DNA of 64,000 nt from Stutzerimonas stutzeri (GTDB lineage: Bacteria; Pseudomonadota; Gammaproteobacteria; Pseudomonadales; Pseudomonadaceae): NCBI RefSeq assembly GCF_013522825.1, contig NZ_JAAMQZ010000013.1, forward strand, positions 1-64,000. Reading direction: 5' to 3'. Position 1 is the stretch's first letter. Each line of letters begins with the position of its first letter. Under the pieces are notes generated by a model that ran no database searches, had not been told where the DNA came from, and saw only the letters and a program-made list of their open reading frames with translations. A program made the position numbers and the translations under genes. Shown here piece by piece: positions 1-64,000 of this stretch.

Positions 1-9
1 CCCGGTTGA

Positions 10-124
10 GTGGCCGGATGGCCGTGGAATCAGTGGCCGGATGCGCGTGGAATGGGTGGCCGGATCAGCGTGGAATCGGTGGTCAGATGCTCATGGAATG
101 GGTGGCCAGATGACCGTGGAATCC
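10..124. repeat. Five tandem 23-bp imperfect repeats, likely mobile-element terminus
   Basis: Five head-to-tail units begin at 10, 33, 56, 79 and 102, exactly 23 bp apart. Each follows a pattern close to GTGGCCGGATG, a variable triplet, then GTGGAATSG. There are no unique spacers, so this is not a CRISPR array. Arrays of this kind are typical of transposase-binding sites at the ends of some insertion sequences, and the sequence recalls IS21-family ends. That assignment is from memory of the pattern only. No transposase is visible in the window, so the element body would lie to the left. The 73-codon reading frame over the array is a by-product of the repeat. Confidence 0.6.
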
Positions 125-346
125 GCACTCCATGGGTCTGGCTGGATGGACACACTGTGAGGTTCAGTGCCTTATCGGGACAACCCGCTGCGGCGTACAG
201 GGGCAGACTTGGTGCGATTATTGGTTGCTAGATAGCTTTCAGTGATGTTATTTCATCGCTGAGGTTGTGGCAGTTCTCCAGTTAATTCGATCCTGCCCCT
301 TATCCCAGCAGCTCAGCCGGCTGCACGGGAGTGCAGCCGGAGGGGA
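125..346. other. Non-coding stretch between repeat array and cargo
   Basis: No convincing gene is seen here. The only marked structure is the hairpin at 317-340 listed separately. The left part may still belong to the mobile element that carries the 23-bp repeats. Confidence 0.5.
317..340 (-). terminator. Hairpin downstream of the 4TM gene
   Basis: CCGGCTGCAC (317-326), the loop GGGA, and GTGCAGCCGG (331-340) form a perfect 10-bp stem just after the stop codon of the minus-strand membrane-protein gene. There is no U-tract on either side, so it would be a weak or non-canonical terminator, or a barrier between the cargo and the flanking element. Confidence 0.45.
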
Positions 347-1138
347 TCATTCTGTAGATGTCGATTTTGGTGCCTTCTTTCGTGATGCTGAAGAAGTCAG
401 CGACGGCAGGCACTCAAACAGACGTTCCGCATACACAAACCCCATACGTCTCACGGCACTCTGATCGAAATACAGCAGCCAGGCCGCGAGTAACGCCATC
501 GAAATAAGCAGCGTCAAGCCAGCAGCGAGCCCCGGGTCTGCAAAATGCACGGGGTAAAAATGGGGAGGCGTGATCTGCAGAACCTTTGCAATCAGTAATC
601 CGTAGAGGATTCCCAGGAGGCTCGACAGGATGCCGACAGGCTTCATCGCCAGCATATTGCGGTGGAATCCGTAGGCAATATTCTCTTTCAGTAGGAGTTG
701 CTTATTGGTACGCGTGAGTTCGCGAAGTCGCTTGGTTGCTCCGATGTAGATGTCGTCCGCTTTGTCAGGGTTCGCTGATTCTTCTTCTGCCGTTGGTATG
801 TCAATACCCAGTTTAGTTGTGATCGCAGAGTGGTACCTCTGCTTGCTGACGCTATCGAGAAAATTGTCGCGATGCCGCAGGGCTATGGTTGTAGGCATGC
901 CGCCCCATTTTTTGACTAAAAGCTCTTCAAGCTTTTTGCCGCGCCCACGTGCCACGCTCGCAAGCGCGTAAATGGCGCCGCAGCCGCCAAGTAAACCGAT
1001 AACACCTGTGAGCACAGGATGCTTTGCTCCGTATACGCATAGCAAAGGGACGAGCAATGGCAACGCTACGAGAAGACCTGGAACCACGCGAGCTTTGCGC
1101 TCGTATGGGTCTTTAACTAGTTCGAAAATTGTTGTCAT
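347..1138 (-). CDS. Four-TM membrane protein, candidate effector
   Basis: This is a 263-aa protein with two hydrophobic hairpins. TM1 spans about residues 19-37 and TM2 about 41-62. A roughly 100-residue charged soluble segment follows, then TM3 at about 167-188 and TM4 at about 203-224, with a basic Ser/Thr-rich tail. The layout recalls the four-TM effectors found beside CBASS and related defence genes, but I do not recognise the family. It starts 6 bp after the stop of the WYL regulator gene and has no Shine-Dalgarno of its own, so translation is probably coupled. It is divergent from the MBL/E2-E1-JAB operon. Its GC content is visibly lower than the ICE backbone, as expected for acquired cargo. 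A pore-forming or membrane-disrupting role is inference only. Confidence 0.6.
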   Translation of the reverse strand: MTTIFELVKDPYERKARVVPGLLVALPLLVPLLCVYGAKHPVLTGVIGLLGGCGAIYALASVARGRGKKLEELLVKKWGGMPTTIALRHRDNFLDSVSKQRYHSAITTKLGIDIPTAEEESANPDKADDIYIGATKRLRELTRTNKQLLLKENIAYGFHRNMLAMKPVGILSSLLGILYGLLIAKVLQITPPHFYPVHFADPGLAAGLTLLISMALLAAWLLYFDQSAVRRMGFVYAERLFECLPSLTSSASRKKAPKSTSTE

Positions 1139-1144
1139 GGGAGG

Positions 1145-2056
1145 TCAGGCCTGGGCTGTTAAAGCATCGATGTAGGGTTGGATTTCATCACGATTTCTCA
1201 GCGTGATCTGTTGCGCGAGAGGGTCTGGCGCTTCCTTGGTATGCAAGCCCAAACGCCTTAGCGTGTAGTACAGAAACGCTTGACGGCAGGGAAGCTTGAC
1301 CTGCCCTTCTTCCATGCCGTAATCCAGCTCCAATACTCGTTTTTTGGCTGCAGGCAAATCGGGATGCGGTGCAAGCACTAGCGTCAACACGTTGTGCCAA
1401 TGAGCATCCTGGCTGGAGTCCACATGACTCGGCTCGAAACCTTCGATGTGCAAAATTCGAGCGAGAACAAAATCGCTAAAGCGCTGACGCTTGTGGCAAT
1501 ACGCTCGCACGTGCCAGCGAAAACCGTCATTGCCGAGAGCGTGCGGCGAAAGCAGTCGGATTGACTCGTCTAGAGACGTCATGGACTGGTAGCTCACTCG
1601 AATAGCTTCCTGCTGCCGAATAGCCCGGACCACTGCTTCTACCGTCTCTTCATTGATTGAGCGCCAGGGGGATGGAGCCCAATCTGTTTCGGGGGCTGAG
1701 CCAATAAAGCTGGCTCTCGGTTCGACAACGCCCATCTTGGTTGCCAGTAGTTCCGCTAGATAGCGTTGAGCCGAGCTTCGTTGGTACAGCGGTTGAAAGT
1801 GTGAGGTGGCGGTGTAGGTCTTGGAGCGACGGTCATAGGTCAGATTGCTCGGCGCCAGCTCTGTGTACTTAGCAATGTCCAGTGATGCCTGAGGAACCGA
1901 TATGGCGAAATGCTCGGTGAGATCCATCCGATTGATGCGTCGCTCCCAGCGCAGACGAAAATCGATGAATTGCAACCTGCTCTCCAGACCCCAGCTCAAG
2001 CTCTTGGGCTCAGAGGGTTCGACATTAGTATTCGAGGCTTTTTTCATAGTCACCAT
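1145..2056 (-). CDS. capW: CapW/BrxR-type WYL-domain transcriptional repressor
   Basis: The 303-aa protein has the three-part layout of CapW and BrxR regulators. An N-terminal winged HTH (about 20-100) contains ESRLQFIDFRLRWERRINR and ISVPQASLDIAKY. A WYL domain (about 130-205) carries IRVSYQSM and LSPHALGNDGFRWHVRAYC. A C-terminal WCX domain follows (about 215-300). Family members repress defence operons from a palindromic operator and are released by a ligand or by DNA damage. Here the gene is divergent from the MBL/E2-E1-JAB operon, and two overlapping palindromes fill the intergenic region. The start at 2056 is the first ATG; 2047 is possible. Family assignment is by recognition of sequence pattern and is fairly secure. 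The symbol is by analogy. Confidence 0.8.
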   Translation of the reverse strand: MVTMKKASNTNVEPSEPKSLSWGLESRLQFIDFRLRWERRINRMDLTEHFAISVPQASLDIAKYTELAPSNLTYDRRSKTYTATSHFQPLYQRSSAQRYLAELLATKMGVVEPRASFIGSAPETDWAPSPWRSINEETVEAVVRAIRQQEAIRVSYQSMTSLDESIRLLSPHALGNDGFRWHVRAYCHKRQRFSDFVLARILHIEGFEPSHVDSSQDAHWHNVLTLVLAPHPDLPAAKKRVLELDYGMEEGQVKLPCRQAFLYYTLRRLGLHTKEAPDPLAQQITLRNRDEIQPYIDALTAQA

Positions 2057-2067
2057 CTAAAAAGTAG

Positions 2068-2088
2068 ACGGATATAAAAAATATCCGT
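2068..2088. promoter_or_regulatory. Operator palindrome 1 for the WYL repressor
   Basis: ACGGATAT (2068-2075), five A, then ATATCCGT (2081-2088) is a perfect 21-bp inverted repeat between the divergent starts. It sits between a candidate -35 (TAGACG, 2065-2070) and -10 (TACATT, 2088-2093; 17-bp spacer) for the plus-strand operon. Binding here would block that promoter and probably the divergent one. CapW/BrxR proteins are known to bind such palindromes. Confidence 0.7.
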
Positions 2089-2102
2089 ACATTAAGTGTA
2101 CG
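2086..2102. promoter_or_regulatory. Operator palindrome 2, overlapping the first
   Basis: CGTACA (2086-2091), TTAAG, then TGTACG (2097-2102) is a perfect 17-bp inverted repeat. Its centre is 16 bp from that of the upstream palindrome and it shares three bases with it. It covers the proposed -10 and transcription start of the MBL gene. The half-sites differ from those of palindrome 1, so it may bind a different dimer or act cooperatively. Confidence 0.6.
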
Positions 2103-2137
2103 TGACTGCTGCTTTGGTCGTCTACCTGGAGACCCAG

Positions 2138-3331
2138 ATGCCTACAACCATCACATTCTTTCCCGTAGACAACGGGGATATGGCCCTCATCAAGTTTGGC
2201 GATGTGGACGCAACCACCCTACTGATCGACATAAACATTAGGCAGGACGCTGACGACCCGGATGGGGTGGCACGTGATGTCGCCAGGGATCTGCGAGACC
2301 GTTTGAAGCGGGATGAGAACGGAAGACCTTATGTCGATGCATTCTTGCTGAGCCACCCGGATCACGATCATTGCCGGGGGCTGACGCGGCATTTCTATCT
2401 GGGACCGCTGGACAAGTACCCCGATGACAAAAAGGACGATAAGGACAAGAAAATCGTGATCCGCGAGATGTGGTCGTCCCCCATCGTGTTTCGACGCGCC
2501 AGCAAGACGCACACCCTGAGTGACGATGCCAAGGCATTCAACACGGAGGCGCGTCGGCGGGTGCAGGTTAATCGCGATAAGAATTTTGCTGTTGGGAGCG
2601 GTGATCGTATTCAGATCATGGGCGAGGACATCGACGGAAAAACTGACGATCTCACTCCGATTGTGCGGAGGGTAGACACGAGCTTCTCGACGATCAATGG
2701 CAAGACTTCTGCGTACTTCTCCGCTCTTCTTCTAGCGCCCTTGGATGCCCAGGACGACGAGGAAGAGGAGCAGAATCTGATCAAAAACCAGTCAAGCGTG
2801 ATCCTGAATATCACATTGGCCGCTGACGCACAGACGCCAGATGGCGCGAAGTTTCTTACTGGTGGCGATGCTGAGGTGTTCATTTGGAACCGCCAATGGC
2901 AGCGCCACAAGGCTGAAGCCGATGTGCTTGAGTACGACATTATGCAGGCGCCGCATCATTGCTCTTGGCATTCGCTGTCCGAAGACAGCTGGTCTACCCA
3001 TCGCGAAAAGGCCAAGCTCGACGCCGACGCTCGTAAGGCGCTTTCGCAGACTCGTGACGGTGCCGTCATCGTTGCTAGTTGTATGCCTATTGCAGACGAC
3101 GACAGTGATCCCCCCTGCATCCGTGCAAAGCGTGAGTACGTCGCAATCGTGGGTGAAGCAAATGGCGAGTTTTACTGCACGGGCGAATACCCGAGCGAAA
3201 AATCTGTTGAGCCTCTCGTGTTTACCGTCACTACTCAGGGGGTGCAGCCTCCCTCGAAGAAAGAAGCTGGATCGAAGGCCGCAGCCGTGATTACCTCTGC
3301 GCGTACCCCCATGCCGCACGGCGCATCGTGA
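2138..3331 (+). CDS. ComEC-like metallo-beta-lactamase-fold hydrolase (first MBL)
   Basis: The 397-aa protein shows MBL metal-site motifs: HPDHDH at residues 73-78, GGD with Asp244, and a PHHC motif with His273-His274. This spacing resembles the ComEC/Rec2-like branch, whose members act as nucleases or phosphodiesterases. A flexible Lys/Ala/Ser-rich tail of about 30 residues ends in HGAS. I chose ATG 2138 because GGAG lies 7-10 bases upstream and the in-frame GTG at 2096 falls inside the operator and at the expected transcript start. The stop overlaps the start of the E2-E1-JAB gene (TGATG), so the two are translationally coupled. The substrate is unknown. It may be an effector, or the target of the conjugation enzyme next door. 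Confidence 0.8.
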   Translation: MPTTITFFPVDNGDMALIKFGDVDATTLLIDINIRQDADDPDGVARDVARDLRDRLKRDENGRPYVDAFLLSHPDHDHCRGLTRHFYLGPLDKYPDDKKDDKDKKIVIREMWSSPIVFRRASKTHTLSDDAKAFNTEARRRVQVNRDKNFAVGSGDRIQIMGEDIDGKTDDLTPIVRRVDTSFSTINGKTSAYFSALLLAPLDAQDDEEEEQNLIKNQSSVILNITLAADAQTPDGAKFLTGGDAEVFIWNRQWQRHKAEADVLEYDIMQAPHHCSWHSLSEDSWSTHREKAKLDADARKALSQTRDGAVIVASCMPIADDDSDPPCIRAKREYVAIVGEANGEFYCTGEYPSEKSVEPLVFTVTTQGVQPPSKKEAGSKAAAVITSARTPMPHGAS

Positions 3332-5583
3332 TGGACAGGATTGCGGATGCACTGCATCAGCTTCAGCGGCATCGAGGTCTGGTCCGCGTTGGGGAGCCAA
3401 GGGTAAGCGGTGAATTAACGCAGATCGAAGTCGATGTTGCTGTTGAGCTGCCGAGCCGGTCTCGGCGCTATGGCGTATCCGAGACCGGCGTACGTTCGGT
3501 CGAGACATGCATTCTGGTCTTCGACAATGACTGGCCGCTATCCGCGCCCAAGCCTTTCTTGCGTACGGACTTTCCGCTCAGCTTGCCGCACATCAACCCC
3601 CATCGCGAAGGCGAGTTGGTCTCACCTTGCCTGTTCGAGGGGGCATTGGACGAGCTGCTGCATCGGTTTGGTCTGGACGCGATTATCGATCAATTAATCG
3701 ATTGGCTGCACAAGGCTGCAGCTGGGGCGTTGCTGAATCTTGAGCAGGGGTGGGAGCCGACGCGTCGAGACAGTTGTCCTTCGACCATTGTATTCAGCGC
3801 CGAGAAGGTCGCGTCCGCTGCTCCCGCTGACGGCTCGATTTTGATCGTTCCCGTAAGCTATGTGACGATTGATGATGGCCTATACGCCATCATCAATACC
3901 GAACTGACCGCCCAAGTCGATCCTGTGTTCTATCAGGACGCTCACAACGACAAGCTGGGTAAATGGGGAAACGGTCATACGGCGGCCTTCATCGCACGCG
4001 CTCCAACAACCGACGGCCTTCATCATGTGATCGAACGTTATCAACCGGAGACGGTTTTCGATCTCGCGACGTTGCTTGATCGAGCTGCGGAGCTCGGCAT
4101 TGATCGCGACGCTTTGGCCAAAAGTCTGGATGGTTTTTACGGACACTCGATCCTGGATATGCAACAGGACTCGCGCGGCTGGGTGCATGGTTTGTACGCG
4201 GTTGTGATTCTGACTGTGCAAAGGCCTGTATCGCTTGTGGGCTCACCAGGGCGAAGTATTGAGGTACTGCCCTATGTGGTGCGCTATGAGCTCAACGCTC
4301 AATCGCTCCTAGAGCGAAGCGCCACGGTTCACCCAGCCTTTCATGCGCATGCATTGTCTCCCGAACTGTTGGCAAGGACGTCCGGCATTCCAGCGGCGAC
4401 CACATCTCAGCCGCTGGTCATGCTCGGCTGCGGAAGTGTAGGGTCGAAAATCGCGATGCATCTGGGGCGAGCCGGTTTCGGTTCAATGGCTTTTGTCGAC
4501 AACGAATCCATGTCGCCTCACAACGCAGCACGGCATGCACTCATTGAGCGGGCATCAGTGCTGGTCCCACCTCGAAAGGCTTCTCTGATGAAGACGGCCT
4601 TTGAGGAGCTGTCACATCTTCAATCGCGCGCGTTCGACGCCGACGCAGTGAGCCTACTAGTCGATCCAGCACAGTTCGCCACAGCTGTTCCGCAGGATGC
4701 AGCGCTTATCGTGGACGCAACAGCTTCACTTAAGGTGTTAGCCGCAGAAACACAGTCGACAGCGCTGGATCAATCACCTGCTCGGCTGGTACGGATCACG
4801 ATGTACGGTCAGGGCCGCTGTGTTGCAGTTTTGCTCGAAGGACTTGGCCGCGACGGTCGGGTTGATGACCTCACGGCATTTTTATTCGAGTGCTGCCGAT
4901 TTGTGCCGGAGCTGCGTGCGTCGATTGCCGGTGATACTTCTGAGCCGACGCGTATCTTTGTGGGTGACAACTGCCGCTCACTGACCATGCCAATGTCTGA
5001 TGCCGTCGTTTCGCGGTCTGCTTCACTGGCTGGGCTGCAACTGGAACGCTGGCTCATTGACGGGCTTCCTAAGGAAGCGACTCTTTGCGCTGGGATCTCG
5101 GATGCCGAAGGCCTCGGCATAGCATGGACTCGCACCAGCCTTGGTCCTACCACTGTGCTCGATGTGGCGGACGATGGTGGTTGGAGCATTCGGATTCTGC
5201 ACCCGGTCGCGCAAGCGATCCATGCTGATGCGCTGCGCTGGGGTGCGTTGGAAACAGGCGGTGCCTTGGTCGGCCGCATCTCGTTTGAAAATCGAACCAT
5301 CATCATTGCGGGGCTTGTTGACGCACCGCCAGACAGCGTTCGAGAGGCCGCACGCTTCGTTTTGGGCACCGATGGGCTTGTTCAAAATTTGCTTACTGCG
5401 AATTCGACCTCTTTGGGATATCTCGCCTTTATCGGCACTTGGCACAGCCACCCGAAAGGCGGTGCTCATTCGGGTATAGACCGACATACGTTGCGCGGCA
5501 TCGCCGAGGATGCTGGTGGTCTTCCTGCTGTGTCGTTGGTATGGACTCCGACAGGACTCACATGTGCGGTGGATCGCTGGTAG
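3331..5583 (+). CDS. E2-E1-JAB triple-fusion ubiquitin-like conjugation enzyme
   Basis: The 750-aa protein joins three activities in one chain. Residues about 1-150 look like a prokaryotic E2 with candidate catalytic Cys100 in SPCLFEG. Residues about 360-560 are a ThiF/E1 adenylation domain with GCGSVG (366-371) and VDNESMSPHNAARH; Cys521-Cys522 are candidate thioester cysteines. Residues about 630-750 are a JAB/JAMM protease with Glu641 and HSHP (His705, His707), followed by Ser714 and Asp717. Between E2 and E1 lies a segment of about 200 residues with no recognised fold. CBASS Cap2 (E2-E1) and Cap3 (JAB) are the nearest described relatives by architecture, but no CD-NTase is nearby. The start overlaps the upstream stop; GTG 3328 is an alternative. 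Confidence 0.85.
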   Translation: MDRIADALHQLQRHRGLVRVGEPRVSGELTQIEVDVAVELPSRSRRYGVSETGVRSVETCILVFDNDWPLSAPKPFLRTDFPLSLPHINPHREGELVSPCLFEGALDELLHRFGLDAIIDQLIDWLHKAAAGALLNLEQGWEPTRRDSCPSTIVFSAEKVASAAPADGSILIVPVSYVTIDDGLYAIINTELTAQVDPVFYQDAHNDKLGKWGNGHTAAFIARAPTTDGLHHVIERYQPETVFDLATLLDRAAELGIDRDALAKSLDGFYGHSILDMQQDSRGWVHGLYAVVILTVQRPVSLVGSPGRSIEVLPYVVRYELNAQSLLERSATVHPAFHAHALSPELLARTSGIPAATTSQPLVMLGCGSVGSKIAMHLGRAGFGSMAFVDNESMSPHNAARHALIERASVLVPPRKASLMKTAFEELSHLQSRAFDADAVSLLVDPAQFATAVPQDAALIVDATASLKVLAAETQSTALDQSPARLVRITMYGQGRCVAVLLEGLGRDGRVDDLTAFLFECCRFVPELRASIAGDTSEPTRIFVGDNCRSLTMPMSDAVVSRSASLAGLQLERWLIDGLPKEATLCAGISDAEGLGIAWTRTSLGPTTVLDVADDGGWSIRILHPVAQAIHADALRWGALETGGALVGRISFENRTIIIAGLVDAPPDSVREAARFVLGTDGLVQNLLTANSTSLGYLAFIGTWHSHPKGGAHSGIDRHTLRGIAEDAGGLPAVSLVWTPTGLTCAVDRW

Positions 5584-5628
5584 GTGGAGAACCACCGGCA
5601 CTTCGTTGGTATTAGGCAAGAGGGATGT

Positions 5629-6699
5629 ATGGCTGACTACTTTGAGATCGATTTTCTTGGCGTCGAAACAGCGAAGAGCGGGGATGCAATCACGCTGCGC
5701 TACTCGGTAAATGGCACCGAAGGCATACACGTGGTTGACGGTGGGTATCTGGATACCGGTGATCAGATCGTTGAACACCTGAAAACCTACTATGGCACAA
5801 CGGTTATCGATCACGTGATCCTCACGCATCCGGATCGCGATCACGCCAATGGGCTTCGAAAAGTCTTGGAGCAATGTACGGTCAGGAATCTCTGGATCAA
5901 TAGGCCGTGGATATATGCAGAGCAGTTGATAGATCGATTCGAGACCTATGAGTCAGTGGAAGCGCTGAGGCGGAAATTACGTTCTGTCTACGATGCCACT
6001 GCAGCGCTTGAGGGCATTGCGCTTGAGAAGGGAATCCCCATTCATGCCCCGCTTCAGGGGCAGAGCATCGGTCCCTTCACGGTGATGGCACCGACGCTAG
6101 GTCGCTACATGGACTTAATCGTGGATTCCACGAAGACACCTGAGGCTGTTGAAGAGGGTGCCATGGATAGTGCTCTGAGCAGCATTTTTCGGGCAGTTAA
6201 GGCTGCGACTTCCTACATCAAATCCTTGTGGGGCGACGAGTATTTTCCCTCTGCGCCAACTAGTCGTGAAAATGAAATGAGTGTAGTCCAGTCAGCTGTC
6301 CTGAATGGTCATCGCGTCATGCTTACTGGCGACGCCGGGCGTGAAGCGCTGCAAGAGGTGATTGACTACGCACCTTTTGCGGGACTTACGTTGCCCGGCA
6401 TTCGGTATTTCCAGGTGCCGCATCATGGCGGGCGACACAATGTTTCGACTGAGATTCTGGATCAGTTGGTTGGCCCAAGGTTGGACAGCATGCCAGACAA
6501 ACATACCTGGAATGCCATATGCAGCTCCGCTAAGGCGGATGAGGATCATCCACGGAAGTCGGTGATTCGCGCTGTACTGCACCGGGGTGGGCACTGGGCA
6601 GCAACCGAAAGCAAGAACATACGCATCGGGGCGGGTATTACCCGTGATGGTTGGGTATCAATTCCCCAAGCAGCGTATCCCGAAGAGCAAGAAAGTTGA
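5629..6699 (+). CDS. Second ComEC-like metallo-beta-lactamase-fold hydrolase
   Basis: The 356-aa protein begins ADYFEIDFLGVETAKSGDA, the usual opening strand of stand-alone ComEC-type MBL proteins. Metal-site residues are HPDRDH (67-72), GDA with Asp235, and PHHG with His265-His266. ATG 5629 is preceded by AGAGGG, whereas the GTG at 5584 directly follows the upstream stop and has no supporting sequence features. It is the last gene of the MBL / E2-E1-JAB / MBL operon, 45 bp after the fusion gene. It differs clearly from the first MBL protein and lacks the long basic tail, so the two are probably not interchangeable. Hydrolytic target unknown. Confidence 0.8.
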   Translation: MADYFEIDFLGVETAKSGDAITLRYSVNGTEGIHVVDGGYLDTGDQIVEHLKTYYGTTVIDHVILTHPDRDHANGLRKVLEQCTVRNLWINRPWIYAEQLIDRFETYESVEALRRKLRSVYDATAALEGIALEKGIPIHAPLQGQSIGPFTVMAPTLGRYMDLIVDSTKTPEAVEEGAMDSALSSIFRAVKAATSYIKSLWGDEYFPSAPTSRENEMSVVQSAVLNGHRVMLTGDAGREALQEVIDYAPFAGLTLPGIRYFQVPHHGGRHNVSTEILDQLVGPRLDSMPDKHTWNAICSSAKADEDHPRKSVIRAVLHRGGHWAATESKNIRIGAGITRDGWVSIPQAAYPEEQES

Positions 6700-6784
6700 G
6701 TCTAGTAGAGGCGCGGCCCTGCTTTTTAGGCTCCAGAGCATGGGCAGTCTATGGCCCATTTATCTGTAGTAGGTCCGAGGCTCA

Positions 6785-8110
6785 ATGAAACCACGGTCTT
6801 TCATTCGTGCGCTTGGTGACTGCTGGGACATCGTAAGTACCATCTGGTCTCGATACGAAACCCGCACCCTGACCGAGCGTGAACTGCTGCATATCGTACG
6901 CCCGTTCACTATCGGTACCGACCAGCCTGAGCAGGTTGCAGTCAAGCGCATGGTCGATATCGGCATCCTTTCGGAGTTCTCCCGCGGTGGGCAGGGCTAT
7001 TCGCTGAACCTGCAGATCGTGCCCTTTGTGCAGTTTTTGCTTGATGAGCAGAGTCTGGGCTTGATCGAGGAGATCAGCGCTAACGCCAACAGGCTCGAGG
7101 GGCACCTTGAAGAGCTGGCTGCGGCCCTGCTCAGCGGTCGGCGCACGGGTTTTTTCGCCAAGTCCCAGGAGATGCAGTCGCGCTTTCAGACGTTGCGCCG
7201 CATGGTCGAATCTAATACGCGTGCTATCTACGCGCTGGTGGACAAGGCCAAGCGCTCGGATCAGAGCCAGCCGCTGGCCGAGCGTTATGAGCAGGTGATC
7301 AAGGCCTGGGACGAGTACGTAACACCGGCACTACAGATGAAGAGCATGGGTGGGCCGTTCGATCTTTCGCTCATGCGCATCAAGCGCACTCTGCAGGAGT
7401 GGCAGCAGGACCCGGCGCTGCACCTGCTGAGTATGGATGATGCACGCTACGAAATCGACAGCATCCTGTTTCGCATGCTCGATTTTCGCGAGAGTCTCAA
7501 TCATTCGATCGAGAACATGGCGAGCCATCTGGCGCCGCTGGTGCGCCAGGCGCAAATTAATGCGCGCATTGCCCAGGGAGCTGCGCTGGGCCTTCAGGAC
7601 CTTGGCCACCACAACAGCCAATTGGCGCGCAGCGACACTCTGGCCCTGCCGCCGCGCAAGCGACGCGTCCATAAGCCTGACCAGGATTCGCTGCAGGCCT
7701 GGTGGGCGCAGCTCAAGGAGCTACAGTCGATTGCTCCCGACGCGATTCTCGTGCGCGTCCCCTCGGCCGCAGCGCTCGAGGCCCGCGAGCGGCGGGAGAT
7801 GTCCCCGCAGATGCTCTTGTGGCTGAAGAGTCAGCAGCCTGTCGAGGATGTCGTCGCGAAGCTGATGGTTCAGTACCCCAAGGCCCGGCCTGACTCGGTG
7901 TTGCGCGTGCTGACCCGCTTGACGATGGAAGATAAGACTGCGCCTTTCATCCAACGCCACGACGACATGCAGCACTACCGATTCGAGGACCTCGAAATCC
8001 GTATGAACCGGCGCTCATACAATGCCGAACCGGCCCCGCGGCGATTGGCCCCGATCGCCTTCTACAGCCATTACGAACCCTTGCCTACCCGGGAACCCGC
8101 CGATGGATGA
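6785..8110 (+). CDS. mksF: MksF (JetA) kleisin-type subunit of a Wadjet/Mks condensin
   Basis: This 441-aa protein is the first gene of an MksF-MksE-MksB-MksG operon. It has a winged-helix start (about 1-90) with LTERELLHIVRPFT and VDIGILSEFSRGGQGYSLN. Long helical middle segments follow. In this family the kleisin bridges the SMC heads. Family members load with MksB and MksE and restrict closed circular plasmids. ATG 6785 has GAGG five bases upstream. It overlaps mksE by 8 bp. Identification rests on gene order, sizes and the MksB and MksG partners, as this subunit diverges quickly. Confidence 0.8.
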   Translation: MKPRSFIRALGDCWDIVSTIWSRYETRTLTERELLHIVRPFTIGTDQPEQVAVKRMVDIGILSEFSRGGQGYSLNLQIVPFVQFLLDEQSLGLIEEISANANRLEGHLEELAAALLSGRRTGFFAKSQEMQSRFQTLRRMVESNTRAIYALVDKAKRSDQSQPLAERYEQVIKAWDEYVTPALQMKSMGGPFDLSLMRIKRTLQEWQQDPALHLLSMDDARYEIDSILFRMLDFRESLNHSIENMASHLAPLVRQAQINARIAQGAALGLQDLGHHNSQLARSDTLALPPRKRRVHKPDQDSLQAWWAQLKELQSIAPDAILVRVPSAAALEARERREMSPQMLLWLKSQQPVEDVVAKLMVQYPKARPDSVLRVLTRLTMEDKTAPFIQRHDDMQHYRFEDLEIRMNRRSYNAEPAPRRLAPIAFYSHYEPLPTREPADG

Positions 8111-8852
8111 TCTGCCTCAGGACGAGTCTGCCGAGGATCTCGAGCTGTCGCTCGAAGATCGAGTGCGCGATGCCAGACACTATACCCAGCGCCTCGAGCG
8201 AGAGCTCCGCCTGTTCTCCCGGATTGTCGAGGCGCTCGAGGCGGGGCGCTTTATCAGCAGCACCGACCGGATCAAGGAATATCGCGAGCTGTCGCGCTTT
8301 CAGGACACCTACGAGGTGTTGTTGCGCATGATGGGGCATGAGCTTCGACATCACACCACAGGGTTTTACTATCTGCAGCCGCGCGAGATGAGTCAGGCCC
8401 AGCTGCCCCAGCGCGAGCGCATGGCAGCCGCGGCGATCTTCTCCCTGATCGAGCACCTGTGCGACAAGGGATTGCCGATCGAATCGATGATCACCCATGA
8501 AGAACCCATCCTCCTCGACGACCTGGGAGCGATGTTCAGCCAGTGCCACGACCGGCTCACCCGTCTTGGACTGGGCAGTGTGGAGTCATTCATCGACAAC
8601 GGCATTCGCCGGCTGGTCGACGTCGGGGTGATGAATGAACGCCGTCTCTCCCAAGACAAGGTCGCCTACACCTTGGGCCTGCCGGCCTACTTCTACCTCG
8701 ACATCTGCCGGAACCTGGCTGAACAGCATCAGCAACAGCTCGAGGCCCAAGAGCGCGGGGAAGGCTATTCCTACAGCGACCGCTCGGTGGACGAGCTGGC
8801 AGACGACTTTCTGAATACCCAGCCCAACGAAGACGACGAGACCCCGGAGTAA
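8103..8852 (+). CDS. mksE: MksE (JetB) subunit of a Wadjet/Mks condensin
   Basis: The 249-aa, largely helical and acidic protein has a winged-helix-like C-terminal half (GIRRLVDVGVMNERRLSQ, followed by YTLGLPAYFYLDICRNLAE). MksE binds the kleisin MksF as a KITE-type dimer in known complexes. I chose ATG 8103, inside the 3' end of mksF, over the in-frame 8022, which would extend far into mksF. It ends 2 bp before mksB. Function is assigned by position between mksF and mksB and by size. Confidence 0.8.
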   Translation: MDDLPQDESAEDLELSLEDRVRDARHYTQRLERELRLFSRIVEALEAGRFISSTDRIKEYRELSRFQDTYEVLLRMMGHELRHHTTGFYYLQPREMSQAQLPQRERMAAAAIFSLIEHLCDKGLPIESMITHEEPILLDDLGAMFSQCHDRLTRLGLGSVESFIDNGIRRLVDVGVMNERRLSQDKVAYTLGLPAYFYLDICRNLAEQHQQQLEAQERGEGYSYSDRSVDELADDFLNTQPNEDDETPE

Positions 8853-8854
8853 CG

Positions 8855-11779
8855 ATGCGCAGCAAAGCACTCAAGACCCGCTGGGGCGTGCGCCATTACG
8901 CCATGGTCAACTCCGGCAACCACATCATGTCGGTTTTTCCCATGGACGGGCCGCTGAGCATCTGCGGACACAACAACTTGGGTAAGACCCAGGCGCTGCA
9001 AAGCATGCAGTTTCTCTTCTTCACCCACCTTGCACACATGCACTTCGGCGCCCACCAGGCCAACACCAGCCGCGCATTCTTCTTTCCCAGCGACCACAGC
9101 TACCTACTGATGGAGGTGCTGACCCCCGACGGCGTGTTCATCGTCGGTGCTCACGGCAAGGGACCTACCGCCGGCAACGAATATGAACTGTTCGTGGCTA
9201 AAGGTGAGCTGGACATGGGTGATTTCGTCGACCCGATCAACCGCATACGCCCCTACAAGGAGCTGTTCCGGCACTGGTACGAACGGGGCATCGAGGTGCG
9301 CAACCTGACCCGAGAACAGATGCGCCAAATGCTCTACGGAGAGAGCGGGCGGGTCAAAGGCGGCGACTGGGACGTGACCATAGTGCCGCTGGCGAACGCC
9401 AACGAAAGGCGCTACCAGGTGTTCCGCCAGATCTATCGCAACCTGCTCACTCAGCAGCTACTCAAGAGCCGCGAGATCAAGGAGCTCATCCTCAACGTCT
9501 TCAGTGAAAAGCTGAGCAATGCCAATTTGAATTTCCTCGAGGTCCGCGAGCGCGCGTTCCAGCGCTTTCGTCTTGCCGAGCGGGAAGTCGAGCGACTTGC
9601 GTACCGCCGCGAGGACATCCTCGCCCTCGGCAAGGAATACGACGAATACACCGAACTTTCGCAAGAAGGCGGCTGGTTGGCGCGCGAGCTGCGGGTAAAC
9701 CTGACCCTGGCGGTGGAGCGGGCACCGCTATGCATCGAGGAGCTCAACGCGCTTCACAAGGAAGAAATCGAAAAGCGCGCCAAGCTCAACGAACAGCTTA
9801 ATAGCCGCATGCAAGAACGCGATCGAGCGGTCGAGCAGCGCATCACCTTGGCCGGCCGGCTGACCCGCCTCGACGAGTTACGTGAGCGCAATGCGATGAC
9901 CTGCCGCGAGACGGTCGAGAAATCGATTCGCACACTGGCAGCCCAGCACGCCACGCTCAGCGATCAGTTGCGCCAGGCTGACATCTACGATGTGGCAACC
10001 GTCAGTAGCAGACTGCGTCACACTGAACATGAAATTCGCAAGCTCAACAAGCGACTGGAGCAGGTCCGCAATGGCGACGGACTGTTGGATACCCAAGGCT
10101 TTGTCGACGCGGAAAAGGCCGAGCTGTCGCGGCTGCTTCGCAGCGACATGTTCAGCCTTGAGGCCGCAGCACTGACTGAAATCCACCCGGGCAGTTTCAA
10201 CAATTGGGTACGCACCCAACTCATGTCGAAGGAAGGGCTGCTCAATTTACAGGGTTTCGAGTTAGACCTGACCGATCTGCCTCCAATGGATTTTCATAGC
10301 GATGATCCGGCGCAGCTGCAACAGTCAATCGCCATGTACCAAGAGGACCTGGCCAAGCTTCAGGGGCAACTCGAGGTTGCCCAGAACCAGACGCTCAAGC
10401 GTACCGAATTGGAGTCGCTGGCAAAGCAGCTGGGCAACCAGCAGGGCTACCTGCAGGAACTGACCGAGCTCGAGGCCTTGGAAACCACCGAGACTGTTGA
10501 TCGCCAAGTGCTCGAGGGTGTGATGATGTGTCTCGCCCAGATCGACGAGTGGCTGCAAGGGCACCAGGAGCGGATCGAGGGTGCCACCCAGACCATCAAC
10601 GTTATCGAGCAGAAGCTCAACGATGCCATCGAGCAGGCACGCCAGCTCAAGGACGTGCAGCAGCACCGCCAGATCCAGAGCAGTCCCTTCATTCCCGCTG
10701 AAGGGCCGAACGAGGACTTCGAGCGCGATCTCACCGGGTACAACTTCGGTGGCACGTTGAATCGGCTGGAGTGGATCAGCAACGCGCTCGACCGCATAGC
10801 CCTGACCATGAAGAACTACCAGCACTCGATCGTTGGCGACCTACCTGATCTTGCCCGACATGCGAATCTGAGCGATCTGGTGCAGCATGCACGTGAGCGG
10901 TTGGAAACGCTGCCGCAGATGCGTGAGATGCTCAAGCGCTACCATCAGGAGGGCATTGCCCAGCTCTCGGGAGCTCTGCGCGATCTTTCCGAGAACTACG
11001 TGACGCTGGAACACGAGATATCGCTATTCAACCGCCGGATCAATGCGCGCAAAGTCTCGAACCTTCGTGGTTTCAGGTTAGATCTGAAGAGGAACGAGCC
11101 GATACTGGAAGCCATTAATATCCTGTCCTCATATATCGCCCAGGCTGACGAAAACGAGACCGACCTGTTCGGCCAGCAAGACGGGGGCGCATCCCAGGCC
11201 GGGCTGGTGCGTGCTATGGATCGGCTGTCTCGTCTGGTTGAAGATGGTCGTGACGGTACCCTCGAGCTCGGGGACTTATTCGACATCGGATTCACCGTGG
11301 AAGAGGTCAACGGCAAGGTCGTTGTCTGCAACGCACTCGACGAGCTGGCTTCTAATGGCTCGACCATGACGCTCAAACCGTTGTTGTATTTCTCTCTGAT
11401 TCGCCACCTGACCGACCGCGGCGCCCGGGTCGAACCGTTCCTGCCGTTCTACTTGGACGAGATCGCTTCGGTTGATCCGAACAACCAGCGCACTATCTTG
11501 GCATTCAGCGAGAACCTTGGTTTCACCCCTGTGTTTGCATCCGTCGACCCGACTACCACGGTGCGCTATTGCATCAATATCAGTGAGTGTATCAACGCCG
11601 ATAATCGTATCTATGTGACCCAGGCGGACTGGCAGCACTTCGATCACCACGAAGACGTCAAGCTGGGGCAGGCTCCGCAGCGAAGTGAGAGAGACGAGAA
11701 GTCCGAGGTAGACGTCGAGCAGTTCAGTGATAGCTTGCAGGTGGCGACCGCGAAGGCTGACACGGTAGCTCAGTCATGA
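8855..11779 (+). CDS. mksB: MksB (JetC) SMC-like ATPase
   Basis: The 974-aa protein is an SMC-family ATPase. The N-terminal head has Walker A GHNNLGKT (residues 38-45). Two long coiled-coil arms (about 220-400 and 480-830) surround a hinge. The C-terminal head has Walker B PFYLDE with Asp868-Glu869 and a D-loop (SVDPNNQ). The length matches Pseudomonas-type MksB rather than the longer Bacillus JetC. With MksF and MksE it would extrude DNA loops and, with MksG, cut small circles. The start lies 2 bp after mksE; the end overlaps mksG by 4 bp (ATGA). The C-terminal tail is acidic and low-complexity. Confidence 0.9.
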   Translation: MRSKALKTRWGVRHYAMVNSGNHIMSVFPMDGPLSICGHNNLGKTQALQSMQFLFFTHLAHMHFGAHQANTSRAFFFPSDHSYLLMEVLTPDGVFIVGAHGKGPTAGNEYELFVAKGELDMGDFVDPINRIRPYKELFRHWYERGIEVRNLTREQMRQMLYGESGRVKGGDWDVTIVPLANANERRYQVFRQIYRNLLTQQLLKSREIKELILNVFSEKLSNANLNFLEVRERAFQRFRLAEREVERLAYRREDILALGKEYDEYTELSQEGGWLARELRVNLTLAVERAPLCIEELNALHKEEIEKRAKLNEQLNSRMQERDRAVEQRITLAGRLTRLDELRERNAMTCRETVEKSIRTLAAQHATLSDQLRQADIYDVATVSSRLRHTEHEIRKLNKRLEQVRNGDGLLDTQGFVDAEKAELSRLLRSDMFSLEAAALTEIHPGSFNNWVRTQLMSKEGLLNLQGFELDLTDLPPMDFHSDDPAQLQQSIAMYQEDLAKLQGQLEVAQNQTLKRTELESLAKQLGNQQGYLQELTELEALETTETVDRQVLEGVMMCLAQIDEWLQGHQERIEGATQTINVIEQKLNDAIEQARQLKDVQQHRQIQSSPFIPAEGPNEDFERDLTGYNFGGTLNRLEWISNALDRIALTMKNYQHSIVGDLPDLARHANLSDLVQHARERLETLPQMREMLKRYHQEGIAQLSGALRDLSENYVTLEHEISLFNRRINARKVSNLRGFRLDLKRNEPILEAINILSSYIAQADENETDLFGQQDGGASQAGLVRAMDRLSRLVEDGRDGTLELGDLFDIGFTVEEVNGKVVVCNALDELASNGSTMTLKPLLYFSLIRHLTDRGARVEPFLPFYLDEIASVDPNNQRTILAFSENLGFTPVFASVDPTTTVRYCINISECINADNRIYVTQADWQHFDHHEDVKLGQAPQRSERDEKSEVDVEQFSDSLQVATAKADTVAQS

Positions 11780-12672
11780 GTCGGTCGAGAGAGCTGGAAA
11801 TACTACAGCGGTTGCGCAAAGGGCCTGTCCCTTTGCGCAGTTGGCCGAAGGCGCTTGAGGCTGTGCTCGATCAGCTCAGAGTCTCCGGCATCGTCACGGT
11901 GGGCCGTGTGCCCGGACGAATATCGCCGCATGTGATTGTGCAGCATGCCGATTCTCTCGGGCAGCGTATTGCCCGGTTGCAGCCGCCCAAGGATTTGGAA
12001 AGCTGTTCGGTGCGCGGCTTGAACATTATCCACGGCGGCTCGAGCAAGCGCGGGGGGCGACTGCCCTCGCTCATGATCAGTTGTAGCGCTGGCGAGGCCG
12101 TCAGCTGGGAGGATGCACAGGGTAATATCCTGCAGTGGGAATCGCCTTCACCGGCGTTTCTGAAGTTGCTATGGCACGACGAGCGCAGACCCGACGCGAC
12201 CCCCAAGCCAACCGGCCATGTGGTGCTAGTGGAAAACCGTGACACCCTGCTGCATCTGCCGACACGGCTGCCGGCAGTATTGAGCGGCGCGCTGGTGGCT
12301 CATTACGAAGGTTGGCTATCTGATCGGCTGCTGGCGCTGTTGGTGTCTTGGGAGGGCGCGAAGATCTGGCTGCTGCCTGACCTTGATCCAGTTGGTCTAG
12401 CCAATGCCCGGCGCATAGCCGAAGCCTTGCCCTGTGCGGGTATGCTGGTACCACTTCTGAGTCCCGAAATAGTCGATCAGTATGGAGACGAAACCATCTG
12501 GCGGGAGAGCTTTGCTCTGGTCCCGGCGCTGCTTCCTTGGCTAGAGCAGCAGGACCCACCCCTGCGGGATCTGTTCGCCCTGCTCAAATGCAAGGGTAGA
12601 GGTGTTGAGCAGGAGTATTGCCTGGCAGTGCCCTCGACCGTACTTGAACCCATAGAACTAAGAAGGGGCTGA
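11776..12672 (+). CDS. mksG: MksG (JetD) toprim-like nuclease subunit
   Basis: The 298-aa protein resembles JetD/DUF2220 proteins, the nuclease of Wadjet. Toprim-type motifs are visible: VENRDTLLHLP with Glu153, and DLDPVGL with Asp202 and Asp204. The N-terminus (about 1-75) looks like a winged helix (KALEAVLDQLRVSGIVTVGRV). It is shorter than many JetD proteins, so the N-terminal arm domain is probably reduced. It overlaps the mksB stop as ATGA. Its presence points to a plasmid-restricting Wadjet rather than a chromosomal MksBEF without nuclease. A strong terminator follows at 12733. Confidence 0.8.
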   Translation: MSRSRELEILQRLRKGPVPLRSWPKALEAVLDQLRVSGIVTVGRVPGRISPHVIVQHADSLGQRIARLQPPKDLESCSVRGLNIIHGGSSKRGGRLPSLMISCSAGEAVSWEDAQGNILQWESPSPAFLKLLWHDERRPDATPKPTGHVVLVENRDTLLHLPTRLPAVLSGALVAHYEGWLSDRLLALLVSWEGAKIWLLPDLDPVGLANARRIAEALPCAGMLVPLLSPEIVDQYGDETIWRESFALVPALLPWLEQQDPPLRDLFALLKCKGRGVEQEYCLAVPSTVLEPIELRRG

Positions 12673-12732
12673 TCGCCCGACTTACCCAGTCGCAGTGGCC
12701 AATCCGATTAGTCCGGTGCGACTCTATGAGCT

Positions 12733-12780
12733 GCTTCAGCGGCTCCGAGAAGAGCCGCTGAAGCTTCATTTAGTTTTCTT
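12733..12780 (+). terminator. Intrinsic terminator of the mks operon
   Basis: GCTTCAGCGGCTC (12733-12745), a 6-base loop, and GAGCCGCTGAAGC (12752-12764) form a perfect 13-bp stem followed by a T-rich tract (12765-12780). It ends the mks operon and lies at the 3' end of the convergent gene. Confidence 0.9.
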
Positions 12781-13366
12781 CGAGGTTGTTAGCATAGATG
12801 TCACCCATTGCCTCGTACTTTGCTTTGATGAGATCAATGGGTGGATTTTTTGCCACAAGGTGCTTCTTGTTGAACAACGCCGGGAAAAATTCTCTGGCTA
12901 AGTCTGGTGGCACTATGGCAGTCGAAAACCACAAGTGATTCCAAGCTATAAACTCTCTTTCTGTTTCAATAGCAAAAACTGGTGAGGGCTGGAGCTTGCG
13001 GAGTTTTCGCGCCTGCTCCCTGCCGTCAATTGGGCGTGGTACGCGAACCTCATTGCCTTTCTTGTCCCAGCCTATCCAGTAGCTGTAATGGCCAACTCCG
13101 CCACCGGGCAGGACCGTCAGTTGAACGTAAGCTTTGTTGCGGAGCGGCAAGCGCATCTGGCAAATCCGCTGCATCAGGCGCATTGTGCTTTTTTGAAGGC
13201 GATCTTTTGCGGGCTCGTTCTTCAAAGTGTCCAGCAGATGGTTCCAGTTTTGGTAACCCAGGTGCTTTGCTTTGAGCTCCAGCTGACGACAGCGGGAAAG
13301 GTCGTCGGGCACGCTGTCCAGCTCCATGGCTCGAACCGCGTTAGCTACACATTCGAAATCGAACAT
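12770..13366 (-). CDS. Hypothetical protein, plasmid/ICE cargo
   Basis: The 198-aa protein is of unknown function. The first 50 residues include CRQLELKAKHLGYQNWNHLLDTLK. This resembles a short helical domain seen at the start of several mobile-element proteins, ending in a GY/FxxWxxL motif. The rest has GGGVGHYSYWIGWDKKGNEVRVP and FIAWNHLWFSTAIVPPDLAREFFPALF, with no catalytic signature that I know. ATG 13366 has GAGGAAA upstream; the longer frame up to 13543 has no good start. It converges on the mks operon and stands alone. Confidence 0.6.
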   Translation of the reverse strand: MFDFECVANAVRAMELDSVPDDLSRCRQLELKAKHLGYQNWNHLLDTLKNEPAKDRLQKSTMRLMQRICQMRLPLRNKAYVQLTVLPGGGVGHYSYWIGWDKKGNEVRVPRPIDGREQARKLRKLQPSPVFAIETEREFIAWNHLWFSTAIVPPDLAREFFPALFNKKHLVAKNPPIDLIKAKYEAMGDIYANNLEEN

Positions 13367-13981
13367 CACAAATTTCCTCGACAAAATGCAGCCGCTAAAG
13401 CTTTCGCTTTGCTGAGCATGCTGCTTGCCGGGCGGGCCACAAGGGGAAAAATATGGGCTTCGATTTGAGCTGGTTTTCCTCGAGGCAGCAAGGCGGATAC
13501 CAGAACCAGACTCGATCCTAGCAGCGGCCCTATAACGGATCAATATCTTCGTGCTGCTTGTGCTTATGAGAAACCTTCAATGGGCGACAGTTCATCTTTC
13601 GCCGCTGAGTTTTATCACTTCATTCTTTTTGACTTGAAGTTGCAAGTTCGTGTGTTCGCTATGCGTTGGTGTGCCTCGGCGTTCCGCCGTCGGGCTCGCG
13701 GGCGGCGCCCCGCGCCTCGTGCCGAGTCGCGGCCATTCGGCTTTGATCCCTGATACCTCCGGCCCTTGCGGGCCTGCGCGCTCCGCTTGCCGATCCGTGG
13801 CATGGGTGGAGTGGGGGCGGTCTTGCTGTTCCCTTCACCGTATCACGGCGTTCTCGCCGTCAAGGGCTGCGCGTGCCTTGCACGCTGGCGTCCTGGCGGC
13901 CGTCGTTGACCCCTGACAGCTGCGCTGCGCCGTGCTGGCGCCGGTTCCGGGCAATTCCGCCCGAGCAACCGGAGCACGATC
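13367..13981. other. Long GC-rich leader upstream of radC
   Basis: No gene is supported over these 615 bp. The left third is the upstream region of the minus-strand hypothetical gene. The right two thirds are a GC-rich leader for radC. A block at 13723-13791 (CATTCGGCTTT, then GGGCCTGCGCGCTCCGCTTGC) recurs in diverged form at 15530-15612, upstream of the DUF932 gene. A regulatory RNA or protein-binding role is possible. Confidence 0.5.
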
Positions 13982-14491
13982 ATGTCGCAACTTTCCTTTT
14001 CCTCGTTCGATGCCATGCTGCTGGTGCGTGATGCACAGGGGCGCTACCTGCCTGCGTCTGCAGATCAGATCCTGAATATGGCGCGTCAGGTGATCGACCA
14101 GAAATACCAACGTGGAGCGTTGTTCACGTCGCCGGAGCTGGTCAAGGACTACCTGCGCACCAAACTGGCTGGTTTTGAGCACGAGGTGTTTGCGGCGCTA
14201 TTCCTCGACAGCCAGCATCGGCTGCTTGAGTATGTGGAGTTGTTTCGCGGCACCATCGATGCGGCGGCGGTGTATCCACGGGAAGTGGTGAAGGAGGCAT
14301 TGCGCGTCAACGCAGCGGCGGTGATTTTCTCGCACAACCATCCGAGCGGAAATCCAGAGCCCAGCCAGGCAGATAAGGTGCTGACCCAGCGCCTCAAGGA
14401 GGCCCTGGCGCTGGTGGATGTGCGCACGCTGGATCACATCATCGTGGGTGGCGAGGCAACTGCATCATTCGCAGAGCAGGAGCTGCTCTGA
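13982..14491 (+). CDS. radC: RadC-like JAB-domain protein
   Basis: The 169-aa protein belongs to the short RadC family found on plasmids and ICEs. It has an MPN/JAB core with HNHPSGNPEPSQAD and upstream FLDSQHRLLEYVELFRGTID. It lacks the N-terminal HhH region of chromosomal RadC. In Tn4371-type elements a gene of this kind marks the left backbone. Biochemical function is unclear; a role in DNA processing is often suggested but not proven. A Shine-Dalgarno (GGAG) precedes ATG 13982, and a terminator follows directly. Confidence 0.9.
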   Translation: MSQLSFSSFDAMLLVRDAQGRYLPASADQILNMARQVIDQKYQRGALFTSPELVKDYLRTKLAGFEHEVFAALFLDSQHRLLEYVELFRGTIDAAAVYPREVVKEALRVNAAAVIFSHNHPSGNPEPSQADKVLTQRLKEALALVDVRTLDHIIVGGEATASFAEQELL

Positions 14492-14496
14492 CAGCA

Positions 14497-14517
14497 GGGG
14501 GCTTCGGCCCCTTTTTT
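14497..14517 (+). terminator. radC terminator with UUCG loop
   Basis: GGGGC (14498-14502), TTCG, GCCCC (14507-14511) and six T form a classic stable tetraloop terminator just after radC. Confidence 0.9.
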
Positions 14518-14543
14518 GCTGCGCCCTGCCTGCTGGCCGTGCA

Positions 14544-15353
14544 TCACTTGTCGCTATTGCGTTCGCGTTGTCGCAGTCGCTTCACGTAGGCGCTGTCTTT
14601 CAGTTCGTCAGGGCCCAGATCCAATGCGCAGTTCACCAGCGAGGCCAGCGTGGCATCGCTGAGCCTGAAGCCTTCGGGTAGCGGACCACCGCTCTGCTCG
14701 CTGTTCTCCTCGATGGCGGCGAAGAGTGCCTTGAAGAAGTCCGCAGGCGAGTGGCGTGTGGCCGCGGTTGCGGCTCGAGTCAGCGGATCTGTGGCCTCCA
14801 GTTCGGCGCCGTTGGCATCTCTGCCCAGCGCTCGAACGAACTGTTCCACGGTGGGCCAGTACTTCCATTCGAACTGGTTGCGAACGGTGTTCAGGCGCTC
14901 CTTCACATAGGCGTTAAAGAGGTAGTGATCCTTCGCTGCATCCTCAATTACGTTACAGACATGGTAGTGAGTGTCACTGCTGAAACCCGATGTATTGTGC
15001 AGGTTGGAGCGGTGCTCCAGCAGTTGGGCCAGTTCCTCGGCTTTCTGCGCAATCTGCTGGTTGGTGTCGACAAGTTCGTCCCGTTGACCACGAGCCCTGG
15101 CGATCTTATCTGGGGCCCAGAATGCTGCGGTACTGAGCAAGAGGCTCAGGAATGCCGGGAGTGCCCGAGGATGCAGGTGCAGTTTGTCGTACAGCTCACC
15201 GTAGGCCTCATTCAGCTCGAGGCGTCGCGCGAGCAGGCGATCAATGATGGCGTTTTCGCTGGGCAGGATGTTGTGCTCAACGTTGTAGGTTTTGTCGTCG
15301 ATCAGGATGTTCTCGCAGGTTTGCTGCGGGGATGGGGTCGGTACGGTACGCAT
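14544..15353 (-). CDS. Conserved-type ICE hypothetical protein
   Basis: The 269-aa protein is of unknown function. A helical region around residues 60-160 includes a possible hydrophobic helix (LPAFLSLLLSTAAFWAPDKIARARGQRDELVDTN is shown here only by its endpoints, about 65-100) and a heptad-like segment (about 90-130). The C-terminal half is acidic and soluble. ATG 15353 has AGAGAAG upstream; the frame extends further to 15476 without a better start. It is convergent with radC and lies between radC and DUF932, a position often occupied by backbone genes. No catalytic motif seen. Confidence 0.65.
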   Translation of the reverse strand: MRTVPTPSPQQTCENILIDDKTYNVEHNILPSENAIIDRLLARRLELNEAYGELYDKLHLHPRALPAFLSLLLSTAAFWAPDKIARARGQRDELVDTNQQIAQKAEELAQLLEHRSNLHNTSGFSSDTHYHVCNVIEDAAKDHYLFNAYVKERLNTVRNQFEWKYWPTVEQFVRALGRDANGAELEATDPLTRAATAATRHSPADFFKALFAAIEENSEQSGGPLPEGFRLSDATLASLVNCALDLGPDELKDSAYVKRLRQRERNSDK

Positions 15354-15942
15354 GTGTCTTCTCTGAGTGGTGAGGATGCTTTGCAGCGTAATGAGCCGAG
15401 TTGCGCTTGTCGGTACCCCAGAGCCCATTGTTCGACCTGCTCTCAGGTACCTTTGTTTTTTGGGCATCCCGGCCAATGGCCGGGCGCGCTGTCATGCTGT
15501 GCATCGAGCCACGCTGCGCGAGTCTCGCCCCATTCGGGTTTCCATCGTTCCCTCACTGCGTGCGGCTGATGCCTTCGGCCCGGCTAGGCAGGGCCTGCGC
15601 GCTGCGCTTGCGTGGCGTCTGCGCCAACGCTGTGGCCGTTACCTGTCATCCGCCTTTCCCTGACTTCATCACCTTGTCGCGACTGTAGCCCGCGGCCTTG
15701 AGCCGTCAAGGCGCGCCGGGCCGTGTCCTCGGCTGCGCCTGCGGTCCGCACCATCCCGGCGCTTGCCTCCTTGACGGCCCCCGTCCGCGCGCTCCTGACC
15801 GTCGCGGGCGATGAACTCAGGAAAGACGGTGGCAACGAGGCCGGCCCAGGTCTCCGCGCCGACCCCACCGGAAAAGCCGAAGCGGGCTCCGAATCTAGGA
15901 ATCCGGTGGGGGTGACCAGCAAACCTTGTCAGGAGAACGACC
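15354..15942. other. Long GC-rich leader upstream of the DUF932 gene
   Basis: No gene is supported in these 589 bp. The left end holds the upstream region of the minus-strand hypothetical gene. A block at 15530-15612 repeats the radC leader motif (GGGCCTGCGCGCTGCGCTTGC). The right end gives a strong Shine-Dalgarno (AGGAGA, about 15931-15936) for DUF932. Confidence 0.5.
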
Positions 15943-16773
15943 ATGCAACTTGCTTCCCGTTTCTCGTACCGCTCCCCGGTACTGCGCTCGGAATCCCCCT
16001 TGTCGGATGAGCAGATTCGCGCCGTGGCCCCGTCCATCTTCGCCGAGGCCCCGCACGAAAGCCGCTCCGAGCGCTACAGCTACATCCCGACCGCGACCGT
16101 GCTGCAGGAGCTGCGCAGCGAAGGCTTCGAGCCTTTCATGGTGTGCCAGACCCGCGTGCGTCGGGACGACCGGCGCGACTTCACCAAGCACATGATCCGC
16201 CTGCGCCACGCCAGTCAGATCGATGCCCGAGGCGAAGCCAACGAAATCATCCTGCTGAACTCGCACGACGGCACCAGTAGCTACCAGATGCTCGCCGGCA
16301 TGTTCCGCTTCGTCTGCCAGAACGGCCTGGTCTGCGGCGACACCGTGGCGGACGTGTGTGTGCCGCACAAGGGCGACGTGGCCGCCCAGGTGATCGAGGG
16401 CGCCTACGAGGTGTTGCACGGCTTCGAGCAGGCGCAAGAGTCCCGCGAGGCTATGCGCGCCGTCACTCTGGGCGGCGGCGAGGCCGAAGTCTTCGCCCGT
16501 GCCGCACTCGCCCTCAAGTACGACGACCCCGACAAGCCGGCACCGATCACCGAAAGGCAGGTGCTGGCCCCGCGCCGTCTCGATGACAACCGCGCCGACC
16601 TGTGGAGCATATTCAACCGCACCCAGGAAAACCTCATTCGTGGTGGGCTGGCTGGGCGCGGCAGCAACGGGCGCCGCCAGCGCACCCGCCCCGTGCAGGG
16701 CATCGACCAGGACCTGCGCCTGAACCGTGCCCTGTGGCTGCTGGCCGATGGCCTGCGGCAATTGAAAGCCTGA
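15943..16773 (+). CDS. DUF932-family protein
   Basis: The 276-aa protein matches the DUF932 plasmid/phage-like family, seen in many plasmids and ICEs. Recognisable segments are FRFVCQNGLVCGD and the C-terminal LWSIFNRTQENLIRGGL, with a final basic stretch. Its role is unknown; it is usually found with parB and radC in this type of element. ATG 15943 has AGGAGA a few bases upstream. It is followed after 78 bp by parB, probably in one transcript. Confidence 0.85.
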   Translation: MQLASRFSYRSPVLRSESPLSDEQIRAVAPSIFAEAPHESRSERYSYIPTATVLQELRSEGFEPFMVCQTRVRRDDRRDFTKHMIRLRHASQIDARGEANEIILLNSHDGTSSYQMLAGMFRFVCQNGLVCGDTVADVCVPHKGDVAAQVIEGAYEVLHGFEQAQESREAMRAVTLGGGEAEVFARAALALKYDDPDKPAPITERQVLAPRRLDDNRADLWSIFNRTQENLIRGGLAGRGSNGRRQRTRPVQGIDQDLRLNRALWLLADGLRQLKA

Positions 16774-16851
16774 ACCCCACCCGGAGGGGCTGTCAGGCAG
16801 TCGGCTCCTCCATTTCAATCGCAGTCGTTATCCCTTGAATGGAGCACCACC

Positions 16852-18879
16852 ATGAACGCGATCATCCCCACCGAAGCTGTTAGCGTGTCCGCCCTGCAAG
16901 TGGCCGACCCGACCAAGAACCTGCTGTTGCTTTCGCTGGCGCAACTGCTGCCGCGCCGTTCCAAACGCAATGCGCGCACCACGCCGCGCCTGTCCATCGA
17001 CGAGTTGGCCGCGAGCATTTCCCGCATCGGCCTGCTGCAAAACCTTGTCGTCATTCTCGCCACCGATGGCAAGCATTACGAGGTGGTGGCCGGCGACCGC
17101 CGCCTGACTGCCTTGAAGCTGCTGGCGAAGAAAAAGCGCATCGCCGCCGACTTCGAGGTGCCGTGCCTGCTGGTGCCCGACGCTTCGGCCCGCACCGTCA
17201 GCCTCGCGGAGAACCTGCTGCGCGATCAGATGCACCCGGCCGACCAGTTCGAGGCCTTCGCCGCGCTGGTCAAGGAAGGCCGCCCCGTCGAGGATATCGC
17301 CGCCGACTTTGGCGTGACCCCGCTGGTGGTGCAGCGCCGCTTGAGGCTGGCGAACGTCTCGCCGCGTCTGATGGCGGATTACCGGGCCGGCAGCGTCACC
17401 CTGGAGCAGCTGATGGCCCTGACCATCACCGATGATTACGCCGTCCAGGAGGCCGCGTTCTACGATGCGCCGGAGTGGCAACGTGGCGCGGCGGCGCTCC
17501 GTGCTCGTCTGACGGAGCGTGAAATCGATGTCCGTCATCCGCTGGTGGGTTTCGTCGGGCTGGAGGCCTATACGGAGGTGGGCGGCGGCATCCGCCGCGA
17601 CCTGTTCGCCGACGACGACAGCGGCACCTACCTCACCGATGCCGCGCTGCTGGAGACGCTGGTACGCGGCAAGCTGGAGGCACTGGCCGAGGAGGTGCGC
17701 GCCGAGGGCTGGGCCTGGGTGGAAGCCGTGCCGCAGTTCAGCTATGCGGATCGGCAGGCCTTCCAGAGCGCGTCGCGCATCCGCCGCGAACCGACCGCCC
17801 GCGAGGCGCGGCGTATCGCCTCGCTGCAAGCTCGGTTGGAAAAGGTCGATGCCGAGCTGGAGGACGCCTACGACACCGAGGACGAAGACAAGGTGCCGAT
17901 GCTGGAGCAGCGGCGCGAACAGCTGGCCGCCGAGCTGCATGCCGTGGCTGAGTCCTTGCACGGCTACACCCCGGAAGTGCTCAGCGTGGCCGGCGCCGTG
18001 GTCACCATCGACCGCAGCGGCGAGGCGGTGATCCATCGCGGGCTGTTGCGCGAGGCCGAGGCCAACGCGCTGCGTACCCTGGAGCGGCTGCGCCAGGGCA
18101 TCGGCGATAGCGAAGGTTCGAGCGACGAGGCGGGCGAGGGCACCGAGCTGCCCAGGGCGGCGAGCCTGTCCGACCGGCTGGCCCAGCGCTTGAGTGCCCA
18201 TCGCACGGCGGCGCTGCAGATCGAAGTGGCCCGGCACCCGCAGGTCGCGCTGGCGGCCTTGGTGCATGGCATGGTGCACACCGCCCTGCAGGTCGATGAT
18301 CACGGCGACAGCATGCCGCTCGGTGTGCGCCTGACCGTACGGGACCGACTCGATAGCCTGGCACCGGACTGGCCGGAGCCGCCCGCTGCCCTGGCGCTGC
18401 ATGAGCTGCGCCAGGCCTGGGGCGAGAAGCTGCCGCAGGACGGCACCGCGCTGTTCGCTGCGTTGCTGGCGATGCCCCAGGACGAGCTGGTACGGCTGCT
18501 CGCGGTGTGCGTGGCGGTAACCGTCGACGTGGTCACACCGCGTGCGATCCAGCATCAGCCCGGAGCCGAGCTGGCGCAGGCCGTGGGACTGGACATGGCC
18601 GCATGGTGGAAGCCGACCGCCGAGGGCTACTTCAAGCATGTTGCCAAGGCGGTGATCCTGGAGGCGGTGGGCGAGTTCGCGCCGAAGCACGTTAATCGAC
18701 TGGCCAAACTCAAGAAAACCGACATTGCCAGCGAGGCCGAACGGCTGGTCGAGGGCACTGGTTGGATGCCGGCCGTATTCACGGCAGGGCAGGGTGCGGA
18801 GGCGCAGACTATCCGGGAAGTGGCGGAGGAGCCGGCAGAGGCCGACGACGAGGTGCACGGACACACGTTGGCTGCCTGA
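16852..18879 (+). CDS. parB: ParB/RepB/Spo0J-family partition protein, large form
   Basis: The 675-aa protein has a ParB N-terminal domain (about 40-135) with GDRRLTALKLL and SLAENLLRDQMHPADQFEAF. The HTH domain (about 140-200) has DIAADFGVTPLVVQRRLRLANV and VTLEQLMALT. A long C-terminal region of about 450 residues follows, typical of the large plasmid ParB proteins that some ICEs carry. In the family, CTP-dependent clamps load on parS, and the C-terminus may act with ParA. It is separated from parA by about 13 kb of cargo and backbone. No canonical parS was recognised. A hairpin follows the stop. Confidence 0.9.
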   Translation: MNAIIPTEAVSVSALQVADPTKNLLLLSLAQLLPRRSKRNARTTPRLSIDELAASISRIGLLQNLVVILATDGKHYEVVAGDRRLTALKLLAKKKRIAADFEVPCLLVPDASARTVSLAENLLRDQMHPADQFEAFAALVKEGRPVEDIAADFGVTPLVVQRRLRLANVSPRLMADYRAGSVTLEQLMALTITDDYAVQEAAFYDAPEWQRGAAALRARLTEREIDVRHPLVGFVGLEAYTEVGGGIRRDLFADDDSGTYLTDAALLETLVRGKLEALAEEVRAEGWAWVEAVPQFSYADRQAFQSASRIRREPTAREARRIASLQARLEKVDAELEDAYDTEDEDKVPMLEQRREQLAAELHAVAESLHGYTPEVLSVAGAVVTIDRSGEAVIHRGLLREAEANALRTLERLRQGIGDSEGSSDEAGEGTELPRAASLSDRLAQRLSAHRTAALQIEVARHPQVALAALVHGMVHTALQVDDHGDSMPLGVRLTVRDRLDSLAPDWPEPPAALALHELRQAWGEKLPQDGTALFAALLAMPQDELVRLLAVCVAVTVDVVTPRAIQHQPGAELAQAVGLDMAAWWKPTAEGYFKHVAKAVILEAVGEFAPKHVNRLAKLKKTDIASEAERLVEGTGWMPAVFTAGQGAEAQTIREVAEEPAEADDEVHGHTLAA

Positions 18880-18888
18880 TGCGCTCGG

Positions 18889-18912
18889 CGCCCCGGCAAG
18901 GAAGCCGGGGCG
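18889..18912 (+). terminator. Hairpin after parB
   Basis: CGCCCCGGC (18889-18897), a 6-base loop and GCCGGGGCG (18904-18912) form a perfect 9-bp stem. It lacks a U-tract, so termination would be weak. A hairpin of the same style follows the DUF736 gene (28118-28141). Confidence 0.55.
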
Positions 18913-19053
18913 CAGCTACCCGCGAAGAGATTCCTCGAGTTCTGCCGCTGCAGATAAGGGAGCTTTGGAAAGGCCGAATGTCAGGTTTTTTCAGTTGTGG
19001 TTCACAGTGGCATTGCTTCATCGTCTCGGCGATGCGCATCTGGCCTCGCGCTT

Positions 19054-19893
19054 TTATAACGCTTTTTCCTCATTGGAAAGCCTTACCGCTTCAGCGACAC
19101 GCTCGTCATCAAAGCCGAGCCGCTCGATGAGCCGGCGCAGCAAACCGGGCGCTTTCGCGACCAGATTGTTGCTGCGCGGCACCGCCATCAAATCACGACG
19201 GCGCTCGATACATTCGACCAGGGCATCTACGACCTGCTCCAGTGCGACGAACTGCCAGACACCTTGGTGATTGTTCCAGACAAGGGTGGAGGACGGACCA
19301 TCTTTGACGGCTTCCATCATGGGCGTCTGGAAGAAAGTCGGGTGCAGCGAGCCGACGCCCACTCCATGCTGTCGAAGCTCCAGGCGCAAGCTGTCGCACA
19401 GGGCCCATACCCCGGCCTTGCTGGCGGTGTAGGCGGTATTAAGTGGCGAGTGGACGAAGGCCGCCATCGACGAGATGGCCAGCAGGTAGCCCCGGCGCTC
19501 CTTCACATGAGGCAACGCGGCGCGGAAGGTACGCGCCACGCCGTTCAGGTTGATGTCGATGACCCGCTCGAACGCGGCGGGGTCGATGTACTCCAGGGCG
19601 ACCACCGAGCTGATGCCGGCGCCGGCGACCACTACGTCGATCCCTCCGAAGTGGTTCGCCGCCTCTCGTAGTGCGGCCTCCAGGCTTTCGAGTGAGCGCA
19701 CGTTTGCCACCCAGCCTGCGGCGACTCCAGGCCCACCTAGCTCAATAGCCAGGCTGTCGACTGAATCTTGGTCAAGATCGAGCAGGGCGAGTTTGGCCCC
19801 CTGGGCACGCAGAGCCTGAGCAGCGGCCCTGCCGAGGCCGCCGGTAGCGCCGGTAATGGCGATGACTCGGTCTTTCAATGTGGAGCGTTTCAT
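19054..19893 (-). CDS. Short-chain dehydrogenase/reductase (SDR 1)
   Basis: The 279-aa classical SDR has the NAD(P) site TGATGGLG (residues 14-21), an AGAG motif near 92-95, and the active-site YTASK preceded by a Ser. It would oxidise or reduce a hydroxy/keto group. It is the third gene of the minus-strand operon hydrolase - SDR2 - SDR1 that starts at the AraC-type promoter near 21720. The 33-bp gap to SDR2 holds a plausible ribosome site. The exact substrate is unknown; the neighbours suggest a lipid or cyclic-ketone pathway. Confidence 0.85.
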   Translation of the reverse strand: MKRSTLKDRVIAITGATGGLGRAAAQALRAQGAKLALLDLDQDSVDSLAIELGGPGVAAGWVANVRSLESLEAALREAANHFGGIDVVVAGAGISSVVALEYIDPAAFERVIDINLNGVARTFRAALPHVKERRGYLLAISSMAAFVHSPLNTAYTASKAGVWALCDSLRLELRQHGVGVGSLHPTFFQTPMMEAVKDGPSSTLVWNNHQGVWQFVALEQVVDALVECIERRRDLMAVPRSNNLVAKAPGLLRRLIERLGFDDERVAEAVRLSNEEKAL

Positions 19894-19926
19894 GAGGGTA
19901 CCTTCAACAAGTCTTGGGAGAGGGCA

Positions 19927-20793
19927 TCAATCCTGACTACGAGTCCGAACGACCTCGCTTTCCAGCTGTTGAAGCAGCTCTTGCAGACGAGAATGGCGTG
20001 GCATTTGCCAGTCCGTGAACATGTTGAACAGGCCTCGCAGCATTGAGATGGGAACAAAGCGAGTGGGTTCGATGATGCGTGGTTTGCGCTTTTGCAGGCC
20101 CCTTACCACGGCGCGCGCCACTTGTTTCGGTGGGATTGCCCGGCGCATGAACGGCGGCAGTCCGGTTTCGTTCATCTCGGTCACTATGGCGTTACCGCCA
20201 AACGCGACCTTGGCGATGGCGGTGTCCACCCAGCCGGGATAGAGCACGCTGGCGCTCGCGCCGGTTGCCCCCAGCTCGGCCCGCAGCGACCGGGCAAGCG
20301 ACTCCACCGCGGCCTTGGACAGGGCGTAAGGGGCATTGGCCATGCCGTTCAAGTATGCGTAGGTGGAAGATGTGACCAGCACCTGGCCCCGGTTGCGAAT
20401 GATTTCCGGAAGTGAGGCGCGCACGATGTGCCAAACGCCGAACAGGTCCACTTCAATGATGCGGCGGAACTCCATTTCGTCGCAGGTGCGCAGGGTCGCC
20501 GGTACACCTTTCCAGGAGATGCCGGCGTTGGCGAAGGCCACGTCGAGGTGACCGAAGCGCTCGACTGTCTGACGCACCACCGTCTTCGCCGCTTCGGTGT
20601 CGGTGACATCGAGCGCCAGCGGCAGCACGCGTCGACCGTCGAACTCCCGAGCCAGCTCGTCCACCGCCTCCTGCCGGGCGTCGGTCAGCACCAGGTTGGC
20701 ACCCTTTATGTACAGCTCCCGCGCAGTGGCGGAACCAATGCCGCCCGCCGCACCGGTGATCAGCACTACTTTGCCTTCGAGATCGTAGGTCAT
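19927..20793 (-). CDS. Short-chain dehydrogenase/reductase (SDR 2)
   Basis: The 288-aa SDR has TGAAGGIG at residues 13-20, NAG in the middle, and the catalytic YALSK. ATG 20793 overlaps the stop of the upstream hydrolase (ATGA), so they are coupled; the longer upstream frame is not supported. The C-terminal extension is helical and basic, as in SDRs of the steroid- and fatty-acid-type groups. It pairs with SDR1, and the two may act on successive or stereo-opposite steps. Confidence 0.85.
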   Translation of the reverse strand: MTYDLEGKVVLITGAAGGIGSATARELYIKGANLVLTDARQEAVDELAREFDGRRVLPLALDVTDTEAAKTVVRQTVERFGHLDVAFANAGISWKGVPATLRTCDEMEFRRIIEVDLFGVWHIVRASLPEIIRNRGQVLVTSSTYAYLNGMANAPYALSKAAVESLARSLRAELGATGASASVLYPGWVDTAIAKVAFGGNAIVTEMNETGLPPFMRRAIPPKQVARAVVRGLQKRKPRIIEPTRFVPISMLRGLFNMFTDWQMPRHSRLQELLQQLESEVVRTRSQD

Positions 20794-21719
20794 GCTCTTG
20801 CTCTCTTGGTTGGAATGATCGGCACAGTGCGCCGGAGGAAGTCGAGCTGGTCGTTCACGACCTGCTCGAAGGCTTCGCCCACGTAGATGTCGAAGTGGCC
20901 GTGGGAGTAGCGCTTGATCTCGTGGCGTGGCGTGCGGCGGGCGTGAGCCAGTGTCCGCTTCGCCGGTGCCACGCTGTCCGTGTCGCACACGCAGAACAGT
21001 ACGGGGGCCTGGATGCGGGGCGTCTTGCGTCCGGGGTAGTAGCGGATGATGTCCAGGGCGAAGCGCGCAGTGGCTTCGTTGCGGTTGTGCGATCCCGGCT
21101 CAATCAGCCCGTGGTAGCCGTCCCAGCTATCCGACGAGGTCATGAATGCGGTCTCGCCGGGGTGGCCGGCCAGCGGCACCAGAATGGGCCCGGCGCCGAA
21201 CAGAGAGCCGATGCGGTCGGCCAGGGCCAACCCGCTGAGTCTGAGCGATACCAGAGGCTCGGCGGCGAGGCTGGAGGCCAGGCCGTCGGTGAAGGGACAT
21301 TGGGAGATGACGGCGGCGATCCGCGCATCCTCGGCGGCAGTGGCCAGCACATGCCCACCGCCGAACGATGTCCCCCAGATCACGACGCGCTCTGGGTCCA
21401 CATCCGCGAGGCTGCGAGCATGGGCGATGGCCGCCTTCCAGTCTTCGAGCTGGCGGCCGATGTCCAGCAGTTGGCGCGGCTTGCCCTCGCTGTCGCCGAA
21501 GTGGCGGTAGTCGAACACCAGGCAGGCGTAGCCGGCGGTCATGAAGCGCTCGGCGAAGGCCGGCAGGCGCATCTTGCGCGTACCGCCAAGCCCATGCGCC
21601 ATCACCACCACGGGGAAGGGGCCGGCGCCCAGCGGGCGGTAGAAGTCGGCCACGCAACGGGAGCTGTCGGAGACGAATCGCTCTGTCGTAGGGGTTAGAG
21701 GGTCGGTGATCTTTCTCAT
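20790..21719 (-). CDS. Alpha/beta-fold hydrolase
   Basis: The 309-aa protein has an alpha/beta-hydrolase core with MAHGLGGTRKM as the oxyanion-side strand, CLVFDYRHFGDSEG, and nucleophile elbow WGTSFGGGH (GxSxG). It is of the dienelactone-hydrolase/acyl-peptidase-like branch, which opens lactones or esters. The Asp in VCDTDSVAP and the His in SHGHFDIYVGEAF complete the triad. It is the first gene of the hydrolase-SDR-SDR operon. Its ATG and 5' leader align with those of the small ORF at 26125. Confidence 0.85.
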   Translation of the reverse strand: MRKITDPLTPTTERFVSDSSRCVADFYRPLGAGPFPVVVMAHGLGGTRKMRLPAFAERFMTAGYACLVFDYRHFGDSEGKPRQLLDIGRQLEDWKAAIAHARSLADVDPERVVIWGTSFGGGHVLATAAEDARIAAVISQCPFTDGLASSLAAEPLVSLRLSGLALADRIGSLFGAGPILVPLAGHPGETAFMTSSDSWDGYHGLIEPGSHNRNEATARFALDIIRYYPGRKTPRIQAPVLFCVCDTDSVAPAKRTLAHARRTPRHEIKRYSHGHFDIYVGEAFEQVVNDQLDFLRRTVPIIPTKRARA

Positions 21720-21820
21720 AGCGGCATCCGTTGGAATGACTGGAGTGGAGCCATTCTCGGCAACTGCCGGCTAGATGGCTTGACGGTATCCGTCTAGCCG
21801 CTTGACACTTTGCGCCAAAC
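21720..21820 (-). promoter_or_regulatory. AraC-type promoter, copy 1
   Basis: Two direct half-sites, GCTTGACGGTATCC (21778-21791) and GCTTGACACTTTGCGCC (21800-21816), are spaced 22 bp apart, two helical turns. On the minus strand, CAAGCC, an 18-bp spacer and GAGAAT give a -35/-10 pair, and the inner half-site overlaps the -35. This is a class II activator layout. The whole block is repeated at 26140-26223 next to the AraC gene, so that regulator likely controls this operon too. Confidence 0.65.
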
Positions 21821-21891
21821 GCATGGTGATCTGGGAGCTGGCCCGTTCAAGGGGGCGATTGGCATTCGTGCGGGGAACTGAAGGTGGAGCT

Positions 21892-22124
21892 CAGGGATGC
21901 TCTGAAGAAGACGTCCCCAATCTGGTGAAATACTCCGATCACGTTGCCGAGTATCCCGATGGAGCAGATGACCTTCGACGCCGCGTACGCCGGCAAGCAA
22001 TTGTTCCTGATCGAGATGGATCAGGTGGTGCCATGGAAGGACTTGGTGGCCGCCGGGCGTACCCGTTGATGGCGATGCGGAGGCTGATGTCGGCCAGAAA
22101 TATCGCGTTTCAGAGCATCCTTGG
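21892..22124 (+). mobile_element. Internally deleted IS5-family element
   Basis: Inverted ends GGATGCTCTGAA (21895-21906) and TTCAGAGCATCC (22109-22120) bound about 230 bp. Inside is the degenerate start of an IS5-type transposase (separate entry). Most of the transposase is gone, so the copy cannot move on its own, but it could be mobilised by a full copy elsewhere. Confidence 0.7.
21959..22069 (+). pseudogene. N-terminal remnant of an IS5-family transposase
   Basis: The 36-codon frame begins MEQMTFDAAYAGKQ and continues with IEMDQVVPWKDLVA. This matches the conserved start of IS5-family transposases (M-x-Q-x-T-F, then E-M-x-Q-V-V-P-W). It hits a stop, and a frameshifted continuation (RRAYPLMAMRRL) recalls the next conserved block. 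No DDE residues remain. It is non-functional. Confidence 0.75.
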
Positions 22125-22138
22125 ATCATCGCTACGGC

Positions 22139-22176
22139 TTGACATTAAACCTAGCTTTAATCTTAGCGTTCCTTGC
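22139..22176 (+). promoter_or_regulatory. Promoter region of the saccharopine-reductase-like gene
   Basis: A TTGACA (22139-22144) is followed, 17 bp later, by CTTAGC (22162-22167), the half-site that recurs in cargo B promoters (40535, 40575, 48405). The second half is degenerate, so TetR control is only suggested. This lies just right of the IS5 remnant. Confidence 0.45.
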
Positions 22177-22215
22177 ACCTAGATGGGCTGTACGGTCCGA
22201 AACTCAGAGGTACTC

Positions 22216-23277
22216 ATGGGGAAGCAGATGAGCTGGATGATCTATGGTGCTAACGGCTACACAGGCGAGTTGATTGCTCGCGAGGCTGTTCGGCAGGGCC
22301 ATAAGCCAGTGCTAGCGGGGCGAAATCGCGAAAAAATTGATGCGTTGGCCGGTGAGCTGGGCCTCGAGGCCAGAGTCTTTGGGCTAGATGATGAGTTGGT
22401 GTTGGCCAAACACATCACTGGGTGTGGGTTGGTTTTGCACTGCGCCGGTCCATTCTCAGCTACGGCTGCGCCTATGATGGCTGCTTGTTTGCGCGCACGC
22501 GCCCACTATCTGGATATCACTGGTGAGATCAGCGTATTTGAACATTCTCGCTCCTTGAATGATCGTGCTCGAGCGGTTGGCGTGGTGGTGTGCCCAGGTG
22601 TGGGATTTGATGTGATCCCCACTGATTGCGTAGCTGCTGCACTCAAGGAGGCGCTACCCGATGCCACGCATCTCGCACTGGGCTTCGACTCCCGCTCCAG
22701 CATGTCGCCAGGGACGGCCAAGACGTCCATCGAAGGAATGGCGCAGGGCGGTAAAGTGCGCCGAGATGGACGGATCGTTCCAGTTCCACTTGCATATAGG
22801 ATTCGTCGAATCGATTTTGGCGATGGTGAGAAACCGGCGATGACGATTCCCTGGGGAGACATCTCTACCGCCTACCACACCACCGGTATTCCCAACATTG
22901 AGGTATTCATCCCCGGTTCCATGGGCATGATCCGAAGTGCCAAGCTCGCCAATTTGTTCCGGCCGCTCTTGGGCATTGCGCTCGTACAGAAACTGTTGAA
23001 GGCTCGCATAGGGAAAACGGTCACTGGCCCCGACGACAGCAAGCGTGCAGAGCAGGGCACCTGGGTGTGGGGTGAGGCCCGAAACGCATCTGGTGACTGC
23101 CGAGTGATCCGGGTGCACACGGCCAACGTATACAGCCTGACCATACACGGGGCACTGGCCGTGGTGGCGCATTTGCTACAGGCTCGCCCCGTCGGTGGCG
23201 CCTATACCCCAGCTAAGCTAATGGGGGCTGAACTGGTAACACGATTACCTGGTTCTAGCGACTTTCAGCGGTCTTGA
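22216..23277 (+). CDS. Saccharopine-dehydrogenase-like NADP-binding reductase
   Basis: The 353-aa protein opens with a Rossmann fold, MIYGANGYTGELIAREA (GxxGxxG at about 9-14), and contains YLDITGEISVFEH and VCPGVGFDVIPTDC. These are typical of the saccharopine-dehydrogenase-like/trans-acting enoyl-reductase family. Members reduce enoyl thioesters or related substrates with NAD(P)H. ATG 22216 has AGAGG upstream; the ATG at 22183 does not. It is the only plus-strand gene in cargo A before the AraC regulator and stands alone. Confidence 0.8.
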   Translation: MGKQMSWMIYGANGYTGELIAREAVRQGHKPVLAGRNREKIDALAGELGLEARVFGLDDELVLAKHITGCGLVLHCAGPFSATAAPMMAACLRARAHYLDITGEISVFEHSRSLNDRARAVGVVVCPGVGFDVIPTDCVAAALKEALPDATHLALGFDSRSSMSPGTAKTSIEGMAQGGKVRRDGRIVPVPLAYRIRRIDFGDGEKPAMTIPWGDISTAYHTTGIPNIEVFIPGSMGMIRSAKLANLFRPLLGIALVQKLLKARIGKTVTGPDDSKRAEQGTWVWGEARNASGDCRVIRVHTANVYSLTIHGALAVVAHLLQARPVGGAYTPAKLMGAELVTRLPGSSDFQRS

Positions 23278-23454
23278 TGTTTTCGGGGGCTTGCGGGCTC
23301 GGCAGTACTGGCAATCGACCTGCGGCTCATGCGAAGTACCGCTCTTCAAGCCGCTCCTGCGAAACGCCGAAGATGGCGGCATTGTATGATCGGAAGAGAA
23401 ATCCCGGCCGGCTGGCGTGCCACACCAGTCCGGGCGGGATCGAACGGGCTTTTA

Positions 23455-25227
23455 TCAGAATTGATGGTCTTTGATAGCGTGCAGGGGCGCAGCCCCGGCG
23501 CGTATGGTCATCTCAAGGCCCAGTATTCGCGGCATCAGGCGGGAGAAGTAGAACTCCGCGGTGGCCAGCTTGGCGCCGTAGAAGTCCGGGTTGTCCGCAA
23601 GGCGGCTTTGCGCCACGACGCTCATCCGGGCCCACATGTAGCCGTAGGCGATATAGCCGAGCAGATGGAGATATTCCACGGAGGCCGCACCGATCTCGTT
23701 GGGGGCCCGTGCCGCGCTCTGCAGTAGCCAGGAGGTGACGCCCCGTAGACGGCGCACGGCCTCCAGCAGTTCCTGGTGGTGCAAGGGCTTGTGCTCGGCG
23801 GCAAAAGCGCCGACCTCGTCCAGGAACATCTCCAGTTTGGCGCCCTGGTCCGCAACGACCTTGCGGCCGACCAGGTCGAGCGCCTGGACGCCGTTGGTGC
23901 CTTCGTAGATCTGGGCGATGCGGCAATCCCGGACCAGCTGTTCCTGGCCCCACTCGCGGATGTAGCCATGGCCGCCGAATACCTGCTGGCTCAGCAGGCA
24001 GCTATCCAGCCCGGTGTCGGTGTTGAAGGCCTTGGCCACCGGCGTCAGCAGCGCCGCCAGCGCCTCGGCCCGGCTGCGCTCTTCCCTCTCCGAACTGAAC
24101 CGGGCCAGATCCAGTTGCATGCCCAGGTAGGTGGACAGGGCGCGGCCAGCCTCGGTCATGGCCTTGGCGGTCAGCAGCATGCGCCGCACGTCGGGATGGA
24201 CGAGGATGGGGTCCGCAGGGCGATCCGCCGCCACCGCGCCCTGGGGGGCTCGCCCCTGCAGGCGCTCATGGGCATAGGCCAGGGCACCCTGGTAGGCCGC
24301 TTCGGCGCAGCCAAGGCCCTGCTGGCCGCAGGACAGGCGCTGGTGATTCATCATGGTGAACATCGCCGCCAGGCCCTTGTTAGGCTCACCGACCAGCCAG
24401 CCGGTGGCGCCGTCGAAGTTCATCACGCAGGTGGCCGAGGCCTTGACTCCCATCTTGTGTTCGATGGAACCACAGCTCACCGCGTTGCGGGAGCCCAGGG
24501 TGCCATCGTCGTCGACCAGCACCTTCGGCACCAGGAACAGCGAGATGCCCCTCGCCCCGGCCGGCGCGTCGGGCAGTTTGGCCAGAACCAGGTGGATGAT
24601 GTTCTCGGTCAGGTCGTGTTCGCCGCTGGTGATGAAGATCTTGCTGCCGCTGATCCTGTAGCTGCCGTCCGCCTGGGGGATCGCACGGGTGCGAATCATG
24701 CCCAGGTCGGTGCCGGCATGCGCCTCCGTCAGGCACATGGTACCGCTCCAGGTGCCGGCATAGAGCTTCGGCAGGTACTGCTGCCGGAGCGCTTCGCTGG
24801 CGTGTGCCTCCAAGGCCAGGCCGGCGCTGACGCTGAGCACGGCGTAGAGCGAGAAGCCGCAGTTGGCCGCGTAGAGCATTTCCTCGAACTGTACGGACAG
24901 CATCTTGGGCAGACCCATGCCGCCATATTCGGGGTTTCCGGTAAGGCCATTCCATCCGCCCTCGGCGTAGGCCTTGTAGGCCTCGCGGAAACCGGCAGGC
25001 GTGGTTACCCGTCCCTCGTTCCAGAAGGCACCTTCCTCGTCCCCGGTGCGGTTGAGTGGCGCCAGGAGCTGGCCGGTGATCTTGGCGCCTTCTTCGAGCA
25101 TCGAGTCGGCCAGTTCCGCATCCACCCGGTCGGCCAGTTCGGGTAGGCGGAGCCATGTCGCAGGGGCGTCGAACACGTCGTGGAGCAGGAAGCGCATATC
25201 GCGCAGCGGCGCTGTGTAGCCAGGCAT
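23455..25227 (-). CDS. Acyl-CoA dehydrogenase, large DmdC-like type
   Basis: The 590-aa flavoprotein is of the long acyl-CoA dehydrogenase type (N-terminal helical cap, central beta domain, C-terminal domain of about 130 residues). Visible motifs are MCLTEAHAGTDLG, KIFITSGEHDL (FAD and substrate side), GGHGYIREWGQEQLVRD and AQIYEGTNGVQALDLVGRK. Enzymes of this size include MMPA-CoA dehydrogenases. It introduces an alpha,beta double bond in an acyl-CoA in the cytosol. ATG 25227 has GAGG 8 bases upstream. It follows the DsbA-like gene, probably in one operon. Confidence 0.9.
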   Translation of the reverse strand: MPGYTAPLRDMRFLLHDVFDAPATWLRLPELADRVDAELADSMLEEGAKITGQLLAPLNRTGDEEGAFWNEGRVTTPAGFREAYKAYAEGGWNGLTGNPEYGGMGLPKMLSVQFEEMLYAANCGFSLYAVLSVSAGLALEAHASEALRQQYLPKLYAGTWSGTMCLTEAHAGTDLGMIRTRAIPQADGSYRISGSKIFITSGEHDLTENIIHLVLAKLPDAPAGARGISLFLVPKVLVDDDGTLGSRNAVSCGSIEHKMGVKASATCVMNFDGATGWLVGEPNKGLAAMFTMMNHQRLSCGQQGLGCAEAAYQGALAYAHERLQGRAPQGAVAADRPADPILVHPDVRRMLLTAKAMTEAGRALSTYLGMQLDLARFSSEREERSRAEALAALLTPVAKAFNTDTGLDSCLLSQQVFGGHGYIREWGQEQLVRDCRIAQIYEGTNGVQALDLVGRKVVADQGAKLEMFLDEVGAFAAEHKPLHHQELLEAVRRLRGVTSWLLQSAARAPNEIGAASVEYLHLLGYIAYGYMWARMSVVAQSRLADNPDFYGAKLATAEFYFSRLMPRILGLEMTIRAGAAPLHAIKDHQF

Positions 25228-25346
25228 ATTGAGTACCTCGGTGGGGGTTATGGCCGAGCGACGAACCATCGATCGCTCGCCTTGTGTGACTGGGCCGGAT
25301 AGTTCGTCGGTTGCCGGGCGGGGCGGGCCGCGCAGCAGTGCACGAC

Positions 25347-25988
25347 CTAGGGAAGCGCCATGCCCAGTGCCGCCGCGCGCTCCGGGGCGACTGGCGCATA
25401 GCGGCTGCCTGCTGCCAGGAAGCTGTCAAGAATCCAGAGCCGGTCCAGCCCCCAGAACAGCTCTCCATCGACGATGCAGGTTGGCGAGCCGAATACGCCG
25501 TGCTCGATGGCTTGCCGTGTGGCCCCGTCTACAGCCGCCTTCGTCTGCGGCGATTCCAGCGCCTGTTCGACGGTGTCGCGTGTGACGCCCATCTCGGCGG
25601 CGATCTCCACCAGGCTCTCCAGATTGTCCAATCTGCGACCCTGTTCCCAGCGGGCCGAAAGCAGCTTCCTGGCCAGCACTCCGGCCGCTTCCTCGGGCAG
25701 AGCGTGGAACAGGCGCTGGGCCGGCACGGGGTTGAAGATGCTCAGGTCGTCGCAGAGGGGGATGGACAAGGCTTGGGCCAATCGTGGCACGTCGGAGCGC
25801 AGGTAGTCCCCTTTCAGGGGGGTGTCCAGCAGGGGTTTCAGGCCCATCACCTTGGTTACGGTGACACCCAGCCTGAAGGGCCTCCATTTCACGGTGCGTC
25901 CGTGCCGGGAAGCGATGGCCTCGATCCTGGTCGAAGCCATGTAGGCATAGGGCGAGATAAAGTCGAAGTAGAACTCAAGCGTGCTCAT
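25347..25988 (-). CDS. DsbA-family / 2-hydroxychromene-2-carboxylate isomerase-like protein
   Basis: The 213-aa thioredoxin-fold protein has a DsbA/HCCA-isomerase layout. It starts with FYFDFISPYAYMA (the typical FDFxSPYxY), carries WRPFRLGV, and ends with FGSPTCIVDGELFWGLDRL. The CxxC of oxidising DsbA proteins is replaced by SPYAY, as in the isomerase branch, which uses glutathione. It may isomerise a CoA or aromatic ring-fission product. ATG 25988 is coupled to a 46-aa ORF upstream through ATGA. Confidence 0.8.
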   Translation of the reverse strand: MSTLEFYFDFISPYAYMASTRIEAIASRHGRTVKWRPFRLGVTVTKVMGLKPLLDTPLKGDYLRSDVPRLAQALSIPLCDDLSIFNPVPAQRLFHALPEEAAGVLARKLLSARWEQGRRLDNLESLVEIAAEMGVTRDTVEQALESPQTKAAVDGATRQAIEHGVFGSPTCIVDGELFWGLDRLWILDSFLAAGSRYAPVAPERAAALGMALP

Positions 25989-26125
25989 GCCTGTTCCTCC
26001 TCGGCAACCCGCTCCGGACTCACACCGGCGAGGTTGCAAGCTAGGGCGATGGGGGGAGCGTAATGCGAGCTGTCGGAGGGAAAGTGGATCGTGGCCATGG
26101 CCAGCAGGTCGGCGATGGTCTTCAT
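25985..26125 (-). CDS. Small 46-aa leader protein
   Basis: The 46-aa frame begins MKTIADLLAMATIHFPSD and ends in an acidic EEEQA. Its stop overlaps the start of the isomerase gene (ATGA), and GGAAG precedes its ATG. The 5' leader and start codon align with those of the hydrolase gene behind promoter copy 1 (21719), which supports real translation. The GAGGAGG in its 3' end is the ribosome site of the next gene, so it could also act only to couple translation. Family unknown. Confidence 0.55.
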   Translation of the reverse strand: MKTIADLLAMATIHFPSDSSHYAPPIALACNLAGVSPERVAEEEQA

Positions 26126-26139
26126 AGTCGGCTTCCGTC

Positions 26140-26223
26140 AGAGTGGCTGGAAAGACAGCATTCTCGGCAAGCGCCGACGCGATGGCTTGACGGTATCCGA
26201 CTGTTCGCTTGACACTTTGCGCC
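26140..26223. promoter_or_regulatory. AraC-type promoter, copy 2
   Basis: The half-sites GCTTGACGGTATCC (26185-26198) and GCTTGACACTTTGCGCC (26207-26223) are again 22 bp apart and near-identical to copy 1. On the minus strand CAAGCC, 18 bp and GAGAAT give a promoter for the small ORF / isomerase / acyl-CoA dehydrogenase operon. The right end is 20 bp from the AraC start, so autoregulation is likely. Confidence 0.65.
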
Positions 26224-26243
26224 AAACAACAAGAGAGCCTTCG

Positions 26244-27260
26244 ATGAACCAGCCACTGCACCGGCGCGTGGTGCCAGAGACCTACGTGCAACTGCTCTAC
26301 GAATACCTGGAAGCGCTTGGCCACGAGCCGGAGTCGGTGTTGGGCGAGCCCTGGCCCGAACCTGCGCCAGGCGGTATCGGCGGTATGGATGTGGAGCGCT
26401 GGGAGCGCCTGCTGGTGACGGCGGCGCAGACGCTGGACGATCCGCTGTTGAGTCTGCACCTCGGCCGCACCATCAGCGCCCGGCATTTCGGCGTGTTCGG
26501 CTCGGTGCTGCTGGCCTGCGAGAGCCTGGCGGCCGTGTTGCAACGCTTCGAACGCTACCAGCGCCTGGTGTTCGACGTGATTCCCATGACCCGCCGTGAC
26601 GGCGAGGGCTGGTTCGAGCTGGTCTGGGATGTCAGCCAGTACCAACTCGGCTCGTTGATGAGCGAAACCGGCACCGTCGCGATGGTGCAGTTTTGCCGCG
26701 ACCTGGTGCGTGGCACGGCCAACCCGCTGCTGATCGAGTTCAACCATGTCGGCCCCGCCGACAGCACGCCCTACGAGGCGTTCTTCGGCTGCCCGGTACG
26801 CTTTGGCCGGCCCGAGGCGGTGATGCGCTTCTCGTCGCAACTGCTCGAACTGCCCATGAAGAGTCCCGATCCGACGCTGATCGCCCTGTTGGAACAGCAC
26901 GCGGATCGCCTGCTGGCCCAACTGCCGCAGCAGCACGAACTCGTGGAGCAGGTGCGCAAGATCATCGCCCGCGCCCTGCGCGAGGGCGAGCCCTGCATCG
27001 AGCGGATCAGCGCGCAGCTGGGCTGCTCGCCGCGCACCCTGCAGCGCCGCCTGCAGGAGGCCGGCACCGGCTTTCGCAGCGAACTGAACCTGATCCGTTA
27101 CGAACTCGCCCAGTCGTACCTGCGCGATCAGCGCCTGCAGATCGTCGACATCGCCATGCTGTTGGGCTATTCGGAGCACAGCGCCTTCACCCGCGCCTTC
27201 AAGGAATGGAGCGGGCGGACGCCCCAGGAAGTCAAACAGCTCAACTCCGATAATCGCTAG
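26244..27260 (+). CDS. AraC-family regulator with arabinose-binding-like N-terminus
   Basis: The 338-aa protein has an N-terminal ligand domain of the AraC_E/PF12625 style (about 20-200) with LLSLHLGRTISARHFGVFG. A C-terminal pair of HTH motifs (about 235-335) contains IERISAQLGCSPRTLQRRLQEAG and IVDIAMLLGYSEHSAFTRAFKEW. Such regulators activate fatty-acid or aromatic catabolic operons when bound to a ligand. It is divergent from the isomerase operon, and its binding sites appear duplicated upstream of the hydrolase operon. ATG 26244 follows the second half-site by 20 bp; AAGAGAG is a possible ribosome site. Confidence 0.9.
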   Translation: MNQPLHRRVVPETYVQLLYEYLEALGHEPESVLGEPWPEPAPGGIGGMDVERWERLLVTAAQTLDDPLLSLHLGRTISARHFGVFGSVLLACESLAAVLQRFERYQRLVFDVIPMTRRDGEGWFELVWDVSQYQLGSLMSETGTVAMVQFCRDLVRGTANPLLIEFNHVGPADSTPYEAFFGCPVRFGRPEAVMRFSSQLLELPMKSPDPTLIALLEQHADRLLAQLPQQHELVEQVRKIIARALREGEPCIERISAQLGCSPRTLQRRLQEAGTGFRSELNLIRYELAQSYLRDQRLQIVDIAMLLGYSEHSAFTRAFKEWSGRTPQEVKQLNSDNR

Positions 27261-27793
27261 CCGGGTCCATGCCCCAACTTGCTGCTGCAGGTTGTGTATG
27301 CGCGTACCGTCCCCGACCCTGACGGTTGCCAATTCCAGGCCGCGAAGGATGGGCCACGGGCATGCCGCACGGCACAGCCTCAAGTGCCTCCAGTCCCCGC
27401 CTCAAGCCAGTCGCCGCAGGACGCGGCAAGGGCGTTCTCGCCCGTCGTCGGGGTGTTGGTCTTGCACGCGTCAAGGTACAGGCCGGTGGAGCCGCCCACG
27501 GTGAGACCGAGTCGGCCCTGTCTCCTTCCGGGGAGGTTCGGCCCGGTGCGTCCTTGGCTCGTCGTGAATCCTGGCGGTGGCACGGCTGCGCCTCGGGCTT
27601 CAGGGCCGCAACCGTCCGGCGCAAACAATTTCCCCTCCGCTACGCGGATTCCCCGCCCACAAATTCTGTGTGCCTCCCGGTCCTCCACGCTGTTGCGGCC
27701 GCTGCGCGGTGCGGCCAGCCCGTCCACCGCCTGCCGGATCACAACAAGGACGCGATGGGCGCGACCTTGGTTACCCCGCAAGGAGAAATCATC
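27261..27793. other. GC-rich leader between cargo A and DUF736
   Basis: No gene is supported in these 533 bp. This marks the right boundary of cargo A. The rest is a long leader for DUF736 with a strong Shine-Dalgarno AAGGAG (27780-27785). Reading frames over it have no family match. Confidence 0.55.
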
Positions 27794-28105
27794 ATGGCCA
27801 ACATCGGCACCTTCACCGCTCAGAACGACGGTTTCACCGGCACGGTCCGCACCCTGACGCTCAACGTCAAGGTCAAGTTCGTCCCCAACGACAGGAGCAG
27901 CGAGAACGCCCCCGACTACCGCATCCAGGCGGCCGGCGGCTACGACATCGGCGCGGCCTGGAAGAAGGTCAGCCAGGCCGAGCGGCCCTACCTGTCCGTG
28001 ACCCTCGACGATCCGTCGTTCCCGGCGACGATCTACGCCCGGCTGATCGAGGAAGAGGACGGTACGCACAACCTGATCTGGTCGCGCAGCAAGTCGGCGG
28101 CCTGA
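27794..28105 (+). CDS. DUF736-family protein
   Basis: The 103-aa protein is a DUF736 member, with IGTFTAQNDGFTGTVRTLTLNV near the N-terminus and FPATIYARLIEEEDG at the end. This family is a hallmark of proteobacterial ICEs and some plasmids; its function is unknown, though its compact beta-rich structure suggests nucleic-acid binding. ATG 27794 is the only sensible start given AAGGAG upstream. A hairpin lies between it and the convergent xre gene. Confidence 0.9.
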   Translation: MANIGTFTAQNDGFTGTVRTLTLNVKVKFVPNDRSSENAPDYRIQAAGGYDIGAAWKKVSQAERPYLSVTLDDPSFPATIYARLIEEEDGTHNLIWSRSKSAA

Positions 28106-28117
28106 CGGCCACCTCGG

Positions 28118-28141
28118 CGCCCCGCCCGTTGCGGCGGGGCG
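28118..28141. terminator. Hairpin between DUF736 and xre
   Basis: CGCCCCGCC (28118-28126), CGTTGC, and GGCGGGGCG (28133-28141) make a perfect 9-bp stem in the convergent gap. No U-tract is seen on either strand. It resembles the parB hairpin. Confidence 0.5.
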
Positions 28142-28152
28142 TTGTCGCAGGA

Positions 28153-28443
28153 CTACGCCCTGGACGCGGCGAGCTGGATTTCCGTCGCAGCCATCAGCAC
28201 CGCTGTACTGCAATCGAGCGCGCCGGCGATCTTGAAGATGATCGCCAGCGTTGGCATATGCTCGCCACGCTCGACCTTGCCCATGTGCGAGCGCTCGACG
28301 CCGGCCAGGTTCGCCAGCGACTCCTGCGCGATACCGCGCTCCATACGCAGCGCGCGCACCGCCGCGCCGAAGGCTTGTGCCAGCTCGGCATCGAAGGTGG
28401 TGGTGCCGGCCGGTCGGCCGGGCTGGACGGATCGCTTCTGCAT
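28153..28443 (-). CDS. XRE-family transcriptional regulator
   Basis: The 96-aa protein is a single HTH_3 domain (about 25-80) with FGAAVRALRMERGIAQESLANLAGVERSHMGKVERGEHMPT. It is a Cro/CI-like DNA-binding protein. It is convergent with DUF736 and divergent from the DUF2958 side, and so is placed to repress backbone genes on the right. Similar short Xre proteins are part of the regulation module in this ICE family. Confidence 0.9.
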   Translation of the reverse strand: MQKRSVQPGRPAGTTTFDAELAQAFGAAVRALRMERGIAQESLANLAGVERSHMGKVERGEHMPTLAIIFKIAGALDCSTAVLMAATEIQLAASRA

Positions 28444-28759
28444 GGACAGAAGCGTCCGGTCGAGGGAGAATCAAAACCACGTTATATTTAACTCATTGCT
28501 GAGATTTCAGCCGCTTTCGTGCTTTTACGGAAACCCGTACTGGCTGATTTCATCAGAGCCACAGAGGCGCCTCCGTGTCTTTCCTGACTTGCGCAATGCC
28601 GATTTCACGCCTTGGCGCCTTTGCGGATTTGCCGGCATGCGCATCCGTGCCTCTGAACAAATGCACGAATCCGCATTACCGGATTGGCGAATGCGTGCGA
28701 AAGAACCTCTGTGCATTCACGCCTGCAAGCAGGGCGAGGTCGCATTCCGGCGTGCGGCC
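28444..28759. other. Upstream region of xre and DUF2958
   Basis: These 316 bp hold no supported gene. An AT-rich stretch around 28475-28500 (containing TATATTTAACTC) is the likely xre promoter region. No clear Shine-Dalgarno is seen for DUF2958. Confidence 0.4.
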
Positions 28760-29110
28760 ATGACCCTGCCGCTCATCACCGTGACGGAGCGCGCACAGAT
28801 GCTGGAGAACGGCCGCGCCTGGGCGGTGGGCCAGGCCGTCGACCCGCTGCCGGTGGTACGTCTGTTCACCCCCGACGCGCATGCGACCTGGCTTCTGGCC
28901 TCGCTCGATCCGGTCGACGAGGACACGGCCTATGGGCTGTGCGACCTGGGCATCGGTCTGCCCGAGCTGGGCACTGTGAAACTGTCCGAACTGGCGGCCA
29001 TCGTCGGTCCGCTCAAGCGTCCGGTCATGCGCGACCTGTACTTCCGGGCGACGCGCACGCTGTCGGAGTACACACGGCTGGCGCAGCTCAACGGCTCGAT
29101 CATGGACTGA
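28760..29110 (+). CDS. DUF2958-family protein
   Basis: The 116-aa protein is a DUF2958 member with FTPDAHATWLLASLDPVDEDTAYGLCDLGIGLPELG as a shared core (given here by its ends, about 36-71). The family is common in ICEs and plasmids next to DUF736 and DUF2285 genes and has no known function. ATG 28760 is preferred since it gives the usual length; upstream in-frame codons have no family match. Confidence 0.85.
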   Translation: MTLPLITVTERAQMLENGRAWAVGQAVDPLPVVRLFTPDAHATWLLASLDPVDEDTAYGLCDLGIGLPELGTVKLSELAAIVGPLKRPVMRDLYFRATRTLSEYTRLAQLNGSIMD

Positions 29111-29451
29111 CCGATCCGGGCTATCCCGCCCAGGTCGTCCAGGGGGCACTGTGATCGACTCGATCCGAGTCCAGACCGCCTCGGTCTTAATTGGCACTAT
29201 TGCACTCAGGCGTTACAAGCCTGACCCAATCGATCACGATGGCCACCGCTCAAGACTGCAGGATATGCCTGGCGCCGTACCAATGATGGGCGGCGGCTCT
29301 GTCGCATTCGGATGATCTGCGTAACGCTTCGGAGTCAATCGGTCTTGATGCTGTCGTTTGACGTATTTCCACCTACTGCTGTGTCGAGGAGGCGCTGACC
29401 TCGCGTTGCGAGCCCCGTGGCGACGGCCCCTGTGCAAAGGGAGGTTGCCCC
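29111..29451. other. Non-coding stretch before DUF2285
   Basis: No gene is supported in these 341 bp. The segment 29190-29340 has a different feel from the backbone and may be an eroded insertion (GGCACTATTGC near 29190, GGCTCTGTCGC near 29300), but no transposase or paired ends could be shown. A ribosome site GGGAGG precedes 29452. Confidence 0.35.
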
Positions 29452-30249
29452 ATGGCCGATCACGACGCCGAGCATTGGTATCCCACCGCCGCTTATCTCT
29501 ACGTCCTGCACCTGGATGACCTCGCCCTGGCCTGGGAGTACCTGCGCCGGAACCCTGAATACCGCCGCGACTGGCGGGATCGCCAGCGTCGGCCCGAGGC
29601 GGCGCAACGCTGGGGGCTGCGCCTGCTGGAAGACCCGCGCCTGGACGCGCGTGACGCGCATCCGGTCTGGTTTCCCGACCCCCCGGAACTGATTCACCTG
29701 TATCCCGATGTCGACCCCATGCCCGACTCCGTGGCGTTCGATTTCTGGCGCCTCCCAGGCAGCAAAGGCCTGGTCCATGATGGCCGGCGCCTGCTGCTGA
29801 CGACACGGTGGCCGGGCTGCTGCCTGCGCCTGGCTGTGGCGCCCGGTCTGGAGCAGGGCATGGCCTACGTCCATGCCGTGCACGCCTGCGCCAGGCCGTG
29901 CGCACGTTCCTGCGCCCTCATGGCCGAACTGGACAAGCTGGCAGTGGCCGCCGATGCCGTACCGCTCGCGGTGGTTCGGTGCCGACCCAACCCGGCTGCG
30001 CTGCTGGAGCTGCATACGCTGCAAGCACTCGACGCCACCCTGGCGGGGGCATCCTTGCGCGAGGTGGCCGCGGGGCTGTTCGGTCCGGCGGCGGTGGCTG
30101 ACGGCTGGCACGCCGATGGCGGCCTGCGCTCGAAGGTGCGTCGTCTGGTGCGGCGCGGCCGGGAGCTGATGCACGATGGCTATCGCCGCCTGGCACAGGT
30201 CGACGGGCGCGGGGAGGGCCGTTCGGCACAGCCCGCAAAACGACCCTGA
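29452..30249 (+). CDS. DUF2285-domain protein
   Basis: The 265-aa protein starts with a transcription-regulator-like segment (WYPTAAYLYVLHLDDLALAWEYLRRNPEYRRDW, residues about 9-42). The C-terminal DUF2285 region includes LREVAAGLFG and SKVRRLVRRGRELMHDGYRRLA. The tail looks like an HTH with basic helices, so a DNA-binding role is likely. Such genes sit before the small HTH gene and repA in this ICE family. Start at ATG 29452 with GGGAGG upstream. Confidence 0.85.
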   Translation: MADHDAEHWYPTAAYLYVLHLDDLALAWEYLRRNPEYRRDWRDRQRRPEAAQRWGLRLLEDPRLDARDAHPVWFPDPPELIHLYPDVDPMPDSVAFDFWRLPGSKGLVHDGRRLLLTTRWPGCCLRLAVAPGLEQGMAYVHAVHACARPCARSCALMAELDKLAVAADAVPLAVVRCRPNPAALLELHTLQALDATLAGASLREVAAGLFGPAAVADGWHADGGLRSKVRRLVRRGRELMHDGYRRLAQVDGRGEGRSAQPAKRP

Positions 30250-30333
30250 GCAGGCCTCCACGCCTTTCTGAGACTGCCTCCATCCGGCTGCGCTGGTGTG
30301 GCCGGGCTGTCCTGAACGATGGAGGCTCACCCC

Positions 30334-30630
30334 ATGCGACCCGCTCCCGTGCGACCTGCTGCCGCCCACGCCAAGCCCCTGCAACCCGCCGCCACTGCCC
30401 AGCCGCAGCGCTACCTGACCAACGACGAGGCGGCCACCTACCTGCGCCTGTCGCCGCGCACGCTGGAGAAGCAGCGCGTGATCGGCGGCGGCCCGCGCTT
30501 TCGCAAGTTCGGCCGGCGCGTCATGTACGCCGTCGCCGATCTCGATGCCTGGGCCGACCAGCACAGCTTCGAGGCCACCTCCGATCCCGAGTACGCCGAG
30601 CAGCACTCGGCCGACAGCCGTGCGCGCTGA
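30334..30630 (+). CDS. MerR-like helix-turn-helix (excisionase-type) protein
   Basis: The 98-aa protein has a Pro/Ala-rich N-terminus and an HTH_17 domain (about 33-80) with YLTNDEAATYLRLSPRTLEKQRVIGGG and MYAVADLDAWADQ. HTH_17 proteins of this type are excisionase-like or plasmid regulators. ATG 30334 follows ATGGAGG by 8 bases. It is immediately upstream of repA, probably co-transcribed. Confidence 0.85.
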   Translation: MRPAPVRPAAAHAKPLQPAATAQPQRYLTNDEAATYLRLSPRTLEKQRVIGGGPRFRKFGRRVMYAVADLDAWADQHSFEATSDPEYAEQHSADSRAR

Positions 30631-30656
30631 TCGGCGGCTCGCCGGAGGCCATCGCC

Positions 30657-31490
30657 ATGTCCAGCTCGGCGCCGGAGCGGGAACAGCTCGACCTGTTCCG
30701 TGCCTTGCCGGGCGACATGGCGCCGCGCGACAGCCAAGACCTGATGGCCTACCCGTTCTTCTCGTTGGCGAAGTCTCGGCGCACCGCGCCGATCGATTTC
30801 CAGTCCGGCGGCGTCACCGTACGTGTGGAGGGCACGCGGGAACATGGCATCGCCACGATCTGGGATGCCGACGTGCTGATCTGGGCGGCCAGCCAGATCG
30901 TCGCGGCGCGCGACGCGGGCCTGCACCCGTCGCGTCTGATGCGCGCCACGCCCTACGAGATCCTGCGCTTCATCGGGCGCGGAGTGTCGCTGCGCGACTA
31001 CCAGCGCCTCAAGGCCGCCCTGGATCGCCTGCAATCGACCACGGTGGCCACCTCTATCCGCGAGACCAGCGGCCGGCGCCTGCACCGTTTCTCCTGGATC
31101 AACGAGTGGAAGGAGCTGGCCGATGCCTGCGGCACGCCGCTGGGCATCGAGCTGATCCTGCCGGACTGGTTCTACGCGGGCGTGCTGGACGCCGCCCTGG
31201 TGCTGACCATCGACCCGGCGTATTTCCGGCTCACCGGCGGCATCGAGCGCTGGCTGTACCGCCTGGTGCGCAAGCATGGCGGCAAGCAGCCGGACGGCTG
31301 GCAGTTCGACTTCCGCCATCTGCACCGCAAGTCGGGCAGCACGGCCAGGCTTTGCGACTTCGCCTGCGACCTGCGTGCCCTGGCGGCGCGGCAGTCGTTG
31401 CCCGGCTATGTGCTCGGCATCGAGCGCATACCGGAGGTCAACGTGGAGCTGCTGACGTTCCGGCCCGTGTCGCCCACGGCACGGGGATAA
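30657..31490 (+). CDS. repA: RepA-like replication initiator
   Basis: The 277-aa protein is of the replication-initiator RepA type, with SQDLMAYPFFSLAKSRR, a central ATPYEILRFIGRGVSLRDYQRLKAALDRLQST (about 103-134) and WINEWKEL. Such initiators bind iterons and open the origin. Directly downstream are three 17-bp direct repeats and an AT-rich track, which supports origin function. ATG 30657 is preceded by a weak purine stretch. It is followed by parA after 241 bp, the typical order in Tn4371-type ICEs. Confidence 0.85.
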   Translation: MSSSAPEREQLDLFRALPGDMAPRDSQDLMAYPFFSLAKSRRTAPIDFQSGGVTVRVEGTREHGIATIWDADVLIWAASQIVAARDAGLHPSRLMRATPYEILRFIGRGVSLRDYQRLKAALDRLQSTTVATSIRETSGRRLHRFSWINEWKELADACGTPLGIELILPDWFYAGVLDAALVLTIDPAYFRLTGGIERWLYRLVRKHGGKQPDGWQFDFRHLHRKSGSTARLCDFACDLRALAARQSLPGYVLGIERIPEVNVELLTFRPVSPTARG

Positions 31491-31514
31491 GCGCGGTAAA
31501 ACCTGTGAATGGGC

Positions 31515-31578
31515 TCGTGCTATCAGGCGTACCGGGTATCGTGCTATCAGGCGTATCACTATCGTGCTATCGGGCGTA
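31515..31578. repeat. Three iterons of a putative oriV
   Basis: Direct repeats TCGTGCTATCAGGCGTA at 31515-31531 and 31539-31555, and TCGTGCTATCGGGCGTA at 31562-31578, are spaced 24 and 23 bp apart, about two helical turns. They lie 25 bp after repA and before parA. This is the layout of iteron-regulated plasmid origins. RepA binding is inferred. Confidence 0.75.
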
Positions 31579-31617
31579 CGAAATCCTCTGCAGGCCAGAG
31601 CCTGCGCGGGCTCCAGC

Positions 31618-31660
31618 CTCTCTTAACTTCTCTAACTTAAAAGCTCTAACTTTTTGTAGG
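31618..31660. other. AT-rich stretch, candidate origin unwinding element
   Basis: A run with three TAACTT repeats (within 31622-31629, 31632-31638 and 31646-31652) stands out in GC-rich surroundings, 40 bp beyond the last iteron. It may be the DNA-unwinding element of oriV, or a promoter for parA. Confidence 0.5.
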
Positions 31661-31731
31661 GGCGCGCCGTTTCGGTGGACAACCACGAAACGGCACGGCC
31701 AGGCCGGCTTTCCAGCAGGGAGGGCCGCGCC

Positions 31732-32370
31732 ATGATCATCGCCTTGCTCAACCAGAAAGGCGGTGTCGGCAAGACCACGCTCGCCACCCACATCGCCGGC
31801 GAACTGGCGCTGCGCGGTGCGCAGGTCGTCCTGCTGGATGCCGACCCACAGGGTTCATCGCTGGACTGGACGCAACGGCGTGCCCAGCAGGGTTTGCCCA
31901 GGTTGTTCAGCGCCGTGGGCCTCGCCCGCGAAACCCTGCATCAGGAGGCGCCCGAACTGGCGCGTCGCGCCGATCACGTGATCATCGACGGACCACCGCG
32001 CATCGCCGCCCTGGCGCGCTCCGCGCTGCTGGCGGCCGAGCGCGTGCTGATCCCGGTGCAGCCCAGCCCCTACGACCTGTGGGCCAGCGCCGAGATGGTC
32101 GCGCTGATCCGCGAGGCGCAGGTATTCCGGCCGCAGCTAGCTGCGGCCTTTGTCATCAACCGGCGCGTTAGCACCACCATCATCGGTCGCGAGGCGCGCC
32201 AGGCATTGGCCGACCAACCACTGCCGGCGCTGCGCGCCGAGGTGCGCCAGCGCATCGTCTTCGCCGATAGCGTGGCCGCCGGGCGACTCGCTCGTGAGAC
32301 GGCGCCGGACAGCGCCGCCGCGCGGGAGATCACTGCGCTGGTCGACGAACTGCTGCGGTGGACGGCATGA
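31732..32370 (+). CDS. parA: ParA-family ATPase
   Basis: The 212-aa protein is a small (type Ib-like) ParA. It starts MIIALLNQKGGVGKTT with a deviant Walker A (KGGVGKT, residues 9-15). It has LLDADPQGSSLDW (Walker A' / switch I) and VIIDGPPRI (Walker B). It lacks an N-terminal HTH. It would position the excised ICE or transfer machinery with ParB. ATG 31732 follows GGGAGG; earlier in-frame codons are not supported. The stop overlaps the next gene (ATGA). Confidence 0.9.
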   Translation: MIIALLNQKGGVGKTTLATHIAGELALRGAQVVLLDADPQGSSLDWTQRRAQQGLPRLFSAVGLARETLHQEAPELARRADHVIIDGPPRIAALARSALLAAERVLIPVQPSPYDLWASAEMVALIREAQVFRPQLAAAFVINRRVSTTIIGREARQALADQPLPALRAEVRQRIVFADSVAAGRLARETAPDSAAAREITALVDELLRWTA

Positions 32371-32618
32371 CCCGCGAGCGCGGCAAACGCACGGCCATCG
32401 GCGCCCGCCCGCCGGCGAATCCGCACGCCGAGGCGTGGGTTCGCCAGGGGGACGCCGGCGGCCTGCAGAAAGGTGACCTCTACACCGCACGCCTGACCCT
32501 CGACATCACGCCCGCCATGCGCGCCCGCATCAAGGTCTCGGCGTTCACCCAGGGGGTAACGGTCGCCGATCTGTTGCGCGCACTGCTGGAGCGCGAGTTC
32601 CCGGAGAAATCCCCATGA
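32367..32618 (+). CDS. Small ribbon-helix-helix-type protein downstream of ParA
   Basis: The 83-aa protein has a C-terminal segment TARLTLDITPAMRARIKVSAFTQGVTVADLLRALLE (about 43-78), which fits a ribbon-helix-helix. The N-terminus is basic and flexible. In small ParA systems the ParA partner is such an RHH protein, so this may be the centromere-binding partner. It overlaps parA by 4 bp and the next gene by 4 bp. Confidence 0.75.
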   Translation: MTRERGKRTAIGARPPANPHAEAWVRQGDAGGLQKGDLYTARLTLDITPAMRARIKVSAFTQGVTVADLLRALLEREFPEKSP

Positions 32619-33148
32619 ACGCCCAGCTTACGAAGGCCACGGCTGCGCCGCCGCCATCGCTCGCAGTGCTCGCCGGCCAGACTGACGCCGCGCAGTTGAC
32701 CCGCGTGTCGCTCGCCTATGTGGAGCAACGCATCAAGCTCTACCTGCGTTTTGGCGAGCCGGCGTGTATCACCCGCCTGGACCAATGGCGGCGTGTCGCG
32801 GTGTTCCTGCCGGGTGCCGTCTTTTGCCGCATCCGCTGGCAGGCCAACGACTACGGCACGATCCGCTGGCAACTTATGGTGATGCAGGCCTGCACGCCGC
32901 TGGACACCGTGCAGCGCATCCCCGGCGTGCTGCCAGGCGCGCGCCTGCTGCTGCATACGGAAGGCGATAACACGGTGCGCGCCGTGCTCGAGCGCATCGA
33001 CGCCATCGAGGCGCTGGGCATCGCCCCCGTCGCCGCATCTCCGGCGTACTGGCGCACGCTGGGCAACCGGCTCGCGGCACGCTCGCCGCTGCCCGGCTAC
33101 ACCGTCGAGCGGCACGCCGCCTGGCTCGCCGGGAGGTCATGGTCATGA
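32615..33148 (+). CDS. DUF2840-family protein
   Basis: The 177-aa protein is a DUF2840 member, recognisable by VEQRIKLYLRFGEPA, VFLPGAVFCRIRWQANDYGT and the C-terminal RLAARSPLPGYTVERHAAWL. The role is unknown; it consistently precedes traF in Tn4371-like elements. Its start and end overlap both neighbours, so the operon parA - RHH - DUF2840 - traF is tightly coupled. Confidence 0.85.
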   Translation: MNAQLTKATAAPPPSLAVLAGQTDAAQLTRVSLAYVEQRIKLYLRFGEPACITRLDQWRRVAVFLPGAVFCRIRWQANDYGTIRWQLMVMQACTPLDTVQRIPGVLPGARLLLHTEGDNTVRAVLERIDAIEALGIAPVAASPAYWRTLGNRLAARSPLPGYTVERHAAWLAGRSWS

Positions 33149-33732
33149 CCATCGTTTCCACGACAAGCCCCGCACCGCGTCCTCGCTCGCGCCTGCGCGC
33201 TCGTATCGCCCTTGCGGGGCTGTCCGCCGTTGGCCTCGCTGCGCTGGCCTGGGCGTCCTTCGTGCAGCCGTTGCCGCGCCTGATCTACAATCCGTCCGAC
33301 AGCGTTCCGGTCGGTTGGTATCGCGTCGAACCGCTTCAGCCCCGGGCCGGCTCGCTGCCTCGTCCGTTGTCCGTGGGCAGCATCGTCTTGGTCCGGTTGC
33401 CTGCCGACGCTACCGCACTCGCTGCGCAGCGCGGCTACCTGCCGGCGCACATCCCTCTGCTCAAGCGCGTGGGCGCGGTTGCGCCGCAGCACGCCTGCAT
33501 CGTCGCCGACCAGGTGCGCATCAACGGCGCGCCGGTGGCCACTGTTTTGCCTGCCGACCGCCTGGATCGGCCGCTGCCATCCTGGCTGCAATGCCGACCG
33601 TTGGCCGAGGACGAACTGTTCCTGCTGAGTGTGACCAACCCGGCGTCGTTCGACAGCCGCTACTTCGGGCCGGTCAGCGCGTCCGCCGTGATCGGCGTCG
33701 CGCGCCCGATCTGGTCGGAGACACGTCCATGA
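33145..33732 (+). CDS. traF: TraF-type S26 signal peptidase
   Basis: The 195-aa protein has an N-terminal TM helix (about 20-40). The S26 catalytic Ser53 lies in NPSDSVPVGWYR and the Lys in LLKRVGA. In RP4, TraF matures the pilin TrbC. Here trbC lies at 53519 and has the expected signal region. ATG 33145 has GGGAGG at good spacing, whereas 33139 is too close. It overlaps the end of the DUF2840 gene by 4 bp. Confidence 0.85.
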   Translation: MTIVSTTSPAPRPRSRLRARIALAGLSAVGLAALAWASFVQPLPRLIYNPSDSVPVGWYRVEPLQPRAGSLPRPLSVGSIVLVRLPADATALAAQRGYLPAHIPLLKRVGAVAPQHACIVADQVRINGAPVATVLPADRLDRPLPSWLQCRPLAEDELFLLSVTNPASFDSRYFGPVSASAVIGVARPIWSETRP

Positions 33733-34131
33733 TGGTCGCCAATTCGCTGCTGCTGCCGTGTCGTCGTACGTGCAGCGCGGGCGCATCCGCACCACGCTTC
33801 GCGCAACATCCGGCGCAGCTGTCCTACGTGCAGATGACTTGCCTCGAACGCGTCCGGCCTGCGGCCATTGGTGCATTCGCAGACAGGCTGGCTGCTGGTG
33901 CAGCAGAGCCGCCTGGTCGCCGCGGCCAGGGGGGCAGGGCAGAGCAAAAGCGGAAGGCAAGACAAAAGGGGGCGGCACCTGCTCGCCCGCAACACCAGTC
34001 TGCACGTGGGGGAGGAGCGGCACGGCGCTGCTTCGCCGCCGTGCTGTGTGCGACGCGCAACACGCGCCGATGCCGGCATACCCGTGTGCTTCACGCGCCA
34101 GGACACGCCCTGGCTCGACGAGGGAACAGCC
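33733..34131. other. Non-coding stretch before the relaxase gene, candidate oriT
   Basis: About 400 bp separate traF from the relaxase. Frames here have no family match and low-complexity composition. A hairpin GCACGGCG (34020-34027) / CGCCGTGC (34037-34044) lies 90 bp upstream of the relaxase start. Origins of transfer often sit next to the relaxase gene, so this is the best oriT candidate. No nick-site consensus was recognised. Confidence 0.4.
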
Positions 34132-36108
34132 ATGACTGACCGTCGTGACGACGATTTCCGCATTCGGCCCAACGCCCCGAAGAACCGGGGCAAGGGCTTT
34201 GTCTCCAAGGTGCTCAAGCAGGTCGGCAAGGCCGGTGGCAAGTCGGCTGTGCGGCGCCCTGCACTGGCCAGTGGCAAGGGACAGCACGCCGGTCAGCGGC
34301 CCGGCTCGCGCCTGGGACGCGGGCACACGGCGGCGCGCTTCGCGGGCGCCTCACTTACGCCATTCACGCGCCGGGTGACCATCAAGACCCTGCTGGTCAA
34401 CCAGCGCCAGGCCAGCCCACGGTCGCTGGCCAAGCACCTGCGCTACATCGAACGCGACGGCGCCGGACGCGACGGCGAACCGGGTCGCGCTTATGGGCCG
34501 CAGGCGGACGAGGCCGACCTCGGTGCATTCAGGGAGCGCTGCCAGGACGACCGGCACCATTTCCGCTTCATCGTCGCGCCAGAGGATGGTGCCGAGCTGG
34601 ACGACCTGCGCACCTACACCCGGCATCTGATGGGGCGCATGGAGGCCGACCTGGGCACGCGGCTGGACTGGGTGGCGGTGGATCACTGGAACACCGACAA
34701 CCCGCATACCCACATCGTCCTGCGCGGGCGCGACGACACCGGCAAGGATCTCATCATCGCTGGCGATTACATCGCCCACGGCTTCCGCCACCGGGCCGCT
34801 GAACTTGCCACCGAGTGGCTGGGGCCACGCACCGAACTGGAGATCCAGCAGACCCTGCAGCGCGAGGTGGAGCAGGAGCGATGGACGAGCCTGGATCGCA
34901 CACTGAAACGTGAGGCTGGCGACGATGGCCAGATACATGTCGAACGCCTCAACGAGCCCCGCCTGCAACGCCAGCGCCTGCTGCTGATCGGCCGCCTGCA
35001 ACACTTGCAGCGCATGGGCCTGGCCGACGAGACACAGCCCGGCACCTGGGCCGTCCAAGCGGACGCGGAAAAGACCTTGCGCGCCCTGGGCGAGCGGGGC
35101 GACATCATCCGCACGATGCAGCGGGCCATGAGCGGGCAGCCGCGTGAGCTGGCGGTGTTCGAGCCGGGACAGGAGGGGCGTACCGTGATCGGCCGGGTGA
35201 CCGCCAAAGGGCTGGCCGACGAGCTGCGTGACCGGGGGTATCTGGTCATTGACGGAGTGGACGGCAAGGCCCATTACGTCGCGCTCAACGCCCGCGACGA
35301 ACTGGCGAACTATCCCACAGGATCGGTGGTGGAGGTACGTGGCTCGGCTGAGATACGCGCGGCCGACCGCACCATCGTCGCGCTGGCGAGCGATGGCCTG
35401 TATCGCACCGACCATCACCTGGCGGTTGCTCAAGGTCAGGCAAAGGCTGGCCGCGATCCGCAGGAGGTCGTGGCGACTCACGTCCGCCGCCTGGAAGCTC
35501 TGCGTCGTGCAGGTATCGTGGAGCGTGTGGCTGAAGGGCTGTGGAAGGTGCCGGACGATTTGCCCGAGCGTGGCCGCCAGTACGACGCGCAGCGCCTAGG
35601 GGGAGTTGCTGTGGAGCTGAAATCGCACCTGCCGATTGAACGGCAAGCCCGCGTAATTGGCGCCACCTGGCTCGACCAGCAACTGATCGGCGCTGGGCGA
35701 GGGCTGGGTGACTTCGGATTTGCTGGTGAGGTGAGGCAGGCCATGCAGCAGCGTGCCGATTTCCTGGTTGAGCAGGGGCTGGCCGAGAGGCAAGGTCGGC
35801 GTGTGATCCTGGCGCGTAACCTGCTGGCGACGTTGCGCAATCGAGAGCTGGCCCAGGTCGCTCGGGAGATCGCCGCCGAAACCGGGTTAGAGCACCGACC
35901 AATGCTTGATGGCCAGCGCGTGACAGGCATCTACCGGCGCAGCGTCATGCTCGCCAATGGACGTTATGCCGTGCTCGATGATGGTAAGGGATTCAGCCTG
36001 GTGCCGTGGAAGCCCGTTATCGCGCTGCGGTTGGGGCAACAGCTGACCGCGACACTCCGCGATGGAAGGGCGTCATGGGAGATTGGACGTGGACCGTCTA
36101 TTGGATAA
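34132..36108 (+). CDS. traI: Relaxase with DUF3363 (VirD2/TraI-type)
   Basis: The 658-aa protein is a mobilisation relaxase of the DUF3363 type. It has a catalytic Tyr105 candidate in LRYIERDG and a metal triad in DHWNTDNPHTHIVLRG (His185, His192, His194). The C-terminal half is DUF3363. It would nick oriT and lead the single strand to TraG. ATG 34132 has AGGGAA nearby; upstream frames are not supported. It ends cargo-free at 36108 and is followed by a minus-strand terminator, which marks a cargo insertion slot. Confidence 0.9.
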   Translation: MTDRRDDDFRIRPNAPKNRGKGFVSKVLKQVGKAGGKSAVRRPALASGKGQHAGQRPGSRLGRGHTAARFAGASLTPFTRRVTIKTLLVNQRQASPRSLAKHLRYIERDGAGRDGEPGRAYGPQADEADLGAFRERCQDDRHHFRFIVAPEDGAELDDLRTYTRHLMGRMEADLGTRLDWVAVDHWNTDNPHTHIVLRGRDDTGKDLIIAGDYIAHGFRHRAAELATEWLGPRTELEIQQTLQREVEQERWTSLDRTLKREAGDDGQIHVERLNEPRLQRQRLLLIGRLQHLQRMGLADETQPGTWAVQADAEKTLRALGERGDIIRTMQRAMSGQPRELAVFEPGQEGRTVIGRVTAKGLADELRDRGYLVIDGVDGKAHYVALNARDELANYPTGSVVEVRGSAEIRAADRTIVALASDGLYRTDHHLAVAQGQAKAGRDPQEVVATHVRRLEALRRAGIVERVAEGLWKVPDDLPERGRQYDAQRLGGVAVELKSHLPIERQARVIGATWLDQQLIGAGRGLGDFGFAGEVRQAMQQRADFLVEQGLAERQGRRVILARNLLATLRNRELAQVAREIAAETGLEHRPMLDGQRVTGIYRRSVMLANGRYAVLDDGKGFSLVPWKPVIALRLGQQLTATLRDGRASWEIGRGPSIG

Positions 36109-36146
36109 AAAAGCGGGATGGCCGGCTGTGATCCCGGCCATCCCGC
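36103..36146 (-). terminator. Terminator of the DUF2855 gene
   Basis: GCGGGATGGCCGG (36113-36125) pairs with CCGGCCATCCCGC (36134-36146), a perfect 13-bp stem. On the minus strand it is followed by TTTTTTAT. It stops transcription from cargo B towards the relaxase gene. A related block lies at 42649-42681. Confidence 0.9.
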
Positions 36147-36233
36147 AAACTCGGGTATTCAGATGAGTGTGCTGACCCCTTGTCGAATAGGCTCCCGAGA
36201 TTTCTGCGAACGGGCCCGTTCAACACAAGCCAT

Positions 36234-37364
36234 TCAAATTGAGCCACCCCGGCTGGCGGACAGAGACAGGATATGGCCGGTTTGCGGGCTTGCGTGGCCG
36301 GCCAGTACCTCCCGGTACGCTCGTTTGACCGCATCGGGGCCCAATCCATGCTCGACGCTCAGCCACTGCCCGGTGAACGTGGTGAAAGCGGACCAGCGTT
36401 CTGCCAAGCGTTGGTGAAATCCAGCACCGCCCCATTCCAGCAGACGCTTCTCGGCCTGTGCCGGGGCGAAAAATAGCTGTGGCGCTGCTCCGGGCAGGTT
36501 CTTTGGCAATCCTCCGCGCTGGTGCCAGTGAGAGGCACCGACCAGGCAGCTATGGCGCAGTTGCGCAGCGAAATGGGCATGCAGGCGGCCGAGCAGTTCA
36601 CCATTGCCGGCGAAATCAACCGTTGCCGTTGGCACTCCGGCGTCCAACTCGGTTACTTGGTCGTAGCCAAGCACCCGGTCGTAGCAGCCCAAGCCCTCGA
36701 CGAATGCTCGGTTGGCCGGCGAGGTCAGCCCGACGATCTCGTAGCGCTGTTCGCGCTGGCCTCGGTCGCGATGCAGCAGGTAGGCCATGCCTATCGCGGT
36801 CTTGCTGGACGCGCTGGTCAGCACCAGGCGTTCGGCATTGAAGAAGCGATTGTCGGTGAAGAAGTCGTCGAGCAGGAACGAGGTGGTGAACAACGGGCGC
36901 AGCAGCATCTGCAGGGATTCATTGTCGGCACTGTAGAGCGGGTCGCGGGAGCAGCGCAGGTACTGGTTGTAGATGATCGGCAGTGGCCGCCGGTGCTCGC
37001 TGCCATCAACGAAGCCACTTTCCTTCACCTGCACCGGCTCCACTACCAGGTGCGTGGACATGGGGTAGTAGCCGTAGAAGCGCACCCCCGGCTCGACACC
37101 CTCGCAGCGTGACGCCTGTACCTCAGCGAAGCCCCACACCGGAATAAGACCCCTGCCTGCCGGAGCAGGGAAAAACTGCCAGTAGCCCATCGTCTCGCCC
37201 ATCACCGCATAGGTGATGTTGTTGGCGGTGAAGGCGAAGCGGTCGATCCGCAGCAGCGCCTGGCCTGGCGCCAGGGCTTCTGCATCGAGTTGCTGTTCCC
37301 GCAGCTCGCCGCGGGAAAGGTCATCGCGATCGACCAGGAAATCCAGCACAGCGGTACTTGCCAT
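36234..37364 (-). CDS. DUF2855-family protein (MDR-like)
   Basis: The 376-aa protein is a DUF2855 member, distantly related to medium-chain dehydrogenase/quinone reductases. It has DRFAFTANNITYAVMGETMGYWQFFP near residues 46-71 (motif positions only) and LTSASSKTAIGMAYLLH as the nucleotide-binding side. Zinc ligands are not evident. Catalysis is unknown; an NADPH-dependent enone or enoyl reduction would fit the neighbours. ATG 37364 has GGAGG 8 bases upstream. It forms its own unit with terminators on both sides. Confidence 0.8.
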   Translation of the reverse strand: MASTAVLDFLVDRDDLSRGELREQQLDAEALAPGQALLRIDRFAFTANNITYAVMGETMGYWQFFPAPAGRGLIPVWGFAEVQASRCEGVEPGVRFYGYYPMSTHLVVEPVQVKESGFVDGSEHRRPLPIIYNQYLRCSRDPLYSADNESLQMLLRPLFTTSFLLDDFFTDNRFFNAERLVLTSASSKTAIGMAYLLHRDRGQREQRYEIVGLTSPANRAFVEGLGCYDRVLGYDQVTELDAGVPTATVDFAGNGELLGRLHAHFAAQLRHSCLVGASHWHQRGGLPKNLPGAAPQLFFAPAQAEKRLLEWGGAGFHQRLAERWSAFTTFTGQWLSVEHGLGPDAVKRAYREVLAGHASPQTGHILSLSASRGGSI

Positions 37365-37390
37365 GATTCCGTCCTCCGAACCCATGGGAA

Positions 37391-37410
37391 AAAGGGGGCG
37401 ACGCCCCCAT
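37391..37410 (-). terminator. Terminator of fadH
   Basis: GGGGG (37394-37398), loop CGACG, CCCCC (37404-37408), followed on the minus strand by TTTTT. A compact but canonical intrinsic terminator between fadH and the DUF2855 gene. Confidence 0.75.
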
Positions 37411-37451
37411 CCTGTTCAGGCCTTGGCCTTGCTCGCGGCTAGATTGGGGCA

Positions 37452-39629
<2,178 letters not shown>

Positions 39630-39742
39630 CTAAGTTCAGGATTGCCAATCTCTGGGATGAGGCGATGGGAGGATTGAGATATGCCTGTGTGTGGCAGGTA
39701 GATGCGAGTCAGTCTGACCACACAAGGCTGGATCGGATGAAT

Positions 39743-39768
39743 AAAACAAAGCCCTGGGAAGCGGGCTT
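39743..39768 (-). terminator. Terminator of the tetR gene
   Basis: AAGCCC (39749-39754 on the plus strand) pairs with GGGCTT (39763-39768); the minus strand continues into TGTTTTATT. A modest intrinsic terminator after the tetR stop. Confidence 0.6.
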
Positions 39769-39851
39769 GGGGGAGGCGGTTGACGCTCGTTAGCAGAGGG
39801 CAACGAACCTCACCTTACGATCTAGGGCTGCGACGGGGGCACAGCATTCAC

Positions 39852-40493
39852 CTACTGGGCAGCGCCCGAGTCTGTGTTCTTCCCGGCCTGGAACAAATGC
39901 TCAAAGCCTCGAAGGGTGCTGTCCACGAAACGGGCGTCAGTGGTGGAGCTCGGAAGCTGCAGAACGCCATGAATGACAAGTGATGCCAGGCCATGGGTGT
40001 AAGACCAGCCCGCCAGAGCGGCCCGACGAACCTCTGCGCTGTCCATTTTTTGCCCGAGTATTTCGGCAATGGTGCTTTTGAGTTCGTCGAAAGCCTCATC
40101 GCGTGCATCGCGATATTCGAGGGGCATTTCGCTGCTGGCGAGCTCCGGGCCGAACATCAGCTGGTACAGCGCCGGATTGCTGCGAGCGAAGCTGAAGTAG
40201 GCCAGGCTGGCGTCGCGCAGCTTCTGGATGCCGGTATTTCCCTGGTCTCCATTACGCAACGCCGTAGCCAACTCTCGGAAGCCCTGGGCCGCCAGTTGCC
40301 CGACCAGCTCGGCACGATTGGCATAGTGGTGGTAGGCCGCGGTTGAGCTTACGCCGACACGATCAGAGACGGCGCGCAACGACAGTTTGGTCGGCCCCAC
40401 TTCTTCGAGCATTTCCCTGGCGGCATCGAGCAGTTGAGGCGCGAGGTTGCCTACGTGGTATGTGTCGCGGGCTCGCTGGGGTGTCTTGCTCAT
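39852..40493 (-). CDS. TetR-family regulator (WHG-type C-terminus)
   Basis: The 213-aa protein has a TetR HTH (about 18-65) with LLDAAREMLEEVGPTKLSLRAVSDRVGVSSTAAYHHYANRAEL (positions only). Its C-terminal domain is of the WHG group (GWSYTHGLASLVIHG). It is divergent from the YheT-like hydrolase. Two copies of ATCTTAGCATT lie in the shared promoter, so autoregulation is likely. It is my first candidate for control of the cargo B operons, with an acyl-CoA or lipid as possible ligand. Confidence 0.85.
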   Translation of the reverse strand: MSKTPQRARDTYHVGNLAPQLLDAAREMLEEVGPTKLSLRAVSDRVGVSSTAAYHHYANRAELVGQLAAQGFRELATALRNGDQGNTGIQKLRDASLAYFSFARSNPALYQLMFGPELASSEMPLEYRDARDEAFDELKSTIAEILGQKMDSAEVRRAALAGWSYTHGLASLVIHGVLQLPSSTTDARFVDSTLRGFEHLFQAGKNTDSGAAQ

Positions 40494-40532
40494 GAGGGGA
40501 AAGGCCTTGATTTCGTTGCTACGGGCGCCTCG

Positions 40533-40589
40533 ATCTTAGCATTCGAAAAAAACTTGACGGTGTTAAAATGCAATCTTAGCATTGTTAAC
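40533..40589. promoter_or_regulatory. Divergent promoter with repeated TetR-type sites
   Basis: ATCTTAGCATT occurs at 40533-40543 and 40573-40583, 40 bp apart. The second copy extends to the imperfect palindrome CTTAGCATTGTTAAC (40575-40589). A -35 TTGACG (40554-40559), 17 bp and a weak -10 TAGCAT (40577-40582) point to the plus strand, towards the hydrolase. The operator covers that -10. Confidence 0.55.
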
Positions 40590-40780
40590 ATTGAGTGCGT
40601 GGGCGCATTCCTGGGCCCAACCTACGGTGCTTTGCTGTGAGCTTCGGGGATGACATCGCCCACTTGCACTTCGATTGCCCTGAGAAGCCGGAGCGAGCTG
40701 CCAGACGTGGTCGTGGGAGTGTTCTCTTGTGGGATACCGCCGTTTTCGGCAATTGCTCGTTCGTTGATTGAGGACATCTG

Positions 40781-41890
40781 ATGTCGACCTGGTTCACCAT
40801 TTTGTCCGTGCTCGCTGCTGGGTTCGGTGCTTACTATCTGTGCACGGCAGCGCGCAGGCCGCAGCTGATCTATCAGCCCAACACTGAGAACCAGAATTTG
40901 ATTGCCCAGGTCCCGCGTCTGACCCGGCGCTTCTGGGCGACGCCGTGGCTGTTCAATGGACACCTGCAACTTCTCGGACTGGGGCTGAAGAAGACCTTTG
41001 CTCCAAGATTGAACTACGACCGGGTCGATACCCTGCGCATGGCCGACGGCGGCACCACGGCGCTGCACTGGCTCGGGGCAGAGCTGCCGGAGCAGGTGCC
41101 GACTCTGGTGGTACTGCATACCATCACCGGCTCACCACACAGCATGCGGGGCTTCGTGCGCGACTTGCAGCGGCTGACGGGCTGGCGAGTAGTGCTGTGC
41201 GAGCGTCGTGGTCACGGTGAGCTGCCGCTGACCAGCCCCAGGTTCAACACCATGGGCGATACCGACGATCTGCGTGAGCAATTGCGGCTGGTCGGCGAAC
41301 GCTATCCGCAGTCGGCGCTCTACGCTGCGGGCATCTCGGCTGGCTCCGGCCTGTTGATCCGCTATCTGGGAGAGCAGGGGATGGATACTCCGCTGCGGGG
41401 AGCTTTCGCCTACTGCCCGGGTTACGACATTCGGGTTGCCTTCGCGCGATCACGGGCCCCCTATACCCGATTGATGGCCAGGAAACTGGTGCGCCAGTTC
41501 GTTACCCCGAACCGCCAGGCGTTGTCGCACTTGCCCAGCCTCGCATCGCTGGAAGATGCGCAGAGCCTGGATGAGTTTCACCGACACCTGTATGAGTGTG
41601 CCGGCTATCCCAGCCAGCAGGCTTTCCTGGACAACTGCAATCCTATGATGGTGATGGAAAAGGTCAGCGTGCCGCTGCTGGTTCTCAACGCCGAGGACGA
41701 TCCGGTCTGCGTGGTGGGTAATGTGAGGGATCATCAGCAGGCTATGGCGCGCATGCCCAGAACACTGCTGGCCGTTACCACACGCGGTAGCCATTGCGCC
41801 TATCTTGCAGGTCTCACCGCACGTTCATGGGCGCATTATCTGGCTGCCGACTTCCTGCAAGCGGTGCACGTAGAAGTCCGCCGGCAATAA
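40781..41890 (+). CDS. YheT/EMB8-like alpha/beta-fold hydrolase
   Basis: The 369-aa protein has an N-terminal TM helix (about 5-22) and then an alpha/beta-hydrolase of the YheT/EMB8 group. Motifs are TPWLFNGHLQLL, VVLHTITGSPHSMRGF, CERRGHGELP, nucleophile GISAGSG, NAEDDPVC and GSHCAYLAG. It would be a membrane-anchored esterase or lipase-like enzyme. It is divergent from tetR and convergent with the second tetR gene. The upstream region from 40494 to 40780 has the shared promoter but no other gene. Confidence 0.85.
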   Translation: MSTWFTILSVLAAGFGAYYLCTAARRPQLIYQPNTENQNLIAQVPRLTRRFWATPWLFNGHLQLLGLGLKKTFAPRLNYDRVDTLRMADGGTTALHWLGAELPEQVPTLVVLHTITGSPHSMRGFVRDLQRLTGWRVVLCERRGHGELPLTSPRFNTMGDTDDLREQLRLVGERYPQSALYAAGISAGSGLLIRYLGEQGMDTPLRGAFAYCPGYDIRVAFARSRAPYTRLMARKLVRQFVTPNRQALSHLPSLASLEDAQSLDEFHRHLYECAGYPSQQAFLDNCNPMMVMEKVSVPLLVLNAEDDPVCVVGNVRDHQQAMARMPRTLLAVTTRGSHCAYLAGLTARSWAHYLAADFLQAVHVEVRRQ

Positions 41891-41925
41891 CAGGTTTGTG
41901 ATGGCCATCCGGGCGGCGCAGGCCT

Positions 41926-42546
41926 TTAGGGCTGCTCGGGATTGACCTTCTTGCCCGGCAGCAGTGCGCAGGCTAGCAGATCCTCTGCCAGTGCCATCAG
42001 CTCTTCTCGCGGTGTCCCTTCTCGCGCCTGGCTGGAAAGTACAGGCAGGAACAGGATCAGTAGGCGAGCCAGGCGCAATGGGTCGACCGCTGCCGACAAC
42101 TCGCCCTCGAGCAGTCCACGATCTAGACAGGTCCGCAGTGCCTGCAGCGTATCCGCCCGCTGCTGGGCAAGCAGGCGCTCGGCGTTCGTACCGTTCAGCT
42201 CGCGCTCGGCGAGGCAGGACTCGACCAGGCAGCCCCTGGGCTTGCCCTCCGCGGTGTAACGCAGCACCACCTGACGAAAGAACCGTCGTACGGCCACGGG
42301 GCCGCCGTCCTGCAGGAGTTGTCGGGTGGGCAGCAGCTCCTCGCGTAGATAGATATCGATGGCGCGCCGGAACAGGAGCTCTTTGGAGCCGAAGGCGGCA
42401 TACAGGCTCGGAGAGCAGATGCCGCCCATGGCTGACTTGAGCCTGGCCAGCGTTGCTCCGGCGTAGCCGTGTCGCCAGAACTCGAGCATAGCCTGGCGCG
42501 CGGCCCAGTCGGGATCGAATCGGCGAAGACGGCCACGATGGATCAT
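41926..42546 (-). CDS. TetR/AcrR-family regulator
   Basis: The 206-aa protein has a TetR HTH at about 13-58 with AMLEFWRHGYAGATLARLKSAMG and PSLYAAFGSKELLFRRAI (C-x-x-x-Y-FGSKE style). The C-terminal domain includes GCLVESCLAE, typical of the group with a cysteine near the ligand site. ATG 42546 gives a normal N-terminus. It converges with the YheT-like hydrolase. Its target is unknown; the palindromes of cargo B could belong to either TetR protein. Confidence 0.85.
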   Translation of the reverse strand: MIHRGRLRRFDPDWAARQAMLEFWRHGYAGATLARLKSAMGGICSPSLYAAFGSKELLFRRAIDIYLREELLPTRQLLQDGGPVAVRRFFRQVVLRYTAEGKPRGCLVESCLAERELNGTNAERLLAQQRADTLQALRTCLDRGLLEGELSAAVDPLRLARLLILFLPVLSSQAREGTPREELMALAEDLLACALLPGKKVNPEQP

Positions 42547-42648
42547 TGCGGTACTCCGCCGCACGGCTTCCCGGACTGAAGCCAGTCGTGCGGCAGAACC
42601 GCAGCGTCATCGGCCCGCGTCGAGTAGATCGATAGCTCTGTTAGCACT

Positions 42649-42681
42649 GGATAAAAAGAACGGGATGTCGTGGGCATCCCG
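42649..42681 (-). terminator. Terminator of the acyl-CoA ligase operon
   Basis: CGGGATG (42661-42667) pairs with CATCCCG (42675-42681). The minus strand then reads TTCTTTTTATCC. It closes the operon that ends with the acyl-CoA ligase. The surrounding 60 bp resemble the terminator block at 36101-36168. Confidence 0.75.
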
Positions 42682-42728
42682 CCGGCCATATCAAGCTCGG
42701 GTTCATGTGGCCTAAACCGATTGCGCAC

Positions 42729-44405
42729 TCAGCGTCCGGCGCGCAATTCCGCGCGGAGGATCTTGCCGATGGGCGATTTGGGCAGTTGCTCGCGGAAGAC
42801 GATCTGCTTCGGCACCTTGTAGGCGGTCAGGCGTTCGCGGCAGTGGCGGATGATCGCCTCGTCGTCCAGGCCGGGCCGATGCAGCGCGACGAAGGCGCGG
42901 ATCGCTTCGCCGGTGGCGTCGTCCGCCACGCCGATCACCGCCACCTCGCTCACGTCCGGGTGTTCGGCAATGATGTCTTCCACCTCGTTGGGATACACGT
43001 TGAAGCCCGAGACCAGGATCATGTCCTTCTTGCGGTCGACGATGCGGATGTAGCCCTGCTCGTCCATCACCGCGATGTCGCCGGTACGGAACCAGCCGTC
43101 GGCGAAGGCCTCGGCGGTTTCGTCCGGACGGTTCAGGTAGCGTTCGACGATATGCGGGCCACGCACCAGCAACTCACCAGGCGTTCCCGGCGCGAGTTCG
43201 CGTCCCTCGGCGTCCGCTATGCGCACCTCGCTCCCGGGCATGGGCAGGCCGACGGTGCCCGGCCGCGATGTCGGCCCCGGCGGGTTGAACGACACGAAGC
43301 AACTGGTTTCCGTCAGCCCGTAGCCTTCCAGGATCGGGCCGACCACCGCCTGCCAGCGTTCGGCGGTACTCGGCCGCAACGAGGTGCCGCCGGAAACGGC
43401 CAGCTTGAGCTTGGGGGGATTGGCCTGCAGCCAGGGTTCCGCCAGGAGGCCGGCATAGAGCGTGTCCACTCCCGTCATCCAGCGCACCGGGAATTTGTCG
43501 AACGCCGGGAACACGTTGGACAGCGGGCGGGGATTGGGCACCAGCAGGTTGCGTCCACCGCGGCGGAAGAACAGCAGGAAGTTAAAGTTGAAGGCGAAGA
43601 TGTGGTACAGCGGCGGCACGGTGACGATCGCTTCGCCGGTCTCGATATGCACGCCATGGGCACTGATGTAGTCCTCCGCCATGCGCAGCACGGCGAGCAG
43701 GTTGGCATGGCTCAGCACGGCGCCCTTGCTGCGCCCGGTGGTGCCGCCGGTGTACTGGTAGAGCGCCACGGGATGGGGTTCGGCTTGTGCCGGTAGCTGT
43801 CCTTGGCCGATGGCCAGAACCTCGCTGAAGCGCTGGTGGGCGATGCGCGGGGTAAGGTCGCCGCCGCTTTCGGCGGCCAGATTCTGCTGGATCGCGGCGC
43901 CGACGGCTGGCGGGAAGAAGTCTCCCAGGCTGGTGGTCACCAGGCGCACACCCTTCTCGGCAATCACCGCCTCGGCGCGGCCGACGAACAGGTCGCAGGC
44001 GACCAGCAGTTTGGCGTCGCTGTCGACCAGTTGTGCCTCCAGCTCGCGCGCGGTGTACAGCGGGTTGACGTTGGTGACGATCAGCCCGGCCTTCCAGGCG
44101 CCCAGCACGGCAATGGGATAGTGCAGGCTGTTGGGCAGTTGGATCGCCACCACGTCGCCGCTTTTCAGCCCCTGCTGCTTCAGCAGGTAGGCGGCGAAGG
44201 CATCGGACAGCTGGTCGACCTCGGCGAAGGACAGGTCGGCATGCAGGCCATTGGGCAGCACGATGGTGAAGGCCGCTGCGCCGGCGAAACGCTCGGCGCC
44301 CTGACGGGCGAAGTCGGCGACGCTGCCCCGCAGCGCCTGCGGGTCGACGCGGTAGCCGCGCAGGTTCGATGGATAGCTCTGTTCCCATGGATTGGAGATG
44401 GGCAT
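42729..44405 (-). CDS. Long-chain acyl-CoA ligase (FadD-like)
   Basis: The 558-aa AMP-forming ligase has the P-loop YTGGTTGRSKGAVLSH, the adenylate site GYGLTETS and the hinge/A10 motifs GWFRTGD and DRKKDMILVSGFNVYP. The terminal KSPIGKILR carries the catalytic Lys. It would activate a fatty or related carboxylic acid. ATG 44405 has AGGAGC at 7 bases; the longer frame is unlikely. It is the last gene of the operon crotonase - CrtI-like - reductase - ligase. Confidence 0.9.
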   Translation of the reverse strand: MPISNPWEQSYPSNLRGYRVDPQALRGSVADFARQGAERFAGAAAFTIVLPNGLHADLSFAEVDQLSDAFAAYLLKQQGLKSGDVVAIQLPNSLHYPIAVLGAWKAGLIVTNVNPLYTARELEAQLVDSDAKLLVACDLFVGRAEAVIAEKGVRLVTTSLGDFFPPAVGAAIQQNLAAESGGDLTPRIAHQRFSEVLAIGQGQLPAQAEPHPVALYQYTGGTTGRSKGAVLSHANLLAVLRMAEDYISAHGVHIETGEAIVTVPPLYHIFAFNFNFLLFFRRGGRNLLVPNPRPLSNVFPAFDKFPVRWMTGVDTLYAGLLAEPWLQANPPKLKLAVSGGTSLRPSTAERWQAVVGPILEGYGLTETSCFVSFNPPGPTSRPGTVGLPMPGSEVRIADAEGRELAPGTPGELLVRGPHIVERYLNRPDETAEAFADGWFRTGDIAVMDEQGYIRIVDRKKDMILVSGFNVYPNEVEDIIAEHPDVSEVAVIGVADDATGEAIRAFVALHRPGLDDEAIIRHCRERLTAYKVPKQIVFREQLPKSPIGKILRAELRAGR

Positions 44406-44477
44406 GGCTAGTGCTCCTTGTTCTTGTTCTGTGCAGGTAGTGCTCGCGCCGTCCGACGATCCGGGCGGCAACGGCGG

Positions 44478-45641
44478 CTAGAGCTGGATCTCGATATCTC
44501 CGGTGGGGAAGGCGACGCAGGAGTAGATCCAGCCGAAGTCACGGTCGGACTTGCGCAGGTGCGCCTCCTGCGGGTTGAACACCGGGCCCGACACCAGCTT
44601 GACCCGGCACAGGCTGCACTCGCCCGAGCGACAGGCGTTCTCTGCGAAGTAGCCGTTGCGCTCCAGGGCGTTGAGCAGTGGCTCGCCGACCTTGCTGCGG
44701 AAGCTGCCGCGGCCCTGCACGGTGATCTGCACTTCGTCCTCCAGCGCCACACCCTCCGGCCAACCGGCCTGTTCGTGCGGTGCCTTGGGCGCGCCATTGG
44801 CCTCGACGCGGATGCGTCGACGGGCGACGCCCAGTCCGGTGAGCAGCGCCACGCAGTTGTCGTTGAAGGGGGTGGGCCCGCAGACGTAGAACATCTTGTC
44901 GCCGATGTCGCCTACCAGCCGTTGCAGCAACTCACTTGTCAGGCGGCCGGTATAGCCCCAGTAGCCGGTGGGCGGGCGGGAGATGACCTCGCTCAGGGTG
45001 AAGTTCTCGTGACGATTGGCCAATCCACGAAGCTCGTCATCAAAGATCACGTCGTCGATGTAGCTGTTCACGTAGACGAGGTGGAAGCGGTAAGGCAGGC
45101 CGCGATCGAGGATATCCAGCAGTAGGCTGCGCGCCGGTGCGCCACCGGAACCGCCGGCGAGGAACACCAGATCGTCACCGTGGTACAGCGGGTTGTGGTG
45201 GAAGGTGCCCATCGGTCCCGAACTGGTGAGGCGCTGCCCCACCGCCACCCGGTCGAGTAGGTGGTTGGAGACGAAGCCGCCCTTGGCCCGTTTCACCGTC
45301 AGGTCGTAGTACGCCCGCTGCGAGGGCGAGGAGGAAATGGCATAAGGGCGGGCCGTCCGAACTCCATCGATCTCGACGAACAGGTTGATGTACTGCCCGG
45401 CCTGGAAGGGCGGCAGTATCTGGCGGTCGGCTGCCACCAGACGCAGGGTCTTGGTGCTGGGCGTATCCTCGATGATCTCGGCGACTTCCAGCGCCAGGCG
45501 CTTGGGATGCAGTTGCCTAACGGTACTGCCTACTTCACCGCGTAATTCATAGAAGTCGCTGCCACTCTGTTCCAGAGCAAGTTTGGCCTCTGCGGCGGCG
45601 GAGTAGCCGGCGATCAGATGCAACGGATTCTGCTCAGGCAT
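44478..45641 (-). CDS. Ferredoxin/FAD/NAD-type oxygenase reductase
   Basis: The 387-aa protein has a unique N-terminal region (about 1-40), an FAD domain with RPYAISSSP, an NAD domain with GGSGGAPARSLL and FYVCGPTPF, and a C-terminal plant-type [2Fe-2S] domain with CRSGECSLC and a final Cys in IYSCVAFP. It would pass NADH electrons to an oxygenase or desaturase-like partner. No oxygenase gene is in the operon, so the CrtI-like flavoprotein or an external enzyme is the likely partner. It overlaps the CrtI-like gene by 8 bp. Confidence 0.85.
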   Translation of the reverse strand: MPEQNPLHLIAGYSAAAEAKLALEQSGSDFYELRGEVGSTVRQLHPKRLALEVAEIIEDTPSTKTLRLVAADRQILPPFQAGQYINLFVEIDGVRTARPYAISSSPSQRAYYDLTVKRAKGGFVSNHLLDRVAVGQRLTSSGPMGTFHHNPLYHGDDLVFLAGGSGGAPARSLLLDILDRGLPYRFHLVYVNSYIDDVIFDDELRGLANRHENFTLSEVISRPPTGYWGYTGRLTSELLQRLVGDIGDKMFYVCGPTPFNDNCVALLTGLGVARRRIRVEANGAPKAPHEQAGWPEGVALEDEVQITVQGRGSFRSKVGEPLLNALERNGYFAENACRSGECSLCRVKLVSGPVFNPQEAHLRKSDRDFGWIYSCVAFPTGDIEIQL

Positions 45642-47154
45642 GCTCCACCTCCTTCTCCTTGAGTTGTTTGAGGACCGCGCGGGCGGTGGATTCGCCAGCC
45701 ATGTAGGCCGGCTGGAATCCACCCATCGACGTCCAGGAACCAGCCGAATACAGTCCCGGCACGGCATCCAGGCGTTCGCGCAGCAGGGCCGAGTCCTCCG
45801 CGCTCTGCTGGAATCCGTAGATGGCGCCGCCCGGTGTGTTGAGATAGCGCATCATGGTCAGCGGCGTGGCTACTTCGACCTCCTCGATATGCTGGCGCAC
45901 CTTCGGGTATACCTTCTCGATGACCGCGATGAGCTTCTCGGCGAACTCGTACTTGGTTTGCGCGTAGTGCTCCGGCGCCACGGATTTCCAGACGTCGCCG
46001 TATTGCAGGCAGACCAGCACTACCTGGCTCTTGCCTGCTGGCGCGGCACTCGGATCTTCCAGGTTGTAACAGGTGAGCATGCCGCCGAGCGGAGGCTCCA
46101 GGCTGCCCATGCGTGCGTGGATCTGCTCCTCGTCGAGGGTCTCGTAGATGAAGCTGGAGGCGGTGGTGACCCCCAGTTCTTCGGGGGGGCAGTCCAGCCC
46201 GAGATAGATGACGAAGGCCGAAGTGCCCATGCGCCGTGACTTGAAGTCCTGCTGGATCTTCAGCGGAGGGCGGTCGAGGTCGAGCAGCTCGTTGAAGGTG
46301 ATCAGCGGGCTGGCGTTGGACACCACCGCCGCGCAGGTCACCGTCTCGCCACCTTCCAGGCCGACAGCGCTGACGCGCCCATCCTGGGTATGGATTTTCT
46401 CCACCGCACAGTTGAAACGAACCTCGCCGCCTGCTTCCAGGAACGACTCGATCAACGCGCTCGACATGGCCTGGGAACCGCCCTTGATGTGCCAGGGTTT
46501 GAACACCGCATAGGCGTAGAGCATGACGGCCAGGTCGGAGAACGGCAGCATGCTCGGCGACACGCCTAGGTAGAGCCAGTAGGTAGCGAGGATGTGCTTC
46601 AGCTTGGCGTCCTGGAAGAACTCATCCAGCACCTCCCTGGCCGGGCGGAAACCGTATTGCACGAAATACGGGCACATCGACTTGAGCATGGCTTCACTGT
46701 TGGCGCGACTGGCCTGGGGCAGGGTCATGAAGCTTTCCAGGCTGACCTTTTCGCAGACCAGCATGAAGCGTTCGATGGCCTCGCTCTCTGCCGGGTACAT
46801 CTCCTGCAGCAGGCGGCGAATGCCGGACCAACTGGCCGGCAGGGTGACATCGAGTTCACCGGGTACGACCAGGCGATACAGCGCGTGTTCCTGGATGAAC
46901 TCGACCTTGTCCATCACCCCTAGCTTGTCGAAGAACTTGCGCATCACGAACGGCTTGTCCTCGGTACCCAGGCCGCTGAGCTGATGTAACGCGACCTCGA
47001 ACTCGAAGTTGCCGCGCACGAAGGATGTCGCGCAGCCCCCCGGAATGTTGTGGCGCTCGACCAGCAGGGTGCGACTGCCGCCCCTCTGCAGCGCGGTCGC
47101 GGCGGTCAGCCCGGCGTTGCCGGCACCGATCACCACGGCATCGTAATACTTCAT
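45634..47154 (-). CDS. CrtI/phytoene-desaturase-like FAD oxidoreductase
   Basis: The 506-aa protein has a GMC/CrtI-type dinucleotide-binding start VVIGAGNAGLTAATAL and the second segment RHNIPGGCATSF. The C-terminal half includes GAIYGFQQS and GLYSAGSWTSMGGFQPAYMAGE, typical of the carotenoid desaturase/retinol saturase family. It could saturate or desaturate a polyene or terpenoid acyl chain. ATG 47154 has GGAG upstream; GTG 47157 is an alternative. A perfect palindrome lies 11 bp upstream of the start. Confidence 0.85.
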   Translation of the reverse strand: MKYYDAVVIGAGNAGLTAATALQRGGSRTLLVERHNIPGGCATSFVRGNFEFEVALHQLSGLGTEDKPFVMRKFFDKLGVMDKVEFIQEHALYRLVVPGELDVTLPASWSGIRRLLQEMYPAESEAIERFMLVCEKVSLESFMTLPQASRANSEAMLKSMCPYFVQYGFRPAREVLDEFFQDAKLKHILATYWLYLGVSPSMLPFSDLAVMLYAYAVFKPWHIKGGSQAMSSALIESFLEAGGEVRFNCAVEKIHTQDGRVSAVGLEGGETVTCAAVVSNASPLITFNELLDLDRPPLKIQQDFKSRRMGTSAFVIYLGLDCPPEELGVTTASSFIYETLDEEQIHARMGSLEPPLGGMLTCYNLEDPSAAPAGKSQVVLVCLQYGDVWKSVAPEHYAQTKYEFAEKLIAVIEKVYPKVRQHIEEVEVATPLTMMRYLNTPGGAIYGFQQSAEDSALLRERLDAVPGLYSAGSWTSMGGFQPAYMAGESTARAVLKQLKEKEVEHA

Positions 47155-47167
47155 CACCTATCTCCAA

Positions 47168-47182
47168 CTTATCAGCGATAAG
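47168..47182. promoter_or_regulatory. Perfect TetR-type palindrome before the CrtI-like gene
   Basis: CTTATCAGCGATAAG is a perfect 15-bp inverted repeat in the short gap between the crotonase and CrtI-like genes. It is the best match to the consensus CTTAKC-N3-GMTAAG seen at 39528, 40575, 48386 and 48405. It suggests an internal, separately controlled promoter (possible -35 TTGACC on the minus strand) or a roadblock site. Confidence 0.6.
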
Positions 47183-47198
47183 ATTTGGTCAAAAAAAC

Positions 47199-48035
47199 TC
47201 AGAAGGTTTTCTGCAGTTCGATCAGGTCGGCGAATTGCGCAGAAGTACCCGACGCGCGTGCCCCGACGGAGCGAAGGATGTCCTGGCCGCTGAGGATGGC
47301 GCTCTGTAGCAGCACCGTGTGTTGCAGGGACTCATAGACGCCGTGGTCACGGCTGTAGAGCATCGCGCGCTTGATGCCGTTGATTGCCACTGGCGGGCGC
47401 TCGGCAATCCTTCGGGCGGCAGCAAAAGCCCCGGCGAGCAGATCCTCGGCGTTGGCGAAGACCTTGGCCAGAAGCCCGAGTCGATAGGCCTCGGCGGCGT
47501 CCAAGGTATCCCCGGTCAGCGCCAGATAGCGTGCGACGCCGGCCGGAATCAGCCGTGGCAGACGTTGCAGAATGCCCAGGTCGGCCATCATGCCGACGTT
47601 GGTTTCCTCGATGCGGAACTTCGCCGCCTCGCTGGCGAAGCACAGATCGCAGGCCGCGACCAGATCGAAGCCAGCGCCGATGCAGGTGCCCTGTACCGCT
47701 GCGATGACCGGAAAGCGCGCTCGCTCCAAGGCATTCAGCGCTCCCTGCATGAGTTCCAGGTTGGCTTGCAGCATCTCGCGCTCTTGCGGGCTGGTAGCGT
47801 GGAATTCCTTGGCCGAGGAAAACATCTGCACATCCAGGCCGCCGCAGAAGACCTTGCCCTGAGCCGAAATGACCATTGCTCGCACCTTGCCTGAGCGGCT
47901 CAACTGGTCGACCGCATCCGGCAGCTCACTCCAGAAGGCTCTCGTCAGGCTGTTGGCCTTGTCGGGTCGGCTCAGTTGCAGGTGGGCGATGCCGTCCTCG
48001 ACGGACACCTCGAAGCATTCGTAGGGTGAAGCCAT
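47199..48035 (-). CDS. Crotonase-family dienoyl-CoA isomerase-like protein
   Basis: The 278-aa protein has an oxyanion-hole segment GKVFCGGLDVQMF and GTCIGAGFDLVAACD, then EETNVGMMADLGILQRLP. This last segment matches the delta-3,5-delta-2,4-dienoyl-CoA isomerase branch (ECH1-type), with the acidic residues of that active site kept. It would move double bonds so that FadH can act. ATG 48035 has AGAGG upstream. It is the first large gene of the minus-strand operon ending with the ligase. Confidence 0.85.
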   Translation of the reverse strand: MASPYECFEVSVEDGIAHLQLSRPDKANSLTRAFWSELPDAVDQLSRSGKVRAMVISAQGKVFCGGLDVQMFSSAKEFHATSPQEREMLQANLELMQGALNALERARFPVIAAVQGTCIGAGFDLVAACDLCFASEAAKFRIEETNVGMMADLGILQRLPRLIPAGVARYLALTGDTLDAAEAYRLGLLAKVFANAEDLLAGAFAAARRIAERPPVAINGIKRAMLYSRDHGVYESLQHTVLLQSAILSGQDILRSVGARASGTSAQFADLIELQKTF

Positions 48036-48115
48036 AGTGGAACCTCTTGCTTGGCGATAAGGGTCAGACACGAGCCCACGCAGCGAAGCCGTTCATGTGC
48101 TTCGCCGGGTTTGGA

Positions 48116-48262
48116 CTAGACAGGAAAAGTCCTGGAAAGGACGCCCGTGGAAGAGGTGATGACCCAGGTGGAGGATTTGTCGCGATCTACCGTGGTACCG
48201 CTGGAATCAAGGTTCCTGGCAGGACGCGGCGATAGGATCGACTCAGGCATGCTGGCGGTCAT
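48116..48262 (-). CDS. Small 48-aa ORF ahead of the crotonase gene
   Basis: The 48-codon frame starts MTASMPESILSPRPARN. It has a good ribosome site (AGGAG, 8 bases upstream) and lies about 100 bases downstream of the proposed promoter of the operon. The peptide is Ser/Thr/Arg-rich and matches no family. It may be a leader peptide, or the remnant of a truncated gene. Confidence 0.35.
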   Translation of the reverse strand: MTASMPESILSPRPARNLDSSGTTVDRDKSSTWVITSSTGVLSRTFPV

Positions 48263-48370
48263 GGTTTGCTCCTGGGTATTCGATGGGCGTCCTGGAACGG
48301 GCCAGCGCACATCGGCTTCCGGGCTATTGCCGCAGAGGGGAGCCCCTCTTCTGGCTTTCTTGTGGAGCGC

Positions 48371-48419
48371 AGGCTACGAATCAATCTTATCGCTGTCAAG
48401 ATATTTTAGCTGTGCTAAG
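48371..48419 (-). promoter_or_regulatory. Promoter and paired operators of the cargo B operon
   Basis: On the minus strand TTGACA (48394-48399), 17 bp and TAGCCT (48371-48376) form a promoter for the crotonase operon. CTTATCGCTGTCAAG (48386-48400) covers the -35 exactly, and TTTAGCTGTGCTAAG (48405-48419) lies just upstream; the centres are 19 bp apart. The pair fits repression by a TetR dimer pair. Confidence 0.65.
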
Positions 48420-48639
48420 ATTGAGGTGGTTCAAGTCTTCTCGCCGCTTCCAGTAGAGCCAGAGCAGCATGGCCGAAACCGCCGTCCGCTCGAGCAATAT
48501 CTCCGATGCGGGCAGCTTGGCTCGAGAGGCTTGCGGTATCTCCGTTACTGAGTCGTGGTAGCTGAAGCTGAATAGCGTGCCCGGCGCTGGTGTTATCTCC
48601 GATCAGCCAGTGGCACACACCGAAGGAGAGGATGAAGCA

Positions 48640-49575
48640 ATGGAGCTTCGGCATCTGCGCTGCTTCCTTGCCGTTGCAGAGGAATTGCACTTTGCTCGCG
48701 CGGCTGAACGGTTGCACATCGAGCAATCGCCGTTATCGCGTGCGATCAAGGAGCTTGAGGAAGAGCTGGGCACGCAGCTCTTCCTGCGAACCACGCGGAG
48801 CACGAGGCTTACGCATGCCGGGCGACTGTTTCTGGAGCATGTGCCGCGCGTATTCACTGCTTTGCAACAGGCGCGCGACAGCGTGAAGGCCGTCGCGAAT
48901 GGGTACTGCGGCCAACTGAGGGTGGCTCTCTCGGACGGGATATCTCCCTTGCGCTTCTCTTCGTTTCTGGCGCTATGCCGGCAAGAGGAGCCGGAGGTCG
49001 AGATTCGCCTGTTTGAAGTGTCGCTGTCGCAGCAGATCAAGGGACTGCATGACGATCTTTATGACGTGGGCTTCGCCCAGTCGGACGAGGTCGGAGATGG
49101 CGTCGTTGCTATTCCGGCCTGGAGCGAGCCGCTGGTGGCGGCGGTGCCGGAGCGCCATCCCATCCTGTCCCACAAGCGCATTCCGTTGGAAGAATTGCTG
49201 CGTTATCCACTGGTGCTATGTGACCCACAGGCGTGCGAAGGACATGCACGGCAGGTCGAGCGCTTCCTGCGCCAGACCGAAGCGGAGCCCCTGGTCGCGG
49301 AGCAGGTGGCCTCCTGCGACCTGATGATGGCGCTTGTCGCGGCTGGTTTCGCCCTGGGTCTGACCGGCGAGTCGTGCATCGCGGCTAGCCGCGAATCGGG
49401 TGTCGTGGGTCGCGCATTAAGGGGTTCTCCCCAGCTTACGACCTATCTGCTGCGTTCGCCGCGTGAACCATCGGCGACGCTGGCTCGTTTCATCGAGCGG
49501 GTACAGACCATCGATTCTTCGGATGACGTCCAGATCGCTAGCCAGACCAATACCAGGGAGGAAATCGAGCCATGA
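48640..49575 (+). CDS. traR: LysR-family regulator TraR of the transfer region
   Basis: The 311-aa LysR protein has an N-terminal HTH (MELRHLRCFLAVAEELHFARAAERLHIEQSPLSRAIKELEEELG, residues 1-44) and a substrate-binding domain. In Tn4371-type ICEs a LysR-type gene named traR precedes traG, and this one is in that position. ATG 48640 lies after GAAGGAGAGG; upstream in-frame codons are not needed. It overlaps eexN by 4 bp. It probably responds to a small-molecule signal and controls transfer genes. Confidence 0.85.
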   Translation: MELRHLRCFLAVAEELHFARAAERLHIEQSPLSRAIKELEEELGTQLFLRTTRSTRLTHAGRLFLEHVPRVFTALQQARDSVKAVANGYCGQLRVALSDGISPLRFSSFLALCRQEEPEVEIRLFEVSLSQQIKGLHDDLYDVGFAQSDEVGDGVVAIPAWSEPLVAAVPERHPILSHKRIPLEELLRYPLVLCDPQACEGHARQVERFLRQTEAEPLVAEQVASCDLMMALVAAGFALGLTGESCIAASRESGVVGRALRGSPQLTTYLLRSPREPSATLARFIERVQTIDSSDDVQIASQTNTREEIEP

Positions 49576-49835
49576 AGAAAATTATGCCGTTTCTCTGTGT
49601 CCTGATCCTTGCGGCCTGCGGTCAGCCTGAAACACCGACGCCGTCGGCGTTGCCTACGGTTGATGAGCTCGCGGCCGATCTCGCACGACTGAAAGAGCTG
49701 CGCCAGCAGTGCAAGCTGGAGCGCGCCCAACTGGGTGACGAGCTGTGCAACCGTGTGGCCGAGGCCACGCGCAAACGGTTCTATGGCGATGGGAAAGTGC
49801 CCTATACGCCGCCGAAAGAGCCGCCCAAGTTCTGA
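49572..49835 (+). CDS. eexN: EexN-family entry-exclusion lipoprotein
   Basis: The 87-aa lipoprotein has a signal with lipobox LILAAC (Cys16) and then an Arg/Glu-rich helix containing RLKELRQQCKLERAQLGDELC, ending VPYTPPKEPPKF. EexN-type lipoproteins stop redundant entry of the same element. It overlaps traR by 4 bp and lies before traG, as in other Tn4371-like elements. Confidence 0.85.
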   Translation: MKKIMPFLCVLILAACGQPETPTPSALPTVDELAADLARLKELRQQCKLERAQLGDELCNRVAEATRKRFYGDGKVPYTPPKEPPKF

Positions 49836-50056
49836 TCGTGGGTGGGGCCTCCACACACCTTCCGTGTTCTCGCCCTACACGCTGCCATGCGCTCGTGCTT
49901 GCGGTGTTTTCCCTACATCTGCTCTCGCATGAATTGATGCTCTCCAGTTCATTCTTGTCCCGATAAAGGTCTTTGACCGGCACTGACCCGGCACCGAATC
50001 TCGACCACGCAGCCAGCATTTTTGCTGCCTTCACTGGAGAGATTGGGAGCCGGGAG

Positions 50057-52054
50057 ATGCAAGGGACGAACGTGCTGTTCGGGCAGATCGCCGCCGTATT
50101 CGGCATCGTGATCGCCGGTGTGTGGACCGCCACACAATGGACAGCCGCCGCCTTGGGCTACCAGGTACGCCTGGGCTCGCCCTGGTTCGACTGCTTCGGT
50201 ACGCCGGTCTATCACCCCTGGCGGTTGTTCGACTGGTGGTTCTTCTTCGGCGCCTATGCTCCACAGGTTTTCGACATCGGTGGCGCCATTGCAGCCGCCA
50301 GCGGCATGGTGGCCGTGGGCGTCGCTATCGCCATGTCGATCAGGCGTTCGCGCCAGTCGCGCCTGGTCACGACCTATGGTTCGGCGCGCTGGGCCGAGGC
50401 CGCCGACATCCGTTCGGCGGGCCTGGACCGGCCGGCAGGTGTCTTCCTCGGCCTGCATGACGGTCAGTACCTGCGCCATGAGGGCCCGGAACACGTCCTG
50501 ACTTTCGCGCCTACCCGATCCGGGAAAAGTGTGGGCTTGGTGATTCCCACGCTGTTGTCCTGGACAGGTTCTGCTGTTGTCCACGACATCAAGAAGGAAA
50601 TCTGGACTGCCACTGCCGGTTGGCGCTCAAGGTTCTCGCACTGCCTACTGTTCAATCCCACCGACCCCCTGTCGGCTGCCTACAACCCGTTGCTGGAGGT
50701 TCGGCGCGGCTCGCATGAAGTGCGCGATGTGCAGAACATCGCCGACATCCTGGTCGATCCCGAGGGAGCGCTGGAGCGCCGCAACCATTGGGAGAAGACC
50801 TCTCACGCGCTGCTGGTCGGCGCCATCCTGCACGTGCTCTACGCGGGCGAGGACAAGACGCTGCGCGGCGTCGCCAACTTCCTGAGCGATCCGGCATGCC
50901 CGTTCGAGGTGACGCTGCACCAGATGATGACGACGCGCCACCTGGGCGACGGGACGCATCCAGTAGTGGCGTCCGCCGCACGCGAAGTGCTCAACAAGTC
51001 GGAGAACGAGCGCTCGGGTGTGCTGAGCACCGCCATGTCGTTCCTCGGCCTGTACCGCGACCCCACGGTGGCCGAGGTCACCTCGCGGTGCGACTGGCGC
51101 ATCGCCGATCTGATCGCCGCCGAACATCCGGTGTCGCTGTATCTGGTAGTGCCGCCGTCCGATATCAGCCGTACCAAGCCGCTGATCCGCCTCATCTTGA
51201 ACCAGATCGGGCGGCGGCTCACCGAATCGCTCGACGGTTCTGACGGCATCGAGCGCCGCCACAAGCTACTGCTGATGCTCGACGAATTCCCTGCGTTGGG
51301 CAGGCTCGACTTCTTCGAGACGGCGCTTGCCTTCATGGCCGGTTACGGCATCCGCAGCTTTCTCATTGCCCAATCGCTCAACCAGATCGACAAGGCCTAC
51401 GGGCAAAACCATTCCATCCTCGACAACTGCCACGTGCGCGTGACCTTCGCCACCAACGACGAGCGCACGGCCAAGCGCATTTCCGAGACGCTGGGCACCG
51501 CGACGGAGCTGCGCGCGCAACGCAACTACGCGGGCCACCGGCTCGCGCCATGGTTGGGGAACCTGATGGTGTCGCGCCAGGAAACGGCGCGGCCGCTGCT
51601 GACGCCTGGAGAGGTGATGCAGTTACCGCCGGACGAGGCCGTGGTGATGATCTCCAGCGTCGCGCCGATCAGGGCCAGGAAGCTGCGCTACTACAGCGAC
51701 GCCAACTTCAAGCGCCGCGTGCTGCCGCCCCCCGTCCTCGTGGCCGGGCGCTACGCCGACGCACCGCTGGCGCGAGCGGACGACTGGAGCGGCCTGGCCA
51801 TGCCAGACGTGCCAACACCGATTGCGGGTTTTAACGATGACCCGGCCGCCAGCGTCGAGGAGGGTGGCCCACGCCACCAGCCCGAACTGTCCGAGACCGT
51901 CGCCTACAGCCCGGAGCGGGCGCCGGCCTGCAGCGACCTGGCGCTGCTCGATGACGACGACCTGCAGCCCGTTCTCCCTCGCCAGCTCGATCCGGCCATG
52001 CAGCGTGTCGCCCGGCTGGCTTCCCTCGATCCCGACGACGGAATCCAGCTATGA
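50057..52054 (+). CDS. traG: TraG/VirD4-type conjugal coupling protein
   Basis: The 665-aa coupling protein has N-terminal TM helices (about 5-25 and about 70-95), Walker A FAPTRSGKS (Lys157), and Walker B LLMLDEFPALGRL. It links the relaxase-DNA complex to the Trb channel. ATG 50057 with GGGAG upstream is preferred to the in-frame 49973. Its stop overlaps the CopG-like gene by 4 bp. Confidence 0.95.
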   Translation: MQGTNVLFGQIAAVFGIVIAGVWTATQWTAAALGYQVRLGSPWFDCFGTPVYHPWRLFDWWFFFGAYAPQVFDIGGAIAAASGMVAVGVAIAMSIRRSRQSRLVTTYGSARWAEAADIRSAGLDRPAGVFLGLHDGQYLRHEGPEHVLTFAPTRSGKSVGLVIPTLLSWTGSAVVHDIKKEIWTATAGWRSRFSHCLLFNPTDPLSAAYNPLLEVRRGSHEVRDVQNIADILVDPEGALERRNHWEKTSHALLVGAILHVLYAGEDKTLRGVANFLSDPACPFEVTLHQMMTTRHLGDGTHPVVASAAREVLNKSENERSGVLSTAMSFLGLYRDPTVAEVTSRCDWRIADLIAAEHPVSLYLVVPPSDISRTKPLIRLILNQIGRRLTESLDGSDGIERRHKLLLMLDEFPALGRLDFFETALAFMAGYGIRSFLIAQSLNQIDKAYGQNHSILDNCHVRVTFATNDERTAKRISETLGTATELRAQRNYAGHRLAPWLGNLMVSRQETARPLLTPGEVMQLPPDEAVVMISSVAPIRARKLRYYSDANFKRRVLPPPVLVAGRYADAPLARADDWSGLAMPDVPTPIAGFNDDPAASVEEGGPRHQPELSETVAYSPERAPACSDLALLDDDDLQPVLPRQLDPAMQRVARLASLDPDDGIQL

Positions 52055-52512
52055 GCCAGTACCGCCTCAACCTGTTCATCCAGCCCGAACATGCCCGCCG
52101 CCTGGACGAGCTGGCCGCCAAGAAGGGCGTGTCCAAGTCCTCCATCGTCGCGGCGGCCCTGGCGTCCTGGCTGTCGCCGGACGCGGGCGACCAGCGCGAG
52201 GCGGCCATCGCCAAGCGGCTGGATCGCCTGTCGCGCCAGTTCGAGCGCCTGGAGCGCGACCAGACCATCGAGATCGAGACGCTGGCGCTGTTCGTGCGCT
52301 ACTTCCTGACCGTCAGCACGCCGGTGCCCGAGGCGCATCAGGAGGCGGCCAAGGCCCAGGGCAAGGCACGCTTCGAGCAGTTCGTCGAGCAGCTCGGCCG
52401 CCACCTGTTGCGCGGCCGTAGCCTGGTACGCGACGTGGTCGAGGAGCTGCATCCGGACAGCCCGCACATGGACGAGACGGCGCTGGGTGAAGCGCGGGAG
52501 CGTGCCTCATGA
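52051..52512 (+). CDS. CopG-family (ribbon-helix-helix) protein
   Basis: The 153-aa protein starts with an RHH domain (about 1-45), QYRLNLFIQPEHARRLDELAAKKGVSKSSIVAAAL (positions only), followed by helical, charged segments. It lies between traG and trbB, the standard place of a CopG-like regulator in these ICEs, and overlaps both. It may autoregulate the trb operon. Confidence 0.85.
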   Translation: MSQYRLNLFIQPEHARRLDELAAKKGVSKSSIVAAALASWLSPDAGDQREAAIAKRLDRLSRQFERLERDQTIEIETLALFVRYFLTVSTPVPEAHQEAAKAQGKARFEQFVEQLGRHLLRGRSLVRDVVEELHPDSPHMDETALGEARERAS

Positions 52513-53522
52513 GTGCCACGGCTACCTCGCTGGACCGGCGCATCCGCATGCTGCGCACGGCGATGGGGCCGGTGATCGCCGCCGCGCTCGAGGACCCGGA
52601 TGTGGTCGAGATCATGCTCAACCCCGACCGGACGCTGTGGGTCGATCGCCTGTCATCGGGGCGCGCGCCGCTAGGCGCGAAGCTGTCCGAGGAGGACGGC
52701 GAGCGCATCATCCGCCTGGTCGCCGCGCATGTCGGCGCGGAAGTGCATCGTGGCCAGCCGCTGCTGACCGCCGAGCTGCCGGAAACGGGTGAGCGTTTCG
52801 AGGGCATCCTGCCGCCGGCGGCGCCGGGGCCGGCCTTCGCGCTGCGCAAGCGCGCCGTGGGCGTCATCCCGCTGGAGCGCTACGTGACCGACGGGATGAT
52901 GACCGCCGCGCAGGCCGAGTTCCTGCGCGGCGCGGTGCGCGAGCGGCAGAACATCCTGATCGCCGGCGGTACCAGTACCGGCAAGACCACGCTGGCCAAT
53001 GCCTTGCTCGCGGAGATCGCCGCCACCGGCGACCGCGTGCTGGTGCTCGAGGACACCATCGAACTGCAATGCGCCGCGCGTGATCACGTGCCGCTGCGCA
53101 CCCGCGCGGGCGTGGTGTCCATGCGCGAGCTGGTGCGCGCCACGATGCGCCTGCGCCCCGACCGCGTGGTGGTCGGCGAGGTGCGTGGCGGCGAGGCGCT
53201 GGATCTCATCAAGGTCTGGGGCACTGGCCATCCAGGCGGTATCGCTACCCTCCATGCCGGCTCCGCCCTGGGCGCGCTGCTGCGCCTGGAGCAACTGGTG
53301 CTCGAAGTGGCGGTGAATCCACCGCGGGCGCTGATCGCCGAGGCGGTCAACGTGGTGGTCTTCATCGCCGGCCGCGGTCGCAAGCGCCGCATCGAGAGCA
53401 TCGCCCGCGTGACCGGTTTCGACGAGGCGGGTTACCACCTGGCGGAGGTGCCGGGGGAGCCGCTCGCCGATCAGCTCACGCCCTTTTTCCTGTCCCCGAC
53501 CACGCCTGGAGAACTGCCATGA
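52509..53522 (+). CDS. trbB: TrbB, VirB11-type ATPase
   Basis: The 337-aa ATPase has Walker A GGTSTGKTT (Lys159), the Asp box LVLEDTIELQC, and Walker B RPDRVVVGEVRGGEALDL, followed by GHPGGIATLHAGSA. It powers pilus assembly as a cytosolic hexamer. It overlaps trbC by 4 bp. Confidence 0.95.
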   Translation: MSATATSLDRRIRMLRTAMGPVIAAALEDPDVVEIMLNPDRTLWVDRLSSGRAPLGAKLSEEDGERIIRLVAAHVGAEVHRGQPLLTAELPETGERFEGILPPAAPGPAFALRKRAVGVIPLERYVTDGMMTAAQAEFLRGAVRERQNILIAGGTSTGKTTLANALLAEIAATGDRVLVLEDTIELQCAARDHVPLRTRAGVVSMRELVRATMRLRPDRVVVGEVRGGEALDLIKVWGTGHPGGIATLHAGSALGALLRLEQLVLEVAVNPPRALIAEAVNVVVFIAGRGRKRRIESIARVTGFDEAGYHLAEVPGEPLADQLTPFFLSPTTPGELP

Positions 53523-53902
53523 CGCCGACACGCGCCCCCGCTTTCCGCTTTTCCGTAAATCCGGTCCAGGTTCTTGCACGCCTGCGCCGCCTGGCCGGCC
53601 CCGCGCAGCGTGGCTTGCTGCTGGCCGCCGTCATGCTGATGACGGTCGGCACGGCGAGGGCCGCCGGTTCCTCGATGCCCTGGGAAGGTCCGCTCGAATC
53701 CATCCTCGAATCGATCCAGGGCCCTGTCGCGCGCATCGTGGCTGTGATCATCATCATCGCTACGGGACTTGCGCTGGCCTTCGGCGACACCTCGGGCGGC
53801 TTTCGCAAGCTGATCCAGATCGTATTCGGCTTGAGCATCGCCTTCGCCGCGTCCTCGTTCTTCCTGTCCTTCTTCAGCTTCTCCGGCGGGGCCGTCGTAT
53901 GA
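53519..53902 (+). CDS. trbC: TrbC, pilin precursor
   Basis: The 127-aa protein has a long basic signal region (about 1-45) and two TM helices (about 70-90 and 95-125), with AAGSSMPWEGPLESILESI at the processed N-terminus. It is the VirB2-type pilin, likely processed by TraF (33145). It overlaps trbD by 4 bp. Confidence 0.9.
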   Translation: MTPTRAPAFRFSVNPVQVLARLRRLAGPAQRGLLLAAVMLMTVGTARAAGSSMPWEGPLESILESIQGPVARIVAVIIIIATGLALAFGDTSGGFRKLIQIVFGLSIAFAASSFFLSFFSFSGGAVV

Positions 53903-54168
53903 GCACGGCAAGCGACCTGCCTGGCTTCGAGGTGCCACTGCACCGCTCGCTGACCGAGCCGATCCTGCTTGGTGGCGCGCCGCGCACCGTAGCGATCGCC
54001 AACGGCACGCTGGCCGCCGCTGTTGGGCTGGGGCTGCAGCTCTGGCTGCCGGGCCTGGCGCTGTGGCTGGTCGGCCACGCACTTGCCGTATGGGGCGCGC
54101 GCGTCGATCCGCAGTTCATGCAGGTGTTCGCCCGGCACCTCAAGCACAAACCGCTGCTGGACGTGTGA
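53899..54168 (+). CDS. trbD: TrbD, VirB3-type inner-membrane protein
   Basis: The 89-aa protein has the VirB3-type start LPGFEVPLHRSLTEPILLGGAP and a TM segment of about 40 residues (about 30-70). It precedes trbE by 15 bp; VirB3 is commonly paired with VirB4. Confidence 0.9.
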   Translation: MSTASDLPGFEVPLHRSLTEPILLGGAPRTVAIANGTLAAAVGLGLQLWLPGLALWLVGHALAVWGARVDPQFMQVFARHLKHKPLLDV

Positions 54169-54183
54169 GGGGAGGGCGCCGCG

Positions 54184-56622
54184 ATGCTGAACCTCACCGA
54201 GTACCGCCAGCGCCCGGCCTTGCTTGCCGACTGGCTGCCGTGGGCTGGCCTGGTGGCGCCCGGCGTGGTGCTGAACAAGGACGGCTCGTTCCAGCGCACG
54301 GCGCGTTTCCGTGGACCCGATCTCGACAGCGCGACGCAAGGCGAGCTGATGACCACCACCGCGCGGCTGAACAACGCGCTGCGCCGGCTCGGCGCGGGCT
54401 GGGCGCTGTTCGTCGAGGCCGAGCGCCGGCCGGCGGCGGATTATCCGCACTCGGACTTCCCCGAACCGCTGTCGTGGCTGGTGGACGAGGAGCGGCGGGC
54501 GACGTTCGAGGAGTCCGGCGAGCACTTCGAGAGTTGCTACCACCTCACGCTGCAATACCTGCCGCCAGAGGAGTCGCATGCCCGCGCGGCCAGGTTGCTT
54601 TACGAGAACACGCCAACCGCCGGCGTGGACTGGCGCGAGCGCCTCACGGCATTTATCGCGGAGACCGAACGCATCTTCGATCTGTTCATGGGCGTGATGC
54701 CGGAGCTCGACTGGCTCGATGACGACGAAACGCTGACCTACCTGCACGCGACCATTTCGACGCGACGCTACCGCATCGCCACGCCGGAAGTGCCGTTCCA
54801 CCTCGACACGCTGCTGGCTGATACGCCGCTGCTCGGCGGCCTGGCGCCGATGCTGGGCGACGCGCACCTGCGCGTGGTGACGGTGCGTGGCTTCCCGACC
54901 TCGACCTGGCCAGGGATTCTGGACGACCTCAACCGGCTGGGCTTCGCCTATCGCTGGAGCACGCGTTTCCTTTGCCTGGACAAGGCCGAGGCGGAAAAGG
55001 AGCTCGGCCGTCTGCGCCGCCAGTGGTTCGCCAAGCGCAAGAACATCCTGGCGCTGTTGCGCGAAACCCTCTTCCAGCAGGAGAGCCCGCTGGTCGATAC
55101 CGACGCCAGTAACAAAACGGCCGACGCGGACGCCGCTCTGCAGGAACTGGGCAGCGACCAGGTCGCCTTCGGTTTCGTCACCGCGACCGTGACGGTGCTC
55201 GATGCTGACGCCGACACGGCCGACGAGAAGCTGCGCAGGGTGGAGCGCGTCATCCAGGGCCGGGGCTTCGTGACCATCCCGGAAACCCTCAATTCGGTGG
55301 AGGCGTGGCTGTCGTCGGTGCCGGGCAATGCCTACGCCAACGTGCGCCAGCCCATCGTCTCGACGCTGAATCTTGCCCACCTGATGCCGGTGTCGGCGGT
55401 CTGGGCCGGGCCGGAGCGCAACGCTCATCTCGACGGCCCGCCGCTGATCGTCACCCGTACCGAGGGCGCGACGCCGTTCCGGCTGGTGACCCATATCGGC
55501 GACGTGGGGCACACCCTGGTCGTGGGCCCGACCGGCATGGGCAAGTCCGTCCTGCTCGCCACGCTGGCGCTGCAGTTCCGCCGCTACCCCGGCTCGCGCA
55601 TCTTCGCCTTCGACATGGGGCGCTCCATGCGGGCGACGGTGCTGGGGCTGGGCGGCGAGCACTATGACCTGGGCGCCGATGGCGCGATCGCCTTCCAGCC
55701 GCTCGCGCACATCGACCAGGCGGGCTACCGCACCTGGGCGGCCGAATGGGTGGAGGGCCGCCTGGCGCACGAGGGCGTGGCCGTCGGGCCGGACGAAAAG
55801 GCGGCCATCTGGTCGGCGCTCGGCAGCCTCGCCGGTGCGCCGGTCGAGCAGCGCACGCTCACCGGCCTGTCGGTGCTGCTGCAATCGAACGCACTGCGCC
55901 AGGCGCTGGCGCCTTATGTGCTCGGTGGGGCGCACGGCAAGTTGCTCGACGCCGACCTCGACTACCTGGGCATGGCCGATGTGCAGTGCTTCGAGATGGA
56001 GGCGCTGATACCCAGCAAGGCCGCGGTGCTGGCCGTGCTGGGCTACCTGTTCGCACGTTTCGAGGAGCGCTTCGACGGCGCGCCGGCGCTGCTGATCCTC
56101 GATGAGTCCTGGCTGTTCCTCGACGACCCGGTGTTCGCCGCGCGTATTCGCCAATGGCTCAAGACGCTGCGCAAGAAGAACGTCAGCGTGATCTTCGCCA
56201 CGCAGTCGCTCGCCGACATCAAGGACTCGACCATCGCCCCGGCGATCATCGAGAGCTGCGCGAGCCGCATCTTCCTGCCCAATCCGCAGGCGACCGAGCC
56301 GCAGATCCGCACGATCTACGAGGGCTTCGGCCTCAATGGCCGGCAGATCGAGATCGTCGCCACCGCGCAGCCCAAGCGCGATTACTACTACCAGTCCCGC
56401 GCGGGCAACCGCCTGTTCGACCTCGACCTGGGGCCGGTCGCGCTCGCGTTCGCCGGCGCCTCGATGCCCCAGGATCAGCGCGCCATCGATGACGTGCTGC
56501 GCGAGGCCGGGGTGCCGGGTTTCGCCGCAGCTTGGCTGCGTCATCGCGGCCTCGACTGGGCGGCCGAGCTGCTGCCGTCCGCGCCCTTTCTCGCCGCCCA
56601 AGCCTTGGAGGTTTCGCCATGA
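54184..56622 (+). CDS. trbE: TrbE, VirB4-type ATPase
   Basis: The 812-aa ATPase has Walker A VGPTGMGKSVL (Lys454) and Walker B LILDESWLFLDDP. The N-terminal half (about 1-400) is the CagE/TrbE region. It energises assembly at the inner membrane. The ribosome site is GGGGAGGG. It overlaps trbJ by 4 bp (ATGA). Confidence 0.95.
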   Translation: MLNLTEYRQRPALLADWLPWAGLVAPGVVLNKDGSFQRTARFRGPDLDSATQGELMTTTARLNNALRRLGAGWALFVEAERRPAADYPHSDFPEPLSWLVDEERRATFEESGEHFESCYHLTLQYLPPEESHARAARLLYENTPTAGVDWRERLTAFIAETERIFDLFMGVMPELDWLDDDETLTYLHATISTRRYRIATPEVPFHLDTLLADTPLLGGLAPMLGDAHLRVVTVRGFPTSTWPGILDDLNRLGFAYRWSTRFLCLDKAEAEKELGRLRRQWFAKRKNILALLRETLFQQESPLVDTDASNKTADADAALQELGSDQVAFGFVTATVTVLDADADTADEKLRRVERVIQGRGFVTIPETLNSVEAWLSSVPGNAYANVRQPIVSTLNLAHLMPVSAVWAGPERNAHLDGPPLIVTRTEGATPFRLVTHIGDVGHTLVVGPTGMGKSVLLATLALQFRRYPGSRIFAFDMGRSMRATVLGLGGEHYDLGADGAIAFQPLAHIDQAGYRTWAAEWVEGRLAHEGVAVGPDEKAAIWSALGSLAGAPVEQRTLTGLSVLLQSNALRQALAPYVLGGAHGKLLDADLDYLGMADVQCFEMEALIPSKAAVLAVLGYLFARFEERFDGAPALLILDESWLFLDDPVFAARIRQWLKTLRKKNVSVIFATQSLADIKDSTIAPAIIESCASRIFLPNPQATEPQIRTIYEGFGLNGRQIEIVATAQPKRDYYYQSRAGNRLFDLDLGPVALAFAGASMPQDQRAIDDVLREAGVPGFAAAWLRHRGLDWAAELLPSAPFLAAQALEVSP

Positions 56623-57356
56623 GAATCCGTGCGCTTTCCACGTCACTCGCCGTCGCGCTGTCGGTGTCGTTGCTGGCCGTGCAGCCCGTGTCGGCACTCA
56701 CCGTGATCGACCCGACCAATCTTGTGCAGAACACGTTGATCGCGATCCGCACGTTGGAGCAGATCAACAACCAGGTACAGCAGCTGCAGAACGAATCGCA
56801 GATGCTCATCAACCAGGCACGCAACCTGGCGAGCCTGGACTTCAACGTCGTCAACCGGCTGCGCGCGTCCCTGGCGAGGAGCGAACAGTTGATCGCCGAG
56901 GCGCAGGGGCTGGCGTATGACGTGCGGAACCTCGACCGCGAGTTCGCCCGGCTGTACCCGGTGGAGTACGCCGCCACCGTCAGCGGCGACCAGATGTACC
57001 GGGATGCCCGCGAGCGCTGGGCGCACACGCTCGACGGCCTGCACACCGCGATGCTCATGCAGGCGCAGGTGTCGCGGAACCTGGGCGAGGATGAAAGCGC
57101 CCTGGCCGATTTGGTGGGGCAGAGCCAATCGGCCACGGGTGCCCTGCAGGCCATGCAGGCGACCAACCAACTGCTGGCCCTGCAGGCCAAGCAGTCCATC
57201 CAGGCGCAGCAACTGCAGCTGACCCAGGATCGCGCGACCTCGCTGGAGCAGGCGCGGCACGCGGCGGCGACCGAGCGCGCCCGCGAGGTTCGGCGGCGCT
57301 TCCTGGGCGAGGGCACGCCGTACACGCCGCAGGCGGTCCGCTTCTACGGGAACTGA
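56619..57356 (+). CDS. trbJ: TrbJ, VirB5-type periplasmic protein
   Basis: The 245-aa protein has a signal peptide (about 1-26, VSLLAVQPVSA) followed by coiled-coil stretches (RTLEQINNQVQQLQNESQML, and a second at about 150-220). VirB5-type proteins form the pilus tip or channel periphery. ATG 56619 overlaps the trbE stop; the longer frame is not supported. Confidence 0.9.
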   Translation: MRIRALSTSLAVALSVSLLAVQPVSALTVIDPTNLVQNTLIAIRTLEQINNQVQQLQNESQMLINQARNLASLDFNVVNRLRASLARSEQLIAEAQGLAYDVRNLDREFARLYPVEYAATVSGDQMYRDARERWAHTLDGLHTAMLMQAQVSRNLGEDESALADLVGQSQSATGALQAMQATNQLLALQAKQSIQAQQLQLTQDRATSLEQARHAAATERAREVRRRFLGEGTPYTPQAVRFYGN

Positions 57357-57369
57357 TGGAGGCTTCGCC

Positions 57370-58551
57370 ATGAACGACGTGACGGTCATCGACCGCTTCC
57401 TCGATACGTTCTCGCGCTATATCGATTCCGGTTTCGGGCTGCTGCAAGGCGAGGTCGCCTTCCTGACCGCCACGCTGATCGCCATCGACATGACGATCGC
57501 CGGGCTGTACTGGGCGTTGGGTCATGCCACCGGCCAGGGCGAGGACGTGATGGCGAAGCTGATCCGCAAGGTGCTCTACGTCGGTGCCTTCGCCTACATC
57601 ATCGGCAACTTCAACTGGCTGGCCGGCATCGTCTTCCGCTCCTTTGCCGGTCTGGGCCTGACGGCGACCGGCGCGCTCAGCATGGAGGCCTTCTTGCAGC
57701 CAGGGCGGCTGGCGAAAGCCGGCATCGACGCGGGCGCGCCGATCCTGGAGCAGATCGGCAAACTGACCGGCTTCCCCGAGGTGTTCGTCAACCTCGACCC
57801 CATCGTCATCCTGTTCCTGGCCTGGCTGGTGGTCATCGTCTGCTTCTTCGTGCTGGCGATACAGCTGTTCATCACCTTGATCGAGTTCAAGCTCACCACG
57901 CTCGCGGGTTTCGTGCTGGTGCCCTTCGCGCTGTGGAACAAGACCGCGTTCCTGGCCGAGAAGGTGCTGGGCAACGTGGTGTCCTCGGGCGTCAAGGTGC
58001 TGGTGCTGGCGGTGATCGTCGGTATCGGCACGGGGCTGTTCGCCGAGTTCCAGGTGCATCCCGACGAGCCCTCCATCGACCACGCGCTGGTGGTCATGCT
58101 GGCCTCGCTGGCGTTGCTCGCCCTGGGCATCTTCAGCCCGGGCATCGCCACCGGGCTGATTTCCGGCGGCCCGCAGCTGGGGGCCGGGGCGATGGCGGGC
58201 GCAGCGCTCGGTGCGGCGGGCACGGCCGTCGCCGTCGGCGCCGCCGCGACCGGTGTTGGCGCTGCGGTTGCGGCCGGCGCGCGTATGGCGCCGGGGGCGA
58301 AGCTGGCTGCTGGGGTGCGCTCGCTCAAGGGCCGGTTTGCCGGTGGTGGCGGAGCTTCATCTGCTGGCAGTGCGGCCGCCCTGGGCAATGCGGCCCAGGG
58401 TGCCGATGCCAAGGCGCAACCGGCGTGGGCCAAGCGCCTGCAGCGACGCCAGCGGATCGGCCATGCCGCCACCACCGTCGCGCACACGCTGCGCGGTGGT
58501 GACGGCGGTGGATCGGGCAGTGGCCCGAGCCTGCGGGATTCGGACTCATAA
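57370..58551 (+). CDS. trbL: TrbL, VirB6-type polytopic membrane protein
   Basis: The 393-aa protein has five to six TM helices between about 30 and 270 and an Ala/Gly/Ser-rich C-terminal tail of about 100 residues. Family motif NFNWLAGIVFRSFAGLGL is present. It forms part of the inner-membrane channel. Confidence 0.9.
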   Translation: MNDVTVIDRFLDTFSRYIDSGFGLLQGEVAFLTATLIAIDMTIAGLYWALGHATGQGEDVMAKLIRKVLYVGAFAYIIGNFNWLAGIVFRSFAGLGLTATGALSMEAFLQPGRLAKAGIDAGAPILEQIGKLTGFPEVFVNLDPIVILFLAWLVVIVCFFVLAIQLFITLIEFKLTTLAGFVLVPFALWNKTAFLAEKVLGNVVSSGVKVLVLAVIVGIGTGLFAEFQVHPDEPSIDHALVVMLASLALLALGIFSPGIATGLISGGPQLGAGAMAGAALGAAGTAVAVGAAATGVGAAVAAGARMAPGAKLAAGVRSLKGRFAGGGGASSAGSAAALGNAAQGADAKAQPAWAKRLQRRQRIGHAATTVAHTLRGGDGGGSGSGPSLRDSDS

Positions 58552-58563
58552 GGAGGGCGAGCC

Positions 58564-59268
58564 ATGCGCTTCAAACGACCATGGGTGCGCTACGCCGAGG
58601 CGCCGCAGCCCGCCACCCCGTATCAGGCCGCCGCCCAGGCATGGGACGAGCGCATTGGTTCGGCCCGCGTGCAGGCGAAGAACTGGCGCCTGATGGCCTT
58701 CGGCTGCCTGGCGCTTGCGCTACTGATGGCGGGTGGCCTGGTCTGGCGCTCGGCGCAGTCCATCGTTACGCCCTACGTGGTGGAGGTGGACAGGTCTGGC
58801 CAGGTGCGCGCGGTCGGCGAGGCCGCCACACCCTACCGGCCGGCCGATGCACAGGTTGCCTATCACCTGGCGCGCTTCGTCACGCTGGTGCGTTCGTTGT
58901 CCATCGACCCGATCGTGGTGCGGCAGAACTGGCTCGACGCCTACGACTACACCACCGACCGTGGCGCGGGCGTGCTCAACGACTACGCGCGCACCAACGA
59001 TCCGTTCGCCCGTGTCGGCAAGGAGTCGGTGACGGTGCAGGTCACCAGCGTCGTGCGGGCCAGCGAGGCCTCCTTCAACGTGCGCTGGACGGAGCGGCGC
59101 TTCGTCAACGGCGCGCCCGCCGGCACTGAGCGCTGGAACGCGGTGATCTCCACCGTCCTGCAAACCCCGCGCACCGAGCAGCGCTTGCGCAAGAACCCCT
59201 TGGGCATCTACGTCAACGGGCTGTCGTGGAGCCGCGAGCTCGATGCGTCCGAAGGAGCCAAGCCATGA
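58564..59268 (+). CDS. trbF: TrbF, VirB8-type protein
   Basis: The 234-aa protein has a short cytosolic N-terminus with PYQAAAQAWDERIGSARVQAKNW (positions about 21-43), one TM helix (about 45-65) and a periplasmic NTF2-like domain. It is the VirB8-type nucleation component. It overlaps trbG by 4 bp. Confidence 0.9.
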   Translation: MRFKRPWVRYAEAPQPATPYQAAAQAWDERIGSARVQAKNWRLMAFGCLALALLMAGGLVWRSAQSIVTPYVVEVDRSGQVRAVGEAATPYRPADAQVAYHLARFVTLVRSLSIDPIVVRQNWLDAYDYTTDRGAGVLNDYARTNDPFARVGKESVTVQVTSVVRASEASFNVRWTERRFVNGAPAGTERWNAVISTVLQTPRTEQRLRKNPLGIYVNGLSWSRELDASEGAKP

Positions 59269-60251
59269 ACCTGTCTTTTCGTATATCCGCGTTCCCCCTG
59301 GTCCTGCTGGCCTTGGCCGGCTGCTCCAGCCAGGGCAAGCCGCCGCCGCGTATCTCGCTCGACGAGCCAGTGCAGGCGCAGCCGTTGCCCGAGCCGCCGA
59401 AGCCGGTGGAAGTGGTGGCGGTGCCGAAGGTGCTGCCGATGCCGGGGCAGATGAAGCCATTGCCGGACGAGGTCAGTCCTGCCCCGGAGCCGGCCGACGA
59501 GAAGGTGAGGGTGTCGCGTGCGAACCAGGAGGCGAGGGTGGCGCCCACGCGCGAGGGCTACGTCAATGCGATCCAGGTCTGGCCCTACAGCGACGGCGCG
59601 CTGTACCAGGTCTATGCCGCGCCGGGGCGGGTGACGGTGATCACGCTGCAGGCCGGTGAGGAACTGGTGACGGTAGCCGCTGGCGACACGGTACGCTGGA
59701 TCGTCGGCGACACCTCCAGTGGCGCCGGCGATGCGCTGCGCGTCAACGTGCTGGTCAAGCCGATCCGCTCGGACCTCAAGACCAACCTGGTGATCACGAC
59801 CAGCCGGCGCACCTACCTGGTCGAACTGACCTCGACCGAGAAGGCGTGGATGGCCTCGGTGTCCTGGGATTACCCGAAGGACCGAATGCTGGCCCTGCAG
59901 CGCCAGGCGCAGACCGCGCAGGCGAGCGCGCCGGTCGATACCGGCCTCTCGTTGGAGAAGATTCGCTTTCGCTATGCGATCAGCGGCCGCAATCCGCCGT
60001 GGCAGCCGCTGCGCGCCTTCGACGATGGCGAAAAGGTCTATATCCAGTTTCCCGCCGGCATCGCCCAAGGTGAGCTGCCACCGCTGTTCGTGATCGGCGC
60101 GCAGGGCGATGGGCAACTGGTCAACTACCGCTTCCGCTCGCCGTACTACATCGTGGACCGGCTGTTCGGCGCGGCCGAGCTGCGCCTGGGCGGCGACAAG
60201 GGCGACGTGGTGCGCATCGAACGCACGGATGGCGTGGCGCGGGGGAACTGA
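59265..60251 (+). CDS. trbG: TrbG, VirB9-type outer-channel protein with lipobox
   Basis: The 328-aa protein has a signal with LALAGC and Cys20, a Pro-rich linker, and then the VirB9-like domain with YQVYAAPGRVTVITLQAGE and KTNLVITTSRRTYLVEL. The lipobox may mean that this component anchors to the outer membrane as a lipoprotein, a role usually given to VirB7. It starts within the trbF stop. Confidence 0.9.
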   Translation: MNLSFRISAFPLVLLALAGCSSQGKPPPRISLDEPVQAQPLPEPPKPVEVVAVPKVLPMPGQMKPLPDEVSPAPEPADEKVRVSRANQEARVAPTREGYVNAIQVWPYSDGALYQVYAAPGRVTVITLQAGEELVTVAAGDTVRWIVGDTSSGAGDALRVNVLVKPIRSDLKTNLVITTSRRTYLVELTSTEKAWMASVSWDYPKDRMLALQRQAQTAQASAPVDTGLSLEKIRFRYAISGRNPPWQPLRAFDDGEKVYIQFPAGIAQGELPPLFVIGAQGDGQLVNYRFRSPYYIVDRLFGAAELRLGGDKGDVVRIERTDGVARGN

Positions 60252-60253
60252 GC

Positions 60254-61531
60254 ATGAGCCAGGACGATACCCCCGACCTGGCCGCGCCGCCAGCCGGCAA
60301 GGTCCCACCCGAAACAGTCGCTCTGCGCGCTCAGCCGCGCCCGGTCACGCGGTTGAACCGGCGTACCCTGGCCGTGCTTGCCGGTGGGCTCTCCGCCGCA
60401 GTGCTGGGAGCCACCATCTGGTCCCTGCAACCGCCGAAGCCTCGGAGTGGCAATGATCCGGCCGAGCTGTATAACGTCGACCGAGTTTCGCGTTCCGAAG
60501 GGCTCGACCGACTGCCTACGGACTACTCCAAGCTGCCGCCGCAACCACCCGAGCTAGGGCCGCCGCTGCCAGGCGACCTTGGCCCCGCCATCGTGCAGTC
60601 GCAGCGGCCGGCGGCGCCCAGCTACACGCCCCCTGGCCATGATCCCGCCGAGGCTGAGCGGCTGGCGCGGATGAAGGAGGCGGAGGAAGCGGCAGCTTCG
60701 TCAATTTTTTTCCGCACGGGCGGCCAGCGCCCAGCCATGGCTGCACCTGCACAACCTGACGCGGATGCAGCAACACTGGCGGGCTTCGATCCGCTGGCCG
60801 CCGGTCCCGCCTCGACGGCGGCGCAACCCCTCGACCCGACAACCGTGCAGAACCAGCAGGGGCAGAAAGAGGCGTTCCTGCAAGCCGGCTCTACGGAAAC
60901 CCGCAATTCCGGGAGCCTGCAGCTACCGGCGTCGCCGTACCAGGTCATGGCCGGCACGGTGATCGCTGGTGCGCTGGTCACGGGCATCAAGTCGGATCTT
61001 CCGGGTGACGTGATCGGCACGGTGACGGAGCCGGTCTACGACACGGCGACCGGCAAGCACCTGCTGATCCCGCAGGGCTCGCGCATCCTCGGCCGCTATA
61101 ACAGCCAGGTCAGCTACGGGCAGAGCCGCGTGCAGGTGGTATGGAACCGCATCATCCTGCCGGACACATCCTCGCTGACGCTGGACAACCTCATGGGCAC
61201 CGATCCGGCCGGCTATGCCGGTCTGGAGGACGGTGTCGATTGGCACTGGGATCGCGTCTTCGCCGGGGCTGCGTTGACGACGTTGCTGGGCATAGGCGCG
61301 GAGCTGGCCGAGCCTGAGAACCGCCAGGATGGCGATCGCATCATCATTGCCGGCCGTGACGGCCTGCAGGACAGCGTGAACCGGGTCGGGCAGGAGATGA
61401 CCCGGCGCAACATGAACATCCAGCCAACGTTGACTGAGCGCCCAGGACTGCCGGTGCGCATCATCGTCAACCGGGATCTGGTGCTGCGGCCTTACCAACC
61501 GCTGTTCTTCAATCGGGGAGCTTCACGATGA
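60254..61531 (+). CDS. trbI: TrbI, VirB10-type channel protein
   Basis: The 425-aa protein has one TM helix (about 38-58), a long Pro-rich periplasmic segment and a C-terminal VirB10 domain with AGTVIAGALVTGIKSDLPG and LIPQGSRILGRYNSQVSYGQ. It bridges inner and outer membranes. It follows trbG by 2 bp and overlaps the DUF2274 gene by 4 bp. Confidence 0.95.
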   Translation: MSQDDTPDLAAPPAGKVPPETVALRAQPRPVTRLNRRTLAVLAGGLSAAVLGATIWSLQPPKPRSGNDPAELYNVDRVSRSEGLDRLPTDYSKLPPQPPELGPPLPGDLGPAIVQSQRPAAPSYTPPGHDPAEAERLARMKEAEEAAASSIFFRTGGQRPAMAAPAQPDADAATLAGFDPLAAGPASTAAQPLDPTTVQNQQGQKEAFLQAGSTETRNSGSLQLPASPYQVMAGTVIAGALVTGIKSDLPGDVIGTVTEPVYDTATGKHLLIPQGSRILGRYNSQVSYGQSRVQVVWNRIILPDTSSLTLDNLMGTDPAGYAGLEDGVDWHWDRVFAGAALTTLLGIGAELAEPENRQDGDRIIIAGRDGLQDSVNRVGQEMTRRNMNIQPTLTERPGLPVRIIVNRDLVLRPYQPLFFNRGASR

Positions 61532-61773
61532 ATACGACACGCAAGATGCGGTTGGGTCCGCTGCCCAAGACCGAGACCATCAAGCTGACCTTTACATGCC
61601 CGGCCAGCCTGAAGGCTGATCTCGACCGTTACGCTGCCTTGCACGCGCAGACCTACGGCGAGGCGGTCGATGCTGTAACGCTGATCCCGCACATGCTGGA
61701 GGCGTTCATGACCGGGGATAGGGGGTTCAAGAGGGCAGGAAACGATCCTGATCGTCAGCTTCCCACTATTTAA
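61528..61773 (+). CDS. DUF2274-family protein
   Basis: The 81-aa protein has KLTFTCPASLKADLDRYAALHAQTYG and VTLIPHMLEAFMTGDRGF, typical of DUF2274 (an RHH-like small protein) that follows trbI in many ICEs. A role in regulating or capping the trb operon is possible. It is the last gene of the transfer operon. Confidence 0.9.
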   Translation: MNTTRKMRLGPLPKTETIKLTFTCPASLKADLDRYAALHAQTYGEAVDAVTLIPHMLEAFMTGDRGFKRAGNDPDRQLPTI

Positions 61774-62277
61774 TAGGAGGCTTCGGCGGGCAGGCTACTG
61801 TCACCAAGTAGATGCCGAACCTTTAGGCCTCGCGCCGGGGGCAGCGGAGGGCTAAAATGAGAGCTGATTGATAATGGTGTCGCCAAAGTCGTCGCCCCGC
61901 AAATCGCCCTATCTCCCGCGTCAGCAAAAGCTCTGCGCGGTTGGCGGTAAAAGCGACGGTAAGGCTCCATGTCGGTCACAGCCAGTCCCTTTATCCATGT
62001 GGGTTCAGGCGACCTATTGATGATCGAGTGGGAGTGAAATCAGTCCCTGCGGGAGCTGTCGCTTCCTGTCAATAAGATGCTGTAACGTATTGATTGATAA
62101 GGAATACGTTGCGGCATCTATCGGCGGCTTTCGCCGGGCAGCAAAAAGCTCTGGCAGTAAGGGGCAGCGGCATTGAGTTCTGCCAAATGCTTTGGCGCTA
62201 CCGCATCAAGCTGAACCCAACAAGGCAGCAAGTCCTTTCTGAAGGCAAGCTGGGGCTGTAGCGGGGAAGAAAAGTTC
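61774..62277. other. Non-coding stretch, likely holding the ICE right end
   Basis: These 504 bp follow the last ICE gene. They hold no gene and include the inverted repeat at 62084-62110. I found no clear attachment core. The boundary between ICE and chromosome or other DNA is likely here. Confidence 0.45.
62084..62110. promoter_or_regulatory. 27-bp inverted repeat near the ICE right end
   Basis: AACGTATT (62084-62091), 11 bases, and AATACGTT (62103-62110) form perfect 8-bp arms. It could be an integrase or accessory-protein binding site at the right end, or an operator for the AraC gene at 62278. Evidence does not decide. Confidence 0.45.
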
Positions 62278-63069
62278 ATGGCCCACAAAGATTGGGCGGT
62301 ACGCGCCCCAAAAACGAAGCTGGAACGCATGGAAGCGTACTTCGGCGGCTTTGGATTCGAGCCCCATAGGCACGATACCTACGCTGTGGGTCGCACACTC
62401 GCCGGCGTGCACAGCTTTCGCTATCGCGACGGCATGAAGCACAGCCTTCCGGGTGGGACGATCGTCATCCATCCGGATGAGCTGCATGATGGCGAAGCCG
62501 GAAGCAGCGAAGGATTCCACTACCGCATCCTGTACATAGAGCCCGCTCTGCTTCAGCAGGCGCTGGGTGGCATCACGTTGCCCTTCGTCCCGGATGGCCT
62601 TTCACGCGACCCACGACTGTTCGCTGCGACCCAAACGCTCATGCAGGGAATGGATTGTAAGATCGATCCGCTCGAGGAAGAGGATGCGATCTACGATCTG
62701 GCACAGGCGCTCGCCGCCGTCACCGGTGTCCGCAAACGCCGCCGCACCCTGAACTACGCAGCTGCCGAACGTGCGCGCCAGTACATCCATAGTGCTCTGG
62801 ACAGCACCATCACGCTTGAAGAGCTTGAGGGAGCCAGTGGTCGGGACCGGTGGAGTCTTTCCCGGGATTTCAGGGCGCTATATGGAACCAGCCCCTATCG
62901 ATATCTGACGATGCGCCGGCTCGACCAGGTGAAACTACAGCTTCTGTCGGGACAGTCGCTGATCGATGCTGCGCTGAATACCGGTTTTGCAGATCAGAGC
63001 CACATGGCACGGCATTTCAAGAAGACCTATGGAATATCGCCGGCTCGGTGGCTGCAGATGTTGCGCTGA
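62278..63069 (+). CDS. AraC-family regulator upstream of azlC
   Basis: The 263-aa protein has a cupin-type N-terminal ligand domain (about 20-120) with HRHDTYAVGRTLAGVHSFRYRDG and GGTIVIHPDELHDGE, and a C-terminal AraC HTH pair (about 165-260) with ITLEELEGASGRDRWSLSRDFRALYG and IDAALNTGFADQSHMARHFKK. Such proteins are often found beside azlC-type permeases. It differs from the AraC protein in cargo A, which has another N-terminal domain. ATG 62278 has GGGGAAG upstream. Confidence 0.9.
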   Translation: MAHKDWAVRAPKTKLERMEAYFGGFGFEPHRHDTYAVGRTLAGVHSFRYRDGMKHSLPGGTIVIHPDELHDGEAGSSEGFHYRILYIEPALLQQALGGITLPFVPDGLSRDPRLFAATQTLMQGMDCKIDPLEEEDAIYDLAQALAAVTGVRKRRRTLNYAAAERARQYIHSALDSTITLEELEGASGRDRWSLSRDFRALYGTSPYRYLTMRRLDQVKLQLLSGQSLIDAALNTGFADQSHMARHFKKTYGISPARWLQMLR

Positions 63070-63388
63070 AGCTGAGCCGCAAACCTGCACGATCGTTCAA
63101 GACCTTCGAAACACTTCTCTCCAGACTCGTTTGCGTTGCGCTTGCCGAAGAGCTTCGTCTCTTCGCATGCCGCTGCATGTCCTCATGGCCTGGCCAGGCC
63201 AGGGCATGCACTCACGGAGTGCGTCGTCAGGGCGCTCGAAACAATCGATCCCGTAGACAATGATTGGCGCTGTCGTCGATTTCGACCCCACGTTCTACCG
63301 GGACATCCGGGTGATCGAAATCAACCGCTGGGAGAATCGGGCGTATGGGCGCACTCATGAAAGATTGGTCATGACGGTCGAGGGTTGA
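63070..63388. other. Gap between the AraC gene and azlC
   Basis: These 319 bp hold no supported gene. The azlC start has GAGGGTT upstream (about 63379-63385). Nothing else is recognised. Confidence 0.45.
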
Positions 63389-64000
63389 ATGAGGAACGTC
63401 GCGCGAATCCTTGGCCAGGGCGCCACTCTGCTGCAAACCGGTGCGATACGTCGCACGCTTGGTCGCGTGGCGCCGACTGCGCTTGCGATCGTTCCCGTCA
63501 GCGTGCTGTTTGGCGCACTTGCCGCACGAGCCGACTGGTCGTTGCTCGAGATTCTGGCGGTGGGTGCGCTTGGCTTCTCCGGTAGTGGCCAGTTTGCCTT
63601 GCTGCCTCTTGCAGAAGTCGACGCCGGCTTCTTCACCATGCTGTTGGTCACGGCATCGATCAATAGCCGCTATGTGCCCATCGCCTATGCTTCGTCGGGG
63701 CGTCTGCCGGCATCGTTCACCCGGCGAGCCATCGTCGCACACATGCTGGGTGACGAAGCCTACGCCACAGAGCATGAGTCGGACAGCAGGCGAACCGTCA
63801 TTCTGATACGCGGGACGATATTCGGCGCCTGGGTTGGTGCGGGCCTGCTGGGGGCTGTGCTTGGCCAATTCATTCCGGCTGCCTGGATCGGGGAGGGCGT
63901 GAATCTTGGTTTTCCGGCGAGCGTGGTGCTGATGTACCTTTCAGCGTCGCAGCTGCGCGCCCGGCTCTGGCTGGCGCGGGATGATGGCAACAATCGTTCC
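63389..64000 (+). CDS. azlC: AzlC-family branched-chain amino-acid permease, 5' part
   Basis: The reading frame is open from ATG 63389 to the window edge (204 codons). It has the AzlC signature: a TM at about 33-55 (AIVPVSVLFGALA), GFSGSGQFALLPLAE, INSRYVPIAYASSG and HMLGDEAYA, then TM helices at about 140-160. AzlC with AzlD exports branched-chain amino acids and other compounds. An AraC regulator lies directly upstream in the same direction. The protein continues beyond the window, so the end and any azlD are not visible. Confidence 0.85.
   Translation, partial: MRNVARILGQGATLLQTGAIRRTLGRVAPTALAIVPVSVLFGALAARADWSLLEILAVGALGFSGSGQFALLPLAEVDAGFFTMLLVTASINSRYVPIAYASSGRLPASFTRRAIVAHMLGDEAYATEHESDSRRTVILIRGTIFGAWVGAGLLGAVLGQFIPAAWIGEGVNLGFPASVVLMYLSASQLRARLWLARDDGNNRS

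Follow-up and report, generated by a model that had tools for sequence, protein, structure and literature searches.

A PF10134-type repA gene and a putative iteron-type replication origin in a Tn4371-like integrative and conjugative element

Introduction

Among Proteobacteria, genes for degradation and resistance are spread by Tn4371-like integrative and conjugative elements (ICEs); in the open-licence literature we found no test of whether these elements replicate after excision. In SGI1, an iteron-containing oriV downstream of rep is described as required for replication of the excised form (PMC7433901). The SXT/R391 ICE is reported to replicate as a circle and to have a plasmid-like partition system; the portions of that paper used here hold nothing on a Tn4371 oriV (PMC4489591). 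For Tn4371, it was proposed in 2009 that RepA, described as related to pVS1 RepA, may be involved in replication (PMC2789088, whose main text has no occurrence of oriV). A Rep_3-superfamily initiator together with DUF2840 has been reported in Mesorhizobium ICEs, except the symbiosis ICEs and one more, and also on Tn4371, and switching between ICE and plasmid modes was suggested (PMC8627217). The main text of that paper is without the term oriV and, as it names Tn4371 and the open-licence papers searched include none on Tn4371 with the word iteron, it is without that word too. Indeed, we found no paper in the open-licence literature that joins Tn4371 with iterons or with autonomous replication and, judged by title, none on the co-evolution of recognition helices and iterons that deals with Tn4371-like ICEs.

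Here we describe the DNA around repA of a Tn4371-like ICE in a 64,000-nucleotide stretch of Stutzerimonas stutzeri (contig NZ_JAAMQZ010000013.1, positions 1 to 64,000; hereafter the window). The gap between repA and parA holds three conserved direct repeats, whose last bases change in step with a predicted DNA-reading helix of RepA.

Results

The repA gene (30657-31490, + strand) is intact and encodes a 277-aa PF10134 (RPA) replication initiator that matches the whole profile with E 1.9e-87; PF10134 is the sole Pfam match of the protein at E ≤ 0.001. The surrounding genes follow the order of the Tn4371-like ICE core, repA-parA-(RHH)-DUF2840-traF-relaxase ... traG-trb. Upstream of repA lies a small HTH_17 or excisionase-like gene (30319-30630, +; PF12728, E 3.4e-10; TIGR01764 excise, E 3.5e-4, below cut-off). 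Downstream, also on the + strand, are parA, encoding a partition ATPase (31732-32370; NF041546, E 6.7e-79), a gene in the parB position for a small ribbon-helix-helix (RHH)-like protein (32367-32618; PF23807, E 5.4e-4, below cut-off), and the ICE-core genes for DUF2840, a TraF peptidase and an RlxS-like relaxase (32615-36108; PF11000, E 7.3e-60; PF10502, E 1.9e-27), the relaxase matching NF041267 with E 4.6e-200, yet below the curated cut-off. TraG, TrbB-like (T2SSE), TrbE-like, CagX/TrbG and TrbI genes lie further downstream. These core genes match the Tn4371-like ICE core as given in PMC2789088. The contig has no match to a PF00589 tyrosine integrase, which in a Tn4371-like ICE belongs at the left end. 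Window base 1 is also the first base of the contig, so that this end of the ICE may be on a different one. Positions 10-123, where the contig begins, carry five copies of a 23-bp tandem repeat. A putative defence cluster at 2096-12672 encodes a 411-aa protein that matches LmuA/RTasMBL weakly, a fusion of Prok-E2_A, ThiF and JAB (3328-5583), a protein matching PDC-M48B (5584-6699, E 3.1e-153) and another three proteins that match nothing.

Downstream of repA, three 17-mers (TCGTGCTATCRGGCGTA; pattern TCGTGCTATC[AG]GGCGTA) start 24 and 23 bp apart on the + strand, the first of them 24 bp past the repA stop. The first two, at 31515-31531 and 31539-31555, both read TCGTGCTATCAGGCGTA, and the third, at 31562-31578, reads TCGTGCTATCGGGCGTA. 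Nowhere else in the 64 kb does either strand match the 17-mer with three or fewer mismatches; in 100 dinucleotide shuffles such matches averaged 0.24 and never exceeded 2. When the 241-bp gap was simulated 300 times with a Markov model, 289 simulated gaps had one copy, 11 had two and none had three, the number in the real gap. Chance is excluded as the source of the repeats. Iteron-type theta origins carry at least three direct repeats of about 17-22 bp near two helical turns apart, as is the case here; three is a small number for such an array, and we count this against reading the locus as an origin.

Beyond the repeats, a track at 31620-31659 (+) is 70% AT, versus 40% in the gap before it and 26% after it. 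It carries TAACTT at 31624, 31633 and 31647, the only occurrences on the + strand of the window, and is the likely DNA-unwinding element; in iteron-type theta origins such an AT-rich element often has short repeats, as this one does. A DnaA box is a further element of such origins; its matches in the window are poor. A weak DnaA-box-like site at 31504-31512 (- strand) agrees with 6/9 positions of the consensus, and the conserved GTGGACAAC (31675-31683) with 7/9. The relatives outscore shuffles, the first 30 nt past the repA stop reaching a DnaA-box-like score of 7 in 22/79 and of 8 in 4/79. GTGGACAAC, in which 7/9 columns are at least 95% conserved among 81 aligned gaps (see below), is surrounded by an inverted repeat (31660-31700) just 5' of parA. 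This inverted repeat could be a candidate DnaA site, parA operator or partition site.

We compared the locus with the best 80 of 591 related genome loci (RepA 85-90% identical). Three repeats at exactly 24/23 spacing are present in 79 of them, the exception (L076) having two repeats with a spacing of 28; three copies of TAACW are found in 69/80. The gaps were aligned in 81 rows, comprising 79 of the 80 loci, the window and a second copy from the same host (one locus, L059, was dropped as its parA start was mis-found). Mean column conservation is 0.95-0.99 in the 13-bp core of the repeats, TCGTGCTATCRGG, versus 0.68-0.78 in the spacers; it is 0.76-0.77 in the last four bases of the repeats and 0.86 in the AT-rich track. 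At least 95% conservation is reached by 13/13, 11/13 and 12/13 core columns of the first, second and third repeat, respectively, and by 18/40 columns of the track. Between elements, the last four repeat bases vary and the first thirteen do not. The sequence-only reading had described three near-identical 17-mers at 24/23 spacing after repA and, before parA, an AT-rich stretch with three TAACTT; both descriptions were accurate, and the array also withstood the check set beforehand, that the repeats be conserved in related elements.

The triple also recurs in wider scans, in 9/398 genomes of the phylum (no mismatch) and 43/298 genomes of the family (at most one mismatch), the host's own genome counted in each; the reversed-pattern control gave 0 matches in both. 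Two scans of viral contigs returned 1 and 2 relatives, which are two distinct loci. The host's second PF10134 gene, with its own array at the same spacing, is located on a different contig, with an integrase match about 13 kb away; its repeats end in AGTA.

We also looked at 13 PF10134 plasmid records, hand-picked from 60 rows among 1172 matches (RepA 29-88% identical). Arrays of at least three copies lie downstream of repA in six (L146, L148, L149, L151, L152 and L155) and upstream in two (L153 and L157), while no array flanks repA in the other five (L145, L147, L150, L154 and L156). When L145, whose array lies inside the frame, is set aside, no array was found on either side in 4/13, one of them (L147) with a RepA 61% identical. 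In L145 (Indioceanicola plasmid NZ_CP030129.1), the annotated repA frame (1974-3191) spans three repeats up to parA. Seven records were checked for PF10134 and RepC. A single PF10134 gene without RepC was found in four (L149, L151, L152 and L155; 222, 30, 19 and 57 kb); PF10134 is present twice in L145 and is accompanied by a RepC gene in L146 and L147. The Bradyrhizobium plasmid L146 has nearly the same repeat as the ICE array, at 24/23 spacing; as it also has RepC, the PF10134 module is not necessarily what replicates this plasmid. The repeats of L149, L151, L152 and L155 are of other sequence and are spaced 21-24 bp (once 43) apart, and in the first three of these repA is preceded by the annotated partition genes and followed by the array.

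The AF2 model of RepA is weak (mean pLDDT 58, pTM 0.43). A Foldseek search with it retrieved RctB domains 2-3 (E 3.8e-7) and RepE54 (4e-3). VIA-align with the same low-confidence model gave Z 13.3 over 230 residues for RctB, 8.9 for pPS10 RepA WH1, about 8 for RepE54 and 6.9 for pi-iteron, where Z below 8 is, by the program's own guidance, untrustworthy by itself. Nothing was found by phmmer with RepA against PDB sequences at E < 0.1. The structural matches of this model suggest, with low confidence, that the RepA fold resembles that of initiators, including the iteron-binding RepE and pi, and the double winged-helix fold of Rep_3 type that belongs next to an iteron-type theta origin is predicted with the same low confidence.

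The last four bases sort the repeats into classes, and they are identical across all three repeats in 103/132 loci (counting redundant rows), a pattern suggestive of ongoing selection or homogenisation. To relate class to RepA, the 132 loci were reduced to 107 non-redundant aligned rows, of which 102 fall into six classes; left out of this table were L076 (two repeats), L110, L123 and L133 (no repA), L147 and L149-L157 (no triple of the kind seen here) and L148 (the repA frame stops early, the array being present). Residue 237 is Cys in 50/50 CGTG and 5/5 CGTA rows, Tyr in 20/21 AGTA rows (Phe in the remaining one) and Ala in 9/9 CAAC rows. The correspondence is imperfect in CGCA (Leu in nine rows, Phe in two, Tyr in two and Lys in one) and in GACC (Phe in two and Tyr in one). 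Residues 229, 231, 232 and 233 likewise follow repeat class, and the five columns of RepA with the highest mutual information are 237, 229, 232, 231 and 233. In the AF2 model, residues 229-238 form a turn and the first half of helix 232-245, with two strands after it in a winged-helix-like arrangement. On the basis of the mutual-information ranking and the predicted helix, we assign codons 229-238 (31341-31370, +) to the turn and first half of the putative recognition helix of a C-terminal winged helix.

The neighbouring proteins served as a control. Across the 64 non-redundant loci, out of 80, that have all four genes (three classes), repeat class (1.25 bits) shares 1.19 bits with RepA residue 237, and no column of ParA, the RHH protein or DUF2840 shares more than 0.15, 0.12 or 0.19 bits, respectively. 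Since the class information is in RepA and not in these three proteins, the covariation argues that the repeats are very probably RepA sites and not a partition centromere.

The helix changes with class even among close relatives. RepA pairs that are less than 3% different outside the helix differ at 4.62/10 helix positions when their classes differ (8 pairs) versus 0.08/10 when they do not (201 pairs), and pairs that are 3-6% different at 4.91 (108 pairs) versus 0.39 (227 pairs); the pairs share sequences and hence are not independent. Among those eight class-different pairs, L121 differs from L122 and from L124 at only one or two helix positions; all three loci have mixed arrays. DNA between helix and repeats diverges by 0.160 in class-different pairs (132) versus 0.076 in same-class pairs (496), and DNA past the repeats by 0.277 versus 0.119. 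As this flanking DNA is also more diverged, part of the correspondence may come from exchange of the entire region as a linked unit. Helix and array, which are matched in either case, may move together by recombination. A quick RepA tree built without residues 222-242 has 17 class changes versus 43-51 in 100 shuffles. It contains two independent CGTG/AGTA pairs on well-supported branches and eight on all branches; residue 237 changed alike in both well-supported pairs, which are too few for a sign test.

Three related elements (L162, L163 and L164, in genomes G674, G508 and G431) have lost repA and kept the last repA codons, the array, the AT track and parA. L162 carries about 0.4 kb in place of a stretch of about 1.4 kb of L165 that includes repA. 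One base of a repeat core is changed in 2/3 of these elements. Genome-wide, G674 has two PF10134 genes for three arrays, G508 one for two and G431 none for one. Replication by RepA is thus either unneeded for persistence in the chromosome or could be supplied in trans, and these elements are possibly satellites or relics.

Eight genomes of the phylum and family scans have at least two arrays. The classes differ in G000, G379, G356 and G541; two AGTA arrays share G513, and two CGTG arrays and one AGTA array share G196; G674 and G508 each have a same-class or partly same-class pair that includes a repA-less element. In these raw counts, strict class exclusion between co-resident elements is not supported, as same-class pairs coexist. 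The two AGTA modules of G513, at 3710399 and 3967655 of one chromosome, lie about 257 kb apart in opposite orientation and are identical over the matched repeat stretch. In addition, 113 plasmid records, for example OW967598.1, contain at least 80% of the repA-oriV stretch. Among the plasmid matches listed, most share the same 83.6% copy, on clinical and environmental plasmids of 100-500 kb. This copy is apparently a carried ICE fragment and could act as a passenger incompatibility locus.

Discussion

We consider it very likely that repA and the adjoining 31491-31731 constitute a PF10134-type iteron (theta) replication origin within a Tn4371-like ICE, at which RepA would bind the repeats and the excised circle would copy itself. 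The call of an iteron-type origin made by the sequence-only reading is thereby strongly supported, by near-universal conservation of the array, the predicted initiator fold, the covariation of helix and repeat, and the downstream arrays in 6/13 plasmids. Its further inference from the layout, that the excised ICE replicates autonomously, claims more than the data support, and three related elements have lost repA while keeping the array. It knew of no iterons described for this family, which agrees with our searches of the open-licence literature, but RepA had already been assigned a possible replication role (PMC2789088).

The change of the repeats in step with the DNA-reading helix of RepA suggests that the element can copy itself after leaving the chromosome, and the excised circle is probably able to replicate. 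A two-winged-helix RepA would bind at each of the three 17-bp repeats. The class-specific last four bases would be read by the recognition helix near its C-terminus (about residues 229-238), and the TCGTGCTATC part, which hardly varies, presumably by the rest of the protein. Once bound, RepA would open the AT-rich TAACTT track, probably together with DnaA, and the replisome would be loaded. The excised circle might then copy itself in the donor, the recipient or both, probably at low copy number, and ParA may help to keep it.

Three other explanations can be considered. RepA may have ceased to be an initiator and now act as a regulator, the repeats being its operators for parA or the transfer operon. 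This would suit an array immediately upstream of parA and the retention of both array and parA in the three elements without repA. However, a plain operator has no need of the AT-rich track with three TAACTT, which is also conserved, the predicted fold of RepA is that of an initiator, and plasmids show the same array position; we regard this explanation as improbable. More doubtful still is a relic plasmid replicon, in which RepA still binds although the origin has fallen silent, and the sequences are alike through recent shared ancestry and recombination of whole blocks. Elements without repA do exist, the C-terminal codons and the flanks diverge together with the helix, and the Mesorhizobium symbiosis ICEs are described as being without the Rep and DUF2840 genes (PMC8627217). 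Against this, conservation is far higher in the repeat cores than in the spacers, and the three repeats of an array mostly agree in the last four bases. Finally, type Ib partition centromeres (parC/parS) are often direct repeats upstream of parA. The array does sit between repA and parA, with an RHH-like gene after parA, but a centromere bound by that ParB-like protein, with RepA incidental, is very improbable and was rejected by the covariation control, where repeat class is matched to RepA residue 237 (1.19 of 1.25 bits) and not to the RHH protein or ParA (0.12 and 0.15 bits), and by the gene order of plasmids L149, L151 and L152.

With an origin as the preferred reading, the correspondence between RepA and the repeats might amount to a readable code, in which residues 229, 231-233 and 237 co-vary with the last four iteron bases and have switched repeatedly among near-identical RepAs. 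Tn4371-like ICEs would then form replication-specificity groups, co-resident ICEs and the 113 plasmid records would interact by class, and the repA-less elements would be satellites. We advance this wider proposal tentatively, as a nearly balanced question. If such groups are real, class would decide which co-resident excised ICEs and plasmid copies replicate, titrate or exclude one another, and elements that keep the array without repA would be replicated in trans by a class-matched RepA. The definition of a 1.1-kb repA-oriV makes replication after excision directly testable, and the correspondence of helix and iteron offers ready-made swap experiments and sequence-based prediction of which elements interfere.

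An iteron oriV downstream of rep is a known kind of origin; its member in a Tn4371-like ICE and the specificity code appear to be undescribed in the open-licence literature. For SXT/R391, transient replication is described as relying on oriT with the relaxase TraI instead of a plasmid-type oriV (PMC4489591). The replication/stability cluster of Tn4371-like elements has repA, parA and parB in the same order as here, and its RepA is related in the same paper to that of pVS1 (PMC2789088). The PF10134 plasmid replicons share the initiator but are plasmids, not ICEs. SGI1 differs from the present ICE in iteron sequence, in needing an IncC helper and in its Rep, which apparently has a RepA_C domain, as PMC7433901 implies, whereas the RepA described here is PF10134 only and not of the RepA_C family that marks an SGI1-type rep-oriV. 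Yet SGI1 and the ICE are both mobile elements of the chromosome in which 17-bp iterons (four in SGI1) directly follow a rep gene, and for SGI1 a putative DnaA box is also described, along with three short repeats in an AT-rich region (PMC7433901). SGI1 is the closest functional model for the putative ICE origin, which would place another ICE family, like SGI1, at the boundary between ICEs and plasmids.
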